From NCBI GenBank assembly GCA_025464975.1, contig JAODMT010000004.1:62001-126000 (forward strand): a DNA stretch of 64,000 nt, read 5' to 3'. The position numbers and the translations under genes are program-made. Numbering within the stretch: the first letter of the stretch is position 1; each line of letters starts with the position of its first letter. The notes under the pieces are model-generated. The model had not been told where the DNA came from. It was given only the letters and a program-made list of their open reading frames with translations, and did not search any database. Below are positions 1-64,000 of this stretch, piece by piece. This DNA is from Microbacteriaceae bacterium (GTDB lineage Bacteria > Actinomycetota > Actinomycetes > Actinomycetales > Microbacteriaceae).

Positions 1-1
1 C

Positions 2-1063
2 GACGGGCAGACCGTCGCCGTGCTCGGGCCGAATGGTGCGGGAAAGTCCACGCTGCTGTCGGTGATTGCGGGCCTGCTTCGACCGGACACCGGACGGGTC
101 GTGGTCAACGGCGATGTGCTTGTCGACGACGGGGTGTGGGTGCCGCCGCATCGGCGCGGCATCTCGCTGCTGGCCCAGGATCCGCTGCTCTTCCCGCACC
201 TCACCGCCCTCGACAACGTGGCGTTCGGGCCGAGGAGTGCCGGGCATGCGACCCCGGCGGCGCGGGAGATCGCGCGACGTTGGCTGTCGGAGGTCGAGGG
301 CGCGGATCTCGCCGTCCGCCGTCCTGCCCGACTCTCCGGCGGGCAGGCGCAGCGGGTGGCCATTGCCCGCGCCCTCGCCTCCGACCCGCGGGTGCTGTTG
401 CTCGACGAGCCACTCGCGGCCCTCGATGTGGCCGTCGCTCCGACCATCCGGCGCATGCTCCGGCGCGTGCTCGAGGGACGCACCGCCGTGCTCGTGACCC
501 ACGAGGTGCTCGACGCGTTGACCCTCGCCGATCGAGTGATCGTGCTCAACCGCGGGCGGGTGGTCGAGCAGGGAGCGACGAGCGAGGTGTTGCAGCGCCC
601 GCGGCATCCATTCACCGCGGAACTTGCTGGACTCAACCTGCTCACCGGCACACCAACCCCGGATGGACTGGTCACCGACGAAGGATTCCGCGTGGTCGGA
701 TCGCGAGAGGCGGGAGGCACGGCGCCGACCGGCCCGGCGGCCGTCGGTTCGCGTGATGGTTCGCGGGACGGTGTTCGTCACGGTGTTCGGGATGGCGTTC
801 TCGTCGGTGCTCGGCTCGGTGCTCGGCTCGGCGCCGCGGTGCGCCCGTCGGCGATCGAGGTGCACGAGCATCGCCCGGAGTCGCTCAACGTCGTGCGGGT
901 GACCGTTCGCGATCTCGAGCCGCGCGGTGACCTCATCCGGGTGCGCACCGAGACGCTCTCGGCGGATGTGACCCCCGGCCAGGCGGCGGCCCTCGACGTG
1001 ACGCCCGGCACACCGCTCTGGTTCGCGTTCCCGGCGACCGCCGTCGCCATCTACCCCCTCTGA
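2..1063 (+). CDS. modC: Molybdate-type ABC transporter ATP-binding protein, 5' truncated
   Basis: ATPase subunit that would energise uptake of an oxyanion, most likely molybdate. The reading frame is open from base 2, so the true start lies outside the window. Visible motifs in order: Walker A (GPNGAGKST), Q-loop (LLAQDPLLFPHLT), signature LSGGQAQRVAIARALA, Walker B VLLLDEPLAALD and the H-loop histidine in LVTHE. The last ~70 residues look like a TOBE/Mop ligand-sensing domain ending in the 'AVAIYPL' type of tail common in ModC. An unusual linker of G-x-R-x tetrapeptides, encoded by 12-bp tandem repeats, joins the two parts. modA and modB are presumably upstream. The ABC ATPase identity is secure; the molybdate assignment rests on the C-terminal domain and could be another oxyanion. 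Confidence 0.8.
   Translation, partial: DGQTVAVLGPNGAGKSTLLSVIAGLLRPDTGRVVVNGDVLVDDGVWVPPHRRGISLLAQDPLLFPHLTALDNVAFGPRSAGHATPAAREIARRWLSEVEGADLAVRRPARLSGGQAQRVAIARALASDPRVLLLDEPLAALDVAVAPTIRRMLRRVLEGRTAVLVTHEVLDALTLADRVIVLNRGRVVEQGATSEVLQRPRHPFTAELAGLNLLTGTPTPDGLVTDEGFRVVGSREAGGTAPTGPAAVGSRDGSRDGVRHGVRDGVLVGARLGARLGAAVRPSAIEVHEHRPESLNVVRVTVRDLEPRGDLIRVRTETLSADVTPGQAAALDVTPGTPLWFAFPATAVAIYPL
746..829 (+). repeat. 12-bp tandem repeat inside the modC-like gene
   Basis: Seven consecutive 12-bp units begin at 746, 758, 770, 782, 794, 806 and 818. The last two are identical (GGTGCTCGGCTC) and the others diverge gradually. They stay in frame and encode glycine-led tetrapeptides (GSRD, GSRD, GVRH, GVRD, GVLV, GARL, GARL) between the ATPase and TOBE domains, so the repeat lengthens a linker without disrupting either domain. 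Confidence 0.85.
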
Positions 1064-1120
1064 CGGGTCCGCCCGCGGTCGCGCACCCCACGGGGACTGT
1101 TTCCGGGGCGAGTACTTAGA

Positions 1121-1190
1121 ACGCAGGAGATTCACCACCGTGGTGCGTCTTTGCGGCGTGGCGGCGGCGTTCGGTGGTGATTCTCCTGCG
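1121..1190. repeat. Dispersed inverted repeat, copy 1
   Basis: Arms at 1121-1140 (ACGCAGGAGATTCACCACCG) and about 1171-1190 are reverse complements apart from one mismatch, around a ~30 bp loop. The same arm sequence occurs twice more in this window, near 49.5 kb as an inverted pair and near 50.8 kb as a solo arm. It lies between the modC-like gene and a small membrane protein gene. It may be a REP-like element or a terminator hairpin. Confidence 0.8.
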
Positions 1191-1266
1191 TTTTCGGTTA
1201 GCAGGGGCGGGTGAGCACGTGACCGCCGAAGTGATTGGGTCGGGGATGAGCAGATAGGGTTTTGGC

Positions 1267-1671
1267 ATGACCGCTCTACCCGATGACGACGCCCTCAGCT
1301 GGGGCGGATCGACCGATCCGACCCACGTCGAGAGCCCGGTTGTCGAGTCGCCGGATGGCGACGGGCAGACGAATGCCGCGGAGCCGGGCACCTCGTCAGG
1401 CCTCCTCGTCGCCTACGGAGCGTTCGGCTTAGTCTTCATCGTTTACCTCGTCGGCTGGCTGATCGCCATCCAGTCGGCCCCTGCCGGACTCTCCGGCTCG
1501 CTCGCCGTCGTGATGGACCGAATCGGCCAGTTTCTCGCCTTCCTGTCACCGGCGCTCTGGTTCTTCGGGGTGTTCCTGCTCGCTCCGGAGTCCCGGGCCC
1601 GCACCCGCATCGTGTGGCTCGCAGTCGGTGTTGTGATCCTGGCCCCGTGGCCGTTCATCCTGGGCTATTAG
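1267..1671 (+). CDS. Small membrane protein with acidic N-terminus, unknown function
   Basis: 134 residues. The first ~45 are acidic and low in complexity and contain the motif ALSWGGSTDPTHV; three hydrophobic segments follow (about residues 46-67, 77-103 and 113-132). From memory, small Microbacteriaceae proteins with an ALSWGG-DPT motif are often mislabelled 'DNA polymerase III subunit gamma/tau'; nothing here resembles a polymerase subunit. The next gene, also a three-helix membrane protein, starts 8 bp after the stop, so the two are probably cotranscribed. Function unknown. Confidence 0.75.
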   Translation: MTALPDDDALSWGGSTDPTHVESPVVESPDGDGQTNAAEPGTSSGLLVAYGAFGLVFIVYLVGWLIAIQSAPAGLSGSLAVVMDRIGQFLAFLSPALWFFGVFLLAPESRARTRIVWLAVGVVILAPWPFILGY

Positions 1672-1679
1672 GAGCGCAC

Positions 1680-2045
1680 ATGACTATGAATTCGAATCGA
1701 TCGTCCGCCGGCCTCTGGGCGACCATGATCATCGCCGTGGTGTTCGGCCTCGTCTTCGCCTTCTACCTCTACGAAGCGATCTCCCAGGCAATCTCTCTCG
1801 CGCAGTACGTGGCCGTGCAAAATCCGGTGCTGAAGCGGGTCGGCCACGCGCTTTTGAGCTTCCCATGGCTCGTGATCGGCGCCTACGTCGTCTTGCCGAT
1901 CGTCACCTTCGTGCTTGCCGTGGTGATCGGACGCCGCCGCACCGTTCCGATCAGGGTCGGCATTTTTGTGCTCGCCCTCGCCGCGCTCTCCGCCGCCAGT
2001 CTTACGCTCGAGTCGATCGCGAGCGCGGCAACCCGCATCAACTGA
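1680..2045 (+). CDS. Small three-helix membrane protein, unknown function
   Basis: 121 residues from the ATG at 1680, which has GGAG just upstream; the longer upstream frame would overlap the preceding gene and has no hydrophobic start. Three predicted membrane segments cover about residues 12-40, 58-85 and 95-115. It probably forms a two-gene unit with the preceding membrane protein, with which it shares size and topology. No family could be named with confidence. Confidence 0.7.
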   Translation: MTMNSNRSSAGLWATMIIAVVFGLVFAFYLYEAISQAISLAQYVAVQNPVLKRVGHALLSFPWLVIGAYVVLPIVTFVLAVVIGRRRTVPIRVGIFVLALAALSAASLTLESIASAATRIN

Positions 2046-2164
2046 GCCACGACAGGCGGCGCTCAGGTGCCTCACGGCAAGACTCAATCCCGCGGTGAGA
2101 TAAAGTTCAAGGGCCGAGGGCCGTAGGCCGCGGACCTCCCCACCCTGACAAAAGGACTCGATTC

Positions 2165-3754
2165 GTGGCAAAGCCGATCGTGCTGATCGCCGAAGAACTT
2201 TCTCCCGCTACCGTCGAGGCCCTTGGTCCCGACTTCGACGTGCGCACCGTCGATGGCACCGACCGGCCGGCGCTGCTCACCGCCCTCGCCGACGCGAGCG
2301 CGGTGCTGATCCGCTCCGCCACTCAGGTCGACGCGGAGGCCATCGCCGCGGCCAAGAACCTCAAGGTGATCGCCCGGGCCGGAGTCGGTCTCGATAACGT
2401 CGACATCAAATCCGCGACCGAGGCCGGGGTCATGGTCGTCAACGCGCCGACCTCGAACATCATTTCCGCCGCGGAGCTGACCGTCGGCCACATCCTGAGT
2501 CTCGCCCGGCACATCCCGGCTGCGCACGGTGCGCTCGCCGATGGGCAGTGGAAGCGCTCGAAGTACACCGGCGTCGAGCTGTTCGAAAAGACGATCGGCA
2601 TCATCGGCCTCGGACGCATCGGCGCTCTGATCACCGCCCGAATGCAGGCGTTCGGCACCAACATCGTCGCCTACGACCCCTACGTGACCGCGGCACGCGC
2701 CCAGCAGCTCGGTGTGACGCTGCTCCCGCTCGACGAGGTTCTCGCACAGTCGGACTTCGTGACGATCCACATGCCGAAGACGCCGGAGACCACCGGAATG
2801 ATCGGCGACGCCCAGTTCGCCCTGATGAAGCCGACCGCGTTCATCGTCAACGTGGCGCGCGGCGGCCTGATCGACGAGGATGCCCTCTACCGTGCCCTCA
2901 GCGCCGGCACGATCGCGGGCGCCGGACTGGATGTCTTCGTGAGCGAGCCACCGGCGGCCTCGCCGCTGCTCGCCCTTCCGAACATCGTCGTCACCCCGCA
3001 CCTCGGAGCATCGACCGACGAGGCTCAGGAGAAGGCGGGGGTGTCGGTCGCCCGATCCGTGCGACTCGCGCTCGGCGGCGAACTCGTGCCGGATGCCGTC
3101 AACGTCGCCGGGGGAGTCATCAACCCGACCGTGCGCCCCGGCATCCCGCTCATGGAGAAGCTCGGCCAGGTCTTTGCCGGTCTTGCCACGGGCCCGGTCA
3201 CGTCGATCGACGTGGAAATCCGCGGGGAGATCGTGGAGTTCGACGTGAGCGTATTGAAGCTCGCGGCGCTCAAGGGCATCTTCACCAACGTGGTGAGCGA
3301 ATCGGTCAGCTATGTGAACGCGCCGCTGCTCGCCGAGCAGCGCGGCATCCCCGTGCGGTTGTCGACGGATGCCGAGAGTGACGAGTACCGCAACCTGCTC
3401 ACGATCCGCGGAGTGTTGAGCGATGGCACGAAGATCTCCGTCTCCGGCACCCTCACCGGCCCGAAGCAGGCGCAGAAGATCGTCGAGATCAACGGCTACG
3501 ACGTCGAGGTTCCGATGGCGGAGCACCTGATCGTCATGGTGTACACCGACCGTCCCGGCATTGTCGGCGTCTACGGCCGGGAATTCGGCGACGCGGGGAT
3601 CAACATCGCGGGCATGCAGATCAGCCGCCGCGAGGCCGGCGGTCAGGCTCTCAGCGTGCTGACCGTCGACTCACCGGTGCCCGAGGGGCTTCTCGACAGC
3701 GTGCGCGTTGCGATCAAGGCCGACCTCCTGCGCGATATCGACATCACCGAGTAG
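2165..3754 (+). CDS. serA: D-3-phosphoglycerate dehydrogenase
   Basis: Catalyses the first step of serine synthesis, NAD-dependent oxidation of 3-phosphoglycerate to 3-phosphohydroxypyruvate. The 529 residues fit the long actinobacterial form. In order: N-terminal substrate domain with ARAGVGLDNVD, a Rossmann fold with GIIGLGRIG near residue 145, the NVARGGLIDEDAL segment, the catalytic histidine in PHLGAST, an intervening (ASB) domain, and a C-terminal ACT domain (LIVMVYTDRPGIVGVYG) that usually gives serine feedback control. The start is the GTG at 2165. Serine synthesis next to leuB-ilvE-gltX is a common actinobacterial order, although here an EamA/MarR-PhzF pair lies between them. Confidence 0.97.
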   Translation: MAKPIVLIAEELSPATVEALGPDFDVRTVDGTDRPALLTALADASAVLIRSATQVDAEAIAAAKNLKVIARAGVGLDNVDIKSATEAGVMVVNAPTSNIISAAELTVGHILSLARHIPAAHGALADGQWKRSKYTGVELFEKTIGIIGLGRIGALITARMQAFGTNIVAYDPYVTAARAQQLGVTLLPLDEVLAQSDFVTIHMPKTPETTGMIGDAQFALMKPTAFIVNVARGGLIDEDALYRALSAGTIAGAGLDVFVSEPPAASPLLALPNIVVTPHLGASTDEAQEKAGVSVARSVRLALGGELVPDAVNVAGGVINPTVRPGIPLMEKLGQVFAGLATGPVTSIDVEIRGEIVEFDVSVLKLAALKGIFTNVVSESVSYVNAPLLAEQRGIPVRLSTDAESDEYRNLLTIRGVLSDGTKISVSGTLTGPKQAQKIVEINGYDVEVPMAEHLIVMVYTDRPGIVGVYGREFGDAGINIAGMQISRREAGGQALSVLTVDSPVPEGLLDSVRVAIKADLLRDIDITE

Positions 3755-3771
3755 TCGGCAGCGCCGCCTGG

Positions 3772-4722
3772 CTAGGGCCGCGGGTCTCCGTCGAGGACCG
3801 ATGGACCTCCGATTGCGCTGCCGCCGGCGAGGGTCGGATGGCGGCGCTTTCGGATGCCCGCGAGCGTTGCGGCGCGCAGCATCCCCGGTTGCCCGATGAC
3901 GATTCCCCCGATCACGAGCGCGGCTCCGAAGATCTGCTTCGGGCCGAGCGGCTCGCCGCCGGCTACCGCGCCGAGGGCGACGCCGGTGACGGGGTTGAGC
4001 AGGCCGATCAGGGCAACAGATCCCGCGCGCAGGTGACGCAACCCCGCGAACCAAGCGGCGAATGCAATTGCCGTCGCCACCACGGTTACGTAGGTGAACC
4101 CCGCGACCTCGGTCCGGTCAAGAGGGGGAAGCGCCCCCTCGGTCAGCACGGCAATCGGCAGAATCAGCATTGACCCGGCTATCAACTGCCAAGCGGTAAG
4201 CGACACGATGCCAACGTTCGGGCCCCATCTTTTGGTGAGAATGAAGCCGACCGAGGACGAGAGCATCGCCGCGACCGATGCTGCCACGCCGAGCGGGCTG
4301 ATCCCGGCTCCGCCCGAGAAAAGCATGATGCAGACCCCACCGACACCGACTGCGGCGCCGAGCAGCGAAAGCCACTGAGGTCGCTCGCGCAGCAGTGGCC
4401 AGGCGAGAATCAGCATCACCACGGGAGAGGTGGCCATCAGCGTTGCCGCGAGGCTCGACGGCAGCAACTGAGCCGCCACATATACCAGAACGAAGAACGA
4501 CCCGAAGTTCAACGCCCCGAGGACCGCCGCCTTCCACCACCACGACCCCCTCGGGAGCGATCGCCCGATCAAGAGAAGTAGCAGCCCGGCCGGAAATGCG
4601 CGCAGGAACGCCCCGTAGAGCGGATAGTCGGCCGGAAGGAAGTGTCGGGTGACGAAGTACGTCGTGCCCCATGCCACCGGCGCGATCGCCGTCACCAGAC
4701 CCCACCGAACCGTAGCTTCCAT
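3772..4722 (-). CDS. EamA-family (DMT superfamily) exporter
   Basis: 316-residue inner-membrane protein with about ten hydrophobic segments in two EamA repeats; the N-terminal repeat begins WGLVTAIAPVAWGTTYFVTRHFLP. Members export amino acids, metabolites or drugs; the substrate cannot be read from sequence. It is transcribed divergently from the MarR-PhzF fusion gene, and its start codon sits inside a perfect 20-bp palindrome, so the MarR domain very probably represses it. A plausible reading is an efflux pump induced by a compound that the PhzF-type enzyme also handles. Confidence 0.9.
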   Translation of the reverse strand: MEATVRWGLVTAIAPVAWGTTYFVTRHFLPADYPLYGAFLRAFPAGLLLLLIGRSLPRGSWWWKAAVLGALNFGSFFVLVYVAAQLLPSSLAATLMATSPVVMLILAWPLLRERPQWLSLLGAAVGVGGVCIMLFSGGAGISPLGVAASVAAMLSSSVGFILTKRWGPNVGIVSLTAWQLIAGSMLILPIAVLTEGALPPLDRTEVAGFTYVTVVATAIAFAAWFAGLRHLRAGSVALIGLLNPVTGVALGAVAGGEPLGPKQIFGAALVIGGIVIGQPGMLRAATLAGIRKRRHPTLAGGSAIGGPSVLDGDPRP

Positions 4723-4731
4723 GGAAGCTAC
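4712..4731. promoter_or_regulatory. Palindromic MarR-type operator 1
   Basis: GTAGCTTCCATGGAAGCTAC is a perfect 20-bp palindrome covering the start codon of the EamA exporter gene (ATG read on the minus strand at 4720-4722). Its half-site TAGCTTCC recurs in the adjacent second site. Its position between divergent genes, one of which encodes a MarR domain, supports an autoregulatory operator. Confidence 0.75.
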
Positions 4732-4753
4732 TATATCTTCCGGGGAAGCTATA
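4732..4753. promoter_or_regulatory. Palindromic MarR-type operator 2
   Basis: TATATCTTCC and GGAAGCTATA arms (one mismatch) flank a GG centre immediately next to operator 1 and about 10 bp upstream of the MarR-PhzF start. It repeats the TTCC/GGAA core of operator 1, as expected for two dimers of the same regulator. Confidence 0.65.
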
Positions 4754-4763
4754 TGCTGCAGGC

Positions 4764-6128
4764 GTGAACGAAAATCAGGACCGCGTCGCTGCCATCCAAC
4801 AGGAGTGGGCTCGCGAGCGGCCAGAACTGGATGTTCGTCCGCTCGGCGTGATCGGACGGCTGCATCGCATCGGGGCCACCCTGACCGGCGAGCTCACCGC
4901 GGTGTATCGGAGGTTCGGGCTCGGGGAAGGGGACTTCGACGTGTTGGCAGCGCTCCGCCGGGCCGGTGCGCCATTCGAACGCGCCCCCGGTGAACTGGCC
5001 GAGCACACGATGGTCACCACGGGTGCGATGACCAAGCGCGTCGACCGACTGGTCGCCTCGGGGCTGGTCAGCCGGCGTGCGAGCGAAGCAGACGCCCGGC
5101 GCCGGGTGGTGGCCCTCACCGCCAAGGGTCGCGACCTGATCGACAGGGCATTCGGCGAACACATGGCCAACGAGCGTCGGCTGCTCGGCGGGCTCAGCGA
5201 ACCGGAGCGCGAGGCGCTTGAGGCACTGTTGGTCAAATGGACAAGGAGCATCATGCCGGGCACGATCGAGATCCTGCGCTACGCCGCCTTCGCCTCGGAA
5301 CCCACCGGCGGGAATCCCGCCGGGGTTGTGCTTGACGCCGAGGGGTTGAGCGACTCCGCAATGCAATCAATCGCTGCAGCCGTCGGGTACTCGGAGACAG
5401 CGTTCGTCACCCGTCGAGCCATCGGCGGCGATCCCCGCAGGCACGGGCTGCGGTACTTCTCTCCCACCGACGAGGTCCCGTTCTGCGGCCATGCCACCCT
5501 CGCCACCGGCTTCGCTCTCGCGGAGCGCCACGGGGTCGGCGAATTCACCTTCGAGACCCCCATCGGGGTTGTTGTCATCGACACGGCGAACACCGATACC
5601 GCTGATGGTGGGGGGATTACGACGGCTTTCACCAGCGTCGAACCGGAGCTGAAAGACTTCCCGGCGGAGGTGCTCGATTCCCTTCTCGACCTTCTCGGCA
5701 TCGGGCGGGACGACCTCAGCATGGAATACCCGCCGCGACTGGCGTACGCCGGCAACTGGCATCCGATTCTCGTCCTGAAAGACAAGAACCTGTTCGACAC
5801 CTACCATTTCGAGCCGGCACCCCTCCGAGAGCTGATGCGGCAGCAGGGATGGAACGGCACCGTGACGACGATGTTCCGACTGTCGTCGACGGAATTTGAG
5901 GCTCGCAACCCGTTCCCGGTCGGCGCCATCACGGAAGATCCGGCGACCGGATCGGCCGCCGCATCCTTCGGGGGCTACTTGAGGGCGCTGTCGTTGATCG
6001 AACCGCCGTGCCGGGTGACCATTTACCAGGGGCGACATGTCGGAAGGGAAAGTGTGCTGACCGTCACAGTCCCACCGGTCGGCGGGATACAGGTCTCCGG
6101 CACCGTCGTCGCAATCACCGAGAGCTGA
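4764..6128 (+). CDS. MarR-family regulator fused in frame to a PhzF-like isomerase
   Basis: A single 454-codon frame. Residues ~30-155 are a MarR winged helix-turn-helix (TGAMTKRVDRLVASGLVSRR, then ARRRVVALTAKGRDLID). Residues 164-454 are a complete PhzF/DapF-fold protein starting MPGTIEILRYAAFASEPTGG, with the PhzF catalytic-type glutamate at E211 (GYSETAFV) and PFCGHATLA and DPATGSAAAS motifs. No stop separates the two. An internal ATG at 5253 has AAGGAG four bases upstream, so a separate PhzF could also be made. PhzF proteins isomerise or epimerise small metabolites. The divergent EamA exporter and two palindromes suggest the MarR part regulates both genes. Confidence 0.88.
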   Translation: MNENQDRVAAIQQEWARERPELDVRPLGVIGRLHRIGATLTGELTAVYRRFGLGEGDFDVLAALRRAGAPFERAPGELAEHTMVTTGAMTKRVDRLVASGLVSRRASEADARRRVVALTAKGRDLIDRAFGEHMANERRLLGGLSEPEREALEALLVKWTRSIMPGTIEILRYAAFASEPTGGNPAGVVLDAEGLSDSAMQSIAAAVGYSETAFVTRRAIGGDPRRHGLRYFSPTDEVPFCGHATLATGFALAERHGVGEFTFETPIGVVVIDTANTDTADGGGITTAFTSVEPELKDFPAEVLDSLLDLLGIGRDDLSMEYPPRLAYAGNWHPILVLKDKNLFDTYHFEPAPLRELMRQQGWNGTVTTMFRLSSTEFEARNPFPVGAITEDPATGSAAASFGGYLRALSLIEPPCRVTIYQGRHVGRESVLTVTVPPVGGIQVSGTVVAITES

Positions 6129-6155
6129 CGAAGGGGGGTGCGACCGGGCGAAACG

Positions 6156-6193
6156 AGCACGCCCCGCTCAAGACGAGTCTCGAGCGGGGCGTG
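6156..6193. terminator. Bidirectional terminator hairpin
   Basis: Perfect 13-bp arms GCACGCCCCGCTC (6156-6168) and GAGCGGGGCGTGC (6181-6193) surround a 12-base loop, between the convergent MarR-PhzF and DUF6458 genes. It should end transcription from both sides. Confidence 0.75.
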
Positions 6194-6229
6194 CCGGGTT
6201 TCTCACGGCGGCCTTGGTCTTACGTCTTG

Positions 6230-6493
6230 CTAGATCGTGTCGTTGTAGCCGTCGCCCTTGGTTTCGTTGCGAGTCACGCGCTCGGTTCCCGTCGGGTCGA
6301 CCTCGCTGCGCGTGGTGGAGACGGTAGACCGCTTGCGAAGGACGAGCACGAGCGAGATCAGGAAGACGATAACCCCCGCGCCCATGAGCAGGTAACCGAC
6401 TAGGTCGAGGTTGATCCAACTGACCGAGACGTTGACGGCGAACGCGAGAATCGCGCCAACCACAAAAAGAAATATGCCAGTACCGATGCCCAT
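6230..6493 (-). CDS. DUF6458-family small membrane protein
   Basis: 87 residues beginning MGIGTGIFLFVVGAILAF, with two membrane helices (about 3-25 and 32-52) joined by a short VSWINLDLVGY loop and a polar, charged tail. This N-terminus is characteristic of the actinobacterial DUF6458 family, whose role is unknown. The gene stands alone, converging on the MarR-PhzF gene with a strong hairpin between them. Confidence 0.85.
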   Translation of the reverse strand: MGIGTGIFLFVVGAILAFAVNVSVSWINLDLVGYLLMGAGVIVFLISLVLVLRKRSTVSTTRSEVDPTGTERVTRNETKGDGYNDTI

Positions 6494-6668
6494 GACTTCA
6501 GTCCTCTCGCTATCTTCATAAAGATGACGGCGACCGCAACCGAAGGGTCGCTCATCATCGTGACCCCTCCATGCTAGTCGCCAGCCCCAATTGAGCGCGG
6601 AAGGCGGGGGCGAACGTGCCGGTACGCTGGGTTTGAACCATCAGCACGCCTTTTTCGAGGAGACAGCA

Positions 6669-7724
6669 ATGCCGCGCACTATCAACCTTGCCCTGATCCC
6701 CGGGGACGGCATCGGCCCGGAGGTGGTGGCCGAGGCAGTGAAGGTGCTCGAAGCGGTCGTCCCCGCCGAGGTGGAGATCGCGACAACGCTGTTTCCATTC
6801 GGCGCTACCCACTACCTCGCCACCGGCGAGATTCTTCCCGACGCAGAGCTCGACCGGTTGAAGACGCACGACGCGATCCTGTTGGGCGCGGTTGGCGGCA
6901 ACCCGCGCGATTCCCGGCTCGCCGGCGGTCTGATCGAACGCGGTCTGCTACTTCGGCTCCGGTTCGCCTTCGACCACTACGTGAACCTTCGACCGACGAT
7001 GTTGTTCCCCTCGGTCGAATCGCCGCTTGCCGACCCCGGAGACATCGACTTTGTTGTGGTGCGGGAGGGCACCGAAGGCCCGTACGTTGGCAACGGCGGG
7101 TCGATCCGGGTTGGCACACCGCACGAGATCGCTAACGAAGTCTCGGTGAATACCGCGTTCGGTGTGGAGCGCGTCGTGCGGTTCGGCTTCACGGTCGCCT
7201 CTGGGCGGACCCGCAAGAAGCTCACCCTCGTTCACAAGACCAACGTGCTGACGAATGCGGGAAGCCTGTGGCAGCGCACGGTCGACAGAGTTGGGGTCGA
7301 GTTCCCCGACGTCACGGTGGACTACCTCCACGTCGACGCGGCGACCATCTTCCTCGTGACCGACCCGAGTCGATTCGACGTCATCGTCACCGATAACCTC
7401 TTCGGCGACATCCTCACCGACCTCGCCGCGGCGATCAGCGGCGGCATTGGCCTCGCAGCTTCGGCCAACATCAACCCCGACCGGAGCTTCCCCAGCATGT
7501 TCGAGCCGGTGCATGGCTCCGCGCCGGACATCGCCGGAAAGCAGATCGCGGACCCAACCGCGGCGATTCTGTCGGTCGCACTGCTGCTCGACCACCTCGA
7601 GTTGCCGGATGCCGCGGCTCGAGTGACGGCAGCCGTGACCGCCGATCTCGGCTCACGCGGTACCGCGGCCCGCTCGACCGCACAGATCGGCGACGCGATT
7701 GTCGCCGCGCTGCCGGACAATTAA
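6669..7724 (+). CDS. leuB: 3-isopropylmalate dehydrogenase
   Basis: Leucine synthesis: oxidative decarboxylation of 3-isopropylmalate to 2-oxoisocaproate with NAD. 351 residues, the usual actinobacterial length. It shows [13 protein letters not shown] at the N-terminus, [11 protein letters not shown] in the substrate site, VHKTNVLT, the metal-binding [17 protein letters not shown] segment and [13 protein letters not shown]. The start is the ATG at 6669 with GAGGAGA upstream. ilvE begins 24 bp after the stop, or directly after it if its GTG is used, so leuB, ilvE and probably the FAH gene form one branched-chain amino acid operon. Confidence 0.97.
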
Positions 7725-7748
7725 GTGACCTCTCAGCAAAGGATCGCC

Positions 7749-8855
7749 ATGAAGAACTTGCTCGCTCCCTCAACGCTCGAATTCACGCACACCAAAAATC
7801 CCGCGGCGCTCGCCGAGATGGAGCGCGCCGAGATCCTTGCCGATCCCGGGTTCGGCAAGCATTTCACCGACCACATGGTTGACATCTGCTGGTCGGCTCG
7901 CGGCGGCTGGCACCGACCGAGGGTGCAGCCCTACGGGCCGATTGCGCTCGACCCGGCCGCGGCTGTGTTGCACTACGCCCAGGAGATCTTCGAGGGACTC
8001 AAGGCCTACCGGCACCCCGATGGCTCGATTCAGTCGTTCCGGCCGGAGGCGAATGCCCGGCGGATGCAACGATCCGCGGTGCGTCTCGCTCTGCCGGAGC
8101 TGCCGACGGAGTATTTTATCGCGTCGTTGCGCGCGCTCATCGCCGCAGATGCCGACTGGGTGCCGGATGCGCCGGAGACCAGCCTGTACATTCGGCCGTT
8201 CATGTTCGCCAAGGAGGCATTCCTCGGCGTGCGCCCGGCCGAGAAGGTCAACTACTACGTGATCGCGAGCCCGGCCGGTGCCTACTTCCCGGGAGGAGTG
8301 ACGCCGGTGTCGATCTGGCTCTCCACCGACTACTCGCGCGCCGGTCGCGGCGGCATGGGGGCGGCCAAGACCGGCGGAAACTACGCCGCGTCGCTCGTCG
8401 CCCAGGCCGAGGCCTACGACCAGGGCTGCGCGCAGGTGCTCTTCCTCGACTCAGAGGAGGGCCGGTACATCGAGGAGCTCGGCGGCATGAATGTCGTACT
8501 CGTGAAGAAGGACGGCACGCTTGTCACGCCGGAATCGAGCAGCATCCTCGAGGGCATCACGCTCGACAGCATTCTGCAGCTCGCACAGGACCGCGGCCAT
8601 GCGGTCGAACGCCGTCGGGTGAGCATTGACGAATGGAAGGACGGGGTCGCTTCCGGCGACATCACCGAAGTCTTCGCGTGCGGAACGGCCGCCGTCGTCA
8701 CGCCGATCGCGCTGCTCAAGGGGCGCGACTTCTCCGTCGGCGACGCGGACGCGCCAGCCGGCGAGCTGACCATGTCGCTACGGCAAGAGTTGACCGACAT
8801 CCAATATGGGCGTGTCGCCGATCGTCACCACTGGCTGACTCGGCTGGATGCGTAG
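7749..8855 (+). CDS. ilvE: Branched-chain amino acid aminotransferase
   Basis: PLP enzyme that transfers the amino group between glutamate and the 2-oxo acids of leucine, isoleucine and valine. 368 residues from the ATG at 7749, which has AAAGGA seven bases upstream; a GTG at 7725 is an alternative. Class IV fold-type motifs: YAQEIFEGLKAYR, FRPEANARRMQRSA, the PLP lysine in GAAKTGGNYAAS, and EELGGMNVVLV followed by LEGITLDSIL. It follows leuB directly. Confidence 0.97.
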   Translation: MKNLLAPSTLEFTHTKNPAALAEMERAEILADPGFGKHFTDHMVDICWSARGGWHRPRVQPYGPIALDPAAAVLHYAQEIFEGLKAYRHPDGSIQSFRPEANARRMQRSAVRLALPELPTEYFIASLRALIAADADWVPDAPETSLYIRPFMFAKEAFLGVRPAEKVNYYVIASPAGAYFPGGVTPVSIWLSTDYSRAGRGGMGAAKTGGNYAASLVAQAEAYDQGCAQVLFLDSEEGRYIEELGGMNVVLVKKDGTLVTPESSSILEGITLDSILQLAQDRGHAVERRRVSIDEWKDGVASGDITEVFACGTAAVVTPIALLKGRDFSVGDADAPAGELTMSLRQELTDIQYGRVADRHHWLTRLDA

Positions 8856-8864
8856 GCGGCGGGC

Positions 8865-9641
8865 GTGAAGATTGCACGGTTCTCGGTTGACGGGTCAGAC
8901 CCGCGGTACGGAATTCTGGATGACGACGAGTATGTCGTTCTCACCGGCGACCCCATGTTCAGCGGGTTTGAAACCACGGGGGAGCGAGTCCCAGCTGCCG
9001 CGGCGAAGTTGCTTGCACCGGTCATCCCGCGATCGAAAGTGATCTGCATCGGTCTGAATTTTGCCGCCCACCGGGACGAAGTCAGCGACGCCCTCCACGG
9101 CCCGGAGGCGCCGCTGGTGTTTCTTAAGCCCAACACCGCGGTCATCGGGCAGGGCGACACCATCCAGATTCCGCCGGTCGAGGGCCGCATCGTGCATGAG
9201 GGGGAACTCGTCGTGGTGATCGGCAAGATCGCCAAGCGTGTGAAGGCCGCCGACTATGCGGACGTGATCTTCGGCTACACCATTGGCAACGACATTTCGG
9301 CGCGAGACCAGATGTTCGCCGACGGGCAGTGGGCCCGCGCGAAGGGCTATGACACGTTCGCGCCGCTTGGACCGGTCATCGAGACGGAACTGGACTGGGC
9401 AAACCTCGAGATTCAGACCTTCGTCGATGGGGAGCCCCGGCGCCACGGGAACACCAGGGACATGCTGCACAAGATCCCGGAGATCATCGAATACGTCTCG
9501 GACATCTGGACCCTGCTTCCCGGTGACGTGATCATGACAGGCACCCCGGCCGGGCTCGGCGGATTCGTGGCGGGGCAGACCGTTGATATCACGATCGAAG
9601 GGATCGGAACCCTCAGCAACCCCGCGCAAAACCGCGTGTAG
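8865..9641 (+). CDS. Fumarylacetoacetate hydrolase family protein
   Basis: 258 residues from the GTG at 8865, only 9 bp after ilvE. The FAH core is clear: VICIGLNFAAHRDE, FLKPNTAV, EGELVVVIGK with metal-binding glutamates, GYTIGNDISARDQM, and the terminal MTGTPAGLG. Family members hydrolyse or decarboxylate 2-oxo acids (fumarylpyruvate, acylpyruvates, oxaloacetate). FAH-type genes sit between ilvE and gltX in many actinobacteria; the physiological substrate in this setting is uncertain. Confidence 0.92.
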   Translation: MKIARFSVDGSDPRYGILDDDEYVVLTGDPMFSGFETTGERVPAAAAKLLAPVIPRSKVICIGLNFAAHRDEVSDALHGPEAPLVFLKPNTAVIGQGDTIQIPPVEGRIVHEGELVVVIGKIAKRVKAADYADVIFGYTIGNDISARDQMFADGQWARAKGYDTFAPLGPVIETELDWANLEIQTFVDGEPRRHGNTRDMLHKIPEIIEYVSDIWTLLPGDVIMTGTPAGLGGFVAGQTVDITIEGIGTLSNPAQNRV

Positions 9642-9827
9642 AGGCAACTCTTGCGCACGGCTTCACCGCCGGCCGCGTTCCCGTCCGCTCAGGGGATGAG
9701 ATCGCACCTTCCCGGGCGGGGTTGACCGCCGAAGTTGTCCCCTCGGACGGTGCTGCCGCCGACCGTCCTGACCTCCGGGAGCCGTCCGAGCCGACGCGAG
9801 GGCGACGGCCAGTAGGATTGACCAGCC

Positions 9828-11312
9828 ATGCCAGCCAACTTCACCACCGCATCCGGAGCCGACGTTCGCGTCCGTTTCTGCCCGTCGCCCACCGGAACTC
9901 CGCACGTTGGGCTTGTCCGGACGGCCCTCTTCAACTGGGCCTACGCCCGGCATACTGGAGGCAAGCTCGTCTTTCGCATCGAGGACACCGACGTGGCCCG
10001 GGACAGCGAGGAAAGTTACCTCCAGCTTCTCGATGGGCTCGGTTGGCTTGGCATCGATTGGGACGAGGGGGTTGGCGTCGGCGGACCGCACGAGCCGTAC
10101 CGCCAGTCACAGCGAGGCGATACTTACTCTTCCGTGATCGAGAAGTTGCGCGCGAGCGGACACCTCTACGAGAGTTTCGCTACCGCGGAGGAGATCGAGG
10201 CGCGCAACGTGGCCAACGGCCGCGATCCCAAGCAGGGTTACGACAACTTCGAACGCGACCTCAGCGAGGAACAGCGCGCCGCCTACATTGCGGAGGGCCG
10301 GGCGCCCGCGCTCCGCCTGCGTGTTCCCGACACCGACCTCTCGTTCGACGACCTCGTGCGGGGCGAGATCACCTTCCCAGCCGGTTCGTTTGTGGACTTC
10401 GTCGTGGTGCGCCCGAACGGCGCGCCGCTGTACACCTTCGTCAACCCGGTCGACGACGCCCTCATGGGAATCACCCACGTGCTGCGCGGCGAGGACCTGC
10501 TCTCATCGACCCCGCGACAGATCGCGCTCTATCACGCGCTCATCGAGGTCGGTATCGCAACAGCCATTCCGCGCTTCGGCCACCTGCCCTACGTGATGGG
10601 GGAGGGCAATAAGAAGCTGTCAAAGCGTGACCCGGAGTCCAACCTATTCCACCACCGGGAGCGGGGGTTCATCCCCGAGGGACTGCTGAACTACCTGTCG
10701 CTGCTCGGCTGGTCGCTCACCCATGACCGGGATGTGTTCTCGATGGATGAGATGGTCGCCGCCTTCGACGTGGTGAACGTGAACCCCAATCCCGCCCGTT
10801 TTGACGTCAAGAAGGCCGAGTCGATCAACGGCGACCACATCCGCTTGCTCGAAGCCGACGACTTCGCCGCCCGGCTCGTGCCGTACCTCGGATCTCTCGT
10901 CGCCGATCCGCCCACGCCGATCGAGCAGGCCATCCTGCGCGAGGGGGCACCGCTCGTACAGGAGCGCATGCAGCTGCTCGGAGAGGCGCCGGCGCTCCTC
11001 GGCTTCTTCTTCACTCCGGATGACGCGATCGAATACGACGCGGACGCGCTACCGGGAGACGGCGCGGCCGAGATCCTTAACGCCGCGGTCGGCGCCCTCG
11101 CGCAGCTGAACGACTGGTCCCACGATCAGATCGAGCGCGTGTTGCGCGCCGAGCTCATCGAGGGTGCGGGACTCAAGCCCCGGCTGGCGTTCGGTCCATT
11201 GCGCACCGCCCTGTCCGGCAAACGGATCAGCCCGCCGCTGTTCGAATCGATGCAACTTCTCGGCAAGGAATCCACCATCGCCAGGCTCACGCGGTTGGCC
11301 GCCCGGCTCTGA
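9828..11312 (+). CDS. gltX: Glutamyl-tRNA synthetase
   Basis: Charges tRNA-Glu, and probably tRNA-Gln for amidation by GatCAB where no GlnRS exists. 494 residues, class I synthetase: the HIGH-like signature is [10 protein letters not shown] and the KMSKS-like loop is KKLSKRD. The C-terminal anticodon-binding part is complete. The start is the ATG at 9828. The flavoprotein gene that follows starts one base after the stop. The 186 bp upstream contains no gene and presumably the promoter. Confidence 0.97.
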
Positions 11313-11313
11313 C

Positions 11314-12288
11314 ATGACCGAGCACTATGACGTCGTCATCGTCGGTGCCGGACCGGCGGGGCTCAGCGCCGCCCTCAACCTGGCCCGCGCGCGACGCCGG
11401 GTGCTCGTTCTGGACGCCAACCGGCCGCGCAACGCCGCGACCCTCGTCTCCCACGGCTTCATCACCCGCGACGGCATAGCTCCGCACGAGCTGCGCAGGC
11501 TCGCCAGGGAGGAGCTCGAACGCTACCCGGAGGCGGAGCTGCAGCGGGCGACGGTTCGGTCGGTAATCGCCGCGCCCGCCGCCGCGAGTGTGGCGCCGAG
11601 CGGACCGGATCCGGATGTCGACACAACAGCCTTCGCCGTCGAGGCGACCGGGGTGAATGGCTCGCCGAGCCGGTCCGTCACCGCCTCGAGTGTGCTCCTC
11701 GCGTCGGGGCTGAGGGAGACCCTCCCGGCCCTTCCGAGCATCCGTGCCTTCTACGGACTCGGGCTGTTCAGCTGCATCGAGTGCGACGGCTACGAACACA
11801 GCGAAAAGCCCCTCGCCCTGATCGGGGAGACAAGCGACCTGGCCGGTCGGGCGCTGCTGATCGCTCAGTGGAGCCAGAATCTCACCGTGTTCACCAACGG
11901 GGTCGGCAAGGTCACCGAGGCGCAAGAGAAGGTGCTCTCCGCCCGCGGGGTGCAGGTAGAGCGGCGCGAGATCGCGGATGTCATCGGAGAGGGTGGCGTC
12001 GTTTCGGCGGTGCTCCTCGCCGACGGGGCAACGGTGCCCGTCGACGGCGGTTTCGTGCGCCCACGCTGGGACGCCGCACTCGAGTACGCGTCGACGCTCG
12101 GTCTCGCGACCGACGGTTGGGGCCTGATCGAGACCGACTCGGATGGGCGCACCAATGTCGCCGGAGTCTACGCCGCCGGGGATTCGACAGCCCCCGGCCC
12201 GCAGCAGCTCATCGTGGCGGCCGGTTCCGGCGCCCGAGTCGCCTCGGCCGTCAACCGCGACCTCATCGGCATCCCTCGAGCTGAATAG
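11314..12288 (+). CDS. Thioredoxin-reductase-like FAD/NAD(P) oxidoreductase
   Basis: 324 residues. FAD-binding VVIVGAGPAGLSAALN opens the protein, and a redox CxxC (C154-I-E-C157, in CIECDGY) sits where thioredoxin reductase has CATCDG. The C-terminal FAD motif is GVYAAGDST. The second nucleotide-binding GxGxxG is replaced by ALIGETSDLAG, which is atypical and makes NADPH use uncertain. Such TrxR-like proteins may reduce thioredoxin-like partners or form disulfides in small molecules. It is probably translated from the gltX message, the start lying one base after the gltX stop. Confidence 0.85.
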   Translation: MTEHYDVVIVGAGPAGLSAALNLARARRRVLVLDANRPRNAATLVSHGFITRDGIAPHELRRLAREELERYPEAELQRATVRSVIAAPAAASVAPSGPDPDVDTTAFAVEATGVNGSPSRSVTASSVLLASGLRETLPALPSIRAFYGLGLFSCIECDGYEHSEKPLALIGETSDLAGRALLIAQWSQNLTVFTNGVGKVTEAQEKVLSARGVQVERREIADVIGEGGVVSAVLLADGATVPVDGGFVRPRWDAALEYASTLGLATDGWGLIETDSDGRTNVAGVYAAGDSTAPGPQQLIVAAGSGARVASAVNRDLIGIPRAE

Positions 12289-12311
12289 CGGGCACGGTGT
12301 GAGCGGGACAT

Positions 12312-13274
12312 CTAGCGGGGCCGTGACCTCAGATGTTCCTGGGTCAACGCTTCCATCTCCTCGTCGCTGAGGTCGTCGAGCGACTTCGCCTCCGACCTGT
12401 CGATCTTCGACCATCGGACGAACATGAGGATGAGGATCGGAATGTCCGCGATCTCGGCGATGAACCAGAGGAGATCCCCGGACAGATGCTGGTCGTGATA
12501 CGGCGAGGGAAACCAGGACGGCACTGATCCGGCGACGGTGCCAAGCCCATCGAGAATGTGGTTATTAAGGCGAAGGATGATTCCGGGGATCGCGTCAAGG
12601 ACCAGCTCGACGAACACGAGCAGGAACTCCACGGTGATGAAAAAACTCGAGCGCTGGGTGGTGTGCTCGATGATCGGCAACACCATGAGCAGACCGATCA
12701 ATGGAACGGCGACGGTGATGATGTTGCCGGCAACCGTGCTCCCTCGGAGGCTTCCGGCAATCGGCGTGAGGAAGAGAGAAAACGCGGCGAGGGCGAAGAC
12801 AGGCGCGAAGACCGCGTTGCCGACGAGCCGCACCGGCCAGGAACGCAACACCGCCTCGGTCACCTTCAGTGACGTGCCGCTCAGCACGATTCGCGCGAGT
12901 GCAACCGGGGAGCCGAGGCTGATGAGCCCGGGAACGGCGAAGAGCAGCAACGCGATTCGCGTCGTGAACGCCCAACGAAGCTCGGAGCTGTACACGCCGA
13001 GGAAGCCGAGGTTGACGACGGCGAAGGACCCGAGGCCGAGTAGGTAGAACGCCACGGAGCGCCAGACGGGCCACGCGATGCCTCTCCGGCGCAAATTGGC
13101 AATGCCGATTCCGTATAGGCCGCCGGCGACCACGATCGTGGCCAGCGACACCGGATCGAGCTGCCAGGTGGTCAGGAAAGCGAAGAAGGAAGGCGTGATG
13201 GCTCGATTCGTGAAGAGGGGACTGCTGAATTCTGCCACTTCGAGAGGCGCACAGGCTGTGTCGTCCTGGCGCAT
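12312..13274 (-). CDS. Cytochrome c oxidase assembly (CtaG-like) membrane protein
   Basis: 320 residues with about seven hydrophobic segments, ending in a charged tail (SLDDLSDEEMEALTQEH). The topology and segments such as WAFTTRIALLLFAVPGLISLGSP, and the HDQHLSGDLLWFIAEIADIP loop near the end, fit the Caa3_CtaG family linked to copper delivery to cytochrome oxidase in actinobacteria. The histidine/aspartate loop could be a metal site. It converges on the TrxR-like gene. The family call is from pattern memory and not certain. Confidence 0.7.
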   Translation of the reverse strand: MRQDDTACAPLEVAEFSSPLFTNRAITPSFFAFLTTWQLDPVSLATIVVAGGLYGIGIANLRRRGIAWPVWRSVAFYLLGLGSFAVVNLGFLGVYSSELRWAFTTRIALLLFAVPGLISLGSPVALARIVLSGTSLKVTEAVLRSWPVRLVGNAVFAPVFALAAFSLFLTPIAGSLRGSTVAGNIITVAVPLIGLLMVLPIIEHTTQRSSFFITVEFLLVFVELVLDAIPGIILRLNNHILDGLGTVAGSVPSWFPSPYHDQHLSGDLLWFIAEIADIPILILMFVRWSKIDRSEAKSLDDLSDEEMEALTQEHLRSRPR

Positions 13275-13335
13275 TTGGGGGACACGGCAACCGTAGGTTA
13301 GAGTGACTAGTCGGCTCGGCTACGGCTGGGCGCGG

Positions 13336-13407
13336 TGGGGTATGGTGTAATTGGCAACACGGAAGATTCTGATTCTTTTGTTCTTGGTTCGAGTCCAGGT
13401 ACCCCAG
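13336..13407 (+). tRNA. tRNA-Gln (anticodon CTG)
   Basis: A 72-base cloverleaf can be folded: acceptor TGGGGTA pairs with TACCCCA, discriminator G, D-arm GTGT/ACAC, anticodon loop TTCTGAT with anticodon CTG, T-arm CTTGG TTCGAGT CCAGG. The U1-A72 pair is typical of glutamine tRNAs. CCA is not encoded. The accessory sugar operon lies downstream, so this 3' end is a candidate integration site. Confidence 0.95.
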
Positions 13408-13974
13408 CTTTAGTGGGTCGTCACACCACCGGTTCCCCGGAACCTGTTTCGTTGATTGGTCCCGTATTTACTGGCATTTCGCCCTCCGAGCGCTTCGTGG
13501 ACTTAGCTAGCCAACACCCTGCGTGTCGACTCAACGCTTATGGCTGGAGCGGAATCAGCACCGGTTCGGGGGCATCTCCCGGTCGCAATCGCCTTAAAGC
13601 TAAAAGCTTCTCATGTCGGTATGCGCCAGTAACCTGAGTACGCTTTTGCGGATAACTTTGACGACCACCATTGTGCGGAGGAGAACACGCTCGGCTCGAC
13701 CTATTCAGCGGCGGTCGAAACAGCGGCGACCAGCGTGACTACAAAGGTGGAGCAGTGGTAATGGCTCCAACGACGAGGGACGCCCAGCGCACGTAGTTGC
13801 ACACGACGATCTGGCCCAAGCTCGCGCGGGTGAACGCGCTGCTGTCGACGTTTATCCTGTAAGCCGCCATCGCCGCGCCGGCTATTGACCTAGGAGTCGG
13901 TTAGCGGCGTCAAAGTGGGATCGGCCGCGAGTTCGCCGTCGTCGGACGGCCCTGCTCCTCAAATCCAGCGGTGG
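13408..13974. other. Gene-free stretch downstream of tRNA-Gln
   Basis: 567 bp with no convincing reading frame. The first 200 bp looks less GC-rich by eye than the surroundings. No integrase, transposase or second copy of the tRNA 3' end was found here. A minus-strand frame near 13.75-13.88 kb would give a short hydrophobic peptide but has no start signal or recognisable family. It could be the scarred edge of an inserted segment. Confidence 0.5.
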
Positions 13975-15252
13975 CTATTGGCGACCGAGGGGTCTCATGT
14001 CTGAGCCGTCGGGTCGCGTGTGGTACTGAATGCCGCGTGGCGAGAGTACCTGTTCTATCGCGGAGATCATGCCACCAATCAGGCCGGCCTCGTCGCCAAG
14101 TTCAGTGTGCATGATCGAGAGGTTGCGCGTGGCAAGCGGCTGCGCCTGCTGGTACACCACGCTCCGAATCTGGGCGAGCATGTCGTCCGTGCATGCCGCG
14201 ACCTCGCCCCCAATGACTATGCGGGCCGGGTTGCAGAAGTTGACCAGGTCGGCGATCGCGCCGCCCAACATGGCGGCGATTTCGCGAACGATGCTGACCG
14301 TCGTAGCGTCGCCACGCATCAGCCGATCGATGAGTTCGCGCGAGGTAACCTCGGCGCCGATGGCCTTTGACACGCTTGAGGCCATCGCTCCGACAGAGGC
14401 GACCGCCGAGAGACAGCCGCGATTGCCGCACGCGCAAAGCGAATTGGAGGATTCGCTAACGCGCATATGACCGATGTCCGCCGCGGCGCCGTCCGCCCCG
14501 TGCAACAAAAGGCCGCTCTCGCTGACGAACCCGGCGCCAACGCCAACTCCGACTCCGACAAGCAAGAGCGGAAGGTCTTTGTCGCCGAGAGCCCGTGCCT
14601 CGGCCAGCGCTTTCAGATTGACGTCATTGTCGACTATGGCGTCGCAGTTGAAACGGCCGGCCATGAATGTGCACGCTTCGAAGCCATCCCAGCCGGGCAT
14701 TAGGGGCGGGCGCACGACGATGCCCTTGTGGGAGTCGACGGGGCCCGGTATCCCAACGGAAATCGCGAGCGCACGATCGCGCGGAATCCCGAGCTCAACC
14801 ATCATCTCTTCGAACCCGGACGCGATCGCCTCGCTGACAACCTGCGGACCCTTGTCGACGTGCACATCGAGGGTCCTCTGCTCGAGAACTGTCTTCCCGA
14901 GATCGGTGATGGCGATTCGCGAACGGTCCACGGCCATATCGGCGACGAGAACAACGCCCCGGTGCGGGTTTATCTTGAATACCTGAGCAGGCCTGCCGCG
15001 CTGCGTGGCGGCCCCGATTCCGGCATCTTCGATCAACCCCGCGTGCAGCAAGACTTGCAGGTGGCTGTCGATGGTAGATCGCGCCAGCCCGGTGGCTGCC
15101 ACGATTTCCCTGCGGCTGACCTCGCGGCCGTTCGCGATCATGCGTGCGATGGTGCTGCGCGCCGCATGCGCGCTTGGAGCCAGGTTCTGATCCGGCACGA
15201 GGAGCTGAACTTCTGTCCAAAAGGATCCCATGCGTAGACAATACACGCGCAA
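13975..15252 (-). CDS. ROK-family transcriptional regulator
   Basis: 425 residues: an N-terminal winged helix-turn-helix (SRREIVAATGLARSTIDSHL, about residues 45-65) followed by a ROK sugar-kinase-like domain with DNDVNLKALAEA and the zinc-binding CACGNRGCLSAVAS segment. Regulators of this NagC/XylR type usually repress sugar genes and release DNA on binding the sugar or its derivative. It is divergent from the sugar ABC operon with only 53 bp between, so it very probably controls that operon. The frame opens with TTG at 15252; an ATG at 15231 is a likely alternative. Confidence 0.92.
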   Translation of the reverse strand: MRVYCLRMGSFWTEVQLLVPDQNLAPSAHAARSTIARMIANGREVSRREIVAATGLARSTIDSHLQVLLHAGLIEDAGIGAATQRGRPAQVFKINPHRGVVLVADMAVDRSRIAITDLGKTVLEQRTLDVHVDKGPQVVSEAIASGFEEMMVELGIPRDRALAISVGIPGPVDSHKGIVVRPPLMPGWDGFEACTFMAGRFNCDAIVDNDVNLKALAEARALGDKDLPLLLVGVGVGVGAGFVSESGLLLHGADGAAADIGHMRVSESSNSLCACGNRGCLSAVASVGAMASSVSKAIGAEVTSRELIDRLMRGDATTVSIVREIAAMLGGAIADLVNFCNPARIVIGGEVAACTDDMLAQIRSVVYQQAQPLATRNLSIMHTELGDEAGLIGGMISAIEQVLSPRGIQYHTRPDGSDMRPLGRQ

Positions 15253-15305
15253 TTCGAGCCGATATATGTTGAAAACAAATTAAATCGGGCCATTTCTTTT
15301 TACAT

Positions 15306-16871
15306 GTGGACATATTTATAGTGATCCGCATGAACCAACGAGGATTCGTAGACAGGCCTGCCCCCGCAGCGGAGGTGGCGAGGTCGCAGTCGTCGCCCCG
15401 CCTCGAGGTCCGCGGCCTCTCGAAGAGCTTCCTTGGCGCCAATGCCTTGGAGGATGTGAGCTTCAGCGTGGCGCCAGGCCAGGTGCTTGCGCTGATCGGC
15501 GAGAACGGCGCCGGAAAATCCACGCTTATCCGCATCCTCTCCGGAGCGCACCGCCCAGACGCGGGCGAGGTCTGGATCAACGGCTCCCGCGTCGAGATCG
15601 GGGGGCCGAAGGCCGCGGAAGATCTGGGCATCGCGACGGTCTATCAGGAGCTCAGCCTCTTCCCGGACCTGTCAGTGGCGGAAAATCTGGTATTCGGCCA
15701 GTTCCCCGGCAAAGGTGTCATCAACTGGCGCACGGCTCAGGAAGAGGCATCCCGGTTCCTTCATGGCCTTGGCTTGCACGTCGATGCAACCAGCAAGGTG
15801 CGAGACCTGAGCATCGCCGAAAAGCAGATGCTGGAGATCGCGAAGGCGCTTCACCGGCGCGCCGAGATCGTGATTTTGGATGAGCCGACTGCCGTTCTCG
15901 GCGGGGAAGACGTCGACCATCTGCTGCGGCTGGTGCGCGGCCTCAAGGAGCGAGGCGTCAGCGTCATCTTTGTGTCGCATCGGCTCGAGGAGGTCTTCGG
16001 GTTGGCCGACCGCTACGTCGTCCTCAAGGACGGGAAGCTCACCGGTCTGGGCGACATCGCGGATACAAACCACGATGATCTCGTTTCGAAGATGGTCGGG
16101 CGCAACTTCTCGCGGTCGCACCGTTCCGTGAATCGTCGCGTTGGAGACGTCGTCCTCGATGTGCGCAACCTGTCGCGGGAGGGCGTGCTTCGAAACATTT
16201 CTTTGTCAGTGCGCTCGGGAGAAGTGCTCGGTATCGCAGGCCTGCGAGGAGCGGGGCGCACCGAACTTGCGCGCGCCATCTTCGGTGTCGACCCGATAAC
16301 GAGTGGAGAAGTGAGCCTTCACGGCTCCAAGCTCGCGACCAAAGACCCGCTTCAGTCGATTCGGGCCGGCATCGGCCTGGTTCCCGAGGAACGCAAGACG
16401 CAGGGCATCTTCATCGCCCTTTCCACGGCGGCGAACATCCCGATCGTGAGCATGCTGAAGCGGGGAGCACGCTGGGTTCGGCCTGCCGCTGAGCGTCAGC
16501 TCGCGCTCGACTATGTCAAGAAGCTTCGCATCAAGGTTGCCAATGTTTCGTCGCCCGTTGCGTCGCTGTCGGGAGGGAACCAGCAGAAGGTCGTCCTCGC
16601 CAAATGGTTGAACGCCGGCGTGGACGTGCTGATTCTCGACGAACCCACCCGGGGTATCGACATCGGGGCCAAGCAGGAAATCTACGAACTCATCCACTCC
16701 CTGTGTGAACAGGGCCTCGCCATCCTCCTGATCTCTTCTGAGCTTCCCGAGGTACTGGCGCTCAGCCATCGCATCCTCGTCATGCACCACGGTGAAGTTG
16801 CCGCCGTGCTCGACGGAGATACCGCAACCGAGGAACTGGTCATGTTCCACGCCGTTGGAGGAAAGAACTAA
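15306..16871 (+). CDS. Sugar ABC transporter ATPase (RbsA/MglA type, two ABC domains)
   Basis: 521 residues with tandem ABC modules, as in ribose/xylose/galactose importers. Module 1: Walker A GENGAGKST, Walker B IVILDEPTAVLG. Module 2: LSGGNQQKVVLAKWL and Walker B VLILDEPTRGIDIG; its Walker A position reads GLRGAGRTE, degenerate as is usual for the second half of this family. Module 1's signature position reads LSIAEKQM, also normal for RbsA. The start is either GTG 15306 or ATG 15330. The permease overlaps its stop codon. First gene of the operon divergent from the ROK regulator. Confidence 0.93.
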   Translation: MDIFIVIRMNQRGFVDRPAPAAEVARSQSSPRLEVRGLSKSFLGANALEDVSFSVAPGQVLALIGENGAGKSTLIRILSGAHRPDAGEVWINGSRVEIGGPKAAEDLGIATVYQELSLFPDLSVAENLVFGQFPGKGVINWRTAQEEASRFLHGLGLHVDATSKVRDLSIAEKQMLEIAKALHRRAEIVILDEPTAVLGGEDVDHLLRLVRGLKERGVSVIFVSHRLEEVFGLADRYVVLKDGKLTGLGDIADTNHDDLVSKMVGRNFSRSHRSVNRRVGDVVLDVRNLSREGVLRNISLSVRSGEVLGIAGLRGAGRTELARAIFGVDPITSGEVSLHGSKLATKDPLQSIRAGIGLVPEERKTQGIFIALSTAANIPIVSMLKRGARWVRPAAERQLALDYVKKLRIKVANVSSPVASLSGGNQQKVVLAKWLNAGVDVLILDEPTRGIDIGAKQEIYELIHSLCEQGLAILLISSELPEVLALSHRILVMHHGEVAAVLDGDTATEELVMFHAVGGKN

Positions 16872-17932
16872 TGTCATCGCTCGCTACAACCAAGAGGCAA
16901 AGCGCCCTGGGACGACGTCTCCGGAACAACTGGATTACCATCCTCATATTCCTCGTCGTGGTCGCCGCAGTTTTACTGTTTGTCCCCGCGTTCTTTCAGC
17001 CGGCGAACCTGATCAACGTCGCGCGTCAATCCTCAATCATCGGGGTCGTCGCGATCGGGATGACCTTCGTCATCCTCACCGGCGGCATCGACCTTTCGGT
17101 CGGTTCGACCCTCGCGCTCTCCGGCGTAACAATGGCAATGCTGATCAACTCTGGCCTCGACTCGACAGTGGCGATTATCATCTCGCTCCTCACCGGAGTC
17201 GTGGCCGGCCTCATTAACGGAATCGGCGTCGCAATCCTGAAGATTCAGCCCTTCATCGTCACGCTGGCAACGATGGTGTCGATCCTGGGTATCTCCCTTC
17301 GCGTGACCAACGGTGGGCCTCAGGCCTTCGACAACTCGGGTGATATCTTCAACTTCCTGGGCAGTGGCGACGTATTTGGCCTCCCGGGCCCGTTCCTAGT
17401 CTTTCTCATCGTTGCGGCCATCGGTGTTCTGACCCTGCGCTATTTTTCCTTTGGTCGCTACCTCTACGCCATCGGCGGCAGCTCCGAGGCAGCCCGGCTT
17501 TCGGGCGTCCCGACAAAGAAGATGCTTGTCGCGGCGTACGCGATCTGCGGGCTTGCGGCAGGTCTCGCCGGAGTCATGACGGCATCCCGGCTTAGCGTTG
17601 GTGGCCCGACGGCAGGAGGCTTGGCTAATCTCGACGCTATTACCGCAGTCGTGATAGGCGGCACCAGCCTCATGGGCGGCACCGGAGGTGCGATCGGCAC
17701 AGTCTTCGGCGCCCTGCTCCTCGCTGTCCTATCGAACCTCATGAACCTCATGGGAATTGGGCCGTTCGACCAGCAGATCGTCAAAGGCGCCGTCATCATC
17801 CTTGCTGTGCTGTTTGCCATGCAGGCCACGAGGAAGAGGATCTCCGACCGTCGGGGTGCAGCGAAGGCCTTGCCTAGTTCGGCAGAGAACGCTACAGCAG
17901 ACCCGAATGCCACCCCCGGCGTTCCGCAGTAG
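16871..17932 (+). CDS. Sugar ABC transporter permease (RbsC type)
   Basis: 353 residues with about nine or ten hydrophobic segments, the BPD_transp_2 family. Typical landmarks: GMTFVILTGGIDLSVGS near residue 70, a conserved GRYLYAIGGSSEAARLSGV loop contacting the ATPase, and GGTSLMGGTGGAIGTVFGA. The ATG at 16871 overlaps the TAA of the ATPase gene (TAATG), so translation is coupled. The polar C-terminal tail is cytoplasmic. Confidence 0.93.
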   Translation: MSSLATTKRQSALGRRLRNNWITILIFLVVVAAVLLFVPAFFQPANLINVARQSSIIGVVAIGMTFVILTGGIDLSVGSTLALSGVTMAMLINSGLDSTVAIIISLLTGVVAGLINGIGVAILKIQPFIVTLATMVSILGISLRVTNGGPQAFDNSGDIFNFLGSGDVFGLPGPFLVFLIVAAIGVLTLRYFSFGRYLYAIGGSSEAARLSGVPTKKMLVAAYAICGLAAGLAGVMTASRLSVGGPTAGGLANLDAITAVVIGGTSLMGGTGGAIGTVFGALLLAVLSNLMNLMGIGPFDQQIVKGAVIILAVLFAMQATRKRISDRRGAAKALPSSAENATADPNATPGVPQ

Positions 17933-17963
17933 TGCAGCTACACCCTCACCAATCCGCTGAGAA

Positions 17964-19046
17964 TTGAAAGTTGGAAAGATGTATATAACGAAAAAGAGGC
18001 TGACATCGTGGTCAGCAGCTGTGGTCGTCGCCGCAGCGCTGACCCTCGCAGCAGCCGGATGCTCCGCGTCGAGCACCGGCGCCAAATCCACCCCCCTCGA
18101 AGTCGGAGACAAACCGGCCCCCAGCCTTTACTGCAGCTCCACTTGCCAGTCGCAGCTCGTCCTGAAGGCGGCTCCCGCTTCGGTAAAGTGCTCCATCGGC
18201 GTGTCGTGGAGCGCGACTTCGTTCCCATATGGGGCCACTTCATCGAAGCAGATCCCGGAGCTGGCTAAGAAGTGGTTCCCCGGAATGCAGGTCACAGTTA
18301 CTGATGGCCAGAACGACGCCTCGATCCAGTCGGGCCAAGTTGATCAGCTGGTGGCTCAGGGTATCAAGGTCCTCATCATCTCCTCGCGTGACTCCGACGC
18401 GCTCAAGGGCGCTGTCGACCGTGCCCTAAAGGCCGGAGTTAGGGTCATCGCCGCGGACCGCAACGTGAACACGACCGTGGACACCTACATCGGTTCCGAC
18501 AATGGCGAAGCCGGTGTCGTCAGCGGGCAGAACATAGCCAAGGTTCTGGGCTCAAGTGGCAAGATCGTCGAACTCGCGGGCAGCCTGGGTGCTTCGCCGA
18601 CGATCGCCCGCGGTGACGGGCTCCGCACGGGGCTCAAGGGCTCGAGCGTGAAGATTGTTACAACGCAGACCGCGGATTACGACCAGGCAAAGGGTCTCTC
18701 GGTCATGCAGGACCTGCTGCAAAAGTACCAGCCCGGCTCGATCAACGGCGTCTACACCCACAACGACCAGATGGCCTTCGGCGCTATCCAGGCACTCAAG
18801 GAAGCCGGTCGCGACAAGGAGATCAAGGTTTTCAGCATCGACGGAGAAGAGAAGGCTCTCGCTGACATCAAGAACGGCTCGATGGAGGCGACCGTCGGCT
18901 ACCCGATCGTGACAAAGGAGTCGGTGATCGCCGCAGCGAAGCTCTGCTCTGGTGAGACCGTCGACAAGCGCATCAAGCTCGACTCCACTCTGATCACCAA
19001 GCAGAACGTTGCGAAGTACGTCGGGAAGAGCCCTCAGGACGAGTAA
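17964..19046 (+). CDS. Sugar ABC transporter substrate-binding lipoprotein
   Basis: 360 residues. A signal peptide ends in a lipobox (LTLAAAGC), so the mature protein should be lipid-anchored outside the membrane. The rest is a type I periplasmic-binding fold like RbsB, with VDQLVAQGIKVLIISSRDSDAL, VIAADRNVN, IGSDNGEAGVVSG and YTHNDQMAFGAIQALKEAG. The N-terminal stretch after the lipid cysteine carries three further cysteines (LYCSSTC ... VKCSIG), unusual for this family. Starts possible at TTG 17964 or ATG 17979. The ligand is not deducible; the neighbours point to a sugar, glycoside or cyclitol. Confidence 0.92.
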   Translation: MKVGKMYITKKRLTSWSAAVVVAAALTLAAAGCSASSTGAKSTPLEVGDKPAPSLYCSSTCQSQLVLKAAPASVKCSIGVSWSATSFPYGATSSKQIPELAKKWFPGMQVTVTDGQNDASIQSGQVDQLVAQGIKVLIISSRDSDALKGAVDRALKAGVRVIAADRNVNTTVDTYIGSDNGEAGVVSGQNIAKVLGSSGKIVELAGSLGASPTIARGDGLRTGLKGSSVKIVTTQTADYDQAKGLSVMQDLLQKYQPGSINGVYTHNDQMAFGAIQALKEAGRDKEIKVFSIDGEEKALADIKNGSMEATVGYPIVTKESVIAAAKLCSGETVDKRIKLDSTLITKQNVAKYVGKSPQDE

Positions 19047-19130
19047 CTCGAACCGCATCCAGAAATGACGCGAGGAGGGGCTGGGATATCGGCCCAGCTC
19101 CTCCTCCTCCACAAACAAAGGACTAAGTAC

Positions 19131-20000
19131 ATGAGAATCTCTTACAACACCTGGGCCTATTCGAGCTTCTTCGTGTGGGTTCCTGCATACACGCTCGACG
19201 AGACAATCAAGCGCATCGCGGGGCTCGGCTACGACGGGATCGAAATCGGCGCGGCGGCCCCTCACGCTTACCCGCCCCACCTCAGTGCCGACCGTCGCGT
19301 GCAGGTCCGCGATCTGCTGCAGGAGCACAACCTCGCGCTTTCGAGCATGCTGCCCGCTCCATCCGGGGGCCCCGGCAACAACCCGGCGTCGCCCAACATC
19401 GAGGAACGTCGTGCGACCGTGGAGCACTACAAGGAGCTCGCCGACCTCACCGCCTTCTGGGGTGGCAAGACCCTCATATACCTGCCCGGCTGGATCATCT
19501 TCGGCACGACCCGCCGTCAGGCATGGGCCTGGAGTCGTGAGGTCCTCACGGAGGTCGCCGACGCGATCGCGCACACCGGTGTTACCCTCGTCATCGAGCC
19601 CACATCGCACGACACGAACCTCTGCATGTCGGCCGATGATGCCATCGAACTCATGCAGGACGTCGACCGCCCGAACGTGAAGCTGATGTTCGACACCTTC
19701 CACGTTCTGTACAGCAAAGAAGTCATGAGCGACTATCCCTACAAGATGGGCGCGGACCTCAAGCACATCCACATTTCGGACAACGATCGTCTCCCTCCAG
19801 GTTCGGGCGTGGGGGACTTCCCGTCGCTCATCGACTCGCTCATCGAGAACGGCTTCGACGGCTACTTGACGATGGAGACGGGATTCCACCGCCGCGGAAT
19901 CGAACCGGACGAGGACGCCCGTACATCGATCGAGTACCTGCGACCGCTCGTCGAGTCCAAGCTCGCCGAACACGCGGCCAAGAAGTCGAAGGATCAGTAA
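19131..20000 (+). CDS. TIM-barrel sugar isomerase/epimerase
   Basis: 289 residues from the ATG at 19131 with AAAGGA upstream. Xylose-isomerase-like AP-endonuclease-2 fold; the four metal ligands expected for this family can be placed at E156 (VIEPTSHD), D188 (MFDTFHV), H214 (HIHISD) and E249 (METGF). Members include tagatose 3-epimerases, hydroxypyruvate isomerases, inosose isomerases and the eliminases or deglycosidases that act on 3-keto glycosides. It overlaps the following gene by one base (TAATG), which ties it to the oxidoreductase pair. The exact reaction is not known. Confidence 0.88.
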   Translation: MRISYNTWAYSSFFVWVPAYTLDETIKRIAGLGYDGIEIGAAAPHAYPPHLSADRRVQVRDLLQEHNLALSSMLPAPSGGPGNNPASPNIEERRATVEHYKELADLTAFWGGKTLIYLPGWIIFGTTRRQAWAWSREVLTEVADAIAHTGVTLVIEPTSHDTNLCMSADDAIELMQDVDRPNVKLMFDTFHVLYSKEVMSDYPYKMGADLKHIHISDNDRLPPGSGVGDFPSLIDSLIENGFDGYLTMETGFHRRGIEPDEDARTSIEYLRPLVESKLAEHAAKKSKDQ

Positions 20001-20548
20001 TGTCAGGGTCTGCTTCTTCCGAAGACTCGGCTCTCCTCTTCCTTAACCGAACCGAGGCACGCGCGGTGGCCGCTTTCACTTCTGAGCTCATCCCATCAGA
20101 AGAAGGGTCGCCCGGTGCGGTGGAGGCAGGAGTAACCACCTACATAGATCGGGCGCTGGCAGGTTTCATGCGGGATCTGCAACCGGTCTATCGGCGTGGG
20201 CTTGAGGCACTAGCGGACCTCGCCGCGGAGCGCTTCGGGTGTTCGTTCGGCGAGGCGACGAGCGCACAAAAGCGGCATCTCATTGCCGAATTGGACGACC
20301 TGGGAAGAAATGAACCCGCCAATTTCCTCGGGCAGTTCTTTCGCATCGTGCGCGAGCACACCATCCAGGGGTTCTTCGGCGATCCTGCCTATGGCGGCAA
20401 TCGGGACACTGTCGGCTGGAAGCTGGTTGGCTTCCCCGGCGCCCAGTGGGGCTATACATCCGAGCAGATGCAACGGGGCGTTGATTCCAGGACGTTCCCG
20501 ATCCTCACCGTGAAGGACCTTTACGCACGAATTGGAGAGGCGAAGTGA
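20000..20548 (+). CDS. Gluconate 2-dehydrogenase subunit 3 family protein
   Basis: 182 residues resembling the small (gamma) subunit that accompanies membrane or periplasmic GMC dehydrogenases: FLNRTEARAVAAFTSELIPSEE at the start, YIDRALAGF, and GFFGDPAYGGNRDTVGWKLVGFPG near the end. In characterised systems this subunit assists folding or export of the flavoprotein and has a Tat signal. No twin-arginine or hydrophobic signal is present here, which suggests a cytoplasmic complex. It is coupled by overlap to genes on both sides. Confidence 0.88.
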   Translation: MSGSASSEDSALLFLNRTEARAVAAFTSELIPSEEGSPGAVEAGVTTYIDRALAGFMRDLQPVYRRGLEALADLAAERFGCSFGEATSAQKRHLIAELDDLGRNEPANFLGQFFRIVREHTIQGFFGDPAYGGNRDTVGWKLVGFPGAQWGYTSEQMQRGVDSRTFPILTVKDLYARIGEAK

Positions 20549-22278
20549 TCGAGAAGTTCGACGCCATCGTCGTGGGCATGGGTTCTTCGGGGGGCATCGT
20601 CGCCGAACAGCTCACAAAGTCGGGAGCCAGGGTGCTTGGTCTCGAGAAGGGTCCGGAGTACTCCCAAGAGGACTTCGAAGTCAAAGCCGACGAACTCCGT
20701 TACTACCAGCGCGGCGCCATAGTCGCGGGCGTTGCGGTGGATCCCGTGACATGGCGGCCCGACGAGAAGACTCAGGCCCGTGTGCTTCCCTGGTCGGCGG
20801 GTGCCCTCGGGACCGACGAGCCCCTGTATGGTCTTCCGTCGATCGGCACCGGTGGTGGGACCCTTCACTGGGGTGCGGCGGCGTACCGATTCCGGGAGGC
20901 CGACTTTCGGATGAAGTCTGCCATCGCCGAGCGGTTCGGCCACGGCGCTCTTCCTGAAGGCTCCACTCTCGCCGACTGGCCAATCTCTTACGCCGACCTC
21001 GAACCGTACTACGAGAAAGTTGAGCACCAACAGGGTTATTCAGGGCGCGCAGGAAACGTCGACGGCGAATTCCCCGAGGGGACCAACCCATTCGATGTGT
21101 GGAGGCGCAGTGACTATCCGATGCCCCCAGTCACGCAGGGCCCCGGGGACCTGCCCTGGGTGGAGGCGACAAAACGGCTGGGCTATCACCCGTTCCGTCA
21201 ACCGCTCGCTATCAACTCGCAGGAGTACAAGGGCCGTCCTGCGTGCGTGAACTGCGGCTTCTGCCACGGCTTCCCGTGCCATGTGAAGGCGAAGTCCACG
21301 ACGCAAGTCACGTCCATACCTGCGGCGAAGGCAACCGGAAACCTCGACCTTCGGGCTAACAGCCGCGTTCTGCGCGTGAACCGTTCCGCAGATGGTCGCC
21401 GTGTCACTGGGGTTACGTATGTGGATTCGGCCGACCAGATCCACGAGGTCGAGGCGGAGATCGTTGTCCTTGCGGCGTATGCGCTTGAGAACGTGCGCCT
21501 AATGCTGGTGTCGGGAATTAACAAGAACGGCCAGGTCGGCCAGCACTTCCAGACGCACAATTTCGGCTGGTTCGGGTCAATCCTTCCGGAAGCGACGAAT
21601 CCGTTCATCGGCACGTTCAACGCCTCGAGCGCCATCGACGACTTCACATCCGAATTGGTGCCGGACAATGATCTCGGGGTTCTCTGGGGCTCCCCGATTA
21701 TTAGCGTGACAGGCGACCTGCAGCCGATCGAGGCTTACCACAACATGAACCCGTCGGTTCAAAAGTGGGGCCTGGAACTCAAGCACTGGCTGCGGGACAA
21801 CTACCGCCACATGCACCGCATGTACTCCCAGACGACCAACTTCCCTTACGCGCGGCACTATGTCGACCTGGACCCGTCGGTCAAGGATCGATGGGGCCAG
21901 CCGGCGATTCGCATCACTCACGAGTGGGAGGATCACGACGCGAACTCGGTGAGCCTGATGGGGCGGTACAAGGAGAAGATCGCGCGCGAAATGGGCGCGA
22001 CCGAGTTCTGGATGGATTCGCCGCGACCGCCGTACCACCTCTCCACGCATGACGTAGGAGTCCACCGAATGGGCCTCGACCCTGCGACGTCCGTCACGGA
22101 TCCGTTCGGTCACGTGCACGAATGCGACGGACTCTACGCGGTTGGGGGCGGCGGATTCGTCAGCTACGGGGGTTATAACCCGAACGAGACGATCCAGGCC
22201 CTCGCCTACATGAGTGCTGGACACCTGATCGAGAATCTCGGCTCAACCGCAGGACGAAGCCAGGCCCATGTCGCGTGA
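20545..22278 (+). CDS. GMC-family FAD oxidoreductase with cysteine cluster (glycoside 3-dehydrogenase-like)
   Basis: 577 residues from the GTG at 20545, overlapping the small subunit by 4 bp. The FAD site is VVGMGSSGGIVAEQL with LGLEKG; the C-terminal GMC domain has HDVGVHRMGLDP and GYNPNETIQALAYMSAGHL. Four closely spaced cysteines (C234, C237, C240, C245 in CVNCGFCHGFPC) match the region that binds a 3Fe-4S cluster in FAD glucose dehydrogenase and glucoside 3-dehydrogenase. Together with the subunit-3 partner, this favours oxidation of a sugar or glycoside hydroxyl with electrons leaving through the cluster. No signal peptide is visible. Substrate and acceptor are unproven. Confidence 0.88.
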   Translation: MIEKFDAIVVGMGSSGGIVAEQLTKSGARVLGLEKGPEYSQEDFEVKADELRYYQRGAIVAGVAVDPVTWRPDEKTQARVLPWSAGALGTDEPLYGLPSIGTGGGTLHWGAAAYRFREADFRMKSAIAERFGHGALPEGSTLADWPISYADLEPYYEKVEHQQGYSGRAGNVDGEFPEGTNPFDVWRRSDYPMPPVTQGPGDLPWVEATKRLGYHPFRQPLAINSQEYKGRPACVNCGFCHGFPCHVKAKSTTQVTSIPAAKATGNLDLRANSRVLRVNRSADGRRVTGVTYVDSADQIHEVEAEIVVLAAYALENVRLMLVSGINKNGQVGQHFQTHNFGWFGSILPEATNPFIGTFNASSAIDDFTSELVPDNDLGVLWGSPIISVTGDLQPIEAYHNMNPSVQKWGLELKHWLRDNYRHMHRMYSQTTNFPYARHYVDLDPSVKDRWGQPAIRITHEWEDHDANSVSLMGRYKEKIAREMGATEFWMDSPRPPYHLSTHDVGVHRMGLDPATSVTDPFGHVHECDGLYAVGGGGFVSYGGYNPNETIQALAYMSAGHLIENLGSTAGRSQAHVA

Positions 22279-23104
22279 AAGTGCGGTGGATGAGTCGTTC
22301 GCTAGCCGTGTCGCGTTCATCACCGGCGCCGGACGCGGCCAGGGGCGAAGCCACGCGCTGCGACTGGCTGAGCTCGGAGCCGATGTGGCGCTCGTCGATC
22401 TCGGCTCCGTGGGCAGCGTATCTTCGCCGACCTACGCCACCGCGACCCGCGATGAACTGAACTCGGTCGCCGACGAGGTTCGTGGCCTCGGACGACGCGC
22501 ACTCGTCGTAGAGGCGGACGTACGGTCGGCAGAACAAATGGTGGACGCTGCCGCCAGCGCGGTCCGCGAACTTGGCCAGATCGATTACGTGGTAGCTAAC
22601 GCGGGCATCACCGACGGCTTCGCGCCGACGTGGGAGCTCGCGCCCGAGAACTGGCAGACGATGATCGACATCAACCTGACCGGTGTCTTCCACACGGTTC
22701 GTGCCGCAATCCCGCACCTGCTGGTCGAGCCAGCCGGTCGCGGGCTCGTGCTGATCGGATCGGGCGTGGCGATCAAAGCAGTTCCAAATCTCAGCCACTA
22801 CGTGGCGGCCAAGTATGGAGTACGCGGTCTCGCCGCCGCGCTGGCTGCCGAGCTCGGCCCATACGGAATTCGTTGCAATAGTGTCCACCCGGCTGGCATC
22901 AACACCGAGATGACGACCGCGATGGTCGAGCTCAACGGAATTCCGCGCGAGGAGTTGCTCGAGCGGTTCCGGAGCGGACAGCTGCTCCAGATGAACGTCG
23001 AGATCTCAGACATCACGGCTGCCGTCGTGTGGCTGCTATCCGACGAAGCGCGGTTCGTCACCGGGGTCGAACTCACCGTCGATGCCGGCGAATCCAAGAA
23101 GTGA
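22268..23104 (+). CDS. Short-chain dehydrogenase, mycofactocin-coupled type
   Basis: 278 residues, overlapping the GMC gene by 11 bp. The nucleotide motif is GAGRGQGRSHALRLAELGAD, and an insertion after beta-2 (SVSSPTYATATRDELNSVAD) precedes GRRALVVEADVRS. Both features mark the SDR subgroup whose tightly held NAD(H) is recycled by mycofactocin. Catalytic residues are S165, Y178 and K182 (SHYVAAKYG). It likely oxidises an alcohol in the same pathway as the GMC enzyme. The mycofactocin biosynthesis genes are not in this window. Confidence 0.88.
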   Translation: MSRESAVDESFASRVAFITGAGRGQGRSHALRLAELGADVALVDLGSVGSVSSPTYATATRDELNSVADEVRGLGRRALVVEADVRSAEQMVDAAASAVRELGQIDYVVANAGITDGFAPTWELAPENWQTMIDINLTGVFHTVRAAIPHLLVEPAGRGLVLIGSGVAIKAVPNLSHYVAAKYGVRGLAAALAAELGPYGIRCNSVHPAGINTEMTTAMVELNGIPREELLERFRSGQLLQMNVEISDITAAVVWLLSDEARFVTGVELTVDAGESKK

Positions 23105-23143
23105 CCTTCCGCCTCACCAATTAGCTACGAAAGGCCCCCTGAA

Positions 23144-24337
23144 ATGACTTCAGAACGTGTTCTCCGTGTCGGTATCGTCGGGCTCGAATTCGGCGCCGAA
23201 TTCATCCCGATTTACCAGCGTCACCCGAATGCCGAAATGTACGCCATCTGCCAGCGCACCGAGTCGAAACTCAACGAAATCGGCGACGCGTACGGAATCG
23301 ACGTCCGTTACACCGAATATGAAAAGATGCTCGCCGACCCGAACATCGACGTCATTCACATCAACACGCCCCTGCAGCTTCACGCAGATCAAGTCGTAGC
23401 GGCGCTCGAGGCTGGGAAGCACGTGGGATGCACGATCCCGATGGCTACCTCAGTCGAAGACTGCCGCCGCATCGTCGAAGCCCAGCAGAAGTCCGGGCTC
23501 ACGTACATGATGATGGAGACGACGCTTTATACGCGGGAGTTTCTTTTCGTCCAGGATCTCTACAGGTCGGGCAAGCTCGGCAAAGTGCAGTTCCTGCGCG
23601 CATCGCACCACCAGGACATGACGGGATGGCCGTCGTACTGGGATGGCATGCCGCCGATGCACAACGCAACGCATGCAATCGGCCCGATTCTGGGGCTTAC
23701 AGACCACCAAGCGGAATCAGTGCAGTGCCTCGGTTCCGGCAGCGTATTCGACGCGATGAAGGGGCAGTACGGATCGCCATTCGCGGTGGAGTCGACCCAC
23801 ATCCGCTTCCTCGATAGCGACGTTGGTGCCGAGGTCACACGCCACCTGTGGGCGGTCGCGCGGCAGTACCGTGAGAGTTTCGACGTGTACGGGGCGATCC
23901 GCTCGTTCGAGTGGTCGCAGACCGAGTCAGGAAAGCACAAGATCTTCTTGGGCGAAGGCGTGCACGACGTCGAGATCCCCGACTTCGCATCGCGGCTGCC
24001 GGTCGAGATCCAGTCGTTCACGCGGGCTGGCGTATATGGCGGGGGCGAGGGGTCCGAGAGTCACCGGTCGTTCGTCCAGGGCGGCGGCCACGGCGGGTCC
24101 CACCCGCACCTGGCGCACCACTTGCTGATGGCGGCACTCGGTGAGGAGGAGGCCTACCCCAACGCCGTACAGGCGGCAAACATCACGTGCTCCGGGATAC
24201 TCTCCCACGAGTCGGCGCTCAAAGGCGGGGCGTTGATTCACCTGCCCGAGTGGACGCTATCGGACAAAAAGCCGTGCCTCATCGAGCTCGACCAGGACAC
24301 GCAGCCGGCGTGGGCCAACGAGACCGCCTTCCTGTAG
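23144..24337 (+). CDS. Gfo/Idh/MocA-family oxidoreductase with altered active-site motif
   Basis: 397 residues from the ATG at 23144, with GAAAGG upstream. N-terminal Rossmann fold (VGIVGLEFGAEF) and a C-terminal alpha/beta domain, as in sugar and inositol dehydrogenases. The usual EKP motif that supplies the catalytic lysine is replaced: GKHVGCTIPMATSVEDC instead of a CEKP sequence. It is the last intact gene of the sugar operon and is followed two bases later by the start of a decayed aldo/keto reductase. It probably acts on an oxidised sugar, perhaps with non-redox or altered chemistry. Confidence 0.88.
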   Translation: MTSERVLRVGIVGLEFGAEFIPIYQRHPNAEMYAICQRTESKLNEIGDAYGIDVRYTEYEKMLADPNIDVIHINTPLQLHADQVVAALEAGKHVGCTIPMATSVEDCRRIVEAQQKSGLTYMMMETTLYTREFLFVQDLYRSGKLGKVQFLRASHHQDMTGWPSYWDGMPPMHNATHAIGPILGLTDHQAESVQCLGSGSVFDAMKGQYGSPFAVESTHIRFLDSDVGAEVTRHLWAVARQYRESFDVYGAIRSFEWSQTESGKHKIFLGEGVHDVEIPDFASRLPVEIQSFTRAGVYGGGEGSESHRSFVQGGGHGGSHPHLAHHLLMAALGEEEAYPNAVQAANITCSGILSHESALKGGALIHLPEWTLSDKKPCLIELDQDTQPAWANETAFL

Positions 24338-24339
24338 AC

Positions 24340-24640
24340 ATGGCGGAGCTCAATGACTTGGTCCGGGCCGGATGTCGGCTTCGGAACATATCCACCCGTA
24401 GGGCGCAAATGCGGAGCAGGCGACCATATTCGCGCTTGAGATGGGGTACCGGTTGATCGACACGGCCGCGAGCTAAGGCAACGAGGGAGCCGTCGGCGTC
24501 GCGTTTGCCCGATCATCCGTGTCGAATATGTGGACGTGTGCCTGACGCATTGGCCGAATCCGCGCGTCGACAAGTACGTTGATTCATCGCGGGCGATGAT
24601 CAGCAGCCTGGCGCGCCCCAACGGCCGCTGGTTGGACGGA
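24340..24640 (+). pseudogene. Aldo/keto reductase remnant
   Basis: Pieces of one aldo/keto reductase survive in order but in different frames: an ATG at 24340 (MAELND), then PDVGFGTYPPVG (from 24368), then ALEMGYRLIDTAAS followed by a TAA at 24474 where the family has tyrosine and then GNEGAVGVA, then VEYVDVCLTHWPNPRVDKYVD (24521-24583). These match the family's GFGTY, GYRxIDTAxxYGNE and YVDLYLIHWP motifs. Frameshifts, a stop, an internal deletion and loss of the C-terminal half make it non-functional. It was evidently once the last gene of the sugar operon. Confidence 0.85.
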
Positions 24641-24682
24641 GACCCGGAACGTCCTGAGCAGCCACGATCTACTCCATTCCCA

Positions 24683-25687
24683 CTAGTCCGACGAAACGGA
24701 TGTGCGCCCCATCGTGTCCGACGGTTGTTCGGAAAAGCGGTGTCGGTAGCTAGCGGCGAATCGCCCGAAGTGGCTGATTCCCCATTTCGCGGCGACCTCG
24801 GTCACGGTCACCGAACCCGGTTCGGCATCAGAAAGCTCCTTGTGTATCTGCTCCAGGCGCAACTGACGGAGGTACGTCATTGGAGTGGTGCTCATCGATC
24901 TGCGAAACCCTTCCTGGAGGCTGCGCACACTGACACCGACATCGCCCGCCAGCTCGGAGACCGTCCACCCGTGCTCCGGGCTGTCCCTGAGCAATTCCAC
25001 CGCTTGCGCTACGGGACGGGTTCCGGCAGAGGCAGCGGTGGTGGAGCTGAGGGCCGCAGAGTGGTTATGTGGTTGAGCAAGCAGGAGGGACTCCATCAGC
25101 ACTTGTTCAAGGCGCTGCGCGGCGAGCGGATGTTGGAGCAGCCCGCCTTCGTTCTTCGACGCCAGATCGATGAGATGGAGTATCTGAAGCACCGTGCAGC
25201 CTGGTCCCGTCGTCAGGTCCAGTTCGGCGGAAAACACAAGCGGTTTGACGACGCTGCGGCCGAGGAGATTTTCCAGTTCCAGCTGCAATTCCGCGCGAGG
25301 AACCATCACCGACACCTGTGCAAAATCCTTATCGCAATCCAGAACGGCGGGGTGGCCGGGCACGAACACGGCGGCAGTCCGCGGTGTTCCATAGACGGGC
25401 TTGTGCATGCCAGCACGCATCGTGGCTCTGCCCGTCAACGGTATGTCGACGTGGTAGTCGGTGGCTTCACTCGTGCGGATCCGAACGGCGTCGCCGAATC
25501 GCAGGTAGCCTGCCGTCACTCGCCCCACCTTGATGACGTTAAGGCTCAGATCCAGCGCGGTGGACGGCGAGGCGGAGGCAAAGTCCAGGGGCAGGAATAT
25601 GTCGCTGAGCACTTGGCGTGCGTGGTCGATGTCGCCTGACGATGCGACCGGGTGACTCCGGAACATCTCACTGGTGACTAATGGCAC
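24683..25687 (-). CDS. AraC-family transcriptional regulator
   Basis: 334 residues. The N-terminal ~200 residues form a cupin-like ligand/dimer domain of the AraC_binding_2 type (VDIPLTGRATM, FVPGHPAVLDC). The C-terminal ~110 residues carry the double helix-turn-helix: WTVSELAGDVGVSVRSLQEGFRR, then TVTEVAAKWGISHFGRFAASYRHRF. The gene faces the 3' end of the sugar operon across the aldo/keto reductase remnant and may regulate that operon or a lost gene; its own targets are unknown. Confidence 0.9.
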   Translation of the reverse strand: MPLVTSEMFRSHPVASSGDIDHARQVLSDIFLPLDFASASPSTALDLSLNVIKVGRVTAGYLRFGDAVRIRTSEATDYHVDIPLTGRATMRAGMHKPVYGTPRTAAVFVPGHPAVLDCDKDFAQVSVMVPRAELQLELENLLGRSVVKPLVFSAELDLTTGPGCTVLQILHLIDLASKNEGGLLQHPLAAQRLEQVLMESLLLAQPHNHSAALSSTTAASAGTRPVAQAVELLRDSPEHGWTVSELAGDVGVSVRSLQEGFRRSMSTTPMTYLRQLRLEQIHKELSDAEPGSVTVTEVAAKWGISHFGRFAASYRHRFSEQPSDTMGRTSVSSD

Positions 25688-25855
25688 CCCGAGATTATAG
25701 TTCTGCCGTCTGTGCCTGGTTCGGGTACGGCGTGGATCACACTCCCGCGCAAAGTGGATGTTCGTCCGCGTTGGCCGGATTTCGCGCTGGGCAACGTCAA
25801 TCTACCTTTGATACATCTGCAGCAGACGGCTGCCGTTTGTGACTTCGGGGATTCG

Positions 25856-27088
25856 ATGGGAAACGTGCCTCGATGGATCAGCGCCCCAGTGCTGCGGGCG
25901 TGGGTAGCCTCGAAGGCGGGCGAGGTCAATCGACTCCCGCGGCCCCGTGACGCACCGGAATCGCACTCGATTGGATTCAACAGCGATCGCGTGCTCATCT
26001 TCGGTGGAGACCCCGCGGTCGGATGGGGCGTCCTCAGCCATGAGATCGCTCTTCCGGGGAGTCTTGGCCGCGCACTGTCGCGCCGCACGGGTCGCGGGGC
26101 GGATGTCCACGTCGCCGCCATTCCGCGACTGAAGGTCAGCTCAGCCGCTGATGAGCTGAGCAGGATCAAGCTACATCGATATGACGCGCTAGTCGTCACC
26201 CTGGGCTTGAACGACGCCGGAGCTCTCACATCACTAGCGACCTGGCGACGTGACCTGACCAGCACGCTGCGCGTCATAGCCCGGCAGTCATCGCCGGTCT
26301 CGCGGATCTTCGTGGCCGGCGTGCATCCAATTCGTTCGATCCCGGTCTACAACAGCCCGTTGGGTTCGATTGCAGACGCACACGCCCGAAAGATGAACAC
26401 CATCTCCGCGGAGGTCTGCACCCTGGCGCCACGTGCGACGTATGTCTCGTTGACCGCTCCGGAGGAACGCAGCGCCCTCCGGTTCCGCGACGCGATGTCC
26501 TACCGGCACTGGGGCGAGGAGCTGGCCGAGCGCATGGCACCCCAACTGAATGCCGAACGCCTGCTCGTCGATTTCGACCGGACACTGACGAGTGACGAGG
26601 GCGCTGCTGCCGAGGCGGACAGGGCAGCGGCTGTGATGGAGCTCGGAATTCTCCGCGACGATCGAACCTGGCAATTCGACGACGTCGTTGCCCAGGCGCG
26701 CACCACGTTCGGCGTGCGATCGGCCACTGTGAGCGTCATCGATTCCGACCGCCTCGTCCATAAGGCACAGATAGGAGACGTGCCCCAGCTGATCACGCTC
26801 CGCGATTCTTTCACTGCCTCGGTCATTCGTGAACGGGAGGGCATGATGGTGCCCGACGCGTGTGCGGATTCCCGATTCCGGAATCTGCCACACGTCGCCG
26901 GCGAACCCCGCATCCGCTTCTACGCCGGATTCCCCGTGGAGAGCCCCGACGGAAACCGTATCGGCACCCTGAACATCTTCGACCCGACGCCACAGTTCTC
27001 CTATGACTCCTGGGGCTTACCCCTTCTCCGCCAGTTCGGTCTCATGGCGCAGGCAGAGGTGCGTCGGGGCGCGGATGGCGGGCACTGA
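25856..27088 (+). CDS. SGNH-like protein fused to a GAF domain, serine motif lost
   Basis: 410 residues from the ATG at 25856, chosen because it gives the same ~45-residue lead before the first beta strand as the paralogue at 27.3-28.0 kb; a GTG at 25712 is possible. Residues ~45-245 follow an SGNH/GDSL hydrolase fold (RVLIFGGDPAVGWGVLSHEI, VTLGLNDAGALTS), but the nucleophilic serine of GDS is absent. Residues ~260-400 are a GAF domain (DACADSRFRNLPHVAGEP, IRFYAGFPVESPDG, IGTLNIFD). It may be a sensor rather than an enzyme. No DNA-binding or output domain follows the GAF. Confidence 0.8.
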   Translation: MGNVPRWISAPVLRAWVASKAGEVNRLPRPRDAPESHSIGFNSDRVLIFGGDPAVGWGVLSHEIALPGSLGRALSRRTGRGADVHVAAIPRLKVSSAADELSRIKLHRYDALVVTLGLNDAGALTSLATWRRDLTSTLRVIARQSSPVSRIFVAGVHPIRSIPVYNSPLGSIADAHARKMNTISAEVCTLAPRATYVSLTAPEERSALRFRDAMSYRHWGEELAERMAPQLNAERLLVDFDRTLTSDEGAAAEADRAAAVMELGILRDDRTWQFDDVVAQARTTFGVRSATVSVIDSDRLVHKAQIGDVPQLITLRDSFTASVIREREGMMVPDACADSRFRNLPHVAGEPRIRFYAGFPVESPDGNRIGTLNIFDPTPQFSYDSWGLPLLRQFGLMAQAEVRRGADGGH

Positions 27089-27125
27089 CCGGCCGAGAGA
27101 CTCGAAGTCATGCAACTGTCGAGTC

Positions 27126-27320
27126 ATGAATGGAAGATCTGCGATCCAACGTCTACCGTTCGATGACGCTCGGCGGGTGCTCGGCTTCATCGAGCTCGAG
27201 AACGGCACCTACGAAGCTCTGCGACGGCGTCGCGAGTCGGAACGCATTCAGTCAGTTGTTCCCGAGGACTTGAGCAAGCGCGGGCACGATCAGGGCGGCC
27301 CACGCCTGATAGGTCTTTGA
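27126..27320 (+). CDS. Possible small protein, 64 aa
   Basis: A short frame from the ATG at 27126 contains RVLGFIELENGTYEALRRRR, which has the look of a folded beta-rich peptide, but the gene lacks a ribosome binding site and its 3' third overlaps the end of the SGNH gene on the other strand. It could be the relic of a longer gene. Weakly supported. Confidence 0.25.
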   Translation: MNGRSAIQRLPFDDARRVLGFIELENGTYEALRRRRESERIQSVVPEDLSKRGHDQGGPRLIGL

Positions 27321-27989
27321 GCTTCGATGCCGCTCAGGGTCTTGCTCCGACGGCGGGTTGAACGGAAGGTAGGTCGCCCACGAGCTCTGCTTGGAGATTC
27401 GCAACAGCTCACGGTTGAACAGCGCAGCGTGGCGTTGGATGACTCCGGCGGCGAATCCCTTGATCGAGGGGAGTCGCCTGATCGGGGGTAGCGCCACGAG
27501 AACGACGGGAGTGCCGACGCCAGCCGCCCGGTCGACAAACGACCGCACTCCGCGCCGCCAGACTTCGAGCGAGGTGAGCTGAATTGCATCGGTCACGCCG
27601 AACATCAGCACGACGGCGTCGTAGCGTGCCCGCGGGGCGGCCTCGAACCGGTCGGCGAGCGAGCGGGCATCAATGTCTTCTTCGGCTACCACGTCCACAA
27701 CGGCACCCCGACCGGTGAGCTCGCTCAGACTACGGGCAAGGTGTCCCGGGAGCGCCAGGCCATAGCTCATGACCCCGAAGCCCATCGCCAGCCCGTCACC
27801 GATGAGCAAGACCCTGTGCGGAAGCAGACCAGGCGCAGTGAAGGTCGGCGCGTCCAGCGGAAGGGGAGCAAACGGCCGGTGCATTCCGGACACTTGCACG
27901 TAGGTCGCAAAGAAGGGCCTGATGAGGGCACTGGTAAGCCCGCGAAGAACCATCGAGGCGGGCCTCCAAACACGTGAGCCAAGCGGCAA
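27252..27989 (-). CDS. SGNH-like protein lacking the catalytic serine
   Basis: 245 residues, clearly related to the N-terminal half of the GAF fusion that converges on it: HRVLLIGDGLAMGFGVMSYGLALPGHLARSL aligns with the fusion's RVLIFGGDPAVGWGV region in pattern and spacing. The GDS serine is glycine here, the GxND block reads GVTD, and the C-terminal DxxH is not recognisable (HRSSKTYQAW). A hydrolase role is therefore doubtful. The frame starts at a TTG (27989) with an ATG at 27953 as alternative. No signal peptide is obvious. Confidence 0.75.
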   Translation of the reverse strand: MPLGSRVWRPASMVLRGLTSALIRPFFATYVQVSGMHRPFAPLPLDAPTFTAPGLLPHRVLLIGDGLAMGFGVMSYGLALPGHLARSLSELTGRGAVVDVVAEEDIDARSLADRFEAAPRARYDAVVLMFGVTDAIQLTSLEVWRRGVRSFVDRAAGVGTPVVLVALPPIRRLPSIKGFAAGVIQRHAALFNRELLRISKQSSWATYLPFNPPSEQDPERHRSSKTYQAWAALIVPALAQVLGNN

Positions 27990-28086
27990 CAGCCTATCGT
28001 GGATGCAGAGGCGCGGGCCATCACCGGCCCGCTCGGGAAACGGGCCCGAGGATCGCGACGCTAAGCAAATTCATTAAGATTGACAA

Positions 28087-29379
28087 ATGTCCAGCCGAAT
28101 AGCGTCGAGTCCGGGGCGCGGAGCCTCGAGCGATGCGCTGGTTGGCACAGTCCTCGATGGCCGGTACCTCATCACACATTTGCTCGGTCGCGGCGGGATG
28201 GCCGTGGTCTATCGTGCCGACGACCAAGTTCTCGGCCGGGTCGTGGCCGTGAAGGTTTTTCAGTCGAGTCTCGGGTCCGAGAGGGACCTCAAACGCGAGA
28301 TAAGCGAGATCCGCACCCTCGCGTCCCTGAACCACCACGCGCTGGTCACCCTGTTCGACGCCCGCATTGCCGACAACCCCAGCTCCGAATACGCGTATCT
28401 CGTCATGGAGTACGTGGAGGGGTCGACTCTGCGAGCGAGGCTCGATGGCGGAGCACTGCTGCCCGGCTCGGTTGCCGCAATGGGGCGCGACCTCGCCGAA
28501 GCATTGCACGTGGTACATGAGCGAGGCATCGTTCACCGCGATGTGAAGCCGGACAACGTGCTGCTGAGCCCATCGCCGACTCCCAATCGCGAGTTTCGGG
28601 CGAAGTTGGCCGACTTCGGAATAGCGATGCTCACCGACTCCACCCGACTGACCCAGGACGGCACCGTCGTCGGTACTGCGGCGTACCTGTCGCCTGAGCA
28701 GGCCCGCGGACTGCCCCCGGCCAGCCCGAGTGACATCTATTCCCTCGGACTCGTGCTGCTCGAGTGCCTCACCGGGGAGAAGTCGTTTCCCGGGCCGTTG
28801 CTCGAGTCGATGGCGGCGAAGCTCACCACCGATCCAAACATCCCCGGCGACTTCGGCTACCAATGGAAGTCCATCCTCACAGCGATGACCGCGCGCGAAC
28901 CGGAATCGCGGCCATCGGCATGGGGAGTCGCTGAGGCGCTCCTTGCCCTCGATCCGACCCTCTCCGGATCGCTCGCCATTCACACCGACGGCACCGTCGC
29001 CACCGAGGTCCTCGATGCCGCCCTTGGCGAGCCGAAAGGCGGTGTGGAAAGTACGCAAGCGTATGAGCCGACGAAGGTCATGCCGTCGATTGCCTCCGTA
29101 GAGGCAGAGCCGACGCAGCCGATCGCTTCATCGCAGACGGTTAATTCTTCCGGCGCGGGGGACGCAGCCGAATCGCCAGCGAAAAACGGCTACCGGTGGA
29201 ATAAGCGCCGTTGGCTCATCCTCGTCGCACTCATCCTTGTCGTGATAGTCGTCGCGGCGATCTGGGTCGCGGTCGCGCTGAACTCACGCCAGACCGGAGC
29301 ACCCGCACCGTCGTTGCCCGCCGTGGGCGGTACCCTCGGTGACCACCTGAAGCAACTGCTCAAAACGGTGACCCCGTGA
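28087..29379 (+). CDS. Membrane serine/threonine protein kinase (PknB-like)
   Basis: 430 residues. The kinase domain spans about residues 24-300: glycine loop GRGGMAVVYRA, ATP lysine in VAVKVF, catalytic loop HRDVKPDN, LADFGIAML and GTAAYLSPEQARG. A juxtamembrane linker rich in Thr/Pro/Glu follows, then a single membrane helix near residues 375-398 (WLILVALILVVIVVAAIWVA) and a ~32-residue outer tail without PASTA repeats. It signals from the membrane to cytoplasmic proteins. The stop overlaps the start of a lipoprotein gene (GTGA), so the lipoprotein may be its sensory partner. Confidence 0.94.
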   Translation: MSSRIASSPGRGASSDALVGTVLDGRYLITHLLGRGGMAVVYRADDQVLGRVVAVKVFQSSLGSERDLKREISEIRTLASLNHHALVTLFDARIADNPSSEYAYLVMEYVEGSTLRARLDGGALLPGSVAAMGRDLAEALHVVHERGIVHRDVKPDNVLLSPSPTPNREFRAKLADFGIAMLTDSTRLTQDGTVVGTAAYLSPEQARGLPPASPSDIYSLGLVLLECLTGEKSFPGPLLESMAAKLTTDPNIPGDFGYQWKSILTAMTAREPESRPSAWGVAEALLALDPTLSGSLAIHTDGTVATEVLDAALGEPKGGVESTQAYEPTKVMPSIASVEAEPTQPIASSQTVNSSGAGDAAESPAKNGYRWNKRRWLILVALILVVIVVAAIWVAVALNSRQTGAPAPSLPAVGGTLGDHLKQLLKTVTP

Positions 29380-29816
29380 GGCGTTTCCGGTTGCGGGTGG
29401 GGCTGACGCTCGTGGTGGTGTTCGGCGTGACCGCGTTGTCTGGCTGTGCAGGGACCACTTCCGGCATCCAGGCTGCGACGGCGCAGCGGCTTCAGTCCGA
29501 GGTCGTGACTGTCGCAGACAGCTCGTCGACCGGCGACTTCACCGGCGCCCTGGGCACACTCGTCGCCCTGCAGAATGCCTTGGGGGATGCCACGTCGGCC
29601 GGCACGGTGAGCGCGTCGCGAAGCGCTCAGATCCAAGCGGCGATCGACCTGGTTCGTGAAGATCTGCAGGCCAAGTTGGCCGCGGTGCCGCCGGCCGTCT
29701 CTTCTCCTTCTCCTTCTCCTTCTCCTTCTCCCTCTGTTTCGCCGAGCGGACCGAGCGACGGGCGGACGGGCGACCCCGGCCACGGCGACAAGGGTGGCAA
29801 GGGCCACAAGGGATAA
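29376..29816 (+). CDS. Small lipoprotein with Ser-Pro repeat tail
   Basis: 146 residues from the GTG at 29376, overlapping the kinase stop by 4 bp. Signal peptide with lipobox TALSGC; then a helical region (IQAATAQRLQSEVVTVADSS, IQAAIDLVREDLQAKL) and a tail of SP repeats coded by TCTCCT units near 29.70-29.73 kb, ending in a Gly/Lys/His-rich stretch. From memory, similar proteins are labelled 'mucin-associated surface protein' in Microbacteriaceae; function unknown. Translational coupling suggests a role with the kinase at the cell surface. Confidence 0.8.
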   Translation: MRRFRLRVGLTLVVVFGVTALSGCAGTTSGIQAATAQRLQSEVVTVADSSSTGDFTGALGTLVALQNALGDATSAGTVSASRSAQIQAAIDLVREDLQAKLAAVPPAVSSPSPSPSPSPSVSPSGPSDGRTGDPGHGDKGGKGHKG

Positions 29817-30091
29817 AAGACCCCGCCGCCGCTCAAGCGAGCAGCGCGGGCATTTCCGAGGGCGAGCGCCCGCCTCGCGCGAGCTGCCGACCATTACGCC
29901 CGCATCCCGGGCGGGTCAATCACCAGATAGTGAACGGCTTTAGGCCTACGTTCGTTTGAAGCTAGCGACATGCGTGTGTTGCTGGAGCGTCCCCCAAGGG
30001 GAGCGCCGCGCGTCCACCTTCGGAGCGTTGGTGCGGATCCGGATACACCGCCGGAGAGCTGAAACCACGAATCACCGAAAGGAATAAGTCT

Positions 30092-30766
30092 ATGAGCACA
30101 CCATCTGATCGCCCCGGTGTCCCGACTCGGGACTCGGAACCCCGCGCCACCGACGCCGAACAGCGGGCGGACGGGGCGTATGCCGTTGACTCGAACGATA
30201 GCCTCCGGAACACCGTCGTCGAACGGGAGAAGGAGAGCTTCGGCGGAGTAAAGATCGGCTCGGCATTCTTCGGATGGCTGACCGCCACCGGAACCGCCGT
30301 CCTGCTCACGGCGTTGCTGGCCGCGACGGGGGCGGCCATCGGGCTGGGAAACAACCTCAGCGCGAACCAAGCCGGCCAGACCGCACAGCAGAATGCCGGA
30401 ACGATCGGACTAATCGGCGCGATAGCGCTCGTGGTCGTGTTGTTCGTGTCCTACTTCTGCGGTGGCTACGTCGCCGGTCGTATGGCGCGGTTCGATGGCG
30501 CAAAGCAGGGCCTGGCCGTGTGGCTCTGGGCTGTTGCCATCGCAATTGTCGTCGCTATCATCGCGGCGATCGCCGGGAGTCAGTACAACATTCTCGGCAG
30601 CCTGAACAGTTTCCCACGCATCCCGGTGAGCGAGGGCAACCTCACCGCCGGCAGCATCGTCACGGCGATCGTCGCCGCACTGATCAGCCTCGCCGGGGCT
30701 GTTCTCGGCGGCACGGCTGGTATGCGTTTTCACCGCAAGGTCGATCGGGCCGGACTCGGTCGATAA
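30092..30766 (+). CDS. Hypothetical four-helix membrane protein
   Basis: 224 residues. A charged N-terminal ~50 residues (Pro/Asp/Arg-rich) precede four hydrophobic segments around residues 62-86, 108-130, 143-166 and 185-210, with FVSYFCGGYVAGRMARFDGA in the middle, a loop pattern seen in TIGR04086/YrzE-like proteins. GAAAGGA lies before the ATG. The PRC-barrel/YsnF gene starts 52 bp downstream on the same strand, so a general stress role is a guess from context. Confidence 0.75.
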   Translation: MSTPSDRPGVPTRDSEPRATDAEQRADGAYAVDSNDSLRNTVVEREKESFGGVKIGSAFFGWLTATGTAVLLTALLAATGAAIGLGNNLSANQAGQTAQQNAGTIGLIGAIALVVVLFVSYFCGGYVAGRMARFDGAKQGLAVWLWAVAIAIVVAIIAAIAGSQYNILGSLNSFPRIPVSEGNLTAGSIVTAIVAALISLAGAVLGGTAGMRFHRKVDRAGLGR

Positions 30767-30818
30767 CGCAAAATCCCCCATGGAATACCCGCACTACCCG
30801 AACCGAAAGGTAGAACAA

Positions 30819-31751
30819 ATGATTGACACCAACAACCTGCCCGGTCTCATCGGCGCGCACGTGATCGACTCGGACGGCGACAAGATCGGTACTGCGGCAC
30901 AGATCTACGTCGACACCACAACGGGGGAACCGAACTGGGCCACGGTCCGCACCGGGCTGTTCGGAACTTCTGAGACGTTCGTTCCCCTGCAGAACGCATC
31001 CGTCGAGAGCGATGAGATTCACGTGGCGTTCGAGAAGCAATTCGTGAAAGACGCGCCCCGCATCGACGCCGACGGTGACCTGAGCCCGGAGGACGAGCGC
31101 ATTCTGTACGACTACTACGGCATGGGATACGACGAGGGCTTCGTCGGCACCATGGACGGGGATGTCGGACGCGCCGCTGACTTCGACGACTCGCGTCGCG
31201 GATCGGCGGATGCCCGTCGCGGCGCGGCGGACAGCGGATACGACACCTCTGGGCCGTCGACCGATGACGCGATGACGCGCTCCGAGGAGCGCCTCAACGT
31301 CAGCAAAGAAAACGTGCAGGCCGGGCGTGCGCGGCTGCGCAAGTTTGTCGTCACCGAGAACCAAAATGTCACGGTTCCCGTTAGCCGTGAAGAGGTTCGA
31401 ATCGAGCGCGAACCGATCACCGACGCGAACAGAGGCAACGCGACATCCGGACCCGACATCAGCGAAGAGGAGCACGAGATGACCCTCAACGAGGAGCGTG
31501 TTGTCGTGGACAAGGACACCGTGCCGGTCGAGCGAGTTCGGCTTGACAAAGACACCGTGACCGAACAGCGCAACGTAAACGCGGACGTTCGCAAGGAGGA
31601 GATCGAACTGGAGGATGACAGAACCCGCGCGGCCTCCGACCGGGCCGATTCCGATCGGCGCGAATCCGACCGGCTCAATTCCGACCGGGCCACGTCCAAC
31701 CAGGCCGACTCCGGCCGCCGGCGCGACCGGCGCGATTCCGACCGGCCCTAG
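30819..31751 (+). CDS. PRC-barrel and YsnF (DUF2382) domain stress protein
   Basis: 310 residues from the ATG at 30819 (GAAAGG upstream). Residues ~5-90 form a PRC-barrel (GLIGAHVIDSDGDKIGTAAQ, TFVPLQNASVES). Residues ~150-265 match DUF2382/YsnF: ERLNVSKENVQAGRARLRKF, VPVSREEVRIEREP, MTLNEERVVVDKDTVPVERV. The C-terminus is a run of five-residue x-S-D-R-x repeats. YsnF proteins are general-stress or desiccation associated in Bacillus and Deinococcus. The RNA/metabolite or protein partner of the PRC-barrel is unknown. Confidence 0.88.
   Translation: MIDTNNLPGLIGAHVIDSDGDKIGTAAQIYVDTTTGEPNWATVRTGLFGTSETFVPLQNASVESDEIHVAFEKQFVKDAPRIDADGDLSPEDERILYDYYGMGYDEGFVGTMDGDVGRAADFDDSRRGSADARRGAADSGYDTSGPSTDDAMTRSEERLNVSKENVQAGRARLRKFVVTENQNVTVPVSREEVRIEREPITDANRGNATSGPDISEEEHEMTLNEERVVVDKDTVPVERVRLDKDTVTEQRNVNADVRKEEIELEDDRTRAASDRADSDRRESDRLNSDRATSNQADSGRRRDRRDSDRP
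31632..31748 (+). repeat. 15-bp tandem repeat coding for xSDRx
   Basis: Six 15-bp units start at 31632, 31647, 31662, 31677, 31692 and 31707, and a further unit lies at 31734. Unit 2 reads GATTCCGATCGGCGC. They encode ASDRA, DSDRR, ESDRL, NSDRA, TSNQA, DSGRR and, after a four-codon interruption, DSDRP, forming a charged disordered tail on the YsnF-type protein. Confidence 0.8.
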
Positions 31752-32071
31752 AAACGCCGGGGCGGTCTTCCCCTTAGAGAGGGCCGTCCCCTCCAGCCAC
31801 CGCGGCTGACTGCCGGGCCAGGTTCCCGAAGATCTGGCTCGGCATTCGGCCGTGTGTGCGTAGGAACATCGTTTATGTGCACATTTGTGAAAGAAGAGTG
31901 TGAAATCGGTCTAAACTCGACAGCGAAAGCTTCCCCAAGCCTCGATAGTTTGAGCCTCGGTAGTTTGGGCCCCGAGCGACTGACCGCCGTTCGGGTAGCC
32001 TCGGTCCCGGGGGCGGTTCTCTTCGGGTGAGAACCGGCCTCGGGTTGCCGCGCTACCTCGTCGCCTCGAGA
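31752..32071. other. Intergenic region between YsnF-type and VIT-type genes
   Basis: 320 bp between convergent genes with no convincing frame. An imperfect GC-rich hairpin lies at about 31760-31793 and may terminate the upstream gene. A two-unit 15-bp direct repeat (AGCCTCGATAGTTTG, AGCCTCGGTAGTTTG) occupies 31938-31967. Nothing else was recognised. Confidence 0.5.
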
Positions 32072-32803
32072 TCACAGCCCGACGGTTGTTCCGAGCAGTG
32101 CGCCGATGCTGAAGGTGACGGCGAGGGCGATCGCACCACCGACGACGAGCCGGATGGCGGCGCGCACGCGGTTGCTTCCACCGAGTTGCGCACTGAGCAG
32201 CCCCGTCCCGGCCAGCGCGACGAGCACGGTGATGAACGTAACCGGCACGCGCCATGACTCGGGCGGGAGAAGGATCGCCGCGAGCGGCACAATTCCGCCG
32301 ACGAAAAAGGCAATCGCGGATGCGAATGTCGCGTGCCACGGGCTGACCACGTCGTTCTGGTCGATGTTGAGCTCCACCGACAGGTGCGCAGCGAGAGCGT
32401 CGTGCTCCGTCAACTCGTTCGCCACCTGCATCGCGGTCTCGGCCGAGAGCCCCTTGGCCTGATACATTCCGGCGAGTTCGAGCAGTTCTTCGTGCGGGGT
32501 CTCGAGCAGCTCACGGGTCTCCTTGGCAATCAGCGCTCGCTCGCTATCGCGCTGCCCGCTCACCGAAACATATTCCCCCAGTGCCATGGAGATGGCACCG
32601 CCGACGAGGGCCGCGATTCCCGCGGTCAGGATCGGCGCGGATGCCGTTGTGGCACCCGCGACTCCGACCACTATCGCCGCCACCGACACGATGCCGTCGT
32701 TCGCGCCGAGTACGCCCGCTCGCAGCCAATTGAGGCGCTGCGCGACTCCGCCGTTTCGGTGGGGCTCGTCGGGATGCTGATTTGGGGCGGTGTCGTCGGT
32801 CAT
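32072..32803 (-). CDS. VIT1/CCC1-family metal transporter
   Basis: 243 residues from the ATG at 32803; the much longer upstream frame would run into the divergent permease gene. N-terminal RAGVLGANDGIVSVAAIVVGVAGA and GGAISMALGEYVSVSGQRDSE are typical of the family, with five hydrophobic segments and a metal-binding acidic loop (RELLETPHEELLELAGMYQAKG). Homologues move Fe(II) or Mn(II) out of the cytoplasm or into vacuoles. It faces a FetB-like permease, and a partial DtxR/IdeR box lies between them, which fits iron or manganese detoxification. Confidence 0.9.
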   Translation of the reverse strand: MTDDTAPNQHPDEPHRNGGVAQRLNWLRAGVLGANDGIVSVAAIVVGVAGATTASAPILTAGIAALVGGAISMALGEYVSVSGQRDSERALIAKETRELLETPHEELLELAGMYQAKGLSAETAMQVANELTEHDALAAHLSVELNIDQNDVVSPWHATFASAIAFFVGGIVPLAAILLPPESWRVPVTFITVLVALAGTGLLSAQLGGSNRVRAAIRLVVGGAIALAVTFSIGALLGTTVGL

Positions 32804-32839
32804 GGTCCAATCGAACCCCGTTTTCGGATGATTTTCCAC

Positions 32840-32858
32840 ATAGGTGAGGCTGGCCTTT
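32840..32858. promoter_or_regulatory. Possible DtxR/IdeR-like box
   Basis: ATAGGTGAGGCTGGCCTTT matches 13 of 19 positions of the IdeR/DtxR consensus TTAGGTTAGGCTAACCTAA, with a conserved TAGGT-AGGCT core. It lies 37 bp upstream of the VIT-type gene and 70 bp upstream of the FetB-like gene. The right half is degenerate, so this is tentative. Confidence 0.35.
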
Positions 32859-32927
32859 CCCTCTTTGCAAGCGCCAAGAAAACGATCAGGTGGGCTCGCG
32901 TAGGTTTGAGTCGGAAGTGGGAAGAAT

Positions 32928-33707
32928 TTGAATCCGTTCTTGACGATCGTGTCGATTGCGTGCCTGTGCGCAATCACCCTCGGGGTCGTGCTGGCCCTGC
33001 GGCTCGAGCATCCCTGGCTGCAGCCGTGGGCGGTCGTCCGCGCGGTTGTGCAACTGGCAATCCTTACCGTCATTCTCAACGGGGTAATCAGCAACGGATG
33101 GTTCGTCCTTGCCTTTCTGCTCGTCATGGCGTCGGCGGCCACCTGGGTGATTTACCGCCGACTCAGGGTGTCGGCCCACTACCTCCCGTTCCTCTTCGGC
33201 ACGGTGGCAGTGTCATCCGCACTTCCCATGCTCATCGTCTTCAGCACCGGCGGCGTCGCCTTCACCCCGCGCTACCTCCTCGCGGTCGGCGGAATCATCA
33301 TCGGGAACGCCATGACCGTTTCCACCCTCATGGGGCGATCGCTCGGAGCACTTCTCGTCTCGCAGCGCGACGAACTTGAGGCCTGGCTCTCGGTCGGTGC
33401 AACACCCCGACGCTCCGCGCAGCGGGCCGTGAGGTCGGCCGCATCCACTGCCCTCATCCCCTCGACCGATCAGACCCGCACCACCGGCATTGTCACGCTG
33501 CCCGGTGCCTTCGTCGGAGCGGTGTTCGCCGGCGCGTCTCCGCTTCAGGCTGCGGAGTTTCAGATGGTGGTGCTCGCCGCCATTCTCGCCGCGGGTGCGT
33601 TGACCGTGGCGAGCTTCACCTGGATGTTCGGAGCCCCCGTCTTGCTTCCCCTGGTCGAGAGCCCGCTCGGTCGCGTCTCCGTCGCGCGCCGCGACGCGGC
33701 GCGCTAG
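32928..33707 (+). CDS. FetB/UPF0014-type ABC permease
   Basis: 259 residues with about seven hydrophobic segments. The family pattern is good: RLEHPWLQPWAVVRAVVQLAILTVILN, LAVGGIIIGNAMTVSTLMGRSL, LEAWLSVGATPRRSAQRAVR, and STDQTRTTGIVTLPGAFVGAVFAGASP. In E. coli FetA-FetB exports iron; no FetA-type ATPase gene is adjacent here, so the partner must be elsewhere. TTG at 32928 is the apparent start. It is divergent from the VIT-type metal transporter. Confidence 0.87.
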   Translation: MNPFLTIVSIACLCAITLGVVLALRLEHPWLQPWAVVRAVVQLAILTVILNGVISNGWFVLAFLLVMASAATWVIYRRLRVSAHYLPFLFGTVAVSSALPMLIVFSTGGVAFTPRYLLAVGGIIIGNAMTVSTLMGRSLGALLVSQRDELEAWLSVGATPRRSAQRAVRSAASTALIPSTDQTRTTGIVTLPGAFVGAVFAGASPLQAAEFQMVVLAAILAAGALTVASFTWMFGAPVLLPLVESPLGRVSVARRDAAR

Positions 33708-33784
33708 AACAGGCAAGCGACGCCGAGACGCCAACGGGAACGCCGTTCGCGGCGCTGCTCACCTTGTCGAAGTACGCTCGTGCT

Positions 33785-35044
33785 GTGACGTCGACTCCCA
33801 TCCTTTCCCGACGGCTCGGCCTGGCCGACTCGGTCTTCATCGGCCTCGGGTCCATGATCGGCGCCGGTGTCTTCGCCGCTTTCACGCCAGCAGCGCAAGC
33901 GGCCGGAAACGGGCTCCTGGTTGGGCTTGTGGTGGCCGCCGTTGTCGCCCTGTGCAACGCGACCTCATCGGCGCAGCTCGCCGCGGTGTATCCGACCTCC
34001 GGGGGAACCTACGTCTACGGGCGAGAGCGCCTCGGTCCGTGGTGGGGCTTCATGGCCGGGTGGAGCTTCGTAGTCGGCAAGACGGCGAGCTGCGCGGCCA
34101 TGGCGCTGACCTTCGCCGCCTATGCCGCTCCGGCGGGTTGGGAACGTCCCGTCGCCGTCGCCGCGGTTCTCGGACTCGCGGCGGTTAACTACTTCGGGGT
34201 TACCCGCACGGCGACCCTCACTCGGGTAATCGTTGTCGTGGTGCTGATGGCGCTCGCCGTCGCCGTCGCGGCCGGAGCGAGCACCGGTCTCGCGGCGAGC
34301 GGGTCGTTCCAGCCGGGTTCACTCGTCTCCTCCGGCGGCTACGGAATTCTGCAGTCGGCGGGGCTGCTCTTCTTCGCCTTCGCCGGTTACGCCAGAATCG
34401 CCACGATGGGCGAGGAGGTGCGGAATCCCGCGAGAACCATTCCGCGCGCCATCGTCATCGCCCTCACACTCACCGTCGTGATCTACGCGGTCATTGCCAC
34501 GGTCGTGCTCGGGACCCTCGGGCCAAACGGCGTCGCCAACTCGTCGGCGCCGCTCGCCGACGTCGTACGGCTCAGCGGATGGAGCTGGGCCAGTCCCGTC
34601 GTCAGATTCGGCGCGGCCGCGGCCTCGCTTGGTGCGCTGCTCGGGCTGATCGCCGGAATCGGCCGAACGACGCTTGCGATGGCTCGGGAGGGCGATCTGC
34701 CGCGGATGCTGTCGGCCGTTCACCCGCGATTCAAGGTTCCGCATCGGGCCGAGGTCGCGCTCGCGATCGTCGTAAGTGTGCTCGTACTGACCGTCGACCT
34801 CCGCGGCGCCATCGGGTTCTCGTCGTTCGGAGTGCTGCTCTACTACTTCGTCGCCAACATCGCCGCCTTCACCCAACCGCCGGCACAACGCCGCTATTGG
34901 CGGGTACTTCCTGTGGTCGGCGGGATAGCCTGCCTCGCCCTCGTTGTGACTCTTCCGCCGGTGGGGATCGCCATCGGCGTTGGCGTGCTCGCGATCGGAC
35001 TCGCGTGCCGTGGCCTGTCGCAGCGACTCAGCAAGCGGGCCTGA
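33785..35044 (+). CDS. APC-family amino acid permease
   Basis: 419 residues from the GTG at 33785 (a TTG at 33764 is possible) with about twelve membrane segments. The first helix has the amino-acid-permease signature GLGSMIGAGVFAAF; SSAQLAAVYPTSGGTYVYGRERLGPWWGF and FFAFAGYARIATMGEEVRNP follow. It imports or exchanges amino acids or amines; the specific substrate is not deducible. The 3-oxoacid CoA-transferase operon begins 115 bp downstream on the same strand. Confidence 0.9.
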   Translation: MTSTPILSRRLGLADSVFIGLGSMIGAGVFAAFTPAAQAAGNGLLVGLVVAAVVALCNATSSAQLAAVYPTSGGTYVYGRERLGPWWGFMAGWSFVVGKTASCAAMALTFAAYAAPAGWERPVAVAAVLGLAAVNYFGVTRTATLTRVIVVVVLMALAVAVAAGASTGLAASGSFQPGSLVSSGGYGILQSAGLLFFAFAGYARIATMGEEVRNPARTIPRAIVIALTLTVVIYAVIATVVLGTLGPNGVANSSAPLADVVRLSGWSWASPVVRFGAAAASLGALLGLIAGIGRTTLAMAREGDLPRMLSAVHPRFKVPHRAEVALAIVVSVLVLTVDLRGAIGFSSFGVLLYYFVANIAAFTQPPAQRRYWRVLPVVGGIACLALVVTLPPVGIAIGVGVLAIGLACRGLSQRLSKRA

Positions 35045-35158
35045 CGCCTCGCCAGCGGTAGCCAGAATCCGGGCGCGTGGGCGACGTCGGGTCGACCCGT
35101 ACTACAGTGGCAACCGTGCGGGGGATCGCCGCAGCCGAGGACTCAAGGAAGAGGAACC

Positions 35159-35962
35159 GTGGACAAGACAGCCGCGTCAGCTGCCCAGGCGGTGGCCGAT
35201 ATTCCCAGCGGAGCAACCATTGCGGTCGGGGGATTCGGGCTGTCCGGCGTGCCGGTCACCCTCATCCGGGCGCTCATCGAGCAGGGCGCCGACGGGCTCG
35301 AGATAGTGTCGAACAACTGCGGTGTCGACGGCTGGGGACTCGGGGAATTGCTCGAAGCCGGCCGCATCGACCGGATCATCGCCTCCTACGTCGGCGAGAA
35401 CAAGGAATTCGCGCGGCAGTACCTCGGCGGGGAACTCGAGGTGGAACTGACCCCACAGGGGACCCTCGCCGAGCGGTTACGGGCCGGCGGAGTCGGGATT
35501 CCCGGATTCTTCACGGCGACCGGCGTCGGAACAATGGTGTCAAGCGGTGGGTTGCCGTGGCGTTATGCGGCGGACGGATCGATTGCCGTCCCGTCCCCGG
35601 CGAAGGAGACCCGGCTCATCGACTCGCTCGGGTCGGAGCGGGAGTACGTGTTCGAGCGCGCAATCCGCGCCGACTACGCCCTCGTTCGCGCCGCGCGCGC
35701 TGACCGGCACGGCAACCTCGTGTTCGAAAAGTCCACCCGCAACTTCAACCCGCTCGCGGCGATGTCCGGCCGCATCTCCATTGCCGAGGTCGATGAGATC
35801 GTCGAGGCCGGTGAGCTCGACCCCGATGACATCCATCTTCCCGGTATCTACATCGATCGGGTGGTGGAGCTGACCGCTGACCAGTCGCGGGAGTTGCCGA
35901 TCGAGAAGGTCACCGTTCGGCCAACTGAGGAAAGACAGCGCGACGAAAGCGAGGCACGCTGA
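35159..35962 (+). CDS. 3-oxoacid CoA-transferase subunit A
   Basis: 267 residues from the GTG at 35159. Class I CoA-transferase alpha subunit: [51 protein letters not shown] and [15 protein letters not shown]. With subunit B it moves CoA from succinyl-CoA to acetoacetate or 3-oxoadipate. The B gene overlaps it by one base. The absence of other beta-ketoadipate genes nearby favours acetoacetate use (SCOT), but this is not decisive. Confidence 0.93.
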
Positions 35963-36624
35963 TGGCGCTCACACGGGATCAGATGGCTGCACGGGCCGCC
36001 CGTGAACTGCGGGACGGAACCTACGTCAACCTCGGTATCGGGTTGCCAACGCTCATTCCGAATCATCTCAGCGGAGACATCACCGTCGTCCTTCACTCCG
36101 AGAACGGAATCCTCGGAGTCGGACCGTACCCGTGGGACGGCGAAGAGGACCCCAAGCTGATCAACGCGGGCAAGGAGACCGTCACCGTGTTGCCCGGAGC
36201 CTCGTACTTCGACTCGGCGGAGAGTTTCGGGATGATCAGGGGCGGACGGATCGCGACGGCGATACTAGGCGCGATGCAGGTCTCCGTCACCGGCGACATC
36301 GCGAACTGGGCCATCCCCGGCAAGCTGATCAAGGGGATGGGCGGGGCGATGGACCTCGTTAATGGCGCGGAACGGGTAATCGTCCTCATGGAGCACGTGG
36401 CCAGGGATGGCACGGCGAAAATCGTCGGCGAGTGCACCCTTCCCCTCACCGGGGTTCGCTGCGTCGACCGGATCATCACGGACCTCGCGGTGATCGACGT
36501 CACCGACGACGGCCTCGTGCTTCGCGAGCTTGCGCCCGGAGTCACCGTCGACGAGGTCCGCGACGCGACCGACGCGCCGCTCGAGGTCGACGACGCGCTT
36601 CGGCCGGTGGAGACGAGTCTCTAG
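35962..36624 (+). CDS. 3-oxoacid CoA-transferase subunit B
   Basis: 220 residues, overlapping subunit A (TGATG). Beta-subunit hallmarks: [15 protein letters not shown], the catalytic glutamate in [10 protein letters not shown], and MVEHVA-like [13 protein letters not shown] near residue 140. It forms the active heterodimer or heterotetramer with subunit A. A dispersed inverted repeat directly downstream probably ends the transcript. Confidence 0.94.
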
Positions 36625-36629
36625 ACCCC

Positions 36630-36719
36630 GCGGGTCGAGTAGCGCCCGACGCAGGAGGACGGGTATCGAGACCCGGTCCCGGTTTCGATACGGTCGCGTT
36701 GCGACCTACTCAACCCGCA
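36630..36719. repeat. Composite inverted repeat between convergent genes
   Basis: Outer arms GCGGGTCGAGTAG (36630-36642) and CTACTCAACCCGC (36707-36719) pair with one mismatch; inner GTATCGAGACC and GGTTTCGATAC arms pair as well. The 'GTCGAGTAG ... TATCGAGACC' pattern resembles a widely dispersed actinobacterial repeat. It occupies the whole gap between the CoA-transferase B gene and putA and could serve both as a bidirectional terminator. Confidence 0.75.
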
Positions 36720-36725
36720 GAAGAC

Positions 36726-39700
36726 CTAAATCAGGGTGTCCGTGAGGTGGTTCGGGGTTCCGAACCGGTGCGCCGTGATGCTGACCGCCTGTTCCCGCAG
36801 GAACGGAAGCAGCTCGATCCGTCCGGAGCGGGTGACCGGGCCCGCGTAGACGGCTACGTCCGGACGGCCCCCGATCGCCGCAGAGAGGGCGGCTGCGTCG
36901 CCGCTGATCAGGCGGATGCGTCCGGCGTCGAGTGTCGCGGCCCGTGCGAGCCACGAGCGGTCATCCTCCACGACGGCGCGAACGCCCGGGATATCGACCG
37001 GCGGTTCCGTCGCGCTGGACACCGTGAGTTCGGAGCCGGCAAGCAGCCCCGCTCCGACTACGCGAAGCAGGTCCGTCATCGCCGCGCCGTCGGAGAGGCG
37101 AATGGTGACCGGTACCGGGAGGTAGCGGAACAGGTTGCGTTCGGCCGTGAGGTTCGAGACGTCCACGGCCGACCCGAAGGAGTGCTTCCAGGTCGCGGCG
37201 TCGTCGCGGAAGGCTGCGATGAGTGCCTCGTCGGGCACCGCCTTCGCGATCGCCGCCACCAGTGGGTTCTCGATCGGTGAGCCGTCCGCAGTGAGCGGCG
37301 CCGACGCCCATTCGCCGAGGCCGATGAGATAGTTGGGGCCGCCGGCCTTCGTCCCGGCGCCGACCGCCGATCTCTTCCACCCGCCGAACGGCTGCCGCCG
37401 CACGATCGCCCCGGTGATTCCGCGATTGACGTACAGGTTTCCGGCCTGCACCCCCTGAATCCAGCGGCGGATCTCCTCCGGATCGAGAGAGTGGATGCCG
37501 GCCGTGAGACCGAAGTCCGGATCGTTCTGCAGCGCGATCGCCTCGTCAAGGGTCGCCGCGGTCATGATCCCGAGCACCGGCCCGAAGTACTCGGTGAGGT
37601 GGAACTCGGACCGGCGGCGCACGCCCGTGCGCAGGCCGGGGGACCAGAGCGCCCCGCGCTCGTCGAGCCGTCTGGGTTCGAGGAGCCACGTTTCGCCATC
37701 GCCGAGGGTCGTGAGGGCAGTGAGCAGTTTTCCGGAGGCCGGCTCGATGATGGGACCCATCTGCGTCGCCGGATCAGACGGGTAGCCGACCTTCAGGGAG
37801 GCGACGGCGTCCGTGAGCTGGTTAGCGAATCGGGCGGATCGGGCGACCGATCCGACGAGGATGACGAGCGACGCCGCAGAACACTTCTGACCGGCGTGCC
37901 CGAACGCCGAGGAGACAACATCCTTCACCGCGAGGTCGAGGTCCGCGCTCGGGGTGACGATGATCGCGTTCTTGCCGCTCGTCTCGGCGAGCAGCGGCAG
38001 GTCGGGGCGGAACGAGCGGAACAGCTCGGCGGTCTCGTAGGCACCGGTCAGGATCACCCGGTCGACTGCCGGGTGGGCGATGAGTTGCTGCCCGAGTCCG
38101 GACTCGTCAAGCTGCACGAGTTGCAGCACGTCGCGCGGCATGCCGGCGGCCCAGACGGCCTCGGCGAGAACCGCGCCGCAGCGCCCGGCCGGCCCGGCCG
38201 GCTTGAGGATGACCGCGCTGCCGGCGGCGAGCGCGGCGAGAGTTGACCCGGCCGGAATGGCCACCGGAAAGTTCCACGGCGGGGTGACGACGGTGAGCCG
38301 CGACGGAACAAAGGTCGCGCCATCCACCCGGTCGAGCTCGCGCGCCAGTTCGGCGTAGTAGTGCGCGAAGTCGATCGCCTCGCTCACCTCCGGGTCGCCC
38401 TGGTCGATGGTCTTGCCGGTCTCGCTCGCCATGGTCTCGATGAGATCGGCGCGGCGGGCGCTCAGCGCGTCGCCGACGCGGTGCAGGATGTCGGCGCGCT
38501 CGTCTCCGCTCAGCGCACCCCAGCCGGTTGCGCCGGTGAGCGCGGTCTGAACGACGTGCTCGAGTGCCGCGTCATCCGCGATTCGAGCGCCGGAGAGTGT
38601 CTGCCGCCCGAGCGTGGATTCGGCCACCCGGGAGAGGATTGCGGAGCCCCAGTCCCGGTTCGCCGGAAGTGAGGGGTCGGTGTCGGCGGTGTTGTCGAAC
38701 CGATCGGACGGGCCGACCTCCAGAACGCTTCGGTCCTGAGTGCGTCGCGGCAGTGGGACTTGAGGCCGCGAAATCTCGGCATCGAGGGCGGTGAGGGACG
38801 CGAGGAACCGCTGCCTCTCCCGTTCGAACAGGGCCTCGTTGTGCGCGAGCTCGAACACGGCCGACATGAAGTTGTCTTCGCTCGCTCCCTCCTCCAGGCG
38901 GCGGATCAGGTAGGCGATGGCCACGTCGAACTCCTGTGGCTTCACCACGGGGGTGTACAGCAGAAGGCCACCGACATCGTGCCTGATCGCCTCGGCCTGG
39001 CCGGTCGCCATCCCGAGCAGCATTTCGAACTCGATGCTCTCGCGCACACCGCGCTCGCCGGCGAGCAGCCACGCAAACGCCACGTCGAAGAGATTGTGGC
39101 CGGCGACCCCGAGGTGCACCGCGTCTACCCGCGTCGGGTCGAGGGCGTAGTTCAGGATCCGCTTGTAGTTCGTATCGGTCTCCCGCTTGGTCGGCCACGT
39201 GGCGAGCGGCCAGCCGCGCAGAGAGGACTCGACGCGTTCCATCGGCAGGTTCGCGCCCTTCACGAGTCGAACCTTGATCGGCGCTCCGCCGGCAGCCCGA
39301 CGGCGCGCCGCCCAGTCGCCGAGCCGGATCATCGCACCGAGCGCGTCGGGGAGGTAGGCCTGAAGCACGATTCCGGCCTGGAGCTCGGCGAAACGTGGCT
39401 CGTCGAGGATGCGGGTGAAGACGGCGATCGTGAGGTCGAGGTCCTTGTATTCCTCCATGTCGAGGTTGATGAATTTGGCCGGGGTTGCGGCGGCGGCGCG
39501 CTCGAACAGCGGGGTGAGCCGCTCGACGACATGGCTGACGTCCGCGTCGAATGCCCATGGAGAGTGTGGGGCGACCGTCGCGGAGACCTTGATCGAGACG
39601 TAGTCGACGTCATCGCGGGCCAGGAGGTCGTGGGTTCCGGCGAGGCGGCGCGCTGCCTCCCGTTCGCCGAGGACGGCCTCACCGAGCAGATTGACGTTGA

Positions 39701-40184
39701 GCCGAACGGCACCGCCCTGAGCTGCGCCGCGCCGTGTCCCGCCGCGCCGCAGCGCTTCGATAGATCGGCCGAGCCTGGCTGGGCTGGCATCGACGATGAG
39801 GTGGCCGACCATGGTGCGGAGGACCCGACGGGCGATCGGAACGACGACCGAGGGGAGGATCGGCGCCACGGCCCCGCCGAGGCGAACGGCAGCGCGAAGG
39901 TGGGCGGGCAGGAATCGCGGCACGCCGGGGGCGAGTGCCGCAAGATTGCGGGCTGCGACGCTCACGTCCTCCGGTCGGATGACGCCGTCGACGAATCCAA
40001 CGGTGAAGTCGAGACCCCGAGGATCGCGAAGGACCCCGGCTAGTCGTTTCGCGGAAACGGGTACTCGGGCCTTCGCCCCCTCGGCGAGCCAGTGCCTCAC
40101 GAGTTCGATCGCTCGCTCGGCCAACTCGCTTGCGGTGGCGCTGCTTGTGGCGGTGGCGGCGCGGGCCGGGTCGCTGACTGGCAC
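36726..40184 (-). CDS. putA: Bifunctional proline dehydrogenase / glutamate semialdehyde dehydrogenase
   Basis: 1152 residues from the GTG at 40184, which has GAAGGA upstream; the longer frame would run through the divergent LysR gene. The N-terminal half is proline dehydrogenase (FINLDMEEYKDLDLTIAVF, VRLVKGANLPMERVES), oxidising proline with FAD. The C-terminal half is an aldehyde dehydrogenase with VTPPWNFPVAIPAGS, LAETSGKNAIIV and the catalytic cysteine in GHAGQKCSAASL, producing glutamate. No ribbon-helix-helix domain is present, so regulation is probably by the divergent LysR-type protein. Confidence 0.93.
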   Translation of the reverse strand: MPVSDPARAATATSSATASELAERAIELVRHWLAEGAKARVPVSAKRLAGVLRDPRGLDFTVGFVDGVIRPEDVSVAARNLAALAPGVPRFLPAHLRAAVRLGGAVAPILPSVVVPIARRVLRTMVGHLIVDASPARLGRSIEALRRGGTRRGAAQGGAVRLNVNLLGEAVLGEREAARRLAGTHDLLARDDVDYVSIKVSATVAPHSPWAFDADVSHVVERLTPLFERAAAATPAKFINLDMEEYKDLDLTIAVFTRILDEPRFAELQAGIVLQAYLPDALGAMIRLGDWAARRRAAGGAPIKVRLVKGANLPMERVESSLRGWPLATWPTKRETDTNYKRILNYALDPTRVDAVHLGVAGHNLFDVAFAWLLAGERGVRESIEFEMLLGMATGQAEAIRHDVGGLLLYTPVVKPQEFDVAIAYLIRRLEEGASEDNFMSAVFELAHNEALFERERQRFLASLTALDAEISRPQVPLPRRTQDRSVLEVGPSDRFDNTADTDPSLPANRDWGSAILSRVAESTLGRQTLSGARIADDAALEHVVQTALTGATGWGALSGDERADILHRVGDALSARRADLIETMASETGKTIDQGDPEVSEAIDFAHYYAELARELDRVDGATFVPSRLTVVTPPWNFPVAIPAGSTLAALAAGSAVILKPAGPAGRCGAVLAEAVWAAGMPRDVLQLVQLDESGLGQQLIAHPAVDRVILTGAYETAELFRSFRPDLPLLAETSGKNAIIVTPSADLDLAVKDVVSSAFGHAGQKCSAASLVILVGSVARSARFANQLTDAVASLKVGYPSDPATQMGPIIEPASGKLLTALTTLGDGETWLLEPRRLDERGALWSPGLRTGVRRRSEFHLTEYFGPVLGIMTAATLDEAIALQNDPDFGLTAGIHSLDPEEIRRWIQGVQAGNLYVNRGITGAIVRRQPFGGWKRSAVGAGTKAGGPNYLIGLGEWASAPLTADGSPIENPLVAAIAKAVPDEALIAAFRDDAATWKHSFGSAVDVSNLTAERNLFRYLPVPVTIRLSDGAAMTDLLRVVGAGLLAGSELTVSSATEPPVDIPGVRAVVEDDRSWLARAATLDAGRIRLISGDAAALSAAIGGRPDVAVYAGPVTRSGRIELLPFLREQAVSITAHRFGTPNHLTDTLI

Positions 40185-40298
40185 GGTGATTCCTTCGGTC
40201 AGGGGCGGTTGATCCCAGTATTGACCCGCCCTCTGTTTAGGTATAGCGACCGTTTCTGATGAGTACAATGAAGCACAGCTAACCAAACGGAGGCGACG
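40185..40298. promoter_or_regulatory. Divergent putA / LysR promoter region
   Basis: 114 bp separates the two divergent starts. It is AT-richer than its surroundings around 40236-40285 and should hold both promoters and the LysR binding site. No clear T-N11-A palindrome could be singled out by eye. Confidence 0.45.
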
Positions 40299-41252
40299 AT
40301 GCTTGACGTTCGGCGATTGCGCCTGTTGCGCGAACTGCAGATCCGGGGAACCCTTGCCGGGGTGGCCGAGGCACTCAGCTTCAGCCCGTCGGCGGTATCG
40401 CAACAGCTCAGCCTTCTCGAGAAGGAGGTCGGCGTGCGGCTGTTGCGTGCGTCGGGGCGACGCGTTGTGCTCACTCCTCAGGCCGAGATTCTCGTGGCCC
40501 ACACCGCGGAGGTACTACGCACTCTCGAACGAGCGGAGGCCGAGCTCGCCTCGTCGCTCACCGCCGTGACCGGCACCGTGAGGGTCGCGGTATTCCAGTC
40601 TGCGGCGCTCGCTCTCATGCCGGATGCGCTGACGCTGATGGAGGCGGAGTTCCCCGAGGTTCGAGTCGAGATGGTCCAGCGCGAGCCGGAGTCGGCCCTG
40701 CGGGAAACCTGGGCCCGTGACTTCGACCTGGTGATCGCGGAGCAGTACCCCGGGCACGCGGCCCCGCGGCATCCGGAACTCGACAAGCGCACCCTCACCT
40801 CCGATGCCGTGCAACTCGCGACCCCGCCGGAGGGCCGCGGCCCATTTCACCCGCGCTCGATTGGCGACGCCGCCGGGGCGGCGTGGGTCATGGAACCCCA
40901 CGGCACCGCCTCGCGGCACTGGGCGGAGCAGACCTGTCGCCGGGCCGGGTTCGAACCCGACGTGCGGTTCGAGACGGCGGACCTTCAGTCCCACATCCGG
41001 CTGATCGAGTCGGGCCACGCCGTCGCGCTCATGCCCGACCTGGTCTGGACCGGTCGCCCGACCATGGCGGTGCTCCGGCGGTTGCCGGACAACCCGCGGC
41101 GCACAATCTTCACCTCCGTGCGCGAGGCCGGCAGCAGCCGCCCGGCCATCGTCGCCTTCCGCGACGTGCTCGAACGCACCGCGTCGCTTGTCGCCAGCGA
41201 CAGCCTGGCCACTGACGAGGGGCCGGCCACCGATGACAGCCAGGCAGGCTAG
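40299..41252 (+). CDS. LysR-family transcriptional regulator, probable putA regulator
   Basis: 317 residues. N-terminal helix-turn-helix: LRLLRELQIRGTLAGVAEALSFSPSAVSQQLSLLEKEVG, followed by a periplasmic-binding-like effector domain. The VSQQLS and GTLAGVAEAL wording is typical of ArgP/LysR-like actinobacterial regulators. Divergence from putA suggests that it activates proline use in response to proline. Its stop overlaps the stop of the acyl-CoA ligase on the other strand by four bases. Confidence 0.92.
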   Translation: MLDVRRLRLLRELQIRGTLAGVAEALSFSPSAVSQQLSLLEKEVGVRLLRASGRRVVLTPQAEILVAHTAEVLRTLERAEAELASSLTAVTGTVRVAVFQSAALALMPDALTLMEAEFPEVRVEMVQREPESALRETWARDFDLVIAEQYPGHAAPRHPELDKRTLTSDAVQLATPPEGRGPFHPRSIGDAAGAAWVMEPHGTASRHWAEQTCRRAGFEPDVRFETADLQSHIRLIESGHAVALMPDLVWTGRPTMAVLRRLPDNPRRTIFTSVREAGSSRPAIVAFRDVLERTASLVASDSLATDEGPATDDSQAG

Positions 41253-42841
41253 AGCTTCGGCAGCTCCAGGCCGCGCAGATCCTTTCGCAGGATCTTGCCC
41301 GAGCTCGACTTGGGGATCACGTCGATGAATGCCACTTGCCGGATCTTCTTGTGTGGTGCGACGCGCTCTGCGACGAAGGCCATGATCTCGTCCCCCGAGA
41401 GGTCCGCCCCGGCCTGCAGCACGACGAATGCCTTCGGCACCTCCTCGCCGTCGCCGTCGTGCGCGCCGACCACCGCGGCATCCGCGATTCTCGGGTGACC
41501 GAGCAGCAGGGCCTCGAGCTCGGCGGGAGCCACCTGATACCCCTTGTACTTGATCAGTTCCTTCAGCCGGTCGACGATGGTGACGAATCCCTCGGCGCTG
41601 ACCGTCGCGATGTCGCCGGTGTGCAGGAAGCCGTCCGCATCGATGGTCTGGCTGGTCGCCTGCTCGTCTCGGAGGTATCCGCGCATGATGTTCGGACCGC
41701 GGCAGATCAGTTCGCCCGGTCGGCTCGTTCCCTCGGCCGGTTGCTCGATATCCTCGCCCGTTTCGGGGTCGACGAGTCTGCACTCGATGTTCGGCAGTGT
41801 GACGCCGACGGTGCTGAGCGGGATGTCGTCGCGAGCAATCGGAATGGCGTGCGAAACCGGACTCATCTCGCTCATCCCGTAGCCCTGCCGCACGATGCAA
41901 TTCAGTCGCTCGGCCACGGCCCTACCGAGCGTCCCATCGAGCGGCGCGGCGCCGGAGAAGACGACTTCGAGGCTGGTGAGATCGTACTCGTCGACAAGCG
42001 GATGCTTGGCGAGAGCAACCGCGATCGGCGGCGCGATGAACGCCCAGGTGATGTGGAAGTCCTGAATGATCCGCAGGAACTCCGCGAGGTCGAATCGGGG
42101 CATCGTCACGAGGCGAGCGCCGGTCTTGAAGGCGAGGTTGAGAAGCACCGTCATCCCGTAGATGTGGAAGAACGGCAGCACCGCGAGCACCCGGGAGTCG
42201 GGGTCTGACCCAATGAAGGGCCGCGACTGGGCGACGTTGGCCACGAGGTTCCGATGGGTAAGCACGACTCCCTTGGGGTGCCCGGTGGTCCCGGACGAAT
42301 AGGGAAGCACCGCGACCTGCTCCGCCGGATCGAACCGAACCTCGGGTGCGTGATGATTCTCCCCGAGCAGGTCGCGGAGCGATGTGTACCCGCTCGCTTC
42401 GTCGAGCACGATGACCTGCTCGTCGGCTATCCCGGCGATCGTGGCGGCCTGCTTCGCGTGCGCGAGCAGCGGCGAGACGGTAAAGAGCATTCGTGCCCCG
42501 GAACTTCGCAGCTGGGCCGCGATTTCCTCTGCGGTGTACAGGGCGTTGACGGTCGTCGCCGTCGCCCCGGCTCGCAGGATGCCGTGGAACACGGCCGCGA
42601 AGGCCGGGACGTTGGGGGAGTGGAGGGCCACGACGTCACCGAGTCCGACTCCGCGCGCCGCGAGGGCGCCTGCGACGAGGGTGATCTGGCCGATGAGCTG
42701 CCGATAGGTGGTCGCTGCACCGGAAGCGCCATCGACTATGGCGATCCGGTCGAGGTTCTCGTCCGGAATGGAGGCGAACAGGTAGTCGAACACGCTGAGA
42801 TTCGGGATCTCGACGGGTGAAAGCGGGCCGGTAAAGACCAC
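41249..42841 (-). CDS. AMP-dependent acyl-CoA ligase (4-coumarate-CoA ligase-like)
   Basis: 530 residues of the adenylate-forming superfamily. The P-loop motif is YSSGTTGHPKGVV; QGYGMSEMSPVSH and GYLRDEQATSQTIDADGFLHTGD are present, and the C-terminal catalytic lysine lies in PKSSSGKILRKDL. It activates a carboxylic acid to acyl-AMP and then acyl-CoA; similarity in pattern to 4-coumarate-CoA ligases suggests an aromatic or medium-chain acid. It is followed upstream on the same strand by an aldehyde dehydrogenase and a thiolase, which together would take an aldehyde to acetyl-CoA units. Confidence 0.92.
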   Translation of the reverse strand: MVFTGPLSPVEIPNLSVFDYLFASIPDENLDRIAIVDGASGAATTYRQLIGQITLVAGALAARGVGLGDVVALHSPNVPAFAAVFHGILRAGATATTVNALYTAEEIAAQLRSSGARMLFTVSPLLAHAKQAATIAGIADEQVIVLDEASGYTSLRDLLGENHHAPEVRFDPAEQVAVLPYSSGTTGHPKGVVLTHRNLVANVAQSRPFIGSDPDSRVLAVLPFFHIYGMTVLLNLAFKTGARLVTMPRFDLAEFLRIIQDFHITWAFIAPPIAVALAKHPLVDEYDLTSLEVVFSGAAPLDGTLGRAVAERLNCIVRQGYGMSEMSPVSHAIPIARDDIPLSTVGVTLPNIECRLVDPETGEDIEQPAEGTSRPGELICRGPNIMRGYLRDEQATSQTIDADGFLHTGDIATVSAEGFVTIVDRLKELIKYKGYQVAPAELEALLLGHPRIADAAVVGAHDGDGEEVPKAFVVLQAGADLSGDEIMAFVAERVAPHKKIRQVAFIDVIPKSSSGKILRKDLRGLELPKL

Positions 42842-42883
42842 GTGAATCTCCTTTGATCGGGTGGCTGGTGAGCTTGGGGCGGG

Positions 42884-44647
42884 TCAGGCGCGAAACGCCG
42901 AGTTCAGCACCGCGGGGAGCCTTGCGACGGAGGGATGCGCCGCGAACCGGTAGAGCAGCCGTCCGGTCTCTCGAGCCGTTCTGGCGCTCGCGAACCACGG
43001 CGGCTTGGGTGAAAGCGCGAACTCGCCGTGAGCGATCGAGCGGGGGAACGGCCGGAACGGCCCGCGCACCACCGTCCGTTCGGCACCGTCGAGCAAGAAC
43101 GCGTTGTGCACGATCCCAATGCCGCTCTGAACGTTTTGGAGGCTATGCCCGGGGAATGCGCCCCAGGTCGCGCCGGCGGTCAGGAAGCCGACCGCGGACC
43201 AGGCGTTTACGGCGATAGTGCCGTACTCCAGTCGGGCGATGGCCGTCTCGAACGCGCTCCCGAGTCGCCTGATTGTGCTCGGGAGGGCGAGGATGTTCGC
43301 GCCGAGCGTGCCGAGGAAATCGCGATTGACGCGCTCGACCGCGGCGTCGAGGAATGCGGCACCGGTGCCCGGGATCTCGACGACACCGAGGACGGGCGAG
43401 AAGTACTCGGTCGATTGCAGGGCCGTTGCGTCGTCATCCGCCCCGATGCTCACGAGCAGACGGTCGCCGACCGTGCCGAGCCGTTCGGCTCGCGGATAGG
43501 ACGCGGATGCCCGGGCGGCACGGTCGCCGCTTCCCGGATACCACCCGGCTCGATCGGGTGCCGAGGCGAGCGCCGTTCGAAGTTCGGCGAGAAACGCCTC
43601 TTTCTGCGGCCAGTCGGAGCTCAGCACGACGATCTGGCCCGCGATGCAGTTGAATCCGCCGTTGTGCAGTCGCTGGGTTGCGACATGCTCGGCCTGGAAC
43701 TTCAGGTCTGCCGTCGACCACGCGCCGGGCACCACGATCACGGGGGCGACCCCGCCGAGCTCGCTCGTAATCGGCTTCTGCAGCAACGGGACCCCGGCGG
43801 ACTTTCGGCCCTCCGCCCCCTCACCGGATCCCCAGACGACGAGGTCGTGAGTCGCGGCGGAGCCCGTGATGTGCACGTGTGAGATGCCGGGGTGGTGGGC
43901 GAGATACCCGCCAACGTCCGCGCCCCCGGAGACGATGCGCAGAAGGCCGAGCTCGATGAGCGGACGGAAGGCCGCCGCGAACGGTTCAGCCAGCAGATCC
44001 ATCACCGGGTTGAGCTTGAGCACGGTCACCCGGTTGTGAGCGATCAGTTCGTAGAGCACATCCAACGGCGGAATGGAGGTGATGTTCCCCGCCCCGAGCA
44101 CGAGCCCGATTCCGCCGGTCGCCAGCGGAGTGCGGGCCCCGAGTCCCGCCGTCGCGCGGACGGTCTCCGCGGCGATGCCCGGCTTCATCCACACTTCGGC
44201 GCTGAATCCGTGAAGCAGGACGCCGTCATACGCTGTCGAGGGCAGCACCGGGACGGTCACCCGGTTGCCGGGCGCAGTCCCCAATTTTTTCCGCTCGATC
44301 GGGCTGGCTCCGCCGGCCAGGGCGGAGATCGATGTGCCAAGCGCCGCAAGGGCCGAGAGAACGCTGTACGGCCCGGTAATCCATTCCTCGCCGACGTAGG
44401 GGGAATCCGGGTCGAGCGCCTTCATCCGAACGGCTGCGTCAACCCACCACTCCGCTTCGGCGGCGACGGAGGCGTGCACCCTGGCGAGCAGATGCGCCCT
44501 CTCACGCAGCGAAGTGGCGGCCCACAGCTCTTCTCCCGCGGCAAGGTCGGAGATGGCGGCGTCGAGCTGTCGCCGGCCCGCGTCATCCAATGGGGCTGTT
44601 CGGGCACCCTCGCTTGCGGCGGGCCCCGTCTGTTCTGTCGTGGCCAT
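42884..44647 (-). CDS. Aldehyde dehydrogenase family protein
   Basis: 587 residues from the ATG at 44647, longer than the usual ~480-500. The catalytic cysteine is in NGGFNCIAGQIVVL and the general-base glutamate in TSELGGVAPVIVV. NAD-binding LVLGAGNITSIPPLDVLYEL replaces the common PWNFP wording, so this belongs to a divergent branch. Substrate unknown. It lies 42 bp from the acyl-CoA ligase gene and on the same strand, and with the thiolase forms a likely degradation cluster. Confidence 0.85.
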   Translation of the reverse strand: MATTEQTGPAASEGARTAPLDDAGRRQLDAAISDLAAGEELWAATSLRERAHLLARVHASVAAEAEWWVDAAVRMKALDPDSPYVGEEWITGPYSVLSALAALGTSISALAGGASPIERKKLGTAPGNRVTVPVLPSTAYDGVLLHGFSAEVWMKPGIAAETVRATAGLGARTPLATGGIGLVLGAGNITSIPPLDVLYELIAHNRVTVLKLNPVMDLLAEPFAAAFRPLIELGLLRIVSGGADVGGYLAHHPGISHVHITGSAATHDLVVWGSGEGAEGRKSAGVPLLQKPITSELGGVAPVIVVPGAWSTADLKFQAEHVATQRLHNGGFNCIAGQIVVLSSDWPQKEAFLAELRTALASAPDRAGWYPGSGDRAARASASYPRAERLGTVGDRLLVSIGADDDATALQSTEYFSPVLGVVEIPGTGAAFLDAAVERVNRDFLGTLGANILALPSTIRRLGSAFETAIARLEYGTIAVNAWSAVGFLTAGATWGAFPGHSLQNVQSGIGIVHNAFLLDGAERTVVRGPFRPFPRSIAHGEFALSPKPPWFASARTARETGRLLYRFAAHPSVARLPAVLNSAFRA

Positions 44648-44731
44648 CAATCCCCCTCGATCGCTGCCAGTGCTGCGGGCGCCAGTGACCCCCGCTCATC
44701 TTCCGACTCTACGCGAAGGTGAAGGGTCGAG

Positions 44732-45898
44732 TCACAGGCGCTCGATGATGGTCGCGTTCGCCATGCCGCCGCCCTCGCACATCGTCTGCAGGCCGTACCG
44801 ACCGCCGGTGGACTCGAGGTGATTCAGCATCGTGGCGAGGAGCTTCGTTCCCGACGCGCCGAGCGGATGCCCGAGGGCTATTGCGCCGCCTCGAGGGTTG
44901 AGCTTGGCCGGGTCGGCTCCGGTCTCCTCGAGCCAGGCGAGCGGCACGGGGGCGAAGGCCTCGTTGACCTCGTAGGTGTCGAGGTCCTCGATGGTGAGTC
45001 CGGCCCTGGCAAGCACCTTCTGCGTCGCGGGGATGATGCCGGTGAGCATGAGCAGCGGGTCGCTGCCAACCACCGAGAACGCGTGGAGTCGGGCTCGAGC
45101 TCGTAGGCCGAGCTGTGCAGCCTTTTCTTCGCTCATGATGAGAGCGGCGGAGGCGCCGTCGGACAGGGGGGACGAGTTTCCGGGCGTGATCACCCACTCG
45201 ATCTGCGGGAACCGCTCGGCGAATCGCTCGGAGTAGAACGCGGGCTTGAGGCCGCCGAGGCCTTCGGCGGTCGTCGATGGGCGGATCGTCTCGTCGGAGT
45301 ACAGGCGCGCCATCGGGACGAGTTCATCGTCGAAGCATCCGGCCGCTTGCGCTGCGGCGGCGCGGGCATGGGACTCGGCGGAGTAGTCGTCGAGCTGCGC
45401 GCGGGAGAAGCCCCACTTGCTCGAGACCAGTTCGGCGGAGATTCCCTGGCCGACCAGTCCGCCGGGGTATCGCTCGGCGACCTGCTCACCGTAGATGTCC
45501 TCGCCGAGGGTGGAGAAGCCGATTGGATTGCTGCTCATCGACTCCACCCCGCACGCGATGGCGATGTCGTAGCTGCCCGAGAGGATGCCCTGTGCGGCGA
45601 AGCTGACCGCCTGCTGGCTCGAGCCACACTGCCGGTCGATCGTCGTTCCGGGAACGTGCTCCGGAAAACCGGCACCGAGTACGGCGTTTCGAGTGACGTT
45701 GTAGGTCTGTTTTCCGGCCTGTGAGACGCATCCGCCGATCACGTCGTCGATCAGCGCCGGGTCGAGGCTGTTGCGTTCGACGAGTGCCCGTAGGGTGCTC
45801 GCGAGCAGGTCTACCGGATGCATGTCGCTCAGCCCGCCGCCGGGCTTGCCTCGCGCGGAGGGGGTGCGAATAACGTCGACGATCACTGCGCTGGTCAT
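44732..45898 (-). CDS. Acetyl-CoA acyltransferase (thiolase)
   Basis: 388 residues. The acyl-enzyme cysteine is C91 (DRQCGSSQQAV), with the catalytic GHPLGASGTK histidine and the C-terminal CEGGGMANATI cysteine. It cleaves 3-oxoacyl-CoA, or condenses acetyl-CoA, in beta-oxidation-type pathways. It is the first gene of the minus-strand run thiolase, aldehyde dehydrogenase, acyl-CoA ligase. The chain-length preference cannot be judged. Confidence 0.93.
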   Translation of the reverse strand: MTSAVIVDVIRTPSARGKPGGGLSDMHPVDLLASTLRALVERNSLDPALIDDVIGGCVSQAGKQTYNVTRNAVLGAGFPEHVPGTTIDRQCGSSQQAVSFAAQGILSGSYDIAIACGVESMSSNPIGFSTLGEDIYGEQVAERYPGGLVGQGISAELVSSKWGFSRAQLDDYSAESHARAAAAQAAGCFDDELVPMARLYSDETIRPSTTAEGLGGLKPAFYSERFAERFPQIEWVITPGNSSPLSDGASAALIMSEEKAAQLGLRARARLHAFSVVGSDPLLMLTGIIPATQKVLARAGLTIEDLDTYEVNEAFAPVPLAWLEETGADPAKLNPRGGAIALGHPLGASGTKLLATMLNHLESTGGRYGLQTMCEGGGMANATIIERL

Positions 45899-45965
45899 GG
45901 CTGACTTCCCTGTCGGACAAACTTTCAGTGCACCCCCAGAATAGGCGCCCTGGCTCGCGGAACGC

Positions 45966-46553
45966 TTAATTTCGAACGCGCAGACGCATCACCGCACGCC
46001 CGTGAGACGGTCGGGAACCGATCTCGAACCCGGCTCCCTCGAACAGGGAAATCGTGCCGTGGTAAAGCACGGATGCGGTCGCCTCTCGTTCCGTCGGGTC
46101 GACGGGATAGCCCTCGATTACGGATGCTCCCCGTGACCTGGCATGGTCGACGGCCGCTCTGACCAGCGCGTTGGCGACCCCACGGCGGCGAAAGTTTGTC
46201 CGGACCACGAAACACGTGATGGCCCACACGGTCTCGTCGGCCGGATCCTCCGTGCTGCCGCCCGTGACCACCCGGGATCGCAGCAGGCTGGGATAGCGCG
46301 GCCGGGGCTCGACGGCGCACCACCCAACCGCCTCGCCGTCGAGATACGCGATGAGCCCAGGTGAGCCATCCTGAACCTGTTCGGAAAGTCGCGCCTGTCG
46401 GTCGGCCGACGACCCGGCGCGCCACTCGGCACCGTTCAGCTTGAAGAATTGGCACCAACAGCCTGCGGGGTCCCCTCTCGTTTGGAACACCAGGCGCACG
46501 TCGTCCCAGGGAACGTCGGACACCGGGACCGTTCGCACAGTGGATTCGGCCAT
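45966..46553 (-). CDS. GNAT-family N-acetyltransferase
   Basis: 195 residues. Acetyl-CoA-binding motif A is recognisable as TNFRRRGVANALVRAAVDHA with the preceding VWAITCFVV strand, and GLIAYLDGEAVGWCAVEPRPRY precedes it. The N-terminal half carries GDPAGCWCQFFK, common in actinobacterial GNATs of unknown substrate. It stands alone between the thiolase and an MBL-fold gene. Confidence 0.88.
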   Translation of the reverse strand: MAESTVRTVPVSDVPWDDVRLVFQTRGDPAGCWCQFFKLNGAEWRAGSSADRQARLSEQVQDGSPGLIAYLDGEAVGWCAVEPRPRYPSLLRSRVVTGGSTEDPADETVWAITCFVVRTNFRRRGVANALVRAAVDHARSRGASVIEGYPVDPTEREATASVLYHGTISLFEGAGFEIGSRPSHGRAVMRLRVRN

Positions 46554-46627
46554 CGTGGGTGTGTCCTCCCTCTTTCCTCTGGTCGTCCCTCAGTGCGACT
46601 GCGACCGGGACGAGTCGCTGCGCGCCG

Positions 46628-47266
46628 CTACAGGTCGAGCGACTGCCCGGGCTCCAACCCGACGTATTCGCCGCCGCCCTGCTCGACCGCCCACTTGATG
46701 CGGTCGCCGCCAAGGCTCTTGCCTGCGGTGGATAGCAACATCTCGTGCGTCGGAAAGGCCCGGCGCGGCTTGACAGCGAGCACGAAGTCGATGGTCTCGC
46801 CGATCTTCAGCCAAGGGGCGCCGACCGGCGCGGCGAGCACGTCCACGGACACGTCCTCCGGAACGGTGAAGGAATCGCCCGCGTAGTACAGCGAGTCGTT
46901 GATCAAGACGCCGACGTTGTCGACGACGGGGATGGACTCGTGGATGACGGCGTGCTTTTCGCCGAAGAAGCGAAGCGTGAAGGGGTCGATCTCGACGGAG
47001 TCGCCGCCGCGGACGACCGTGACGTCGAAGTCCGTTGCGGCGAGAGCGACGCCCTCCGGGCCATACACGGTCGCGTCGGGATTGCGCTCGAGAATGTGCG
47101 TGAGCTGGTCCGAGGTCCAGTGGTCGCCATGCTCATGCGTGATCACGATGCCGACGACGTTGTTCAGTCCGACGAGGGCGGTGGTGAAGGAGCCCGGATC
47201 GACCACGAGCACCTTCCCCGCGGCTTCGAGGATCAGGCAGGCATGTTCTTGTTTCGTTACTCGCAT
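46628..47266 (-). CDS. MBL-fold metal-dependent hydrolase
   Basis: 212 residues from the ATG at 47266, giving the N-terminus MRVTKQEHACLILEAAGKVLVVDPG. The di-metal signature HEHGDHWTSDQ (HxHxDH) is intact; YAGDSF and the late THEMLLSTAGK histidine complete the site. It resembles UPF0173/YtnP-like small hydrolases whose substrates are unknown. It is divergent from the copper ATPase gene, with the CsoR-like palindrome 36 bp upstream of its start, so it may share that control. Confidence 0.87.
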   Translation of the reverse strand: MRVTKQEHACLILEAAGKVLVVDPGSFTTALVGLNNVVGIVITHEHGDHWTSDQLTHILERNPDATVYGPEGVALAATDFDVTVVRGGDSVEIDPFTLRFFGEKHAVIHESIPVVDNVGVLINDSLYYAGDSFTVPEDVSVDVLAAPVGAPWLKIGETIDFVLAVKPRRAFPTHEMLLSTAGKSLGGDRIKWAVEQGGGEYVGLEPGQSLDL

Positions 47267-47301
47267 GCTGCCGACTGTACTCCGCGCCGTCCCTTGAATA
47301 A

Positions 47302-47319
47302 GGTACCCCCGGGGGGTAT
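47302..47319. promoter_or_regulatory. CsoR-like palindromic operator
   Basis: GGTACCCCCGGGGGGTAT: a TACCCCC/GGGGGGTA palindrome of the form bound by CsoR-type copper repressors. It lies 42 bp upstream of the copper P-type ATPase and 36 bp upstream of the divergent MBL-fold gene. No csoR gene is adjacent. Confidence 0.6.
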
Positions 47320-47360
47320 TGTTGACGGCAGTCAGGCACCAACGAACCCGAAGGCGAAGG

Positions 47361-49484
47361 ATGATGACCAACCACGACATTGTGCGCGCCGACTCGACGA
47401 CGGATGCTGCCGAGCATCCGGAGCACGATCACACCCACGCCGGCCAGCACGACCATGTCGTCCACGACCCGTCCGAACGCGACCGGGCCGAACACGACCA
47501 TGCGAGCCACGAGGGTCACGCCGGCCACGACCCAGCCGTCTTCAAGCGCAAGTTCTGGCTCAGTCTGGCGCTCACGATCCCGACGCTGGTTTTTTCGACG
47601 GGTCTGCAGGACATTCTCGGTCTCGGCGGACCGCGGTTCGCTGGAAGCCAGTACATTCCCGCCGTCTTCGGCGTCGCGCTCTTTCTCTACGGGGGGCTCG
47701 TCTTTCTGAGAAGCGCGGTCGGCGAGCTGCGTTCACGCCAGCCGGGGATGATGACCCTCATTTCGCTTGCGATCGTCGTGGCCCTCGGCTACAGCCTCGC
47801 GGTGACGCTCGGGCTGCCGGGAATGGACTTCTGGTGGGAGCTCTCCACCCTCATCACGATCATGCTGCTCGGGCATTGGATCGAGATGTCCGCCGTCATG
47901 GGAGCGCAAGACGCCCTCGGCGAGCTCGCGAAGCTGCTCCCGGACGAGGCAGAGCTCGTGCACGGCGATCACACGACGACCGTTCCGGTCGAGACCCTCG
48001 CCGTGGGAGACCGGGTGATCGTGCGGCCGGGGGCGACCATCCCGTCCGACGGCGACGTGGTCGACGGGGAATCGGACGTCAACGAATCCCTTCTCACCGG
48101 TGAGTCGACTCCGGTGGACAAGGCGACCGGCGCTCGTGTGATCGCCGGGAGCGTTAACGGTTCCGGCGCGCTGACGGTCCGGGTCGGCAGCGTCGGCGCC
48201 GACACGGCGCTCGCCGGAATCATGAGGCTCGTCGCCGACGCCCAGGCGTCCAAGTCCGGAGCTCAAGTGCTCGCCGACCGGGCGGCGGCTCTGCTGTTCT
48301 ACGTCGCGCTCGGGGCCGCGATCGTCACCCTGGTCATATGGTCGATACTCAGGCCGGATGACCCGGGCTTCGTGCTCGAGCGGGTGGTGAGTGTTCTCGT
48401 CATCGCGTGTCCGCATGCCCTCGGCCTCGCCATTCCGCTCGTCTCACTGATTGCGACGACGAAGGGAGCTCGCGCCGGCATCCTCGTGAAAAACAAGCTG
48501 GCGCTTGAAGACGCGCGACAGCTCGATGTCGTGCTGTTCGACAAGACGGGAACCCTCACCGAGGGCCGCCAAGGAGTCGTCGACGTGGTCACGACCGCCG
48601 CCGCGACGCCGGAAGAGTTATTGCGGCTCGCGGCGTCCGTCGAGGCGAAGTCCGAGCATCCGATAGCGCGGGCCATCGTCGCGCACGCCACCGAGTCGGG
48701 CATTCGAGTGCCGCGGTCGACCAAATTCCGGGCCCTGGCCGGTCGCGGAGCCGAAGCAACCGTCGCGGGGCGCGTGGTGACCGTCGCGAGTCAGCGGGTT
48801 GCCATCGAGCGCGGAATCATCCTCGAACCGGACCTCGTTCTCGGCGGCCGAGAGCGGGGCGCGCAGGGCAAGACCGTCGTCTTCGTACTCGTCGACAATG
48901 TTGCGTTCGGCCTGATCGCGCTCGCTGACGTCATTCGCCCGGAGTCGGCCGAGGCGGTGTCGCGACTCAAGCGACGCGGTGTTCGGGTTGCGATGCTTAC
49001 CGGCGACTCTCGCGAGGTGGGCAACTGGGTCGCGGCGGAGCTTGGCATCGACGAGGTATTCGCCGAGGTGCTGCCCGGGCAGAAGGCCGACGTTGTTGCG
49101 ACGCTGAAGCGGGATGGGGCGAAGGTCGGGATGGTTGGCGACGGCGTCAACGACGCTCCGGCGCTCACCGGTGCGGATGTCGGGATCGCGATCGGGGCCG
49201 GCACGGACGTCGCGATCGAGTCGGCCGGAATCGTGCTCGCGTCGAGCGACCCGCGCGGGGTCGCGGACATCCTCGCCCTGAGCCAGGCCACCTACCGCAA
49301 GGAACTCCAGAACCTGTGGTGGGCCGCCGGATACAACGTGCTCGGCATCCCGCTTGCGGCCGGCGCGCTGTTCGGAGTCGGTGTGCTTCTCGCGCCGGCG
49401 CTCGCCGCGGTCTTCATGTCGGCATCCACGATCGTCGTGGCAATCAACGCGCAGCTGCTGCGTCGCGTCCGGCTCGCGAGGTAG
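47361..49484 (+). CDS. CPH-type (CopB-like) copper-translocating P-type ATPase
   Basis: 707 residues from the ATG at 47361 (a second ATG follows at once). The first ~65 residues are His/Asp-rich (HDHTHAGQHDHVVHD), a soft metal-binding tail in place of CxxC domains. The core shows LLTGEST, the transmembrane metal site CPHALG, the phosphorylation motif DKTGTLTEG, EHPIARAI and GDGVNDAPAL. The CPH class (P1B-3) exports copper or silver. Upstream lies a CsoR-like palindrome. Eight membrane helices are expected. Confidence 0.95.
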   Translation: MMTNHDIVRADSTTDAAEHPEHDHTHAGQHDHVVHDPSERDRAEHDHASHEGHAGHDPAVFKRKFWLSLALTIPTLVFSTGLQDILGLGGPRFAGSQYIPAVFGVALFLYGGLVFLRSAVGELRSRQPGMMTLISLAIVVALGYSLAVTLGLPGMDFWWELSTLITIMLLGHWIEMSAVMGAQDALGELAKLLPDEAELVHGDHTTTVPVETLAVGDRVIVRPGATIPSDGDVVDGESDVNESLLTGESTPVDKATGARVIAGSVNGSGALTVRVGSVGADTALAGIMRLVADAQASKSGAQVLADRAAALLFYVALGAAIVTLVIWSILRPDDPGFVLERVVSVLVIACPHALGLAIPLVSLIATTKGARAGILVKNKLALEDARQLDVVLFDKTGTLTEGRQGVVDVVTTAAATPEELLRLAASVEAKSEHPIARAIVAHATESGIRVPRSTKFRALAGRGAEATVAGRVVTVASQRVAIERGIILEPDLVLGGRERGAQGKTVVFVLVDNVAFGLIALADVIRPESAEAVSRLKRRGVRVAMLTGDSREVGNWVAAELGIDEVFAEVLPGQKADVVATLKRDGAKVGMVGDGVNDAPALTGADVGIAIGAGTDVAIESAGIVLASSDPRGVADILALSQATYRKELQNLWWAAGYNVLGIPLAAGALFGVGVLLAPALAAVFMSASTIVVAINAQLLRRVRLAR

Positions 49485-49523
49485 CCGCCGCCGTGGGGCC
49501 GCCGCGCCTACTCCCTCCCGTCG

Positions 49524-49600
49524 AAAACGCAGGACATCCACCACGAAACCACTTGCAACAGCGCGGATGGGCCGCGTGGGTGGTGAATTTCCTGCGTTTT
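49524..49600. repeat. Dispersed inverted repeat, copy 2
   Basis: Left arm AAAACGCAGGACATCCACCA (49524-49543, next base C) and right arm GTGGTGAATTTCCTGCGTTTT region (49580-49600) are reverse complements with two mismatches, separated by ~35 bp. The same core as copies at 1121-1190 and 50824-50845. Confidence 0.82.
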
Positions 49601-49678
49601 GAGTTGCGTGGGGGACGTGAAGCGGCACAGAGCCGGGCATACTGGGCGGATGACCACTCCAGGGGCGAAGTCGCCGTG

Positions 49679-50578
49679 ATGTCGAACATCGTCGTCGCGA
49701 TCAATCCGACCGCCTCCTTCGGCCGCGGGGAGGTCGTTGGGCCGGCGGTCGTGACCAGCCTCCGGGATTTGGGTCACACCGTCACCGAGCTCACAACGGA
49801 GAGCTACGCCGACCTCCTGTTTCACGCCCGCGCGGCCGTCGCCGAGAAACCGGACGCCCTCGTCGTCGTGGGCGGAGATGGGATGGTCGGCCTCGGAACG
49901 AATCTCGTCGCCGGAACGGCAATCCCCCTCGGCATCATCCCCACCGGAACCGGCAACGACGTTGCCCGCGGCCTGCGGATACCGCTCGACGACGCCGATA
50001 AGGCCGTCGAGGTGGTCGTCGACGCACTCGGCCGCCCGCCGCGAGCAATCGACGCGGTGCTCGTGAAGCGACCCGGCCACGACGACCGATGGTTCGCCGG
50101 AGTGCTGTCCGCCGGGTTCGACGCCGTAGTCAACGAGCGGGCCAACGGGATGTCCTGGCCGCGGGGCAAGAGCCGCTACACGATCGCGCTGCTGCGGGAG
50201 CTGGCCACACTCAAGCCGATCACCTATCGCTTCACCCTCGACGGCGTCGCCTCCGAATCGCCGGCCGTGCTCGTTTCCGTCGGCAACAACACGTCGATCG
50301 GCGGCGGCATGCTCGTCACCCCCGATGCCCTGCTCGACGACGGACTGCTGGATGTTCTCGTGGTCCGCCCACTGTCGCGATTGGAATTCATCCGCATCTT
50401 TCCGCGGGTGTTCTCGGGCACTCACATCACGGATCCGAGAGTCACCATTCACCGCGTGCGACACCTGACGATCGATGCGCCGGACGTTATCGCCTACGCC
50501 GACGGGGAGCGGGTCGGACCGCTTCCCCTCGAGATTCAGATCGTGCCGGCGGCCCTCAACGTGTTGGCCCCGCTCTGA
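49679..50578 (+). CDS. Diacylglycerol kinase family lipid kinase
   Basis: 299 residues from the ATG at 49679, giving the N-terminus MSNIVVAINPTASFGRGEVVG. The ATP-binding signatures of DagK/YegS proteins are present: VVVGGDGMVGLGTNLVAGTAIPLGIIPTGTGND and NNTSIGGGML, with the acidic DALLDDGLLDVLVV region. It would phosphorylate a membrane lipid, diacylglycerol or a sphingoid-like lipid. It is preceded by repeat copy 2 and followed by tRNA-Glu. Confidence 0.92.
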   Translation: MSNIVVAINPTASFGRGEVVGPAVVTSLRDLGHTVTELTTESYADLLFHARAAVAEKPDALVVVGGDGMVGLGTNLVAGTAIPLGIIPTGTGNDVARGLRIPLDDADKAVEVVVDALGRPPRAIDAVLVKRPGHDDRWFAGVLSAGFDAVVNERANGMSWPRGKSRYTIALLRELATLKPITYRFTLDGVASESPAVLVSVGNNTSIGGGMLVTPDALLDDGLLDVLVVRPLSRLEFIRIFPRVFSGTHITDPRVTIHRVRHLTIDAPDVIAYADGERVGPLPLEIQIVPAALNVLAPL

Positions 50579-50644
50579 CTTCTCGGCGACAGACGTTTTG
50601 GCGACGACGGCCCACGTATGGCATACTCGATGAGTTGTCCATAC

Positions 50645-50717
50645 GGCCCCATCGTATAGCGGCCTAGTACGCTGCCCTCTCACGGCGGTAACACCGGTTC
50701 GAATCCGGTTGGGGTCA
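50645..50717 (+). tRNA. tRNA-Glu (anticodon CTC)
   Basis: 73 bases: acceptor GGCCCCA pairs with TGGGGTC, discriminator A. The anticodon loop CTCTCAC gives CTC, with stem CTGCC/GGCGG; the T-arm is CCGG TTCGAAT CCGG. CCA is not encoded. A strong hairpin follows directly. Confidence 0.95.
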
Positions 50718-50725
50718 CAACCGGT

Positions 50726-50766
50726 CCGGAGCCCAGTAATTTGCTGGGCTCCGGGCCTCTTTGTTT
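50726..50766 (+). terminator. Rho-independent terminator after tRNA-Glu
   Basis: Perfect 11-bp arms CCGGAGCCCAG (50726-50736) and CTGGGCTCCGG (50744-50754) with a 7-base loop, followed by a T-rich run (CTCTTTGTTT). Confidence 0.85.
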
Positions 50767-50823
50767 AGCGCCTCCGCTGGGCCTCCGCCAATCCGACTCC
50801 ATTCGGCGAAAAGCGTCCCTTCC

Positions 50824-50845
50824 GTGGTGAATCTCCTGCGTTTTT
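50824..50845. repeat. Dispersed repeat, solo arm (copy 3)
   Basis: GTGGTGAATCTCCTGCGTTT at 50824-50843 is identical in core to the arms of copies 1 and 2. No matching inverted arm is visible within ~100 bp on either side. It follows the tRNA-Glu terminator by 60 bp. Confidence 0.75.
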
Positions 50846-51079
50846 GTGTTCGCCGGGGCCGCACTCGCCGCAAAGACCTTGTCCGTTTGAGCCCTGGCCG
50901 AGTCTGAACCGTTTCTGTGTGTGCTCGCAGAGTGCGGCCGGGAAGTGTGGCTTTCACACAGAAGGGCCGCTCTACTGTGGGACAGGCCTGCGGGGACAAT
51001 GAAAGTCGTCTAGCGAAAACGCCGCTCGAGGCCGTCGTCCCAACCGCCGTGGGACCCGTCAGTAGGGGAGTGCGCCGAC

Positions 51080-52498
51080 TTGGTTCGACGAAGGATGCCA
51101 GCGTCATCCATGGTTCTTGGCGTCGCTGGAGCGGCCAGCCGCAATCGGATCGCTCTTGTCTTCGTCGTGGGACTGGCCGCCATCTACTCGACGTTTGCGG
51201 TGGAGCGGCAATTGACCTTCCACACTGGGGGGTGGGATCTCGGGATCTTCGTGCAGGCGATCCGCAACTACTCCGAGCTGAAGCCACCGATCGCGATCCT
51301 TAAGGGCCCGGGCTTCAACCTGCTCGGGGACCATTTCCACCCGATTCTTGTGCTGCTCGCGCCCTTTTATGCGCTCGCGCCGACGGCCATCACCCTCCTT
51401 GTCGCACAGGCGGTGCTGTTCGCCCTCGCGGCCTGGCCGCTCGTCTCCTGGGCCCGCACAAGTCTCGGTCGTGGCCCCGCCGTGATCGTGGGACTGGTCT
51501 ACGGCCTGTCGTTCGGCATCGCGTCGGCGGTCGGATTCGACTTTCATGAGATCGCATTCGCCGTGCCCCTCATCGCCTTCTCGCTGAGCGCGCTCGGCCA
51601 GCAGAGACTGCGTGCGACGGCGGCCTGGGCGCTCCCTCTCGTGCTTGTGAAGGAGGATCTCGGTCTGTCCGTCGTGGCCGTGATCGGGGTGCTGATCGCC
51701 CTGCGCGGGGCGCGACGCCTGGGAATTGCGGTCGCGATCGCGGGCGCCGCCGCGACGGCGATCGAGATGCTCGTGATCCTTCCGGCGGTCAACGCGTCAG
51801 GCGGGTACGACTATTGGTCGAAGCTGTCGCACCACCCGCTGCTCGAAGTCCTCGGCACGTCGGCAGGCGAGAAGCTGGCGACCCTCGCGCTCACAATCGC
51901 TGTCTCGGGGCTCGTCGCCCTGCGATCCCCGATGGTCCTCGTTGCCCTGCCAACGTTGGCGTGGCGTTTCGCCAGTAACGATGCGAACTACTGGGGCACT
52001 GTCTACCACTACAGCGCGGTCCTCATGCCGATAATGGTGGCTGCGATGATCGATGGCCTGACCAGAATTCGCGAGCGGAATCGCCCATCGTCACGGTGGA
52101 TCGTGCCGGCGGCTCTCGGTGCAGCTGTGCTCGTCGCTGCGGCGTTGCTGCCATCGCATTCCTTCGCGCAATTCGCTACGGCGAAGTTCTGGCAGCCCAA
52201 TCCACAGACGGCAGCAATCACCAATGCGCTGTCGAGAATTCCCGACGGCGCGACCGTGTCGGCGTCGGACAATCTCATTCCACAGCTGACCAGTCGCGCC
52301 TCGGTGACCCTCTTCGGCTTGCGTCCTCTTGCTTCCGTTCGCCCCCAGTGGATTGTGGTCGACCCGAATTCGACCCGCCACTTCGTCGTGACCCGTGCGC
52401 GTGAGCAGAGCGATCTACTGTCTGCCGAAGCACACGGCTATCGGGTCGTGTTCAGGCAAAGCAACATAACCCTGCTCGCGCGCACCGCCGCCGGTTAA
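51080..52498 (+). CDS. DUF2079-family multi-pass membrane protein
   Basis: 472 residues with about ten hydrophobic segments. The family landmarks are STFAVERQLTFHTGGWDLGIFVQA near the N-terminus and FNLLGDHFHPILVLLAPFYAL, as in actinobacterial DUF2079 proteins, which resemble membrane glycosyltransferases (GT-C) in layout: an acidic residue in the first outer loop (GGWDLG) and a C-terminal soluble domain. Function unproven; the neighbourhood suggests cell-envelope glycan work. The start is TTG 51080 or ATG 51095. Confidence 0.85.
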   Translation: MVRRRMPASSMVLGVAGAASRNRIALVFVVGLAAIYSTFAVERQLTFHTGGWDLGIFVQAIRNYSELKPPIAILKGPGFNLLGDHFHPILVLLAPFYALAPTAITLLVAQAVLFALAAWPLVSWARTSLGRGPAVIVGLVYGLSFGIASAVGFDFHEIAFAVPLIAFSLSALGQQRLRATAAWALPLVLVKEDLGLSVVAVIGVLIALRGARRLGIAVAIAGAAATAIEMLVILPAVNASGGYDYWSKLSHHPLLEVLGTSAGEKLATLALTIAVSGLVALRSPMVLVALPTLAWRFASNDANYWGTVYHYSAVLMPIMVAAMIDGLTRIRERNRPSSRWIVPAALGAAVLVAAALLPSHSFAQFATAKFWQPNPQTAAITNALSRIPDGATVSASDNLIPQLTSRASVTLFGLRPLASVRPQWIVVDPNSTRHFVVTRAREQSDLLSAEAHGYRVVFRQSNITLLARTAAG

Positions 52499-52621
52499 GA
52501 GCCCCTATCCGCCCGGCGAGCGCCGATTCTGTGTGCGCAATTGTTGCTTTCTTTGGAGAAGGTTAGAGGCGACGCTCCACGCTCGTCACCGAGAGTTTCT
52601 ATGCCCTGAGGAGAATGTGCC

Positions 52622-53326
52622 ATGTCAGTCGACGTCAGTTCCGAGACGAAGCGCGCAACCGGCATCCTTGCCCCGATGAAGAGATTCCGGCTGACCACTC
52701 TCGTCAGTCTGATCGTGGTAGCGGTCGTAATCGGCCTCGGATTCGTGATCTCCCGCTCGAGCCTCATGACCCGGCTCGAACTACCGATCGACCAGGCGAT
52801 CAGCCGTCACCATGTTGGCTTCTTCGACAGCGTCGCGCTGACGATCGAGTGGCTGTTTTCACCGCTCCAGGGGTTCGTGCTCATCCTGCTCGTGAGCGCG
52901 GTCGTGTTGATCGTCAAGCGGAGCTGGACGATCGGGATTACTTTCGCGCTCGCGGTTCTCGGCGGTTGGCTGAGTTCGGAGGCGGTAAAGCTGATCGCCC
53001 ACCGCGCGAGACCGGACTACCACCTCCTGGCCCATCCGCTGGTCCGCGAGGTCAATTTCGCCAGCTTCCCGAGTGGTCACACCTGTGCCGCGACGGCGCT
53101 CGGTGTCGGCCTCATCTTTCTGTTCCGTGGCACGCGAACGCGACGCTGGCTCGTTCCGCTCGTGGTGCTAGTGCTGCTCGGAGTCGCGTTCTCGCGCCTC
53201 TACGTCGGGGCCCACTATCCCAGCGACGTCATAGCCGCTCTGGTCTACACGACGGCCGCGGTCATCGCATTCCTGTCGCTCTGGAACCGGTGGGCGTCGC
53301 CCGTCCTACTCAGACGGTTCGGCTGA
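52622..53326 (+). CDS. PAP2-superfamily membrane phosphatase
   Basis: 234 residues, about six membrane segments, ATG at 52622 with GGAG upstream. All three phosphatase motifs are visible: KLIAHRARPDYHL, SFPSGHT (catalytic His) and SRLYVGAHYPSDV. Homologues dephosphorylate undecaprenyl diphosphate or phosphatidic acid on the outer face of the membrane. Next to polymer and glycan genes, recycling of the lipid carrier is the best guess. Confidence 0.93.
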   Translation: MSVDVSSETKRATGILAPMKRFRLTTLVSLIVVAVVIGLGFVISRSSLMTRLELPIDQAISRHHVGFFDSVALTIEWLFSPLQGFVLILLVSAVVLIVKRSWTIGITFALAVLGGWLSSEAVKLIAHRARPDYHLLAHPLVREVNFASFPSGHTCAATALGVGLIFLFRGTRTRRWLVPLVVLVLLGVAFSRLYVGAHYPSDVIAALVYTTAAVIAFLSLWNRWASPVLLRRFG

Positions 53327-53356
53327 GCCGTCACCGGACGCTACGGTGAGAGGACG

Positions 53357-55816
53357 ATGAGAGGACGAGTGCGGCGCATCCTGGCGTTCTTTTGGCACGC
53401 CTGGATGGCGCATGCTCAGGCGGTGCTGTTGCGAATGCCAGTGCGATCGAACACCGTGCTCTACGAGTCCTTCGCCGGTAACGGTCAGCTCTGCAACCCG
53501 GAGGCGCTGTTCAGGGAGCTGGTGGGGAGCTCCGATCTGGCTCATCTTCGGCACATCTGGGTGGTGAATGGGCACGCACGACCGCCTCAGAAGAGCCCAG
53601 GGGTTCGCACCGTTCGCTACCGATCGCTCGGGTACTTTCGAGCGCTCGCGACGAGCGGATACCTCGTGAACAACGCGACGTTCCCGCCCGAGTTCGTCAA
53701 ACGGCCCGAGCAGGTATACCTCAACACCTGGCACGGCACTCCGTTGAAACGCATGGGTTACGACATGCCCAACGGCGCGGCAGAGTCCGCGAACACCCTT
53801 CGCAATTTCGTCTCGGCGGACTACTTGCTCTCACAGAGTCCGTTCATGACGAAGCAGATGTATGAGTTGGGCTACAAATTGGGCGGTGCCTTCCGCGGGA
53901 CCGTTATCGAGGCGGGTTATCCCCGAGTCGACAGGCAGTTCATGACAGCAGACGAACGGTCAGCCGCTCGTGAGCTGCTCGAGCGGGCGGGAATGGACCT
54001 GCGGGGCAGGAAGATCGTGCTGTACGCGCCGACCTGGACTGGCCCGTCGTTTTCGGCCCCCGAGAAGAACCTCCTCCAGCTCATGCGAACGGTCGACGAG
54101 TTGCAGGCAAAGCTCGGCGACACCGAGTATGTGGTTCTTCTTAAGCCCCACCAGATCATCAGCCAGGGGACTGTCGAGCGCGGTTTCACGCGCTTGCTCT
54201 CCAACGACATCCCCACCAACACGGTGCTCGGGTGCACCGACGTGCTGATCACCGACTTTTCCTCCATATTCTTCGACTTCCTCGCCTCCGATCGACCGAT
54301 CGTGTTCTATCGGCCGGAGGAAACGGATGCATACCTGGATCAGCGCGGTGTGTACTTCGCCGCCGAGGAGCTGCCGGGTGCCGTGTGCAGGTCTGTTGAG
54401 CAGGTCGCCACCGCAATAGTGGGGGCAGATTCGGACCTGGCCGGACAGCGCCGGCGGGCCGAATGGAGGCAGCGTTTCTTGCCGGAGGACGATGGCCATG
54501 CGTCCGGCCGGGTCATCGACACCGTTTTCCGCGGCATAGTCGACGCCAACAGGTCTGTCACGCTTGAGAGCGATTCCAGGACCTCGCTGCTGCTTCACCT
54601 GGGCAGCATGAATACGAATGGAATAACGAGCTCGGCTCTGAACCTCCTTCGAGCGATAGACCACCGCGCCTTCGATGTCTCCGTGGTATTCAACCGCCCG
54701 TCGAACGCGCAGCAGCGTGACAATCAACGGAAAATCGATCCGCGAGTGCGGCAGTTTCATCGAGCTGGCGGGATGAATGGCACGCTGTTCGACCGCTTTT
54801 ACCGACGTTTCGCAGAGATCACCGGGCGACACGTGGTGCACACCGAATCCGCTGGCCAGAAGCGCATGTGGGATAACGAATGGCGGCGATGCTTCGGCGC
54901 GACGACGTTCGACAGGGTCATCGATTTCGACGGGTACGGGCCGTTCTGGGCGACAATGCTTGTGCACGGTCCCGATGCGCGGCGGTCCATCTGGATGCAC
55001 AACCAGATGGACCGAGAGAAGCACCGTCTGATCCGCGGGCGAAAGCGCTTGAAGCGCTCACTCAGCGCGGTGTTCGGCCGGTATCGGGAGTTCGACGCGT
55101 TGGTCTCGGTGTCGCCCTCGCTCGCGAGGCTTAATCAGCTCACACTGGCGGAGCGTTTCGGGATCGAACCCAAACGCTTTGTCTCCGCACGAAACGTCAT
55201 CGATCCATTGCCCATTGTCGAAGCCGCCCAACATAGCGTGGTCGAGAGCGTCGGCGACCCTCGACCGGAATGGCTGTCCGACCTCGCCGACGACCCGGAG
55301 ACGACGTGGTTCGTGACTCTCGGGCGGTTCTCGACCGAAAAGAACCAGTCGAGGCTGATACGGGCCTTCGCAAAGGTGCACCGCGAGAATCCCGCGACGC
55401 GCCTGCTCCTGATCGGGTACGGTCCGCTTCGGGTCGCGCTCGAACGCCTGATTGACGAGTTGGGGATCAAGGACAGCGCCTACCTAGTGGGACCGATTCA
55501 GAATCCGTTTCCCCTTCTTGGCGCCGCCGATTGCTTCGTCCTCTCGAGCGACTACGAGGGGCAACCGATGGTGCTCATGGAGGCGGCGCTGCTCGGGCTT
55601 CCCATTGTGACCGTCGCGTTCAGCACCGTCGCCGACGCGCTCCCGGTCGGTTCGGCCCTCATCGTCGACCAAACGGATGACGCCCTTGCCGGAGGCATGC
55701 GAGCTTTCCTGAGCGGAGCGGTGGGCCGGCCGCACGTGAACGGGGAGGAATACGCGCGCGAGGCGATTCTGGAGTTCGATGTTGCGACATCCGGAACAGG
55801 CGGATTCTTGCCTTAG
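53357..55816 (+). CDS. CDP-glycerol glycerophosphotransferase fused to GT4 glycosyltransferase
   Basis: 819 residues combining two enzymes. Residues ~60-390 match the TagF/TagB family for teichoic-acid backbones: LNTWHGTPLKRMGYDMPNG, LYAPTWTGPSF, VVLLKPHQ and VLITDFSSIFFDFL. Residues ~405-800 are a GT4-type glycosyltransferase: TSLLLHLGSMNTNGITSSAL, VTLGRFSTEKNQSRLIRAFA and LSSDYEGQPMVLMEAALLGLPIV. The combination suggests synthesis and sugar decoration of a glycerol- or polyol-phosphate polymer by one protein in the cytoplasm. It starts 30 bp after the PAP2 gene. Confidence 0.92.
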   Translation: MRGRVRRILAFFWHAWMAHAQAVLLRMPVRSNTVLYESFAGNGQLCNPEALFRELVGSSDLAHLRHIWVVNGHARPPQKSPGVRTVRYRSLGYFRALATSGYLVNNATFPPEFVKRPEQVYLNTWHGTPLKRMGYDMPNGAAESANTLRNFVSADYLLSQSPFMTKQMYELGYKLGGAFRGTVIEAGYPRVDRQFMTADERSAARELLERAGMDLRGRKIVLYAPTWTGPSFSAPEKNLLQLMRTVDELQAKLGDTEYVVLLKPHQIISQGTVERGFTRLLSNDIPTNTVLGCTDVLITDFSSIFFDFLASDRPIVFYRPEETDAYLDQRGVYFAAEELPGAVCRSVEQVATAIVGADSDLAGQRRRAEWRQRFLPEDDGHASGRVIDTVFRGIVDANRSVTLESDSRTSLLLHLGSMNTNGITSSALNLLRAIDHRAFDVSVVFNRPSNAQQRDNQRKIDPRVRQFHRAGGMNGTLFDRFYRRFAEITGRHVVHTESAGQKRMWDNEWRRCFGATTFDRVIDFDGYGPFWATMLVHGPDARRSIWMHNQMDREKHRLIRGRKRLKRSLSAVFGRYREFDALVSVSPSLARLNQLTLAERFGIEPKRFVSARNVIDPLPIVEAAQHSVVESVGDPRPEWLSDLADDPETTWFVTLGRFSTEKNQSRLIRAFAKVHRENPATRLLLIGYGPLRVALERLIDELGIKDSAYLVGPIQNPFPLLGAADCFVLSSDYEGQPMVLMEAALLGLPIVTVAFSTVADALPVGSALIVDQTDDALAGGMRAFLSGAVGRPHVNGEEYAREAILEFDVATSGTGGFLP

Positions 55817-55850
55817 TGCTTTCTCATTGTGGCTCTGCGAGCGTCGTGAG

Positions 55851-56927
55851 ATGGCTATCTCTGTCGGCGCGACGACCCCGAGGCTCCCCGGCCTGGATGT
55901 AATCCGAGGGATCGCGATCGCACTCGTCCTTGTGCGCCATTCCTGGCCTGCCGTGTTTGCGGGAGCGGGAATCGTTGGCGTCGTCATGTTTTTCACGCTG
56001 AGCGGTTATCTCATCACCTCGCTTCTCCAGCGGGAGCTCGCGACGACAGGTAGGGTGTCGTTCTCGCGGTTCGCCCTCATGCGGGCCATCCGCCTCGTGC
56101 CGGCGCTCGCGCTGATGCTCGTCGTCTTCGCCATCGTCGAGTCGGTGTTCAATCCGCTCGGGGATCGCTCCACCGTTGCACTGACGATCACGGCGGCATT
56201 GCTGTACCTGCGTGACTTTCCGCTGCCGTTCGCTACATCGCCGGCCATCAATACGCTCTGGACCCTCGCCGTCGAAGAGCAGTTCTACCTGTTCTGGCCG
56301 GCAATTCTCGTTTTCGCCACTCGGCGCCGGGTCGTCGGCAAGACGATCGTCATCGCACTCGCCGGTCTGATTGTTGCCTCCTCGGTATCGGTGGGTGTAT
56401 TCGCATACGACCCGGCCACCGTCTACATCCTTCCCACCACCTGGGCCAGCTCGCTCGTGGTCGGAGCTGCCGCCGCGGTCTACCGTGACCGAGTCGTCGC
56501 GCTGTTGCGTGCAGCATCCCGTTTCCGGATGCCCATGATGGTTGCGGTCGCAGTACTCCTCGCGGCCCTGTCGTTGTACCCCAGCGCAAAGAACACCGTG
56601 TGGATTTATGTGGTCGGCGGCCCCACGATCGCGATCCTCACCGTCGTGCTCATCTTCGTGCTGGGGGAGTGGAAGTCCCTGCCGTGGCGCGCTCTCGAAC
56701 CAGTGAGGCTGCTTGGACTGGTGTCCTACGCCGTGTACATCTGGAACGCGATCGTGCTCGAATGGTGTGTGCCAATGGGCCCACTTTCGGGCATCGCTTC
56801 AATTGCGATCACGCTGCTCTTCGGAGTCGTGTCGTGGTTCACCGTCGAGAGGGCGGCCCGTTGGCTCCGTCGGCGGATCGTTGCGAGCGCGAACGGCGTC
56901 TGGCCGCGAAAGGTGAGAACTCGCTGA
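55851..56927 (+). CDS. Acyltransferase-3 (OafA/YrhL-like) membrane protein
   Basis: 358 residues from the ATG at 55851, chosen because the family N-terminus GLDVIRGIAIALVLVRHSWP follows; the catalytic-type histidine is in VRHSW and the arginine motif in RFALMRAIRLVPAL. Ten hydrophobic segments; NTLWTLAVEEQFYLFWP is the family signature. It probably acetylates a surface polysaccharide or teichoic-type polymer. There is no fused SGNH domain. Confidence 0.92.
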   Translation: MAISVGATTPRLPGLDVIRGIAIALVLVRHSWPAVFAGAGIVGVVMFFTLSGYLITSLLQRELATTGRVSFSRFALMRAIRLVPALALMLVVFAIVESVFNPLGDRSTVALTITAALLYLRDFPLPFATSPAINTLWTLAVEEQFYLFWPAILVFATRRRVVGKTIVIALAGLIVASSVSVGVFAYDPATVYILPTTWASSLVVGAAAAVYRDRVVALLRAASRFRMPMMVAVAVLLAALSLYPSAKNTVWIYVVGGPTIAILTVVLIFVLGEWKSLPWRALEPVRLLGLVSYAVYIWNAIVLEWCVPMGPLSGIASIAITLLFGVVSWFTVERAARWLRRRIVASANGVWPRKVRTR

Positions 56928-57000
56928 GGATGCAGGGGAGCGAGCAGAACCCGTTAGATTCTTGGTTGTTTCTGGTGGCACGTCAGGCAAAGTCACATGT

Positions 57001-57609
57001 GTGAACGCCGTCACCCATCTGGTCCTAACCCTTGTGCAATCGCCCTGGGTTTTCGTGGTGTTGGCGGCTCTCCTTATTGTCGACGGGTTCTTTCCCCTCG
57101 TGCCCGGGGAGACGACCGTCGTCGCGCTCGCGACGCTCGGCGCTAGCGGTCACGGGCCGGCACCGCTAGCCGTGCTTTTTGTGGCGATCGGGGCCACCAT
57201 GGTCGGTGACGGAATCGCCTTCTGGATCGGTCGCAAAGTGGGGCCGTCCCGCTGGGCCTGGATGCGGCGACCCAAGCCAGCGCGCGCTCTCCTGTGGGCG
57301 GCCAACCACATTGAGGGACGACCGGGCCTGATCCTGGTTGTGGCAAAGTTCCTGCCGTTCGCACGAGTTGCCGTGACCATGACGGCGGGTGCGAGCGCCC
57401 TTCCGGTGCGGCGATACCTGCTGTTGTCGTTAGTCGCAGCCAGCCTCTACACCGTTTACCACGTTACAGTCGCCACTACCGCCGGGACGCTGTTGTCGGC
57501 CCATCCACTCATCGCCCTCGCAAGCTCGGTCGGATTCGGGCTGGTGAGCGCCGCCCTGATTGCCGGGCTGCGCCGCGTGATGCGTCGGCGCAAGGCGTCA
57601 TCGACCTAG
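57001..57609 (+). CDS. DedA-family membrane protein
   Basis: 202 residues from the GTG at 57001. SNARE-associated/DedA core: FFPLVPGETTVVALATLGASG, GDGIAFWIGRKVGP and VVAKFLPFARVAVTMTAGAS, where the acidic residue and the arginine of the family motif are visible. Such proteins flip lipids, including undecaprenyl phosphate or phosphatidylethanolamine, between leaflets. Its place in this cluster fits undecaprenyl phosphate recycling together with the PAP2 protein. Confidence 0.9.
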   Translation: MNAVTHLVLTLVQSPWVFVVLAALLIVDGFFPLVPGETTVVALATLGASGHGPAPLAVLFVAIGATMVGDGIAFWIGRKVGPSRWAWMRRPKPARALLWAANHIEGRPGLILVVAKFLPFARVAVTMTAGASALPVRRYLLLSLVAASLYTVYHVTVATTAGTLLSAHPLIALASSVGFGLVSAALIAGLRRVMRRRKASST

Positions 57610-57643
57610 GTCTACTGTGTGTGGTGAGAAATGAGGACCGTTT

Positions 57644-59173
57644 TTGTTATTGCATGAGTCCGGCGTGGACACGAAGCGCCGAACGCCATCGTTTTTGCCG
57701 CGACCATCGCTGCGGGTGATCATCGCCGTCATCCTTGGCCTCGGCTCGACCGTGATTTCGTTTATGGGATCTTGGATCCCTTCCCTGTGGGGCGACGAGG
57801 CGACGAGCGTCCTGTCCGCCACCCGTCCGATTCCTTCGCTGTTCTGGATGCTTGGTCGCGTTGACGCCGTGCATGGAACGTACTATCTGTTCCTCCACTT
57901 CTGGGTCGGTGCGTTCGGAGCCTCGCCATTCTCGATCAGGTTCCCCAGCGCCATTGCCGCCGGGCTCACCGTTGCCGGAATCGTGCTTCTGGCAACGCGA
58001 CTGGTGAACCTGCGAACGGGCATCTTCGCGGGGATCGTGTGCCTGGCTCTTCCGCGCGTTACCTACATGGGAGAAGAAGCGCGCGGTTACGCCTTCAGCG
58101 CGGCACTCGTCGTCTGGCTAACCATTCTTCTCGTCAAAATTCTGCAAGACGGCTCACCGAGACGGCGGTACTGGGTCCTCTATGCCGTCGGATTGGCGGT
58201 CTGCGGGTATGTGTTCCTGTTCAGCCTGCTCATCCTCGTCGCGCACGCGGTGGTCGTGCTCTCAATGCGGCGTCGAACCCTGGTGGTCACCTGGGCCAAG
58301 TGGGCGGGACTCGGGCTGGTCCTTGACATCCCCATCATTGCGTTCGGGTACTTCCAAAGAAGTCAGATCGCGTTTCTCTCCGCTCGAAACGCTGCCACGT
58401 TCTCGCAGGTCTTCGTCGGGCAGTGGTTCGGCACAGCACAGTGCGCCGAGGTGTGTTGGGCGCTGATCGTGGCGGCGATCGCCGTGGCCCTCGTATCGTG
58501 GATCCGGCACCGCAACGATGAGCGAACCGATTCACGGTCGACTCCCGGCATCGTTCTTCTCGGCGCCATGTGGCTGCTTGCCCCGACGGCGATATTGCTG
58601 ACAATCAATGTCGTCGATCCCATTTACTCGAGCAGGTATCTCACCTTCGCCGTGCCGGGGGCGGCTCTTCTGATCGGCTACCTGCTCGGCCGCATCAAGC
58701 CGTTGGCTCTGGGCATCGTGCTGTTGGTCGGTACCCTTCTGGTCACGTGGCCCGTCTACCTGTCTCAGCGAACGCCCTATTCAAAGAATGCGAGCGACTG
58801 GGCCGCTGTGGCAGCGCTCATCAAAGAGCACGCAAAGCCGGGCGACGGGATGCTCTTCGATGAGGGAATAAACCCGTCAAAGCGGCCGCGGCTTGGCATG
58901 CGCGCCTACCCGTACGCATATGTGGGGCTGAAAGACATCGCGCTCAAAACCCCGTGGTGGAATACCAACTACTGGAGTGACTCGACGTACACGCTTGACC
59001 AGGTTCCAGAACGCCTCAACGGCGTTCGCACGGTCTGGTTGACCGAGTACCGCGCACCGGGCTCGGCCACGTATGACCAGTACGACCTGAGTACTCTCGC
59101 GTCCCTCAAATTCACGGTCGTCAAGACATACGAGCTGCACAGCAATGTGGTAATCGAATTGCACCGCCCGTAG
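57644..59173 (+). CDS. GT39-type membrane glycosyltransferase
   Basis: 509 residues with about eleven hydrophobic segments. GT-C/PMT signs: SLWGDEATSVLSATR in the first outer loop (the DE catalytic pair), HGTYYLFLHFWVGAFGASPF and SIRFPSAIAAGLTVAG. The TTG at 57644 has GAGGA six bases upstream; a GTG at 57665 is an alternative. It would transfer a sugar from a polyprenyl-phosphate donor, possibly made by the GT2 enzyme encoded at 60.2 kb, to an outside acceptor. Confidence 0.9.
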   Translation: MLLHESGVDTKRRTPSFLPRPSLRVIIAVILGLGSTVISFMGSWIPSLWGDEATSVLSATRPIPSLFWMLGRVDAVHGTYYLFLHFWVGAFGASPFSIRFPSAIAAGLTVAGIVLLATRLVNLRTGIFAGIVCLALPRVTYMGEEARGYAFSAALVVWLTILLVKILQDGSPRRRYWVLYAVGLAVCGYVFLFSLLILVAHAVVVLSMRRRTLVVTWAKWAGLGLVLDIPIIAFGYFQRSQIAFLSARNAATFSQVFVGQWFGTAQCAEVCWALIVAAIAVALVSWIRHRNDERTDSRSTPGIVLLGAMWLLAPTAILLTINVVDPIYSSRYLTFAVPGAALLIGYLLGRIKPLALGIVLLVGTLLVTWPVYLSQRTPYSKNASDWAAVAALIKEHAKPGDGMLFDEGINPSKRPRLGMRAYPYAYVGLKDIALKTPWWNTNYWSDSTYTLDQVPERLNGVRTVWLTEYRAPGSATYDQYDLSTLASLKFTVVKTYELHSNVVIELHRP

Positions 59174-59201
59174 CTCGCGACAGGCAGGGCGCGCTCGCGG
59201 C

Positions 59202-60038
59202 TCAGGCTCCGGCGGCAGTGACGATGAAGTCGGTGGCGAAACCCGCAAACAGGCCGACCAGGATGCCGCAGTACAGGGTGAATCCCTTGCTCATCTTCAA
59301 GGCGACACCGACAAGTTGCACGATAACGTAGAGTATCGAGCCGGCTGCCAGCGCCAGAAAAGCCAGCGAAACGACGTCGTTCACGAAGACGGCTCCCAGC
59401 AGCGTGCCGACGAGCGTGGGGGCGCCGCCGATCACCCCGAGAACGGCGAGTTGCCCCCACGATGGTCGGACCGCCTCTGCGGCAAGCGGAGCGGTGATAC
59501 CGAACCCTTCTGTCGCATTGTGCAGACCGAATCCGATCACCAGCACGACTGCGAGGCTGATTTGCCCGGCCGCGGCAGACTGGCCAATTGCGAGTCCCTC
59601 CGCGAAGTTGTGAAGCCCGATTCCGACGGCGATGAGAAAGGCCAACCGGCTCGGTGCTTCACCGAGGCGTAAAAGCCCCGTGTGCGACCCGCTGACCACC
59701 CGGAGCGTGCCCTTCCCAGCGCGTTTCGCAACCCACCGGTCATAGGCAACAAGTCCGAGAAGGCCCAGCGACACGGAAGCGAAGAGAACAATAACCATGC
59801 CGACGAAAGGAAGCCAGGACGCAAAGGGTTTGCCGGTCGCCTGGGCCATCGCTCCGTCGATGGGTTCGACCGCGTGGGAAAGAACATCCCAGAGGAGGAA
59901 GAGCAGGACTCCGATCGTCACGGCGTTCAGGAACGCTCTGAGCGTCGCGGACTGGGTCTTCAGACGCCCAACTGGAAGCCCGAGAAAAATGGTGAACCCT
60001 GCAATTGCGCCAAGGACGATGAAGCTTCCGATGCTCAC
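59202..60038 (-). CDS. ZIP-family metal transporter
   Basis: 278 residues from a GTG at 60038, with eight hydrophobic segments. The metal-binding helices carry GLHNFAEGLAIG and GLHNATEGFGI, the family's two HNxxEG motifs. Members import Zn, Fe or Mn. A good DtxR/IdeR-type box lies 37 bp upstream of the start, so iron or manganese control is likely. It is flanked by surface-glycan genes on the opposite strand. Confidence 0.93.
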   Translation of the reverse strand: MSIGSFIVLGAIAGFTIFLGLPVGRLKTQSATLRAFLNAVTIGVLLFLLWDVLSHAVEPIDGAMAQATGKPFASWLPFVGMVIVLFASVSLGLLGLVAYDRWVAKRAGKGTLRVVSGSHTGLLRLGEAPSRLAFLIAVGIGLHNFAEGLAIGQSAAAGQISLAVVLVIGFGLHNATEGFGITAPLAAEAVRPSWGQLAVLGVIGGAPTLVGTLLGAVFVNDVVSLAFLALAAGSILYVIVQLVGVALKMSKGFTLYCGILVGLFAGFATDFIVTAAGA

Positions 60039-60074
60039 GACATACTTTCTTTGCCGGCATCAAAGGTCCGGATG

Positions 60075-60093
60075 TTAGGTAAGCCTAACCAAT
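60075..60093. promoter_or_regulatory. DtxR/IdeR-like metal box
   Basis: TTAGGTAAGCCTAACCAAT matches 15-16 of 19 positions of the DtxR/IdeR consensus and is nearly palindromic. It sits 37 bp upstream of the ZIP transporter start, where it could repress transcription when iron or manganese is ample. Confidence 0.65.
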
Positions 60094-60214
60094 AGTCAAT
60101 GCTCGAGCAACGCGACTCCTCTTCCTTAGCGCATCCTTATAGACCCGCGCGAAGCATTGAATTAGCGACCGCACCGGAAAAAGCTCCTCGCGGCACGAAG
60201 CGAAAGGCCGCGCC

Positions 60215-61357
60215 ATCGAAGTCTCCGTCGTCGTGCCGACATATAACGAAGCTGACAATGTCCCCGAACTCGTTCGTCGAATCAGTCAATCGATGAAAGG
60301 TCGAGTTGCCGAAATCATCTTCGTGGATGACTCGGACGACTCGACACCCGACGTCATAGCGCGAGAAGCGGCTCGCTCGGGAATGCGCATCCGACTGATA
60401 CACAGGGACGACCCGATCGGCGGCTTGTCAGGGGCCGTTGTGGCCGGCATGTTGGCAAGCACGGCTGAATGGATCGTCGTGATGGACGGCGACCTGCAGC
60501 ATCCGCCGGAAATGCTCCCGATCCTCCTTGAGGCGGGAGCAGACGAGGAAGCAGACGTCGTCGTTGCCTCTCGTCACATCAACGGCGGGTCCAGTGCCGG
60601 GCTGGACGGAGCCATCCGTCAGACGGCGTCCGGCGCGGCCAAGATGCTCACGCGAGCAATGTTTCCGTTCAAGCTGCGCCACTGCACCGACCCGATGACC
60701 GGGTTCTTCGCGGTACGGCGAGATGCGGTTGACGTAAGAACGTTGCGACCCCAGGGCTTCAAAATTCTCTTAGAGATCCTCGCGAGGACGTCGCTGAAAG
60801 TCGTAGAGGAGCCCTTTGTCTTCGCCGAGCGTCGCGCCGGTGTCCCCAAGGCAACGTTTGGACAAGGGCTGAAATTTCTGTCACAGCTTGCCGCTCTCCG
60901 TTTCGGTCGGCTCTCGGGGTTTGCCCTGGTCGGCGCGATCGGCGCTGTTGTCAACATCCTGATTATGGCAATGCTTCAGGCCGTCGGCGTGTGGTATCTG
61001 ACCGCCGCGGCCTTGGGCGCGGTCGTCACGATCATCGGTAATTTCATCCTTCAGGAGCGTTTCGTGTTCCCGGATCTCCTGCCCGATGGTCGTCGGCTCT
61101 GGGGGCGACTATGGCGATCCCTCGCCTTCAACGGATCCGAAACCCTCGTGCGAACGACCCTGCTGTGGGTCATTGTGGAATCGACTCCGGTGCCGAGTCT
61201 TCTAGCTCAGGCCCTCCTCATCGCCATTGGATTCGTGCTGCGCTTCGTTTTTCACTCGCGGGTGGTCTACAGACAGCCTGCCGCGGTGCGTCGGGACCTT
61301 CGCACAACGGACGACATCGAATCGGCCGGTGGGCAGGGTACGGCGACGGCGCCCTGA
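60215..61357 (+). CDS. Polyprenyl-phosphate glycosyltransferase (GT2) fused to GtrA domain
   Basis: 380 residues if translation starts at the ATC at 60215. The first ordinary start (GTG 60233) would remove the first beta strand, EVSVVV of VSVVVPTYNEADN. GAAAGG lies seven bases upstream of the ATC. Residues ~1-225 are a GT2 domain like dolichol-phosphate mannosyltransferase (VDDSDDSTPDV, DXD in MDGDLQHPPEM, DPMTGFFAVRRD). Residues ~235-355 are a four-helix GtrA domain. It would make or flip a polyprenyl-phosphate sugar for envelope glycosylation, perhaps the donor of the GT39 enzyme. Confidence 0.88.
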   Translation: MEVSVVVPTYNEADNVPELVRRISQSMKGRVAEIIFVDDSDDSTPDVIAREAARSGMRIRLIHRDDPIGGLSGAVVAGMLASTAEWIVVMDGDLQHPPEMLPILLEAGADEEADVVVASRHINGGSSAGLDGAIRQTASGAAKMLTRAMFPFKLRHCTDPMTGFFAVRRDAVDVRTLRPQGFKILLEILARTSLKVVEEPFVFAERRAGVPKATFGQGLKFLSQLAALRFGRLSGFALVGAIGAVVNILIMAMLQAVGVWYLTAAALGAVVTIIGNFILQERFVFPDLLPDGRRLWGRLWRSLAFNGSETLVRTTLLWVIVESTPVPSLLAQALLIAIGFVLRFVFHSRVVYRQPAAVRRDLRTTDDIESAGGQGTATAP

Positions 61358-61425
61358 CGAACGTCGGTCCGAGCTGATCTAATGAGAGGGCGCCGATTGG
61401 CGCCGGAATCAGACGGGACCGGGCC

Positions 61426-62505
61426 ATGCGGGGTGACGAAACGCGGGGTGACGAAACCGCGGGCGCTGAAGCCGCGCCGGAAGTGCTCGTCTGGGTCGCA
61501 GGGGGCGTCGGCCGATTGAGCCTCAATCGGCCTCGCGTCATGAACGCCCTGACCCAGGACATGATCCTCGAGATCCGCGGCGCACTCGACGCGTGGCGCG
61601 ACGACGACTCGATCCACTCGGTGCTCATCACCGGTGAGGGCGACCGCGGACTGTGCGCTGGCGGCGACATCGTCACACTATTCCGGGACGCAACTACCGG
61701 CAACGAGATGCGCGCCGAATCGTTCTTCTGGCACGAGTACCGGCTCAACCTGGCGATCGCGCGCTATCCGAAGCCCTATGTCGCGGTCATGGACGGCGTC
61801 GTACTCGGTGGCGGGATCGGCGTCTCCGCTCACGGGTCGCATCGCGTGGTAACGGAGCGATCGAGGCTCGGGATGCCGGAGACGACCATCGGCTTCGCCC
61901 CTGATGTGGGTGGCGGCTGGCTGCTCGCCCACGCGCCAGGCGAACTCGGCACCTATCTTGCCCTTACCGGCAACACGATCGGGGCCGGCGACGCGATTGC
62001 GCTCGGTCTTGCTGATTTCTTCCTGCCGTCGGATCGGATCGCGGAATTCATCGCGGCCGTGGAGGTCGATGGGCCGGATTCCGCGTGCGTCCGGTTCGCC
62101 GAACCCGCGCCCGCGCCGCAGCTCGAGGCCGAGCGGCACTGGATCGACACGGTTTTTGCGCCCGAGTCCGTGCAAGAAATTCTGGAGCGGCTGGAGCACG
62201 CGCCCGGCGAGGTCGCGGCCGAGGTGGCGCGGAAGCTGGCTGTGAACTCCCCGTCGGCAGTTGTCCTCGCTCGGGAATCGGTGCGCCGGTCGCGCCACCT
62301 GTCGCTGGAGGATGCACTTCGTCAGGATTTTTGCGTCTCGGCCAATGCCATCCGGTCGCACGATCTGGTCGAGGGGATCCGCGCGCAGGTGGTCGACAAG
62401 GACCGCCAACCGCGTTGGTCACCAGCGACGGTCGCGGAAGTGGATCATCGGACTATTGAGTCGTTCTTCGAGCTGCCGAGCTCTCGTCAACTTCGCTTCG
62501 AATAG
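61426..62505 (+). CDS. 3-hydroxyisobutyryl-CoA hydrolase-like (crotonase family)
   Basis: 359 residues, the length of HIBCH rather than of plain enoyl-CoA hydratases (~260). RLSLNRPRVMNALTQDMI, DRGLCAGGDI and YVAVMDGVVLGGGIGVSAHG form the oxyanion-hole region, and MPETTIGFAPDVGGGWLL carries the catalytic glutamate. The C-terminal HIBCH extension is present. It probably acts in valine degradation. The N-terminus has a repeated GDET unit from a 14-bp direct repeat just after the ATG. Confidence 0.9.
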   Translation: MRGDETRGDETAGAEAAPEVLVWVAGGVGRLSLNRPRVMNALTQDMILEIRGALDAWRDDDSIHSVLITGEGDRGLCAGGDIVTLFRDATTGNEMRAESFFWHEYRLNLAIARYPKPYVAVMDGVVLGGGIGVSAHGSHRVVTERSRLGMPETTIGFAPDVGGGWLLAHAPGELGTYLALTGNTIGAGDAIALGLADFFLPSDRIAEFIAAVEVDGPDSACVRFAEPAPAPQLEAERHWIDTVFAPESVQEILERLEHAPGEVAAEVARKLAVNSPSAVVLARESVRRSRHLSLEDALRQDFCVSANAIRSHDLVEGIRAQVVDKDRQPRWSPATVAEVDHRTIESFFELPSSRQLRFE

Positions 62506-63011
62506 TACGATAATTCGCCCGTTCCGGGAATTAAGCCCAAATTCTCGGCGATCGATCAGAATGGCGTGATCCTCACTTACGGGGACGTGGGACCAGGGCG
62601 CGACGCGGCGAGATTTGCCTGCTCCGCCAAGCGAGTTCTGCAGGGCGGTCGTCGCCCGGGCATCGGCGTGCCGACCTTCGGGGACTTGGGAATCGGCCCC
62701 GGCTCATAACCGTCCCCTGATCTGGGGTTCTACGAGAATCCGAGGGGCCCGTGTGCCGCGGCGACGGATCCGTCCCAAACCCGGCCGGCGATATCTGTTC
62801 GATGCAAAGGAATGTATAAGAAGCGGCCGGGATTCGGTTCTCGTTCGGGGGGTCGATGGGAAAGAAGGTTCCTCGACGTATCCTCACGCTCGGTGCCTCT
62901 GGACACATATCCGTTTCATACCGATTGGGTAAAGGGGCTTGACTCGATGACGGTCACGTATATTTGGCCGCCGTCCGGCTGAACGTCGGTTGTCTTCCGA
63001 TCAGAGCCGCA
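62506..63011. other. Long leader region before the secreted beta-helix gene
   Basis: 506 bp with no convincing gene. A TTGACT element near 62939 with AT-rich TATATT about 14 bp later could be a promoter, though the spacing is short. No riboswitch consensus that I know was recognised. The next gene's ribosome-binding site AAAGGA is at 63027-63032. Confidence 0.5.
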
Positions 63012-64000
63012 TTGCGGCAGTCTCCCAAAGGACCCATCATTTACTCATTTTCATCAGCAAGATTGGCCATTCCTACCCTCATCCTCGGTGGCATTGTCGT
63101 TGCCGCTGGCACCCTCGGGTCGCCGCTTGCCGCCTCCGCAGCGACGCCTGTCCTGTCGGCCAACGGCACGCCCCTCGGGTCGACCGTGCTCCCGAGCGGA
63201 ACATTCACCGCCTCGGTGAAGGCCCCGGCAGGGTCCTCCGTCAAGTTCAAGATCGACGGCCACTACCTCGGCACCGATCACGGCGCGCCCTATAGCTGGC
63301 CGATCCACACGGGGGCTGGCACCCACAAACTGATTGCGAGTTGGCACAAAGGTCACGTGACAAGCCGATTCGTTGTTGGAAAGGGAGCTGTCCCGACGCC
63401 TGCCCCTAAGCCAACGCCGGCTCCCTCTCCGGCGCCTGCGCCCAAGCCGTCACCGGCCCCGGCCCCCGCTCCTGCGCCCAAGCCGGCCCCCGCGCCGGCG
63501 CCGGCTCCGGCCCCAACTCCCGCGCCGGCACCGACTCCGACGAGCAGCGGCTCGACCATCAGGGTCTCCACCGCGGCTCAGCTCAGTTCGGCGCTCGCGT
63601 CAGCTAAGCCGGGTCAGACCATCGCCCTCGCCGACGGCTCGTATTCGGGGCAACAGTTCGAGGCCCCGGCGTCCGGAACGGCTAGCGCCCCGATCACCCT
63701 GACCGGGTCACGCAACGCGATCATCAGCAACGGGAACCTCAGCGTCGGCTACGGGCTCCACATCACGGGAAGCTACTGGCGGGTCACGGGACTCTCGGTG
63801 ACCAAGTCGGCCAAGGGCATCGTTCTTGACGGATCGTCGCACACAACCATCAGCGGCGTCGATGTCGGCAACATCGGCTTCGAGGGCGTGCACTTCCGCA
63901 AGAACAGCAGCTACGGCCTGATCGAGAACTCGGTGGTTCACGACACCGGCGTGTACAAGCCAGAAGCCGGTGAAGGCATCTACCTCGGATCCTCCAAGAC
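63012..64000 (+). CDS. Secreted right-handed parallel beta-helix protein, 3' truncated
   Basis: The open frame runs off the window. A signal peptide (LAIPTLILGGIVVAAGTLG ... LAASA) precedes an Ig-like carbohydrate-surface domain (VKFKIDGHYLGTDHGAPYSW), a Pro/Ala/Lys linker of about 50 residues (63396-63545), and the start of a parallel beta-helix (GQTIALADGSYSGQQFEAP, GLHITGSYWRVTGLSVTKS, GIVLDGSSHTTISGVDVGN). Such proteins are often pectate-lyase or alginate-lyase-like or bind polysaccharides. The start is uncertain: TTG 63012, or an ATT at 63039 with AAAGGA six bases upstream. The catalytic region is outside the window. Confidence 0.82.
   Translation, partial: MRQSPKGPIIYSFSSARLAIPTLILGGIVVAAGTLGSPLAASAATPVLSANGTPLGSTVLPSGTFTASVKAPAGSSVKFKIDGHYLGTDHGAPYSWPIHTGAGTHKLIASWHKGHVTSRFVVGKGAVPTPAPKPTPAPSPAPAPKPSPAPAPAPAPKPAPAPAPAPAPTPAPAPTPTSSGSTIRVSTAAQLSSALASAKPGQTIALADGSYSGQQFEAPASGTASAPITLTGSRNAIISNGNLSVGYGLHITGSYWRVTGLSVTKSAKGIVLDGSSHTTISGVDVGNIGFEGVHFRKNSSYGLIENSVVHDTGVYKPEAGEGIYLGSSK

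Follow-up and report, generated by a model that had tools for sequence, protein, structure and literature searches.

A conserved actinobacterial operon with a predicted Fe-S flavin dehydrogenase looks like a novel version of known sugar oxidation pathways

Fructose dehydrogenase (FDH) and FAD-dependent glucose dehydrogenase (FAD-GDH) have a subunit 3 partner, which in Fe-S GMC dehydrogenases usually carries a Tat signal, and operons of this type normally include a cytochrome c subunit. GlycDH of Agrobacterium tumefaciens is likewise a GMC protein, and in the Ycj pathway of Escherichia coli the oxidation is done by NAD enzymes. Agrobacterium GlycDH works with a Gfo protein and two TIM proteins in a sequence of oxidation, elimination, hydration and reduction, and a TAT-pathway signal protein is named beside it in the methods of the study (PMC10628242). 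PMC11543891 describes how the E. coli cluster containing YcjS, YcjR and YcjQ combines a 3-keto-glucoside epimerase, dehydrogenases and an ABC importer. The levoglucosan genes LgdA-B1-B2-C (PMC7676230, PMC10066097), also present in actinobacteria, encode an ABC importer alongside a dehydrogenase and TIM-type isomerase-like proteins. Finally, PMC5264612 reports that an insertion in SDRs of the TIGR03971 type covers or buries the NAD, and that paper and PMC3023750 give the rule that such SDRs are found only alongside mycofactocin.

This work describes an operon in a 64,000-nucleotide stretch of DNA (the window) from a Microbacteriaceae bacterium, which looks like a novel version of this kind of pathway (Table 1). 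Pfam and NCBIfam profile searches placed every gene named in the initial annotation where it had been reported, and in the expected family. Four junctions overlap, by 1 nt (ATPase and permease), 1 nt (TIM barrel and subunit 3), 4 nt (subunit 3 and GMC) and 11 nt (GMC and SDR); the remaining junctions do not, with gaps of 31 nt between the permease and the sugar-binding protein, and 39 nt between the SDR and the Gfo gene. A scan of 84,980 species genomes for the GMC protein identified 15 related loci from at least four actinobacterial families, with GMC identities of 70-83%. One of these, L044, is a second scaffold of the species represented by L043, with an identical layout, and was left out of the alignments and searches. 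A ROK orthologue and the TIM-subunit 3-GMC series are retained together at 12 of the 15 loci, and the Gfo gene at 13. As the same neighbours, 42-89% identical, recur across the Microbacteriaceae, Micrococcaceae, Pseudonocardiaceae and Nakamurellaceae, this gene order is conserved beyond chance, and the proposal that these genes form one conserved operon stands. No account of the operon was recognised in the literature, in a survey where most papers were judged from listings and subscription journals were thinly covered.

Table 1. Features of the operon and its divergent regulator, in window coordinates
Feature	Position	Strand	Evidence and remarks
ROK-family transcriptional regulator (HTH + ROK domain)	13975..15252	-	Divergent from operon; Pfam ROK 158.6 bits, HTH_5 24.8
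Candidate ROK operator	15258..15290	.	Between the divergent genes; AT-rich dyad with flanking G/C; the window's copy is imperfect
Ribose/arabinose-type sugar ABC ATPase, two ABC domains	15306..16871	+	Pfam ABC_tran
Sugar ABC permease	16871..17932	+	BPD_transp_2
Sugar-binding protein, RbsB-like	17964..19046	+	Peripla_BP_4
TIM-barrel isomerase/epimerase/eliminase	19065..20000	+	AP_endonuc_2; likely start 19131
Subunit 3	20000..20548	+	Pfam Gluconate_2-dh3, PF13618, 94.8 bits
Predicted Fe-S GMC dehydrogenase, catalytic subunit	20545..22278	+	Pfam GMC_oxred_N/C
SDR resembling mycofactocin-coupled type, predicted buried-NAD insertion; optional member	22268..23104	+	TIGR03971 294.4 bits (cut-off 300)
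Gfo/Idh-like protein, altered nucleotide loop	23144..24337	+	Pfam GFO_IDH_MocA

These genes very probably encode import, followed by cytoplasmic Fe-S flavin oxidation and then TIM-barrel isomerisation. Tentatively, we read them as a ROK-regulated sugar catabolic operon in which the GMC protein oxidises C3 of an imported glycoside. The ribose-type ABC importer would bring in a small glycoside or uncommon sugar intact, and the GMC/subunit 3 pair would oxidise a ring or chain hydroxyl in the cytoplasm, placed at C3 by analogy. Electrons would pass via the predicted Fe-S cluster to an acceptor, for which the quinone pool is a candidate. The TIM barrel, with a divalent metal, would then take the proton beside the new ketone, resulting in epimerisation or elimination, and the Gfo-like protein, the SDR, or both, would end the route by reduction, hydration or a second oxidation. 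The end product may be a common sugar needing no dedicated kinase, as the operon contains none.

Doubtful, but worth weighing throughout, is a route with no glycosidic bond. In this alternative, a rare sugar, sugar alcohol or cyclitol would be taken up, the GMC protein would convert it to a ketose or inosose in the manner of sorbitol- or fructose-type dehydrogenases, the TIM barrel would act as a ketose 3-epimerase-like isomerase leading to a common intermediate, with a side step left to the SDR or Gfo protein. The ribose-type importer is consistent with this, whereas the missing sugar kinase counts against it. The models scoring best with the ATPase, among the NCBIfam sugar importers, were AraG, xylose, AlsA and RbsA, all below their cut-offs. 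Upstream, the candidate operator was compared between the window and eight of the 12 ROK-bearing loci, and the dyad aligns across all nine. Its arms were matched by only 0-10 of 500 shuffles in six of these sequences; in the window, L036 and L038 the dyad was non-significant by the same 500-shuffle comparison, and the window's best dyad lies elsewhere. No sigma-70-like promoter or terminator was found directly 3' of the operon.

The conserved gene set and order count in favour of the glycoside reading, as does the GMC protein, the nearest solved relatives of which are FDH (the best match) and then FAD-GDH, with the Cys, His and Asn sites retained. The four-cysteine cluster recognised in the initial annotation is present, with C234, C237, C240 and C245 unchanged in all 15 sequences aligned. 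Of the four FDH cysteines in that stretch, three, which we take to be ligands of the Fe-S site, pair with C234, C240 and C245; C237 aligns with an Asn. H502 falls opposite the histidine changed in the FDH mutant H1147A, and N545 opposite an Asn replaced by Ala in 8xcn, both being invariant across the 15 sequences; T501 occupies the place of FDH N1146. These alignments support a GMC dehydrogenase of the Fe-S fructose/glucose type, with a predicted Fe-S cluster. Nevertheless, the ranking of FDH as the best solved relative also suits a rare-sugar or polyol route, and a sister GMC protein in Sinorhizobium fredii (55.8%) is adjoined by a PfkB kinase gene and a tagatose-bisphosphate-aldolase-like gene (GatZ/KbaZ-like subunit), which fits a monosaccharide or polyol and argues against a glycoside. 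Plasmid-borne copies were considered and rejected, as the GMC relatives found on plasmids (103 at E 1e-60) are every one below 60% identity. Among the loci of distant GMC relatives L049-L052, the neighbourhood scan covered L049 (Aurantimonas, 28%), where the two nearest upstream genes are for haem synthesis, and which therefore gives no clue to the pathway.

The subunit 3 gene adjoins the GMC gene in 14 of the 15 loci, the fifteenth, L041, starting inside the GMC gene. None of the 14 subunit 3 start regions shows a Tat signal, and RR is absent from the first 30 aligned residues of each; six of these pieces (L036, L037, L039, L040, L042 and L043) start part-way into the protein, and the codons ahead of them were inspected visually. 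No cytochrome c subunit was present among the ten proteins scanned between 13975 and 25687. The missing Tat signal was previously noted as implying cytoplasmic oxidation, and the wider comparison agrees: the GMC/subunit 3 pair is probably located in the cytoplasm, where it would meet an imported glycoside, and the lack of the signal was counted towards that reading.

The TIM barrel offers evidence on both sides. Most orthologues begin at Met23 of the open reading frame, at about 19131, and E178, D210, H236 and E271 are invariant in the 12 sequences of alignment A3 (which omitted L040, as well as L041, where no TIM gene is visible). In a PDB profile alignment they match the E-D-H-E residues of ketose 3-epimerases, presumably the metal site. 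Both these four metal-type residues and the presence of YcjR, a 3-keto-D-glucoside 4-epimerase, among the matches favour C3 oxidation of a glycoside, although YcjR is a lower match by sequence and fold, with 21% identity in the fold alignment. Against this, the best matches by sequence, and by Foldseek with the AlphaFold model (pLDDT 81.4), are D-tagatose/D-psicose 3-epimerases, as expected of a rare-sugar or polyol route. However, the curated models for such epimerases scored far below their cut-offs (FrlC 90.2 against 305, IolO 84.2 against 300, psicose epimerase 74.6 against 300). A further point against the glycoside reading is that the window's operon has one TIM gene, and each of the 12 loci showing one has a single orthologue (the count covering orthologues), whereas two TIM proteins take part in each of the AtOGE and levoglucosan routes.

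Canonical NAD(P)-dependent Gfo/Idh proteins have a GxG nucleotide loop and an EKP lysine. Unexpectedly, the operon's protein has Glu15 in place of the middle Gly of the loop, a residue kept by 17 of 18 non-operon homologues, and all 14 operon members have a GLEFG loop and TIP in place of EKP. Other Gfo/Idh proteins of the same genome have Gly at that place in 13 of 13 cases, and the Lys of EKP in 12 of 13. Alignment A6 comprised nine of the 14 operon proteins and nine of the 18 outside homologues; the EKP-place motif was readable in those nine, and by pattern in seven of the 18, the pattern missing the rest. With the nucleotide loop altered, plain NAD-dependent reduction is therefore doubtful, and this too counts against the glycoside reading. 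In a profile match to GH109 (2ixa), both E149 and the GxGHGG stretch, which we take to be catalytic (E149 as the acid), align with the operon's protein, at low overall similarity. The AlphaFold model (pLDDT 85.7) has as its top Foldseek match a scyllo-inositol dehydrogenase with L-glucose dehydrogenase activity, neither activity needing a glycoside, and this match favours a rare-sugar or cyclitol substrate. Further fold matches, to levoglucosan dehydrogenase and NAD-dependent glycoside hydrolases, were counted for the glycoside reading. The GH109 alignment was counted for that reading and against its rival, and so were the best PDB profile matches, to DgpA proteins, which according to PMC11239390 oxidise glycosides at C3. 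As a levoglucosan dehydrogenase the protein was rejected (NCBIfam score 64.9 against a cut-off of 650), as it was as an inositol dehydrogenase, with models far below cut-off. At a threshold of E 1e-50, a search of 72,556 plasmid records gave no match to it. The initial annotation had suggested a glycoside or cyclitol as substrate: the Gfo fold match would fit a cyclitol, and the nearest families of the TIM barrel would also be consistent with a rare sugar.

The remaining enzyme, the SDR, is by its sequence of the buried-NAD type, aligning with carveol dehydrogenase 5ej2 through the NAD-site insertion with a two-residue gap. Its earlier description as mycofactocin-type was worded too strongly for a protein below the TIGR03971 cut-off (Table 1). 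Eight of the ten operon SDRs fall below it, and two pass (301.4 and 302.3 bits; L038 and L041). It is rather unlikely that the SDR is an independent add-on, serving as a second substrate's dehydrogenase or an aglycone modifier beside a TIM-subunit 3-GMC-Gfo core, which would be compatible with either a glycoside or a rare sugar. Of the 13 testable operons in relatives, four retain the other genes but have no SDR, as might be expected of an add-on; yet in the remaining nine, from at least four families, it always occupies the place between GMC and Gfo, at 61-68% identity. A moved copy was considered in Naasia lichenicola, where the operon lacks the gene, but the 292.7-bit SDR elsewhere in that genome is 42% identical, and therefore probably no orthologue.

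The initial annotation had also called for a check for mft genes, naming their absence as a refutation, and neither gene searched for exceeded its cut-off in the genome (MftC: best 47.7 against 265 bits; MftD: best 247.4 against 470.85). This outcome bears on the mycofactocin sub-claim only, and leaves that electron route unsupported. Eight of the ten genomes with an operon SDR have neither MftC nor MftD over cut-off. MftC is present in three of 14 relatives' genomes, two of which have an operon SDR, while the third, L032, has an operon without it; the three mycofactocin-positive genomes scored 639-690 in the MftC/MftD searches. A search for the MftA peptide gave no signal in control genomes, and carries no information. 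A mycofactocin-dependent route, with the SDR giving electrons to mycofactocin and an MftG-like GMC protein reoxidising it, is consequently nearly refuted by these absences and by the SDR-less operons, L032's included, despite the SDR's near-threshold score and NAD-covering insertion, the two MftC-positive genomes with an operon SDR, and a weak partial match of the GMC protein to the MftG model (44.6 bits against 387.45). The SDRs of L038 and L041 score above the family threshold while neither MftC nor MftD reaches its own in those genomes, and offer a counter-example to the published rule; hence either another partner recharges such enzymes, or the rule needs revision.

A bolder elaboration, which we regard as improbable, is a split oxidative glycosidase. 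A GH109-like Gfo protein may have given up its nucleotide site and become a redox-free lyase or hydratase, with the redox step moved to the cytoplasmic Fe-S flavoprotein; the SDR, in this scheme a nicotinoprotein of the mycofactocin type, would be recharged by something other than mycofactocin, possibly the GMC/subunit 3 pair. The ancestor would be a GH109-like, NAD-dependent enzyme that runs through oxidation, elimination, hydration and reduction with one NAD, and the loss of its nucleotide site would correspond to the Glu at the middle loop Gly and the absent EKP lysine. That Glu amounts to a sharp one-residue prediction, and the operon to a named, testable gene set.

With this operon, the sugar or glycoside breakdown routes that start with a flavoenzyme would come to include one in Actinomycetota in which the substrate enters through an ABC importer and the Fe-S enzyme pair is probably cytoplasmic. 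The operon's nearest precedent is the A. tumefaciens GlycDH/AtOGE/AtHYD/Gfo operon (PMC10628242), a published analogue with the same enzyme classes that was counted for the glycoside reading, and which upholds the likeness to C3-oxidation pathways first suggested for these genes. Likened by description, the two share a flavoenzyme dehydrogenase, a Gfo protein, a sugar-phosphate-isomerase-like TIM protein, and oxidation as the first step. However, the Agrobacterium operon has two TIM proteins (eliminase and hydratase) and a TAT-signal partner, whereas here there is one TIM protein and no Tat signal was seen; the altered-loop Gfo protein, SDR, ribose-type ABC importer and ROK regulator further set this operon apart from the published description. 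FDH and FAD-GDH resemble the pair described here in their GMC domains, aligned cysteines, active-site His and Asn, and subunit 3 partner, but differ in lacking the extra invariant C237 and the Thr for N1146, and in the Tat signal and cytochrome c subunit not seen in this operon. E. coli Ycj shares an epimerase of the same TIM superfamily, and dehydrogenases clustered with an ABC importer, although no YcjQ-type zinc dehydrogenase is found among these operon genes, and the levoglucosan pathway makes its first oxidation with LgdA rather than a GMC protein. Mycofactocin-coupled SDRs are similar in sequence and in their NAD-covering insertion, whereas most operon SDRs fall below the family cut-off, and as many occur in genomes without MftC or MftD over theirs.

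The nine genes of the initial annotation are all present with their expected domains; the ROK regulator is divergent and the other eight genes are co-directional, with four of their seven junctions overlapping (by 1, 1, 4 and 11 nt). When 84,980 species genomes were scanned by pattern and tblastn with the GMC protein as the query, 21 loci were identified, 15 of which (L032-L046, from 14 species) encoded proteins of 70-83% identity, and six of 27-34%. Subunit 3 adjoins the GMC gene in 14 of these 15 loci, the L041 sequence starting within GMC; the TIM barrel lies upstream of this pair in 12, and is missing from that position in L043 and L044. A divergent ROK orthologue was found in 12 loci, and the ABC importer between ROK and TIM barrel in 11; in L032, the opposite side of ROK carries another importer, of 30-38% identity. 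The Gfo gene is downstream in 13 loci, and the contigs of L043 and L044 stop ~800 bases past GMC; the SDR separates GMC and Gfo in nine of these 13, and was not found there in L032, L036, L037 or L040. Identities of the operon neighbours extend from 42% (L040 binding protein) to 89% (L045 TIM barrel). By record titles, the genera are Naasia, Microcella, Microbacterium, Arthrobacter, Sciscionella, Amnibacterium, Nakamurella and Cryobacterium, with further loci from metagenome-assembled genomes (MAGs) named only Actinomycetota and Micrococcaceae. In taxonomy records, four of these genera (Naasia, Arthrobacter, Sciscionella and Nakamurella) represent four families and three orders. The gene set and its order are conserved among these relatives. 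In a 396-genome sample of the phylum, the TIM barrel had two matches beyond the window's own (E 1e-20; both 27-28%), and the Gfo protein matched in 17 genomes, the window's own included (E 1e-30). Hence both are narrow families.

Coordinates of the operon and of other features noted
Feature	Position	Strand	Remark
Nine operon genes	13975-24337		
AraC-type regulator gene	24683-25687	opposite to operon	next gene after operon
Counterparts of L036 AraC and its neighbour	24683-27088		downstream of operon
AraC gene (70%) with part of the gene beside it	L036:1521-3235		Naasia lichenicola; upstream of ROK, indicating rearrangement around the same genes
CDP-glycerol glycerophosphotransferase domain fused to glycosyltransferase group 1 domain	53357-55816		single ORF
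Second cluster (L054)	G000:C3:48000-68000		window's genome; two further subunit-3/GMC pairs

The L054 cluster additionally contains an IclR regulator, an ABC sugar importer, an SGL lactonase, an isochorismatase-fold gene, an SDR, a PfkB kinase and an AraC regulator 74% identical to that beside the operon.

The gap between ROK and the importer contains an AT-rich dyad framed by G/C, which could be aligned between the window and eight of its relatives and is a candidate ROK operator. Its arms were matched by 0-10 of 500 shuffles in six of the nine sequences, a set including three near relatives of one another (L033, L034 and L045) as well as L039 and L042, whose dyads differ in letters and spacing; the dyads of the window, L036 and L038 were not significant in this test.

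Among solved structures, the GMC protein is most closely related to fructose dehydrogenase (FDH; E 6.6e-31) and FAD-glucose dehydrogenase. The four-cysteine stretch originally highlighted holds up: C234, C240 and C245 align with three of the four FDH cysteines there, and C237 with Asn. H502 aligns with the histidine altered in the PDB entry labelled H1147A, N545 with the Asn replaced by Ala in 8xcn, and T501 occupies the position of FDH N1146. The four cysteines, H502 and N545 are invariant across 15 aligned sequences. With four cysteines, the protein could bind a 4Fe-4S rather than a 3Fe-4S cluster. FAD-glucose dehydrogenases usually have Tat and cytochrome partners. The reported lack of a Tat signal in subunit 3 extends to all 14 sequences as aligned, with no twin arginine in the first 30 residues; eight begin at a start codon, and six (L036, L037, L039, L040, L042 and L043) internally. 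Reading upstream of these six placed a Met 3-13 residues ahead in five, with no twin arginine after it, and in L037 found 12 open codons without Met. In L033, L034, L035, L038, L045 and L046, only 0-7 codons separate the start used from an upstream stop. Hence the GMC/subunit-3 pair is probably cytoplasmic. By eye, no twin arginine was seen near the start of two Sinorhizobium fredii subunit-3 proteins.

The suggested mycofactocin electron route is not supported, as neither MftC nor MftD scored over the cut-off in the window's genome. The window SDR scores 294.4 against TIGR03971, the model for mycofactocin-coupled SDRs (cut-off 300), and aligns with carveol dehydrogenase 5ej2 across the insertion covering NAD; the ten operon SDRs score 282.1-302.3, two passing. 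Such SDRs occur only together with mycofactocin, according to two papers (PMC5264612, PMC3023750). MftC exceeded its cut-off in three of 14 relatives' genomes (L032, L039 and L046), and MftD in the same three of 15 genomes; neither did in eight of the ten genomes carrying the operon SDR, including those of L038 and L041, whose SDRs pass. Incomplete assemblies could partly explain this absence, the window's genome being 95.8% complete and L041 a MAG, but it is shared by six strain genomes (L033, L034, L035, L038, L042 and L045). In Arthrobacter sp. MA-N2, a second SDR passes the TIGR03971 cut-off at 311.4 bits (L106, G300:C2). An enoyl-CoA-hydratase-like gene lies next to it, as does a sugar-type ABC importer, and the genome has neither MftC nor MftD over cut-off.

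By both sequence and fold, the TIM barrel is nearest to D-tagatose/D-psicose 3-epimerases, with the 3-keto-D-glucoside 4-epimerase YcjR also among its matches; it scores far under the cut-offs of the matching curated epimerase models. Four residues, which we take to be metal ligands, are invariant among the aligned sequences. The Gfo profile matches DgpA proteins best within the PDB, and aligns with GH109 (2ixa) at E149 and GxGHGG. The fold search placed first a scyllo-inositol dehydrogenase that has L-glucose dehydrogenase activity; lower-ranked matches include levoglucosan dehydrogenase, NAD-dependent glycoside hydrolases and 2ixa (rank 44, TMq 0.75). EKP and E149 are presumed catalytic. All 14 operon members have GLEFG as the nucleotide loop and TIP in place of EKP; 18 homologues in other genomes have GLGFG (17) or GMSFG (one), with TVP or TIP in the nine aligned. 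Hence the Lys was lost long ago, the Glu alone being confined to the operon clade. The window genome's other Gfo/Idh proteins have Gly at the Glu position (13/13) and the EKP Lys (12/13). The Glu is a single event within one clade, not repeated evidence, and judged from the loop sequence may affect NAD binding. The longer flanks of eight of the 18 outside homologues (L080-L087) contained no GMC or subunit-3 match. The order in L084 is Gfo, TIM, an unnamed gene, TIM, Zn-dehydrogenase, TIM, then the Gfo homologue; L085 is similarly spaced, with an FGGY kinase in addition. These are small genomes from one family of the phylum, with GLGFG homologues, and their clusters somewhat resemble the Escherichia coli ycj cluster, the other Gfo, three TIM barrels and Zn-dehydrogenase coming from the scan of L084 and the FGGY kinase from that of L085. 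L087 has ORFs of similar size.

Import, cytoplasmic oxidation by an Fe-S flavin enzyme and isomerisation by the TIM barrel very probably describe the operon, whether its substrate is a glycoside or, as a less favoured alternative, a rare sugar, polyol or cyclitol. Downstream of the sister GMC on S. fredii pNGR234b (55.8%) lie an SDR, a PfkB kinase, a gene resembling GatZ/KbaZ and a carbon-nitrogen hydrolase, neighbours favouring a monosaccharide or polyol at that locus. This sister GMC/subunit-3 pair (L107) recurs in an actinobacterium (L053), each near a carbon-nitrogen hydrolase (73.7% identical between the two), which may reflect the transfer of a pathway acting on a nitrogen-containing sugar or a nitrile glycoside. 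We tentatively prefer a glycoside oxidised at C3, although with slightly less than even confidence, this division reflecting both the S. fredii neighbours and an imperfect precedent. In that precedent, from Agrobacterium (PMC10628242), oxidation, elimination, hydration and reduction are carried out by the products of one operon, namely a glycoside 3-dehydrogenase of the flavoenzyme type, a Gfo oxidoreductase and two TIM proteins; its logic fits the present operon, but its details do not.
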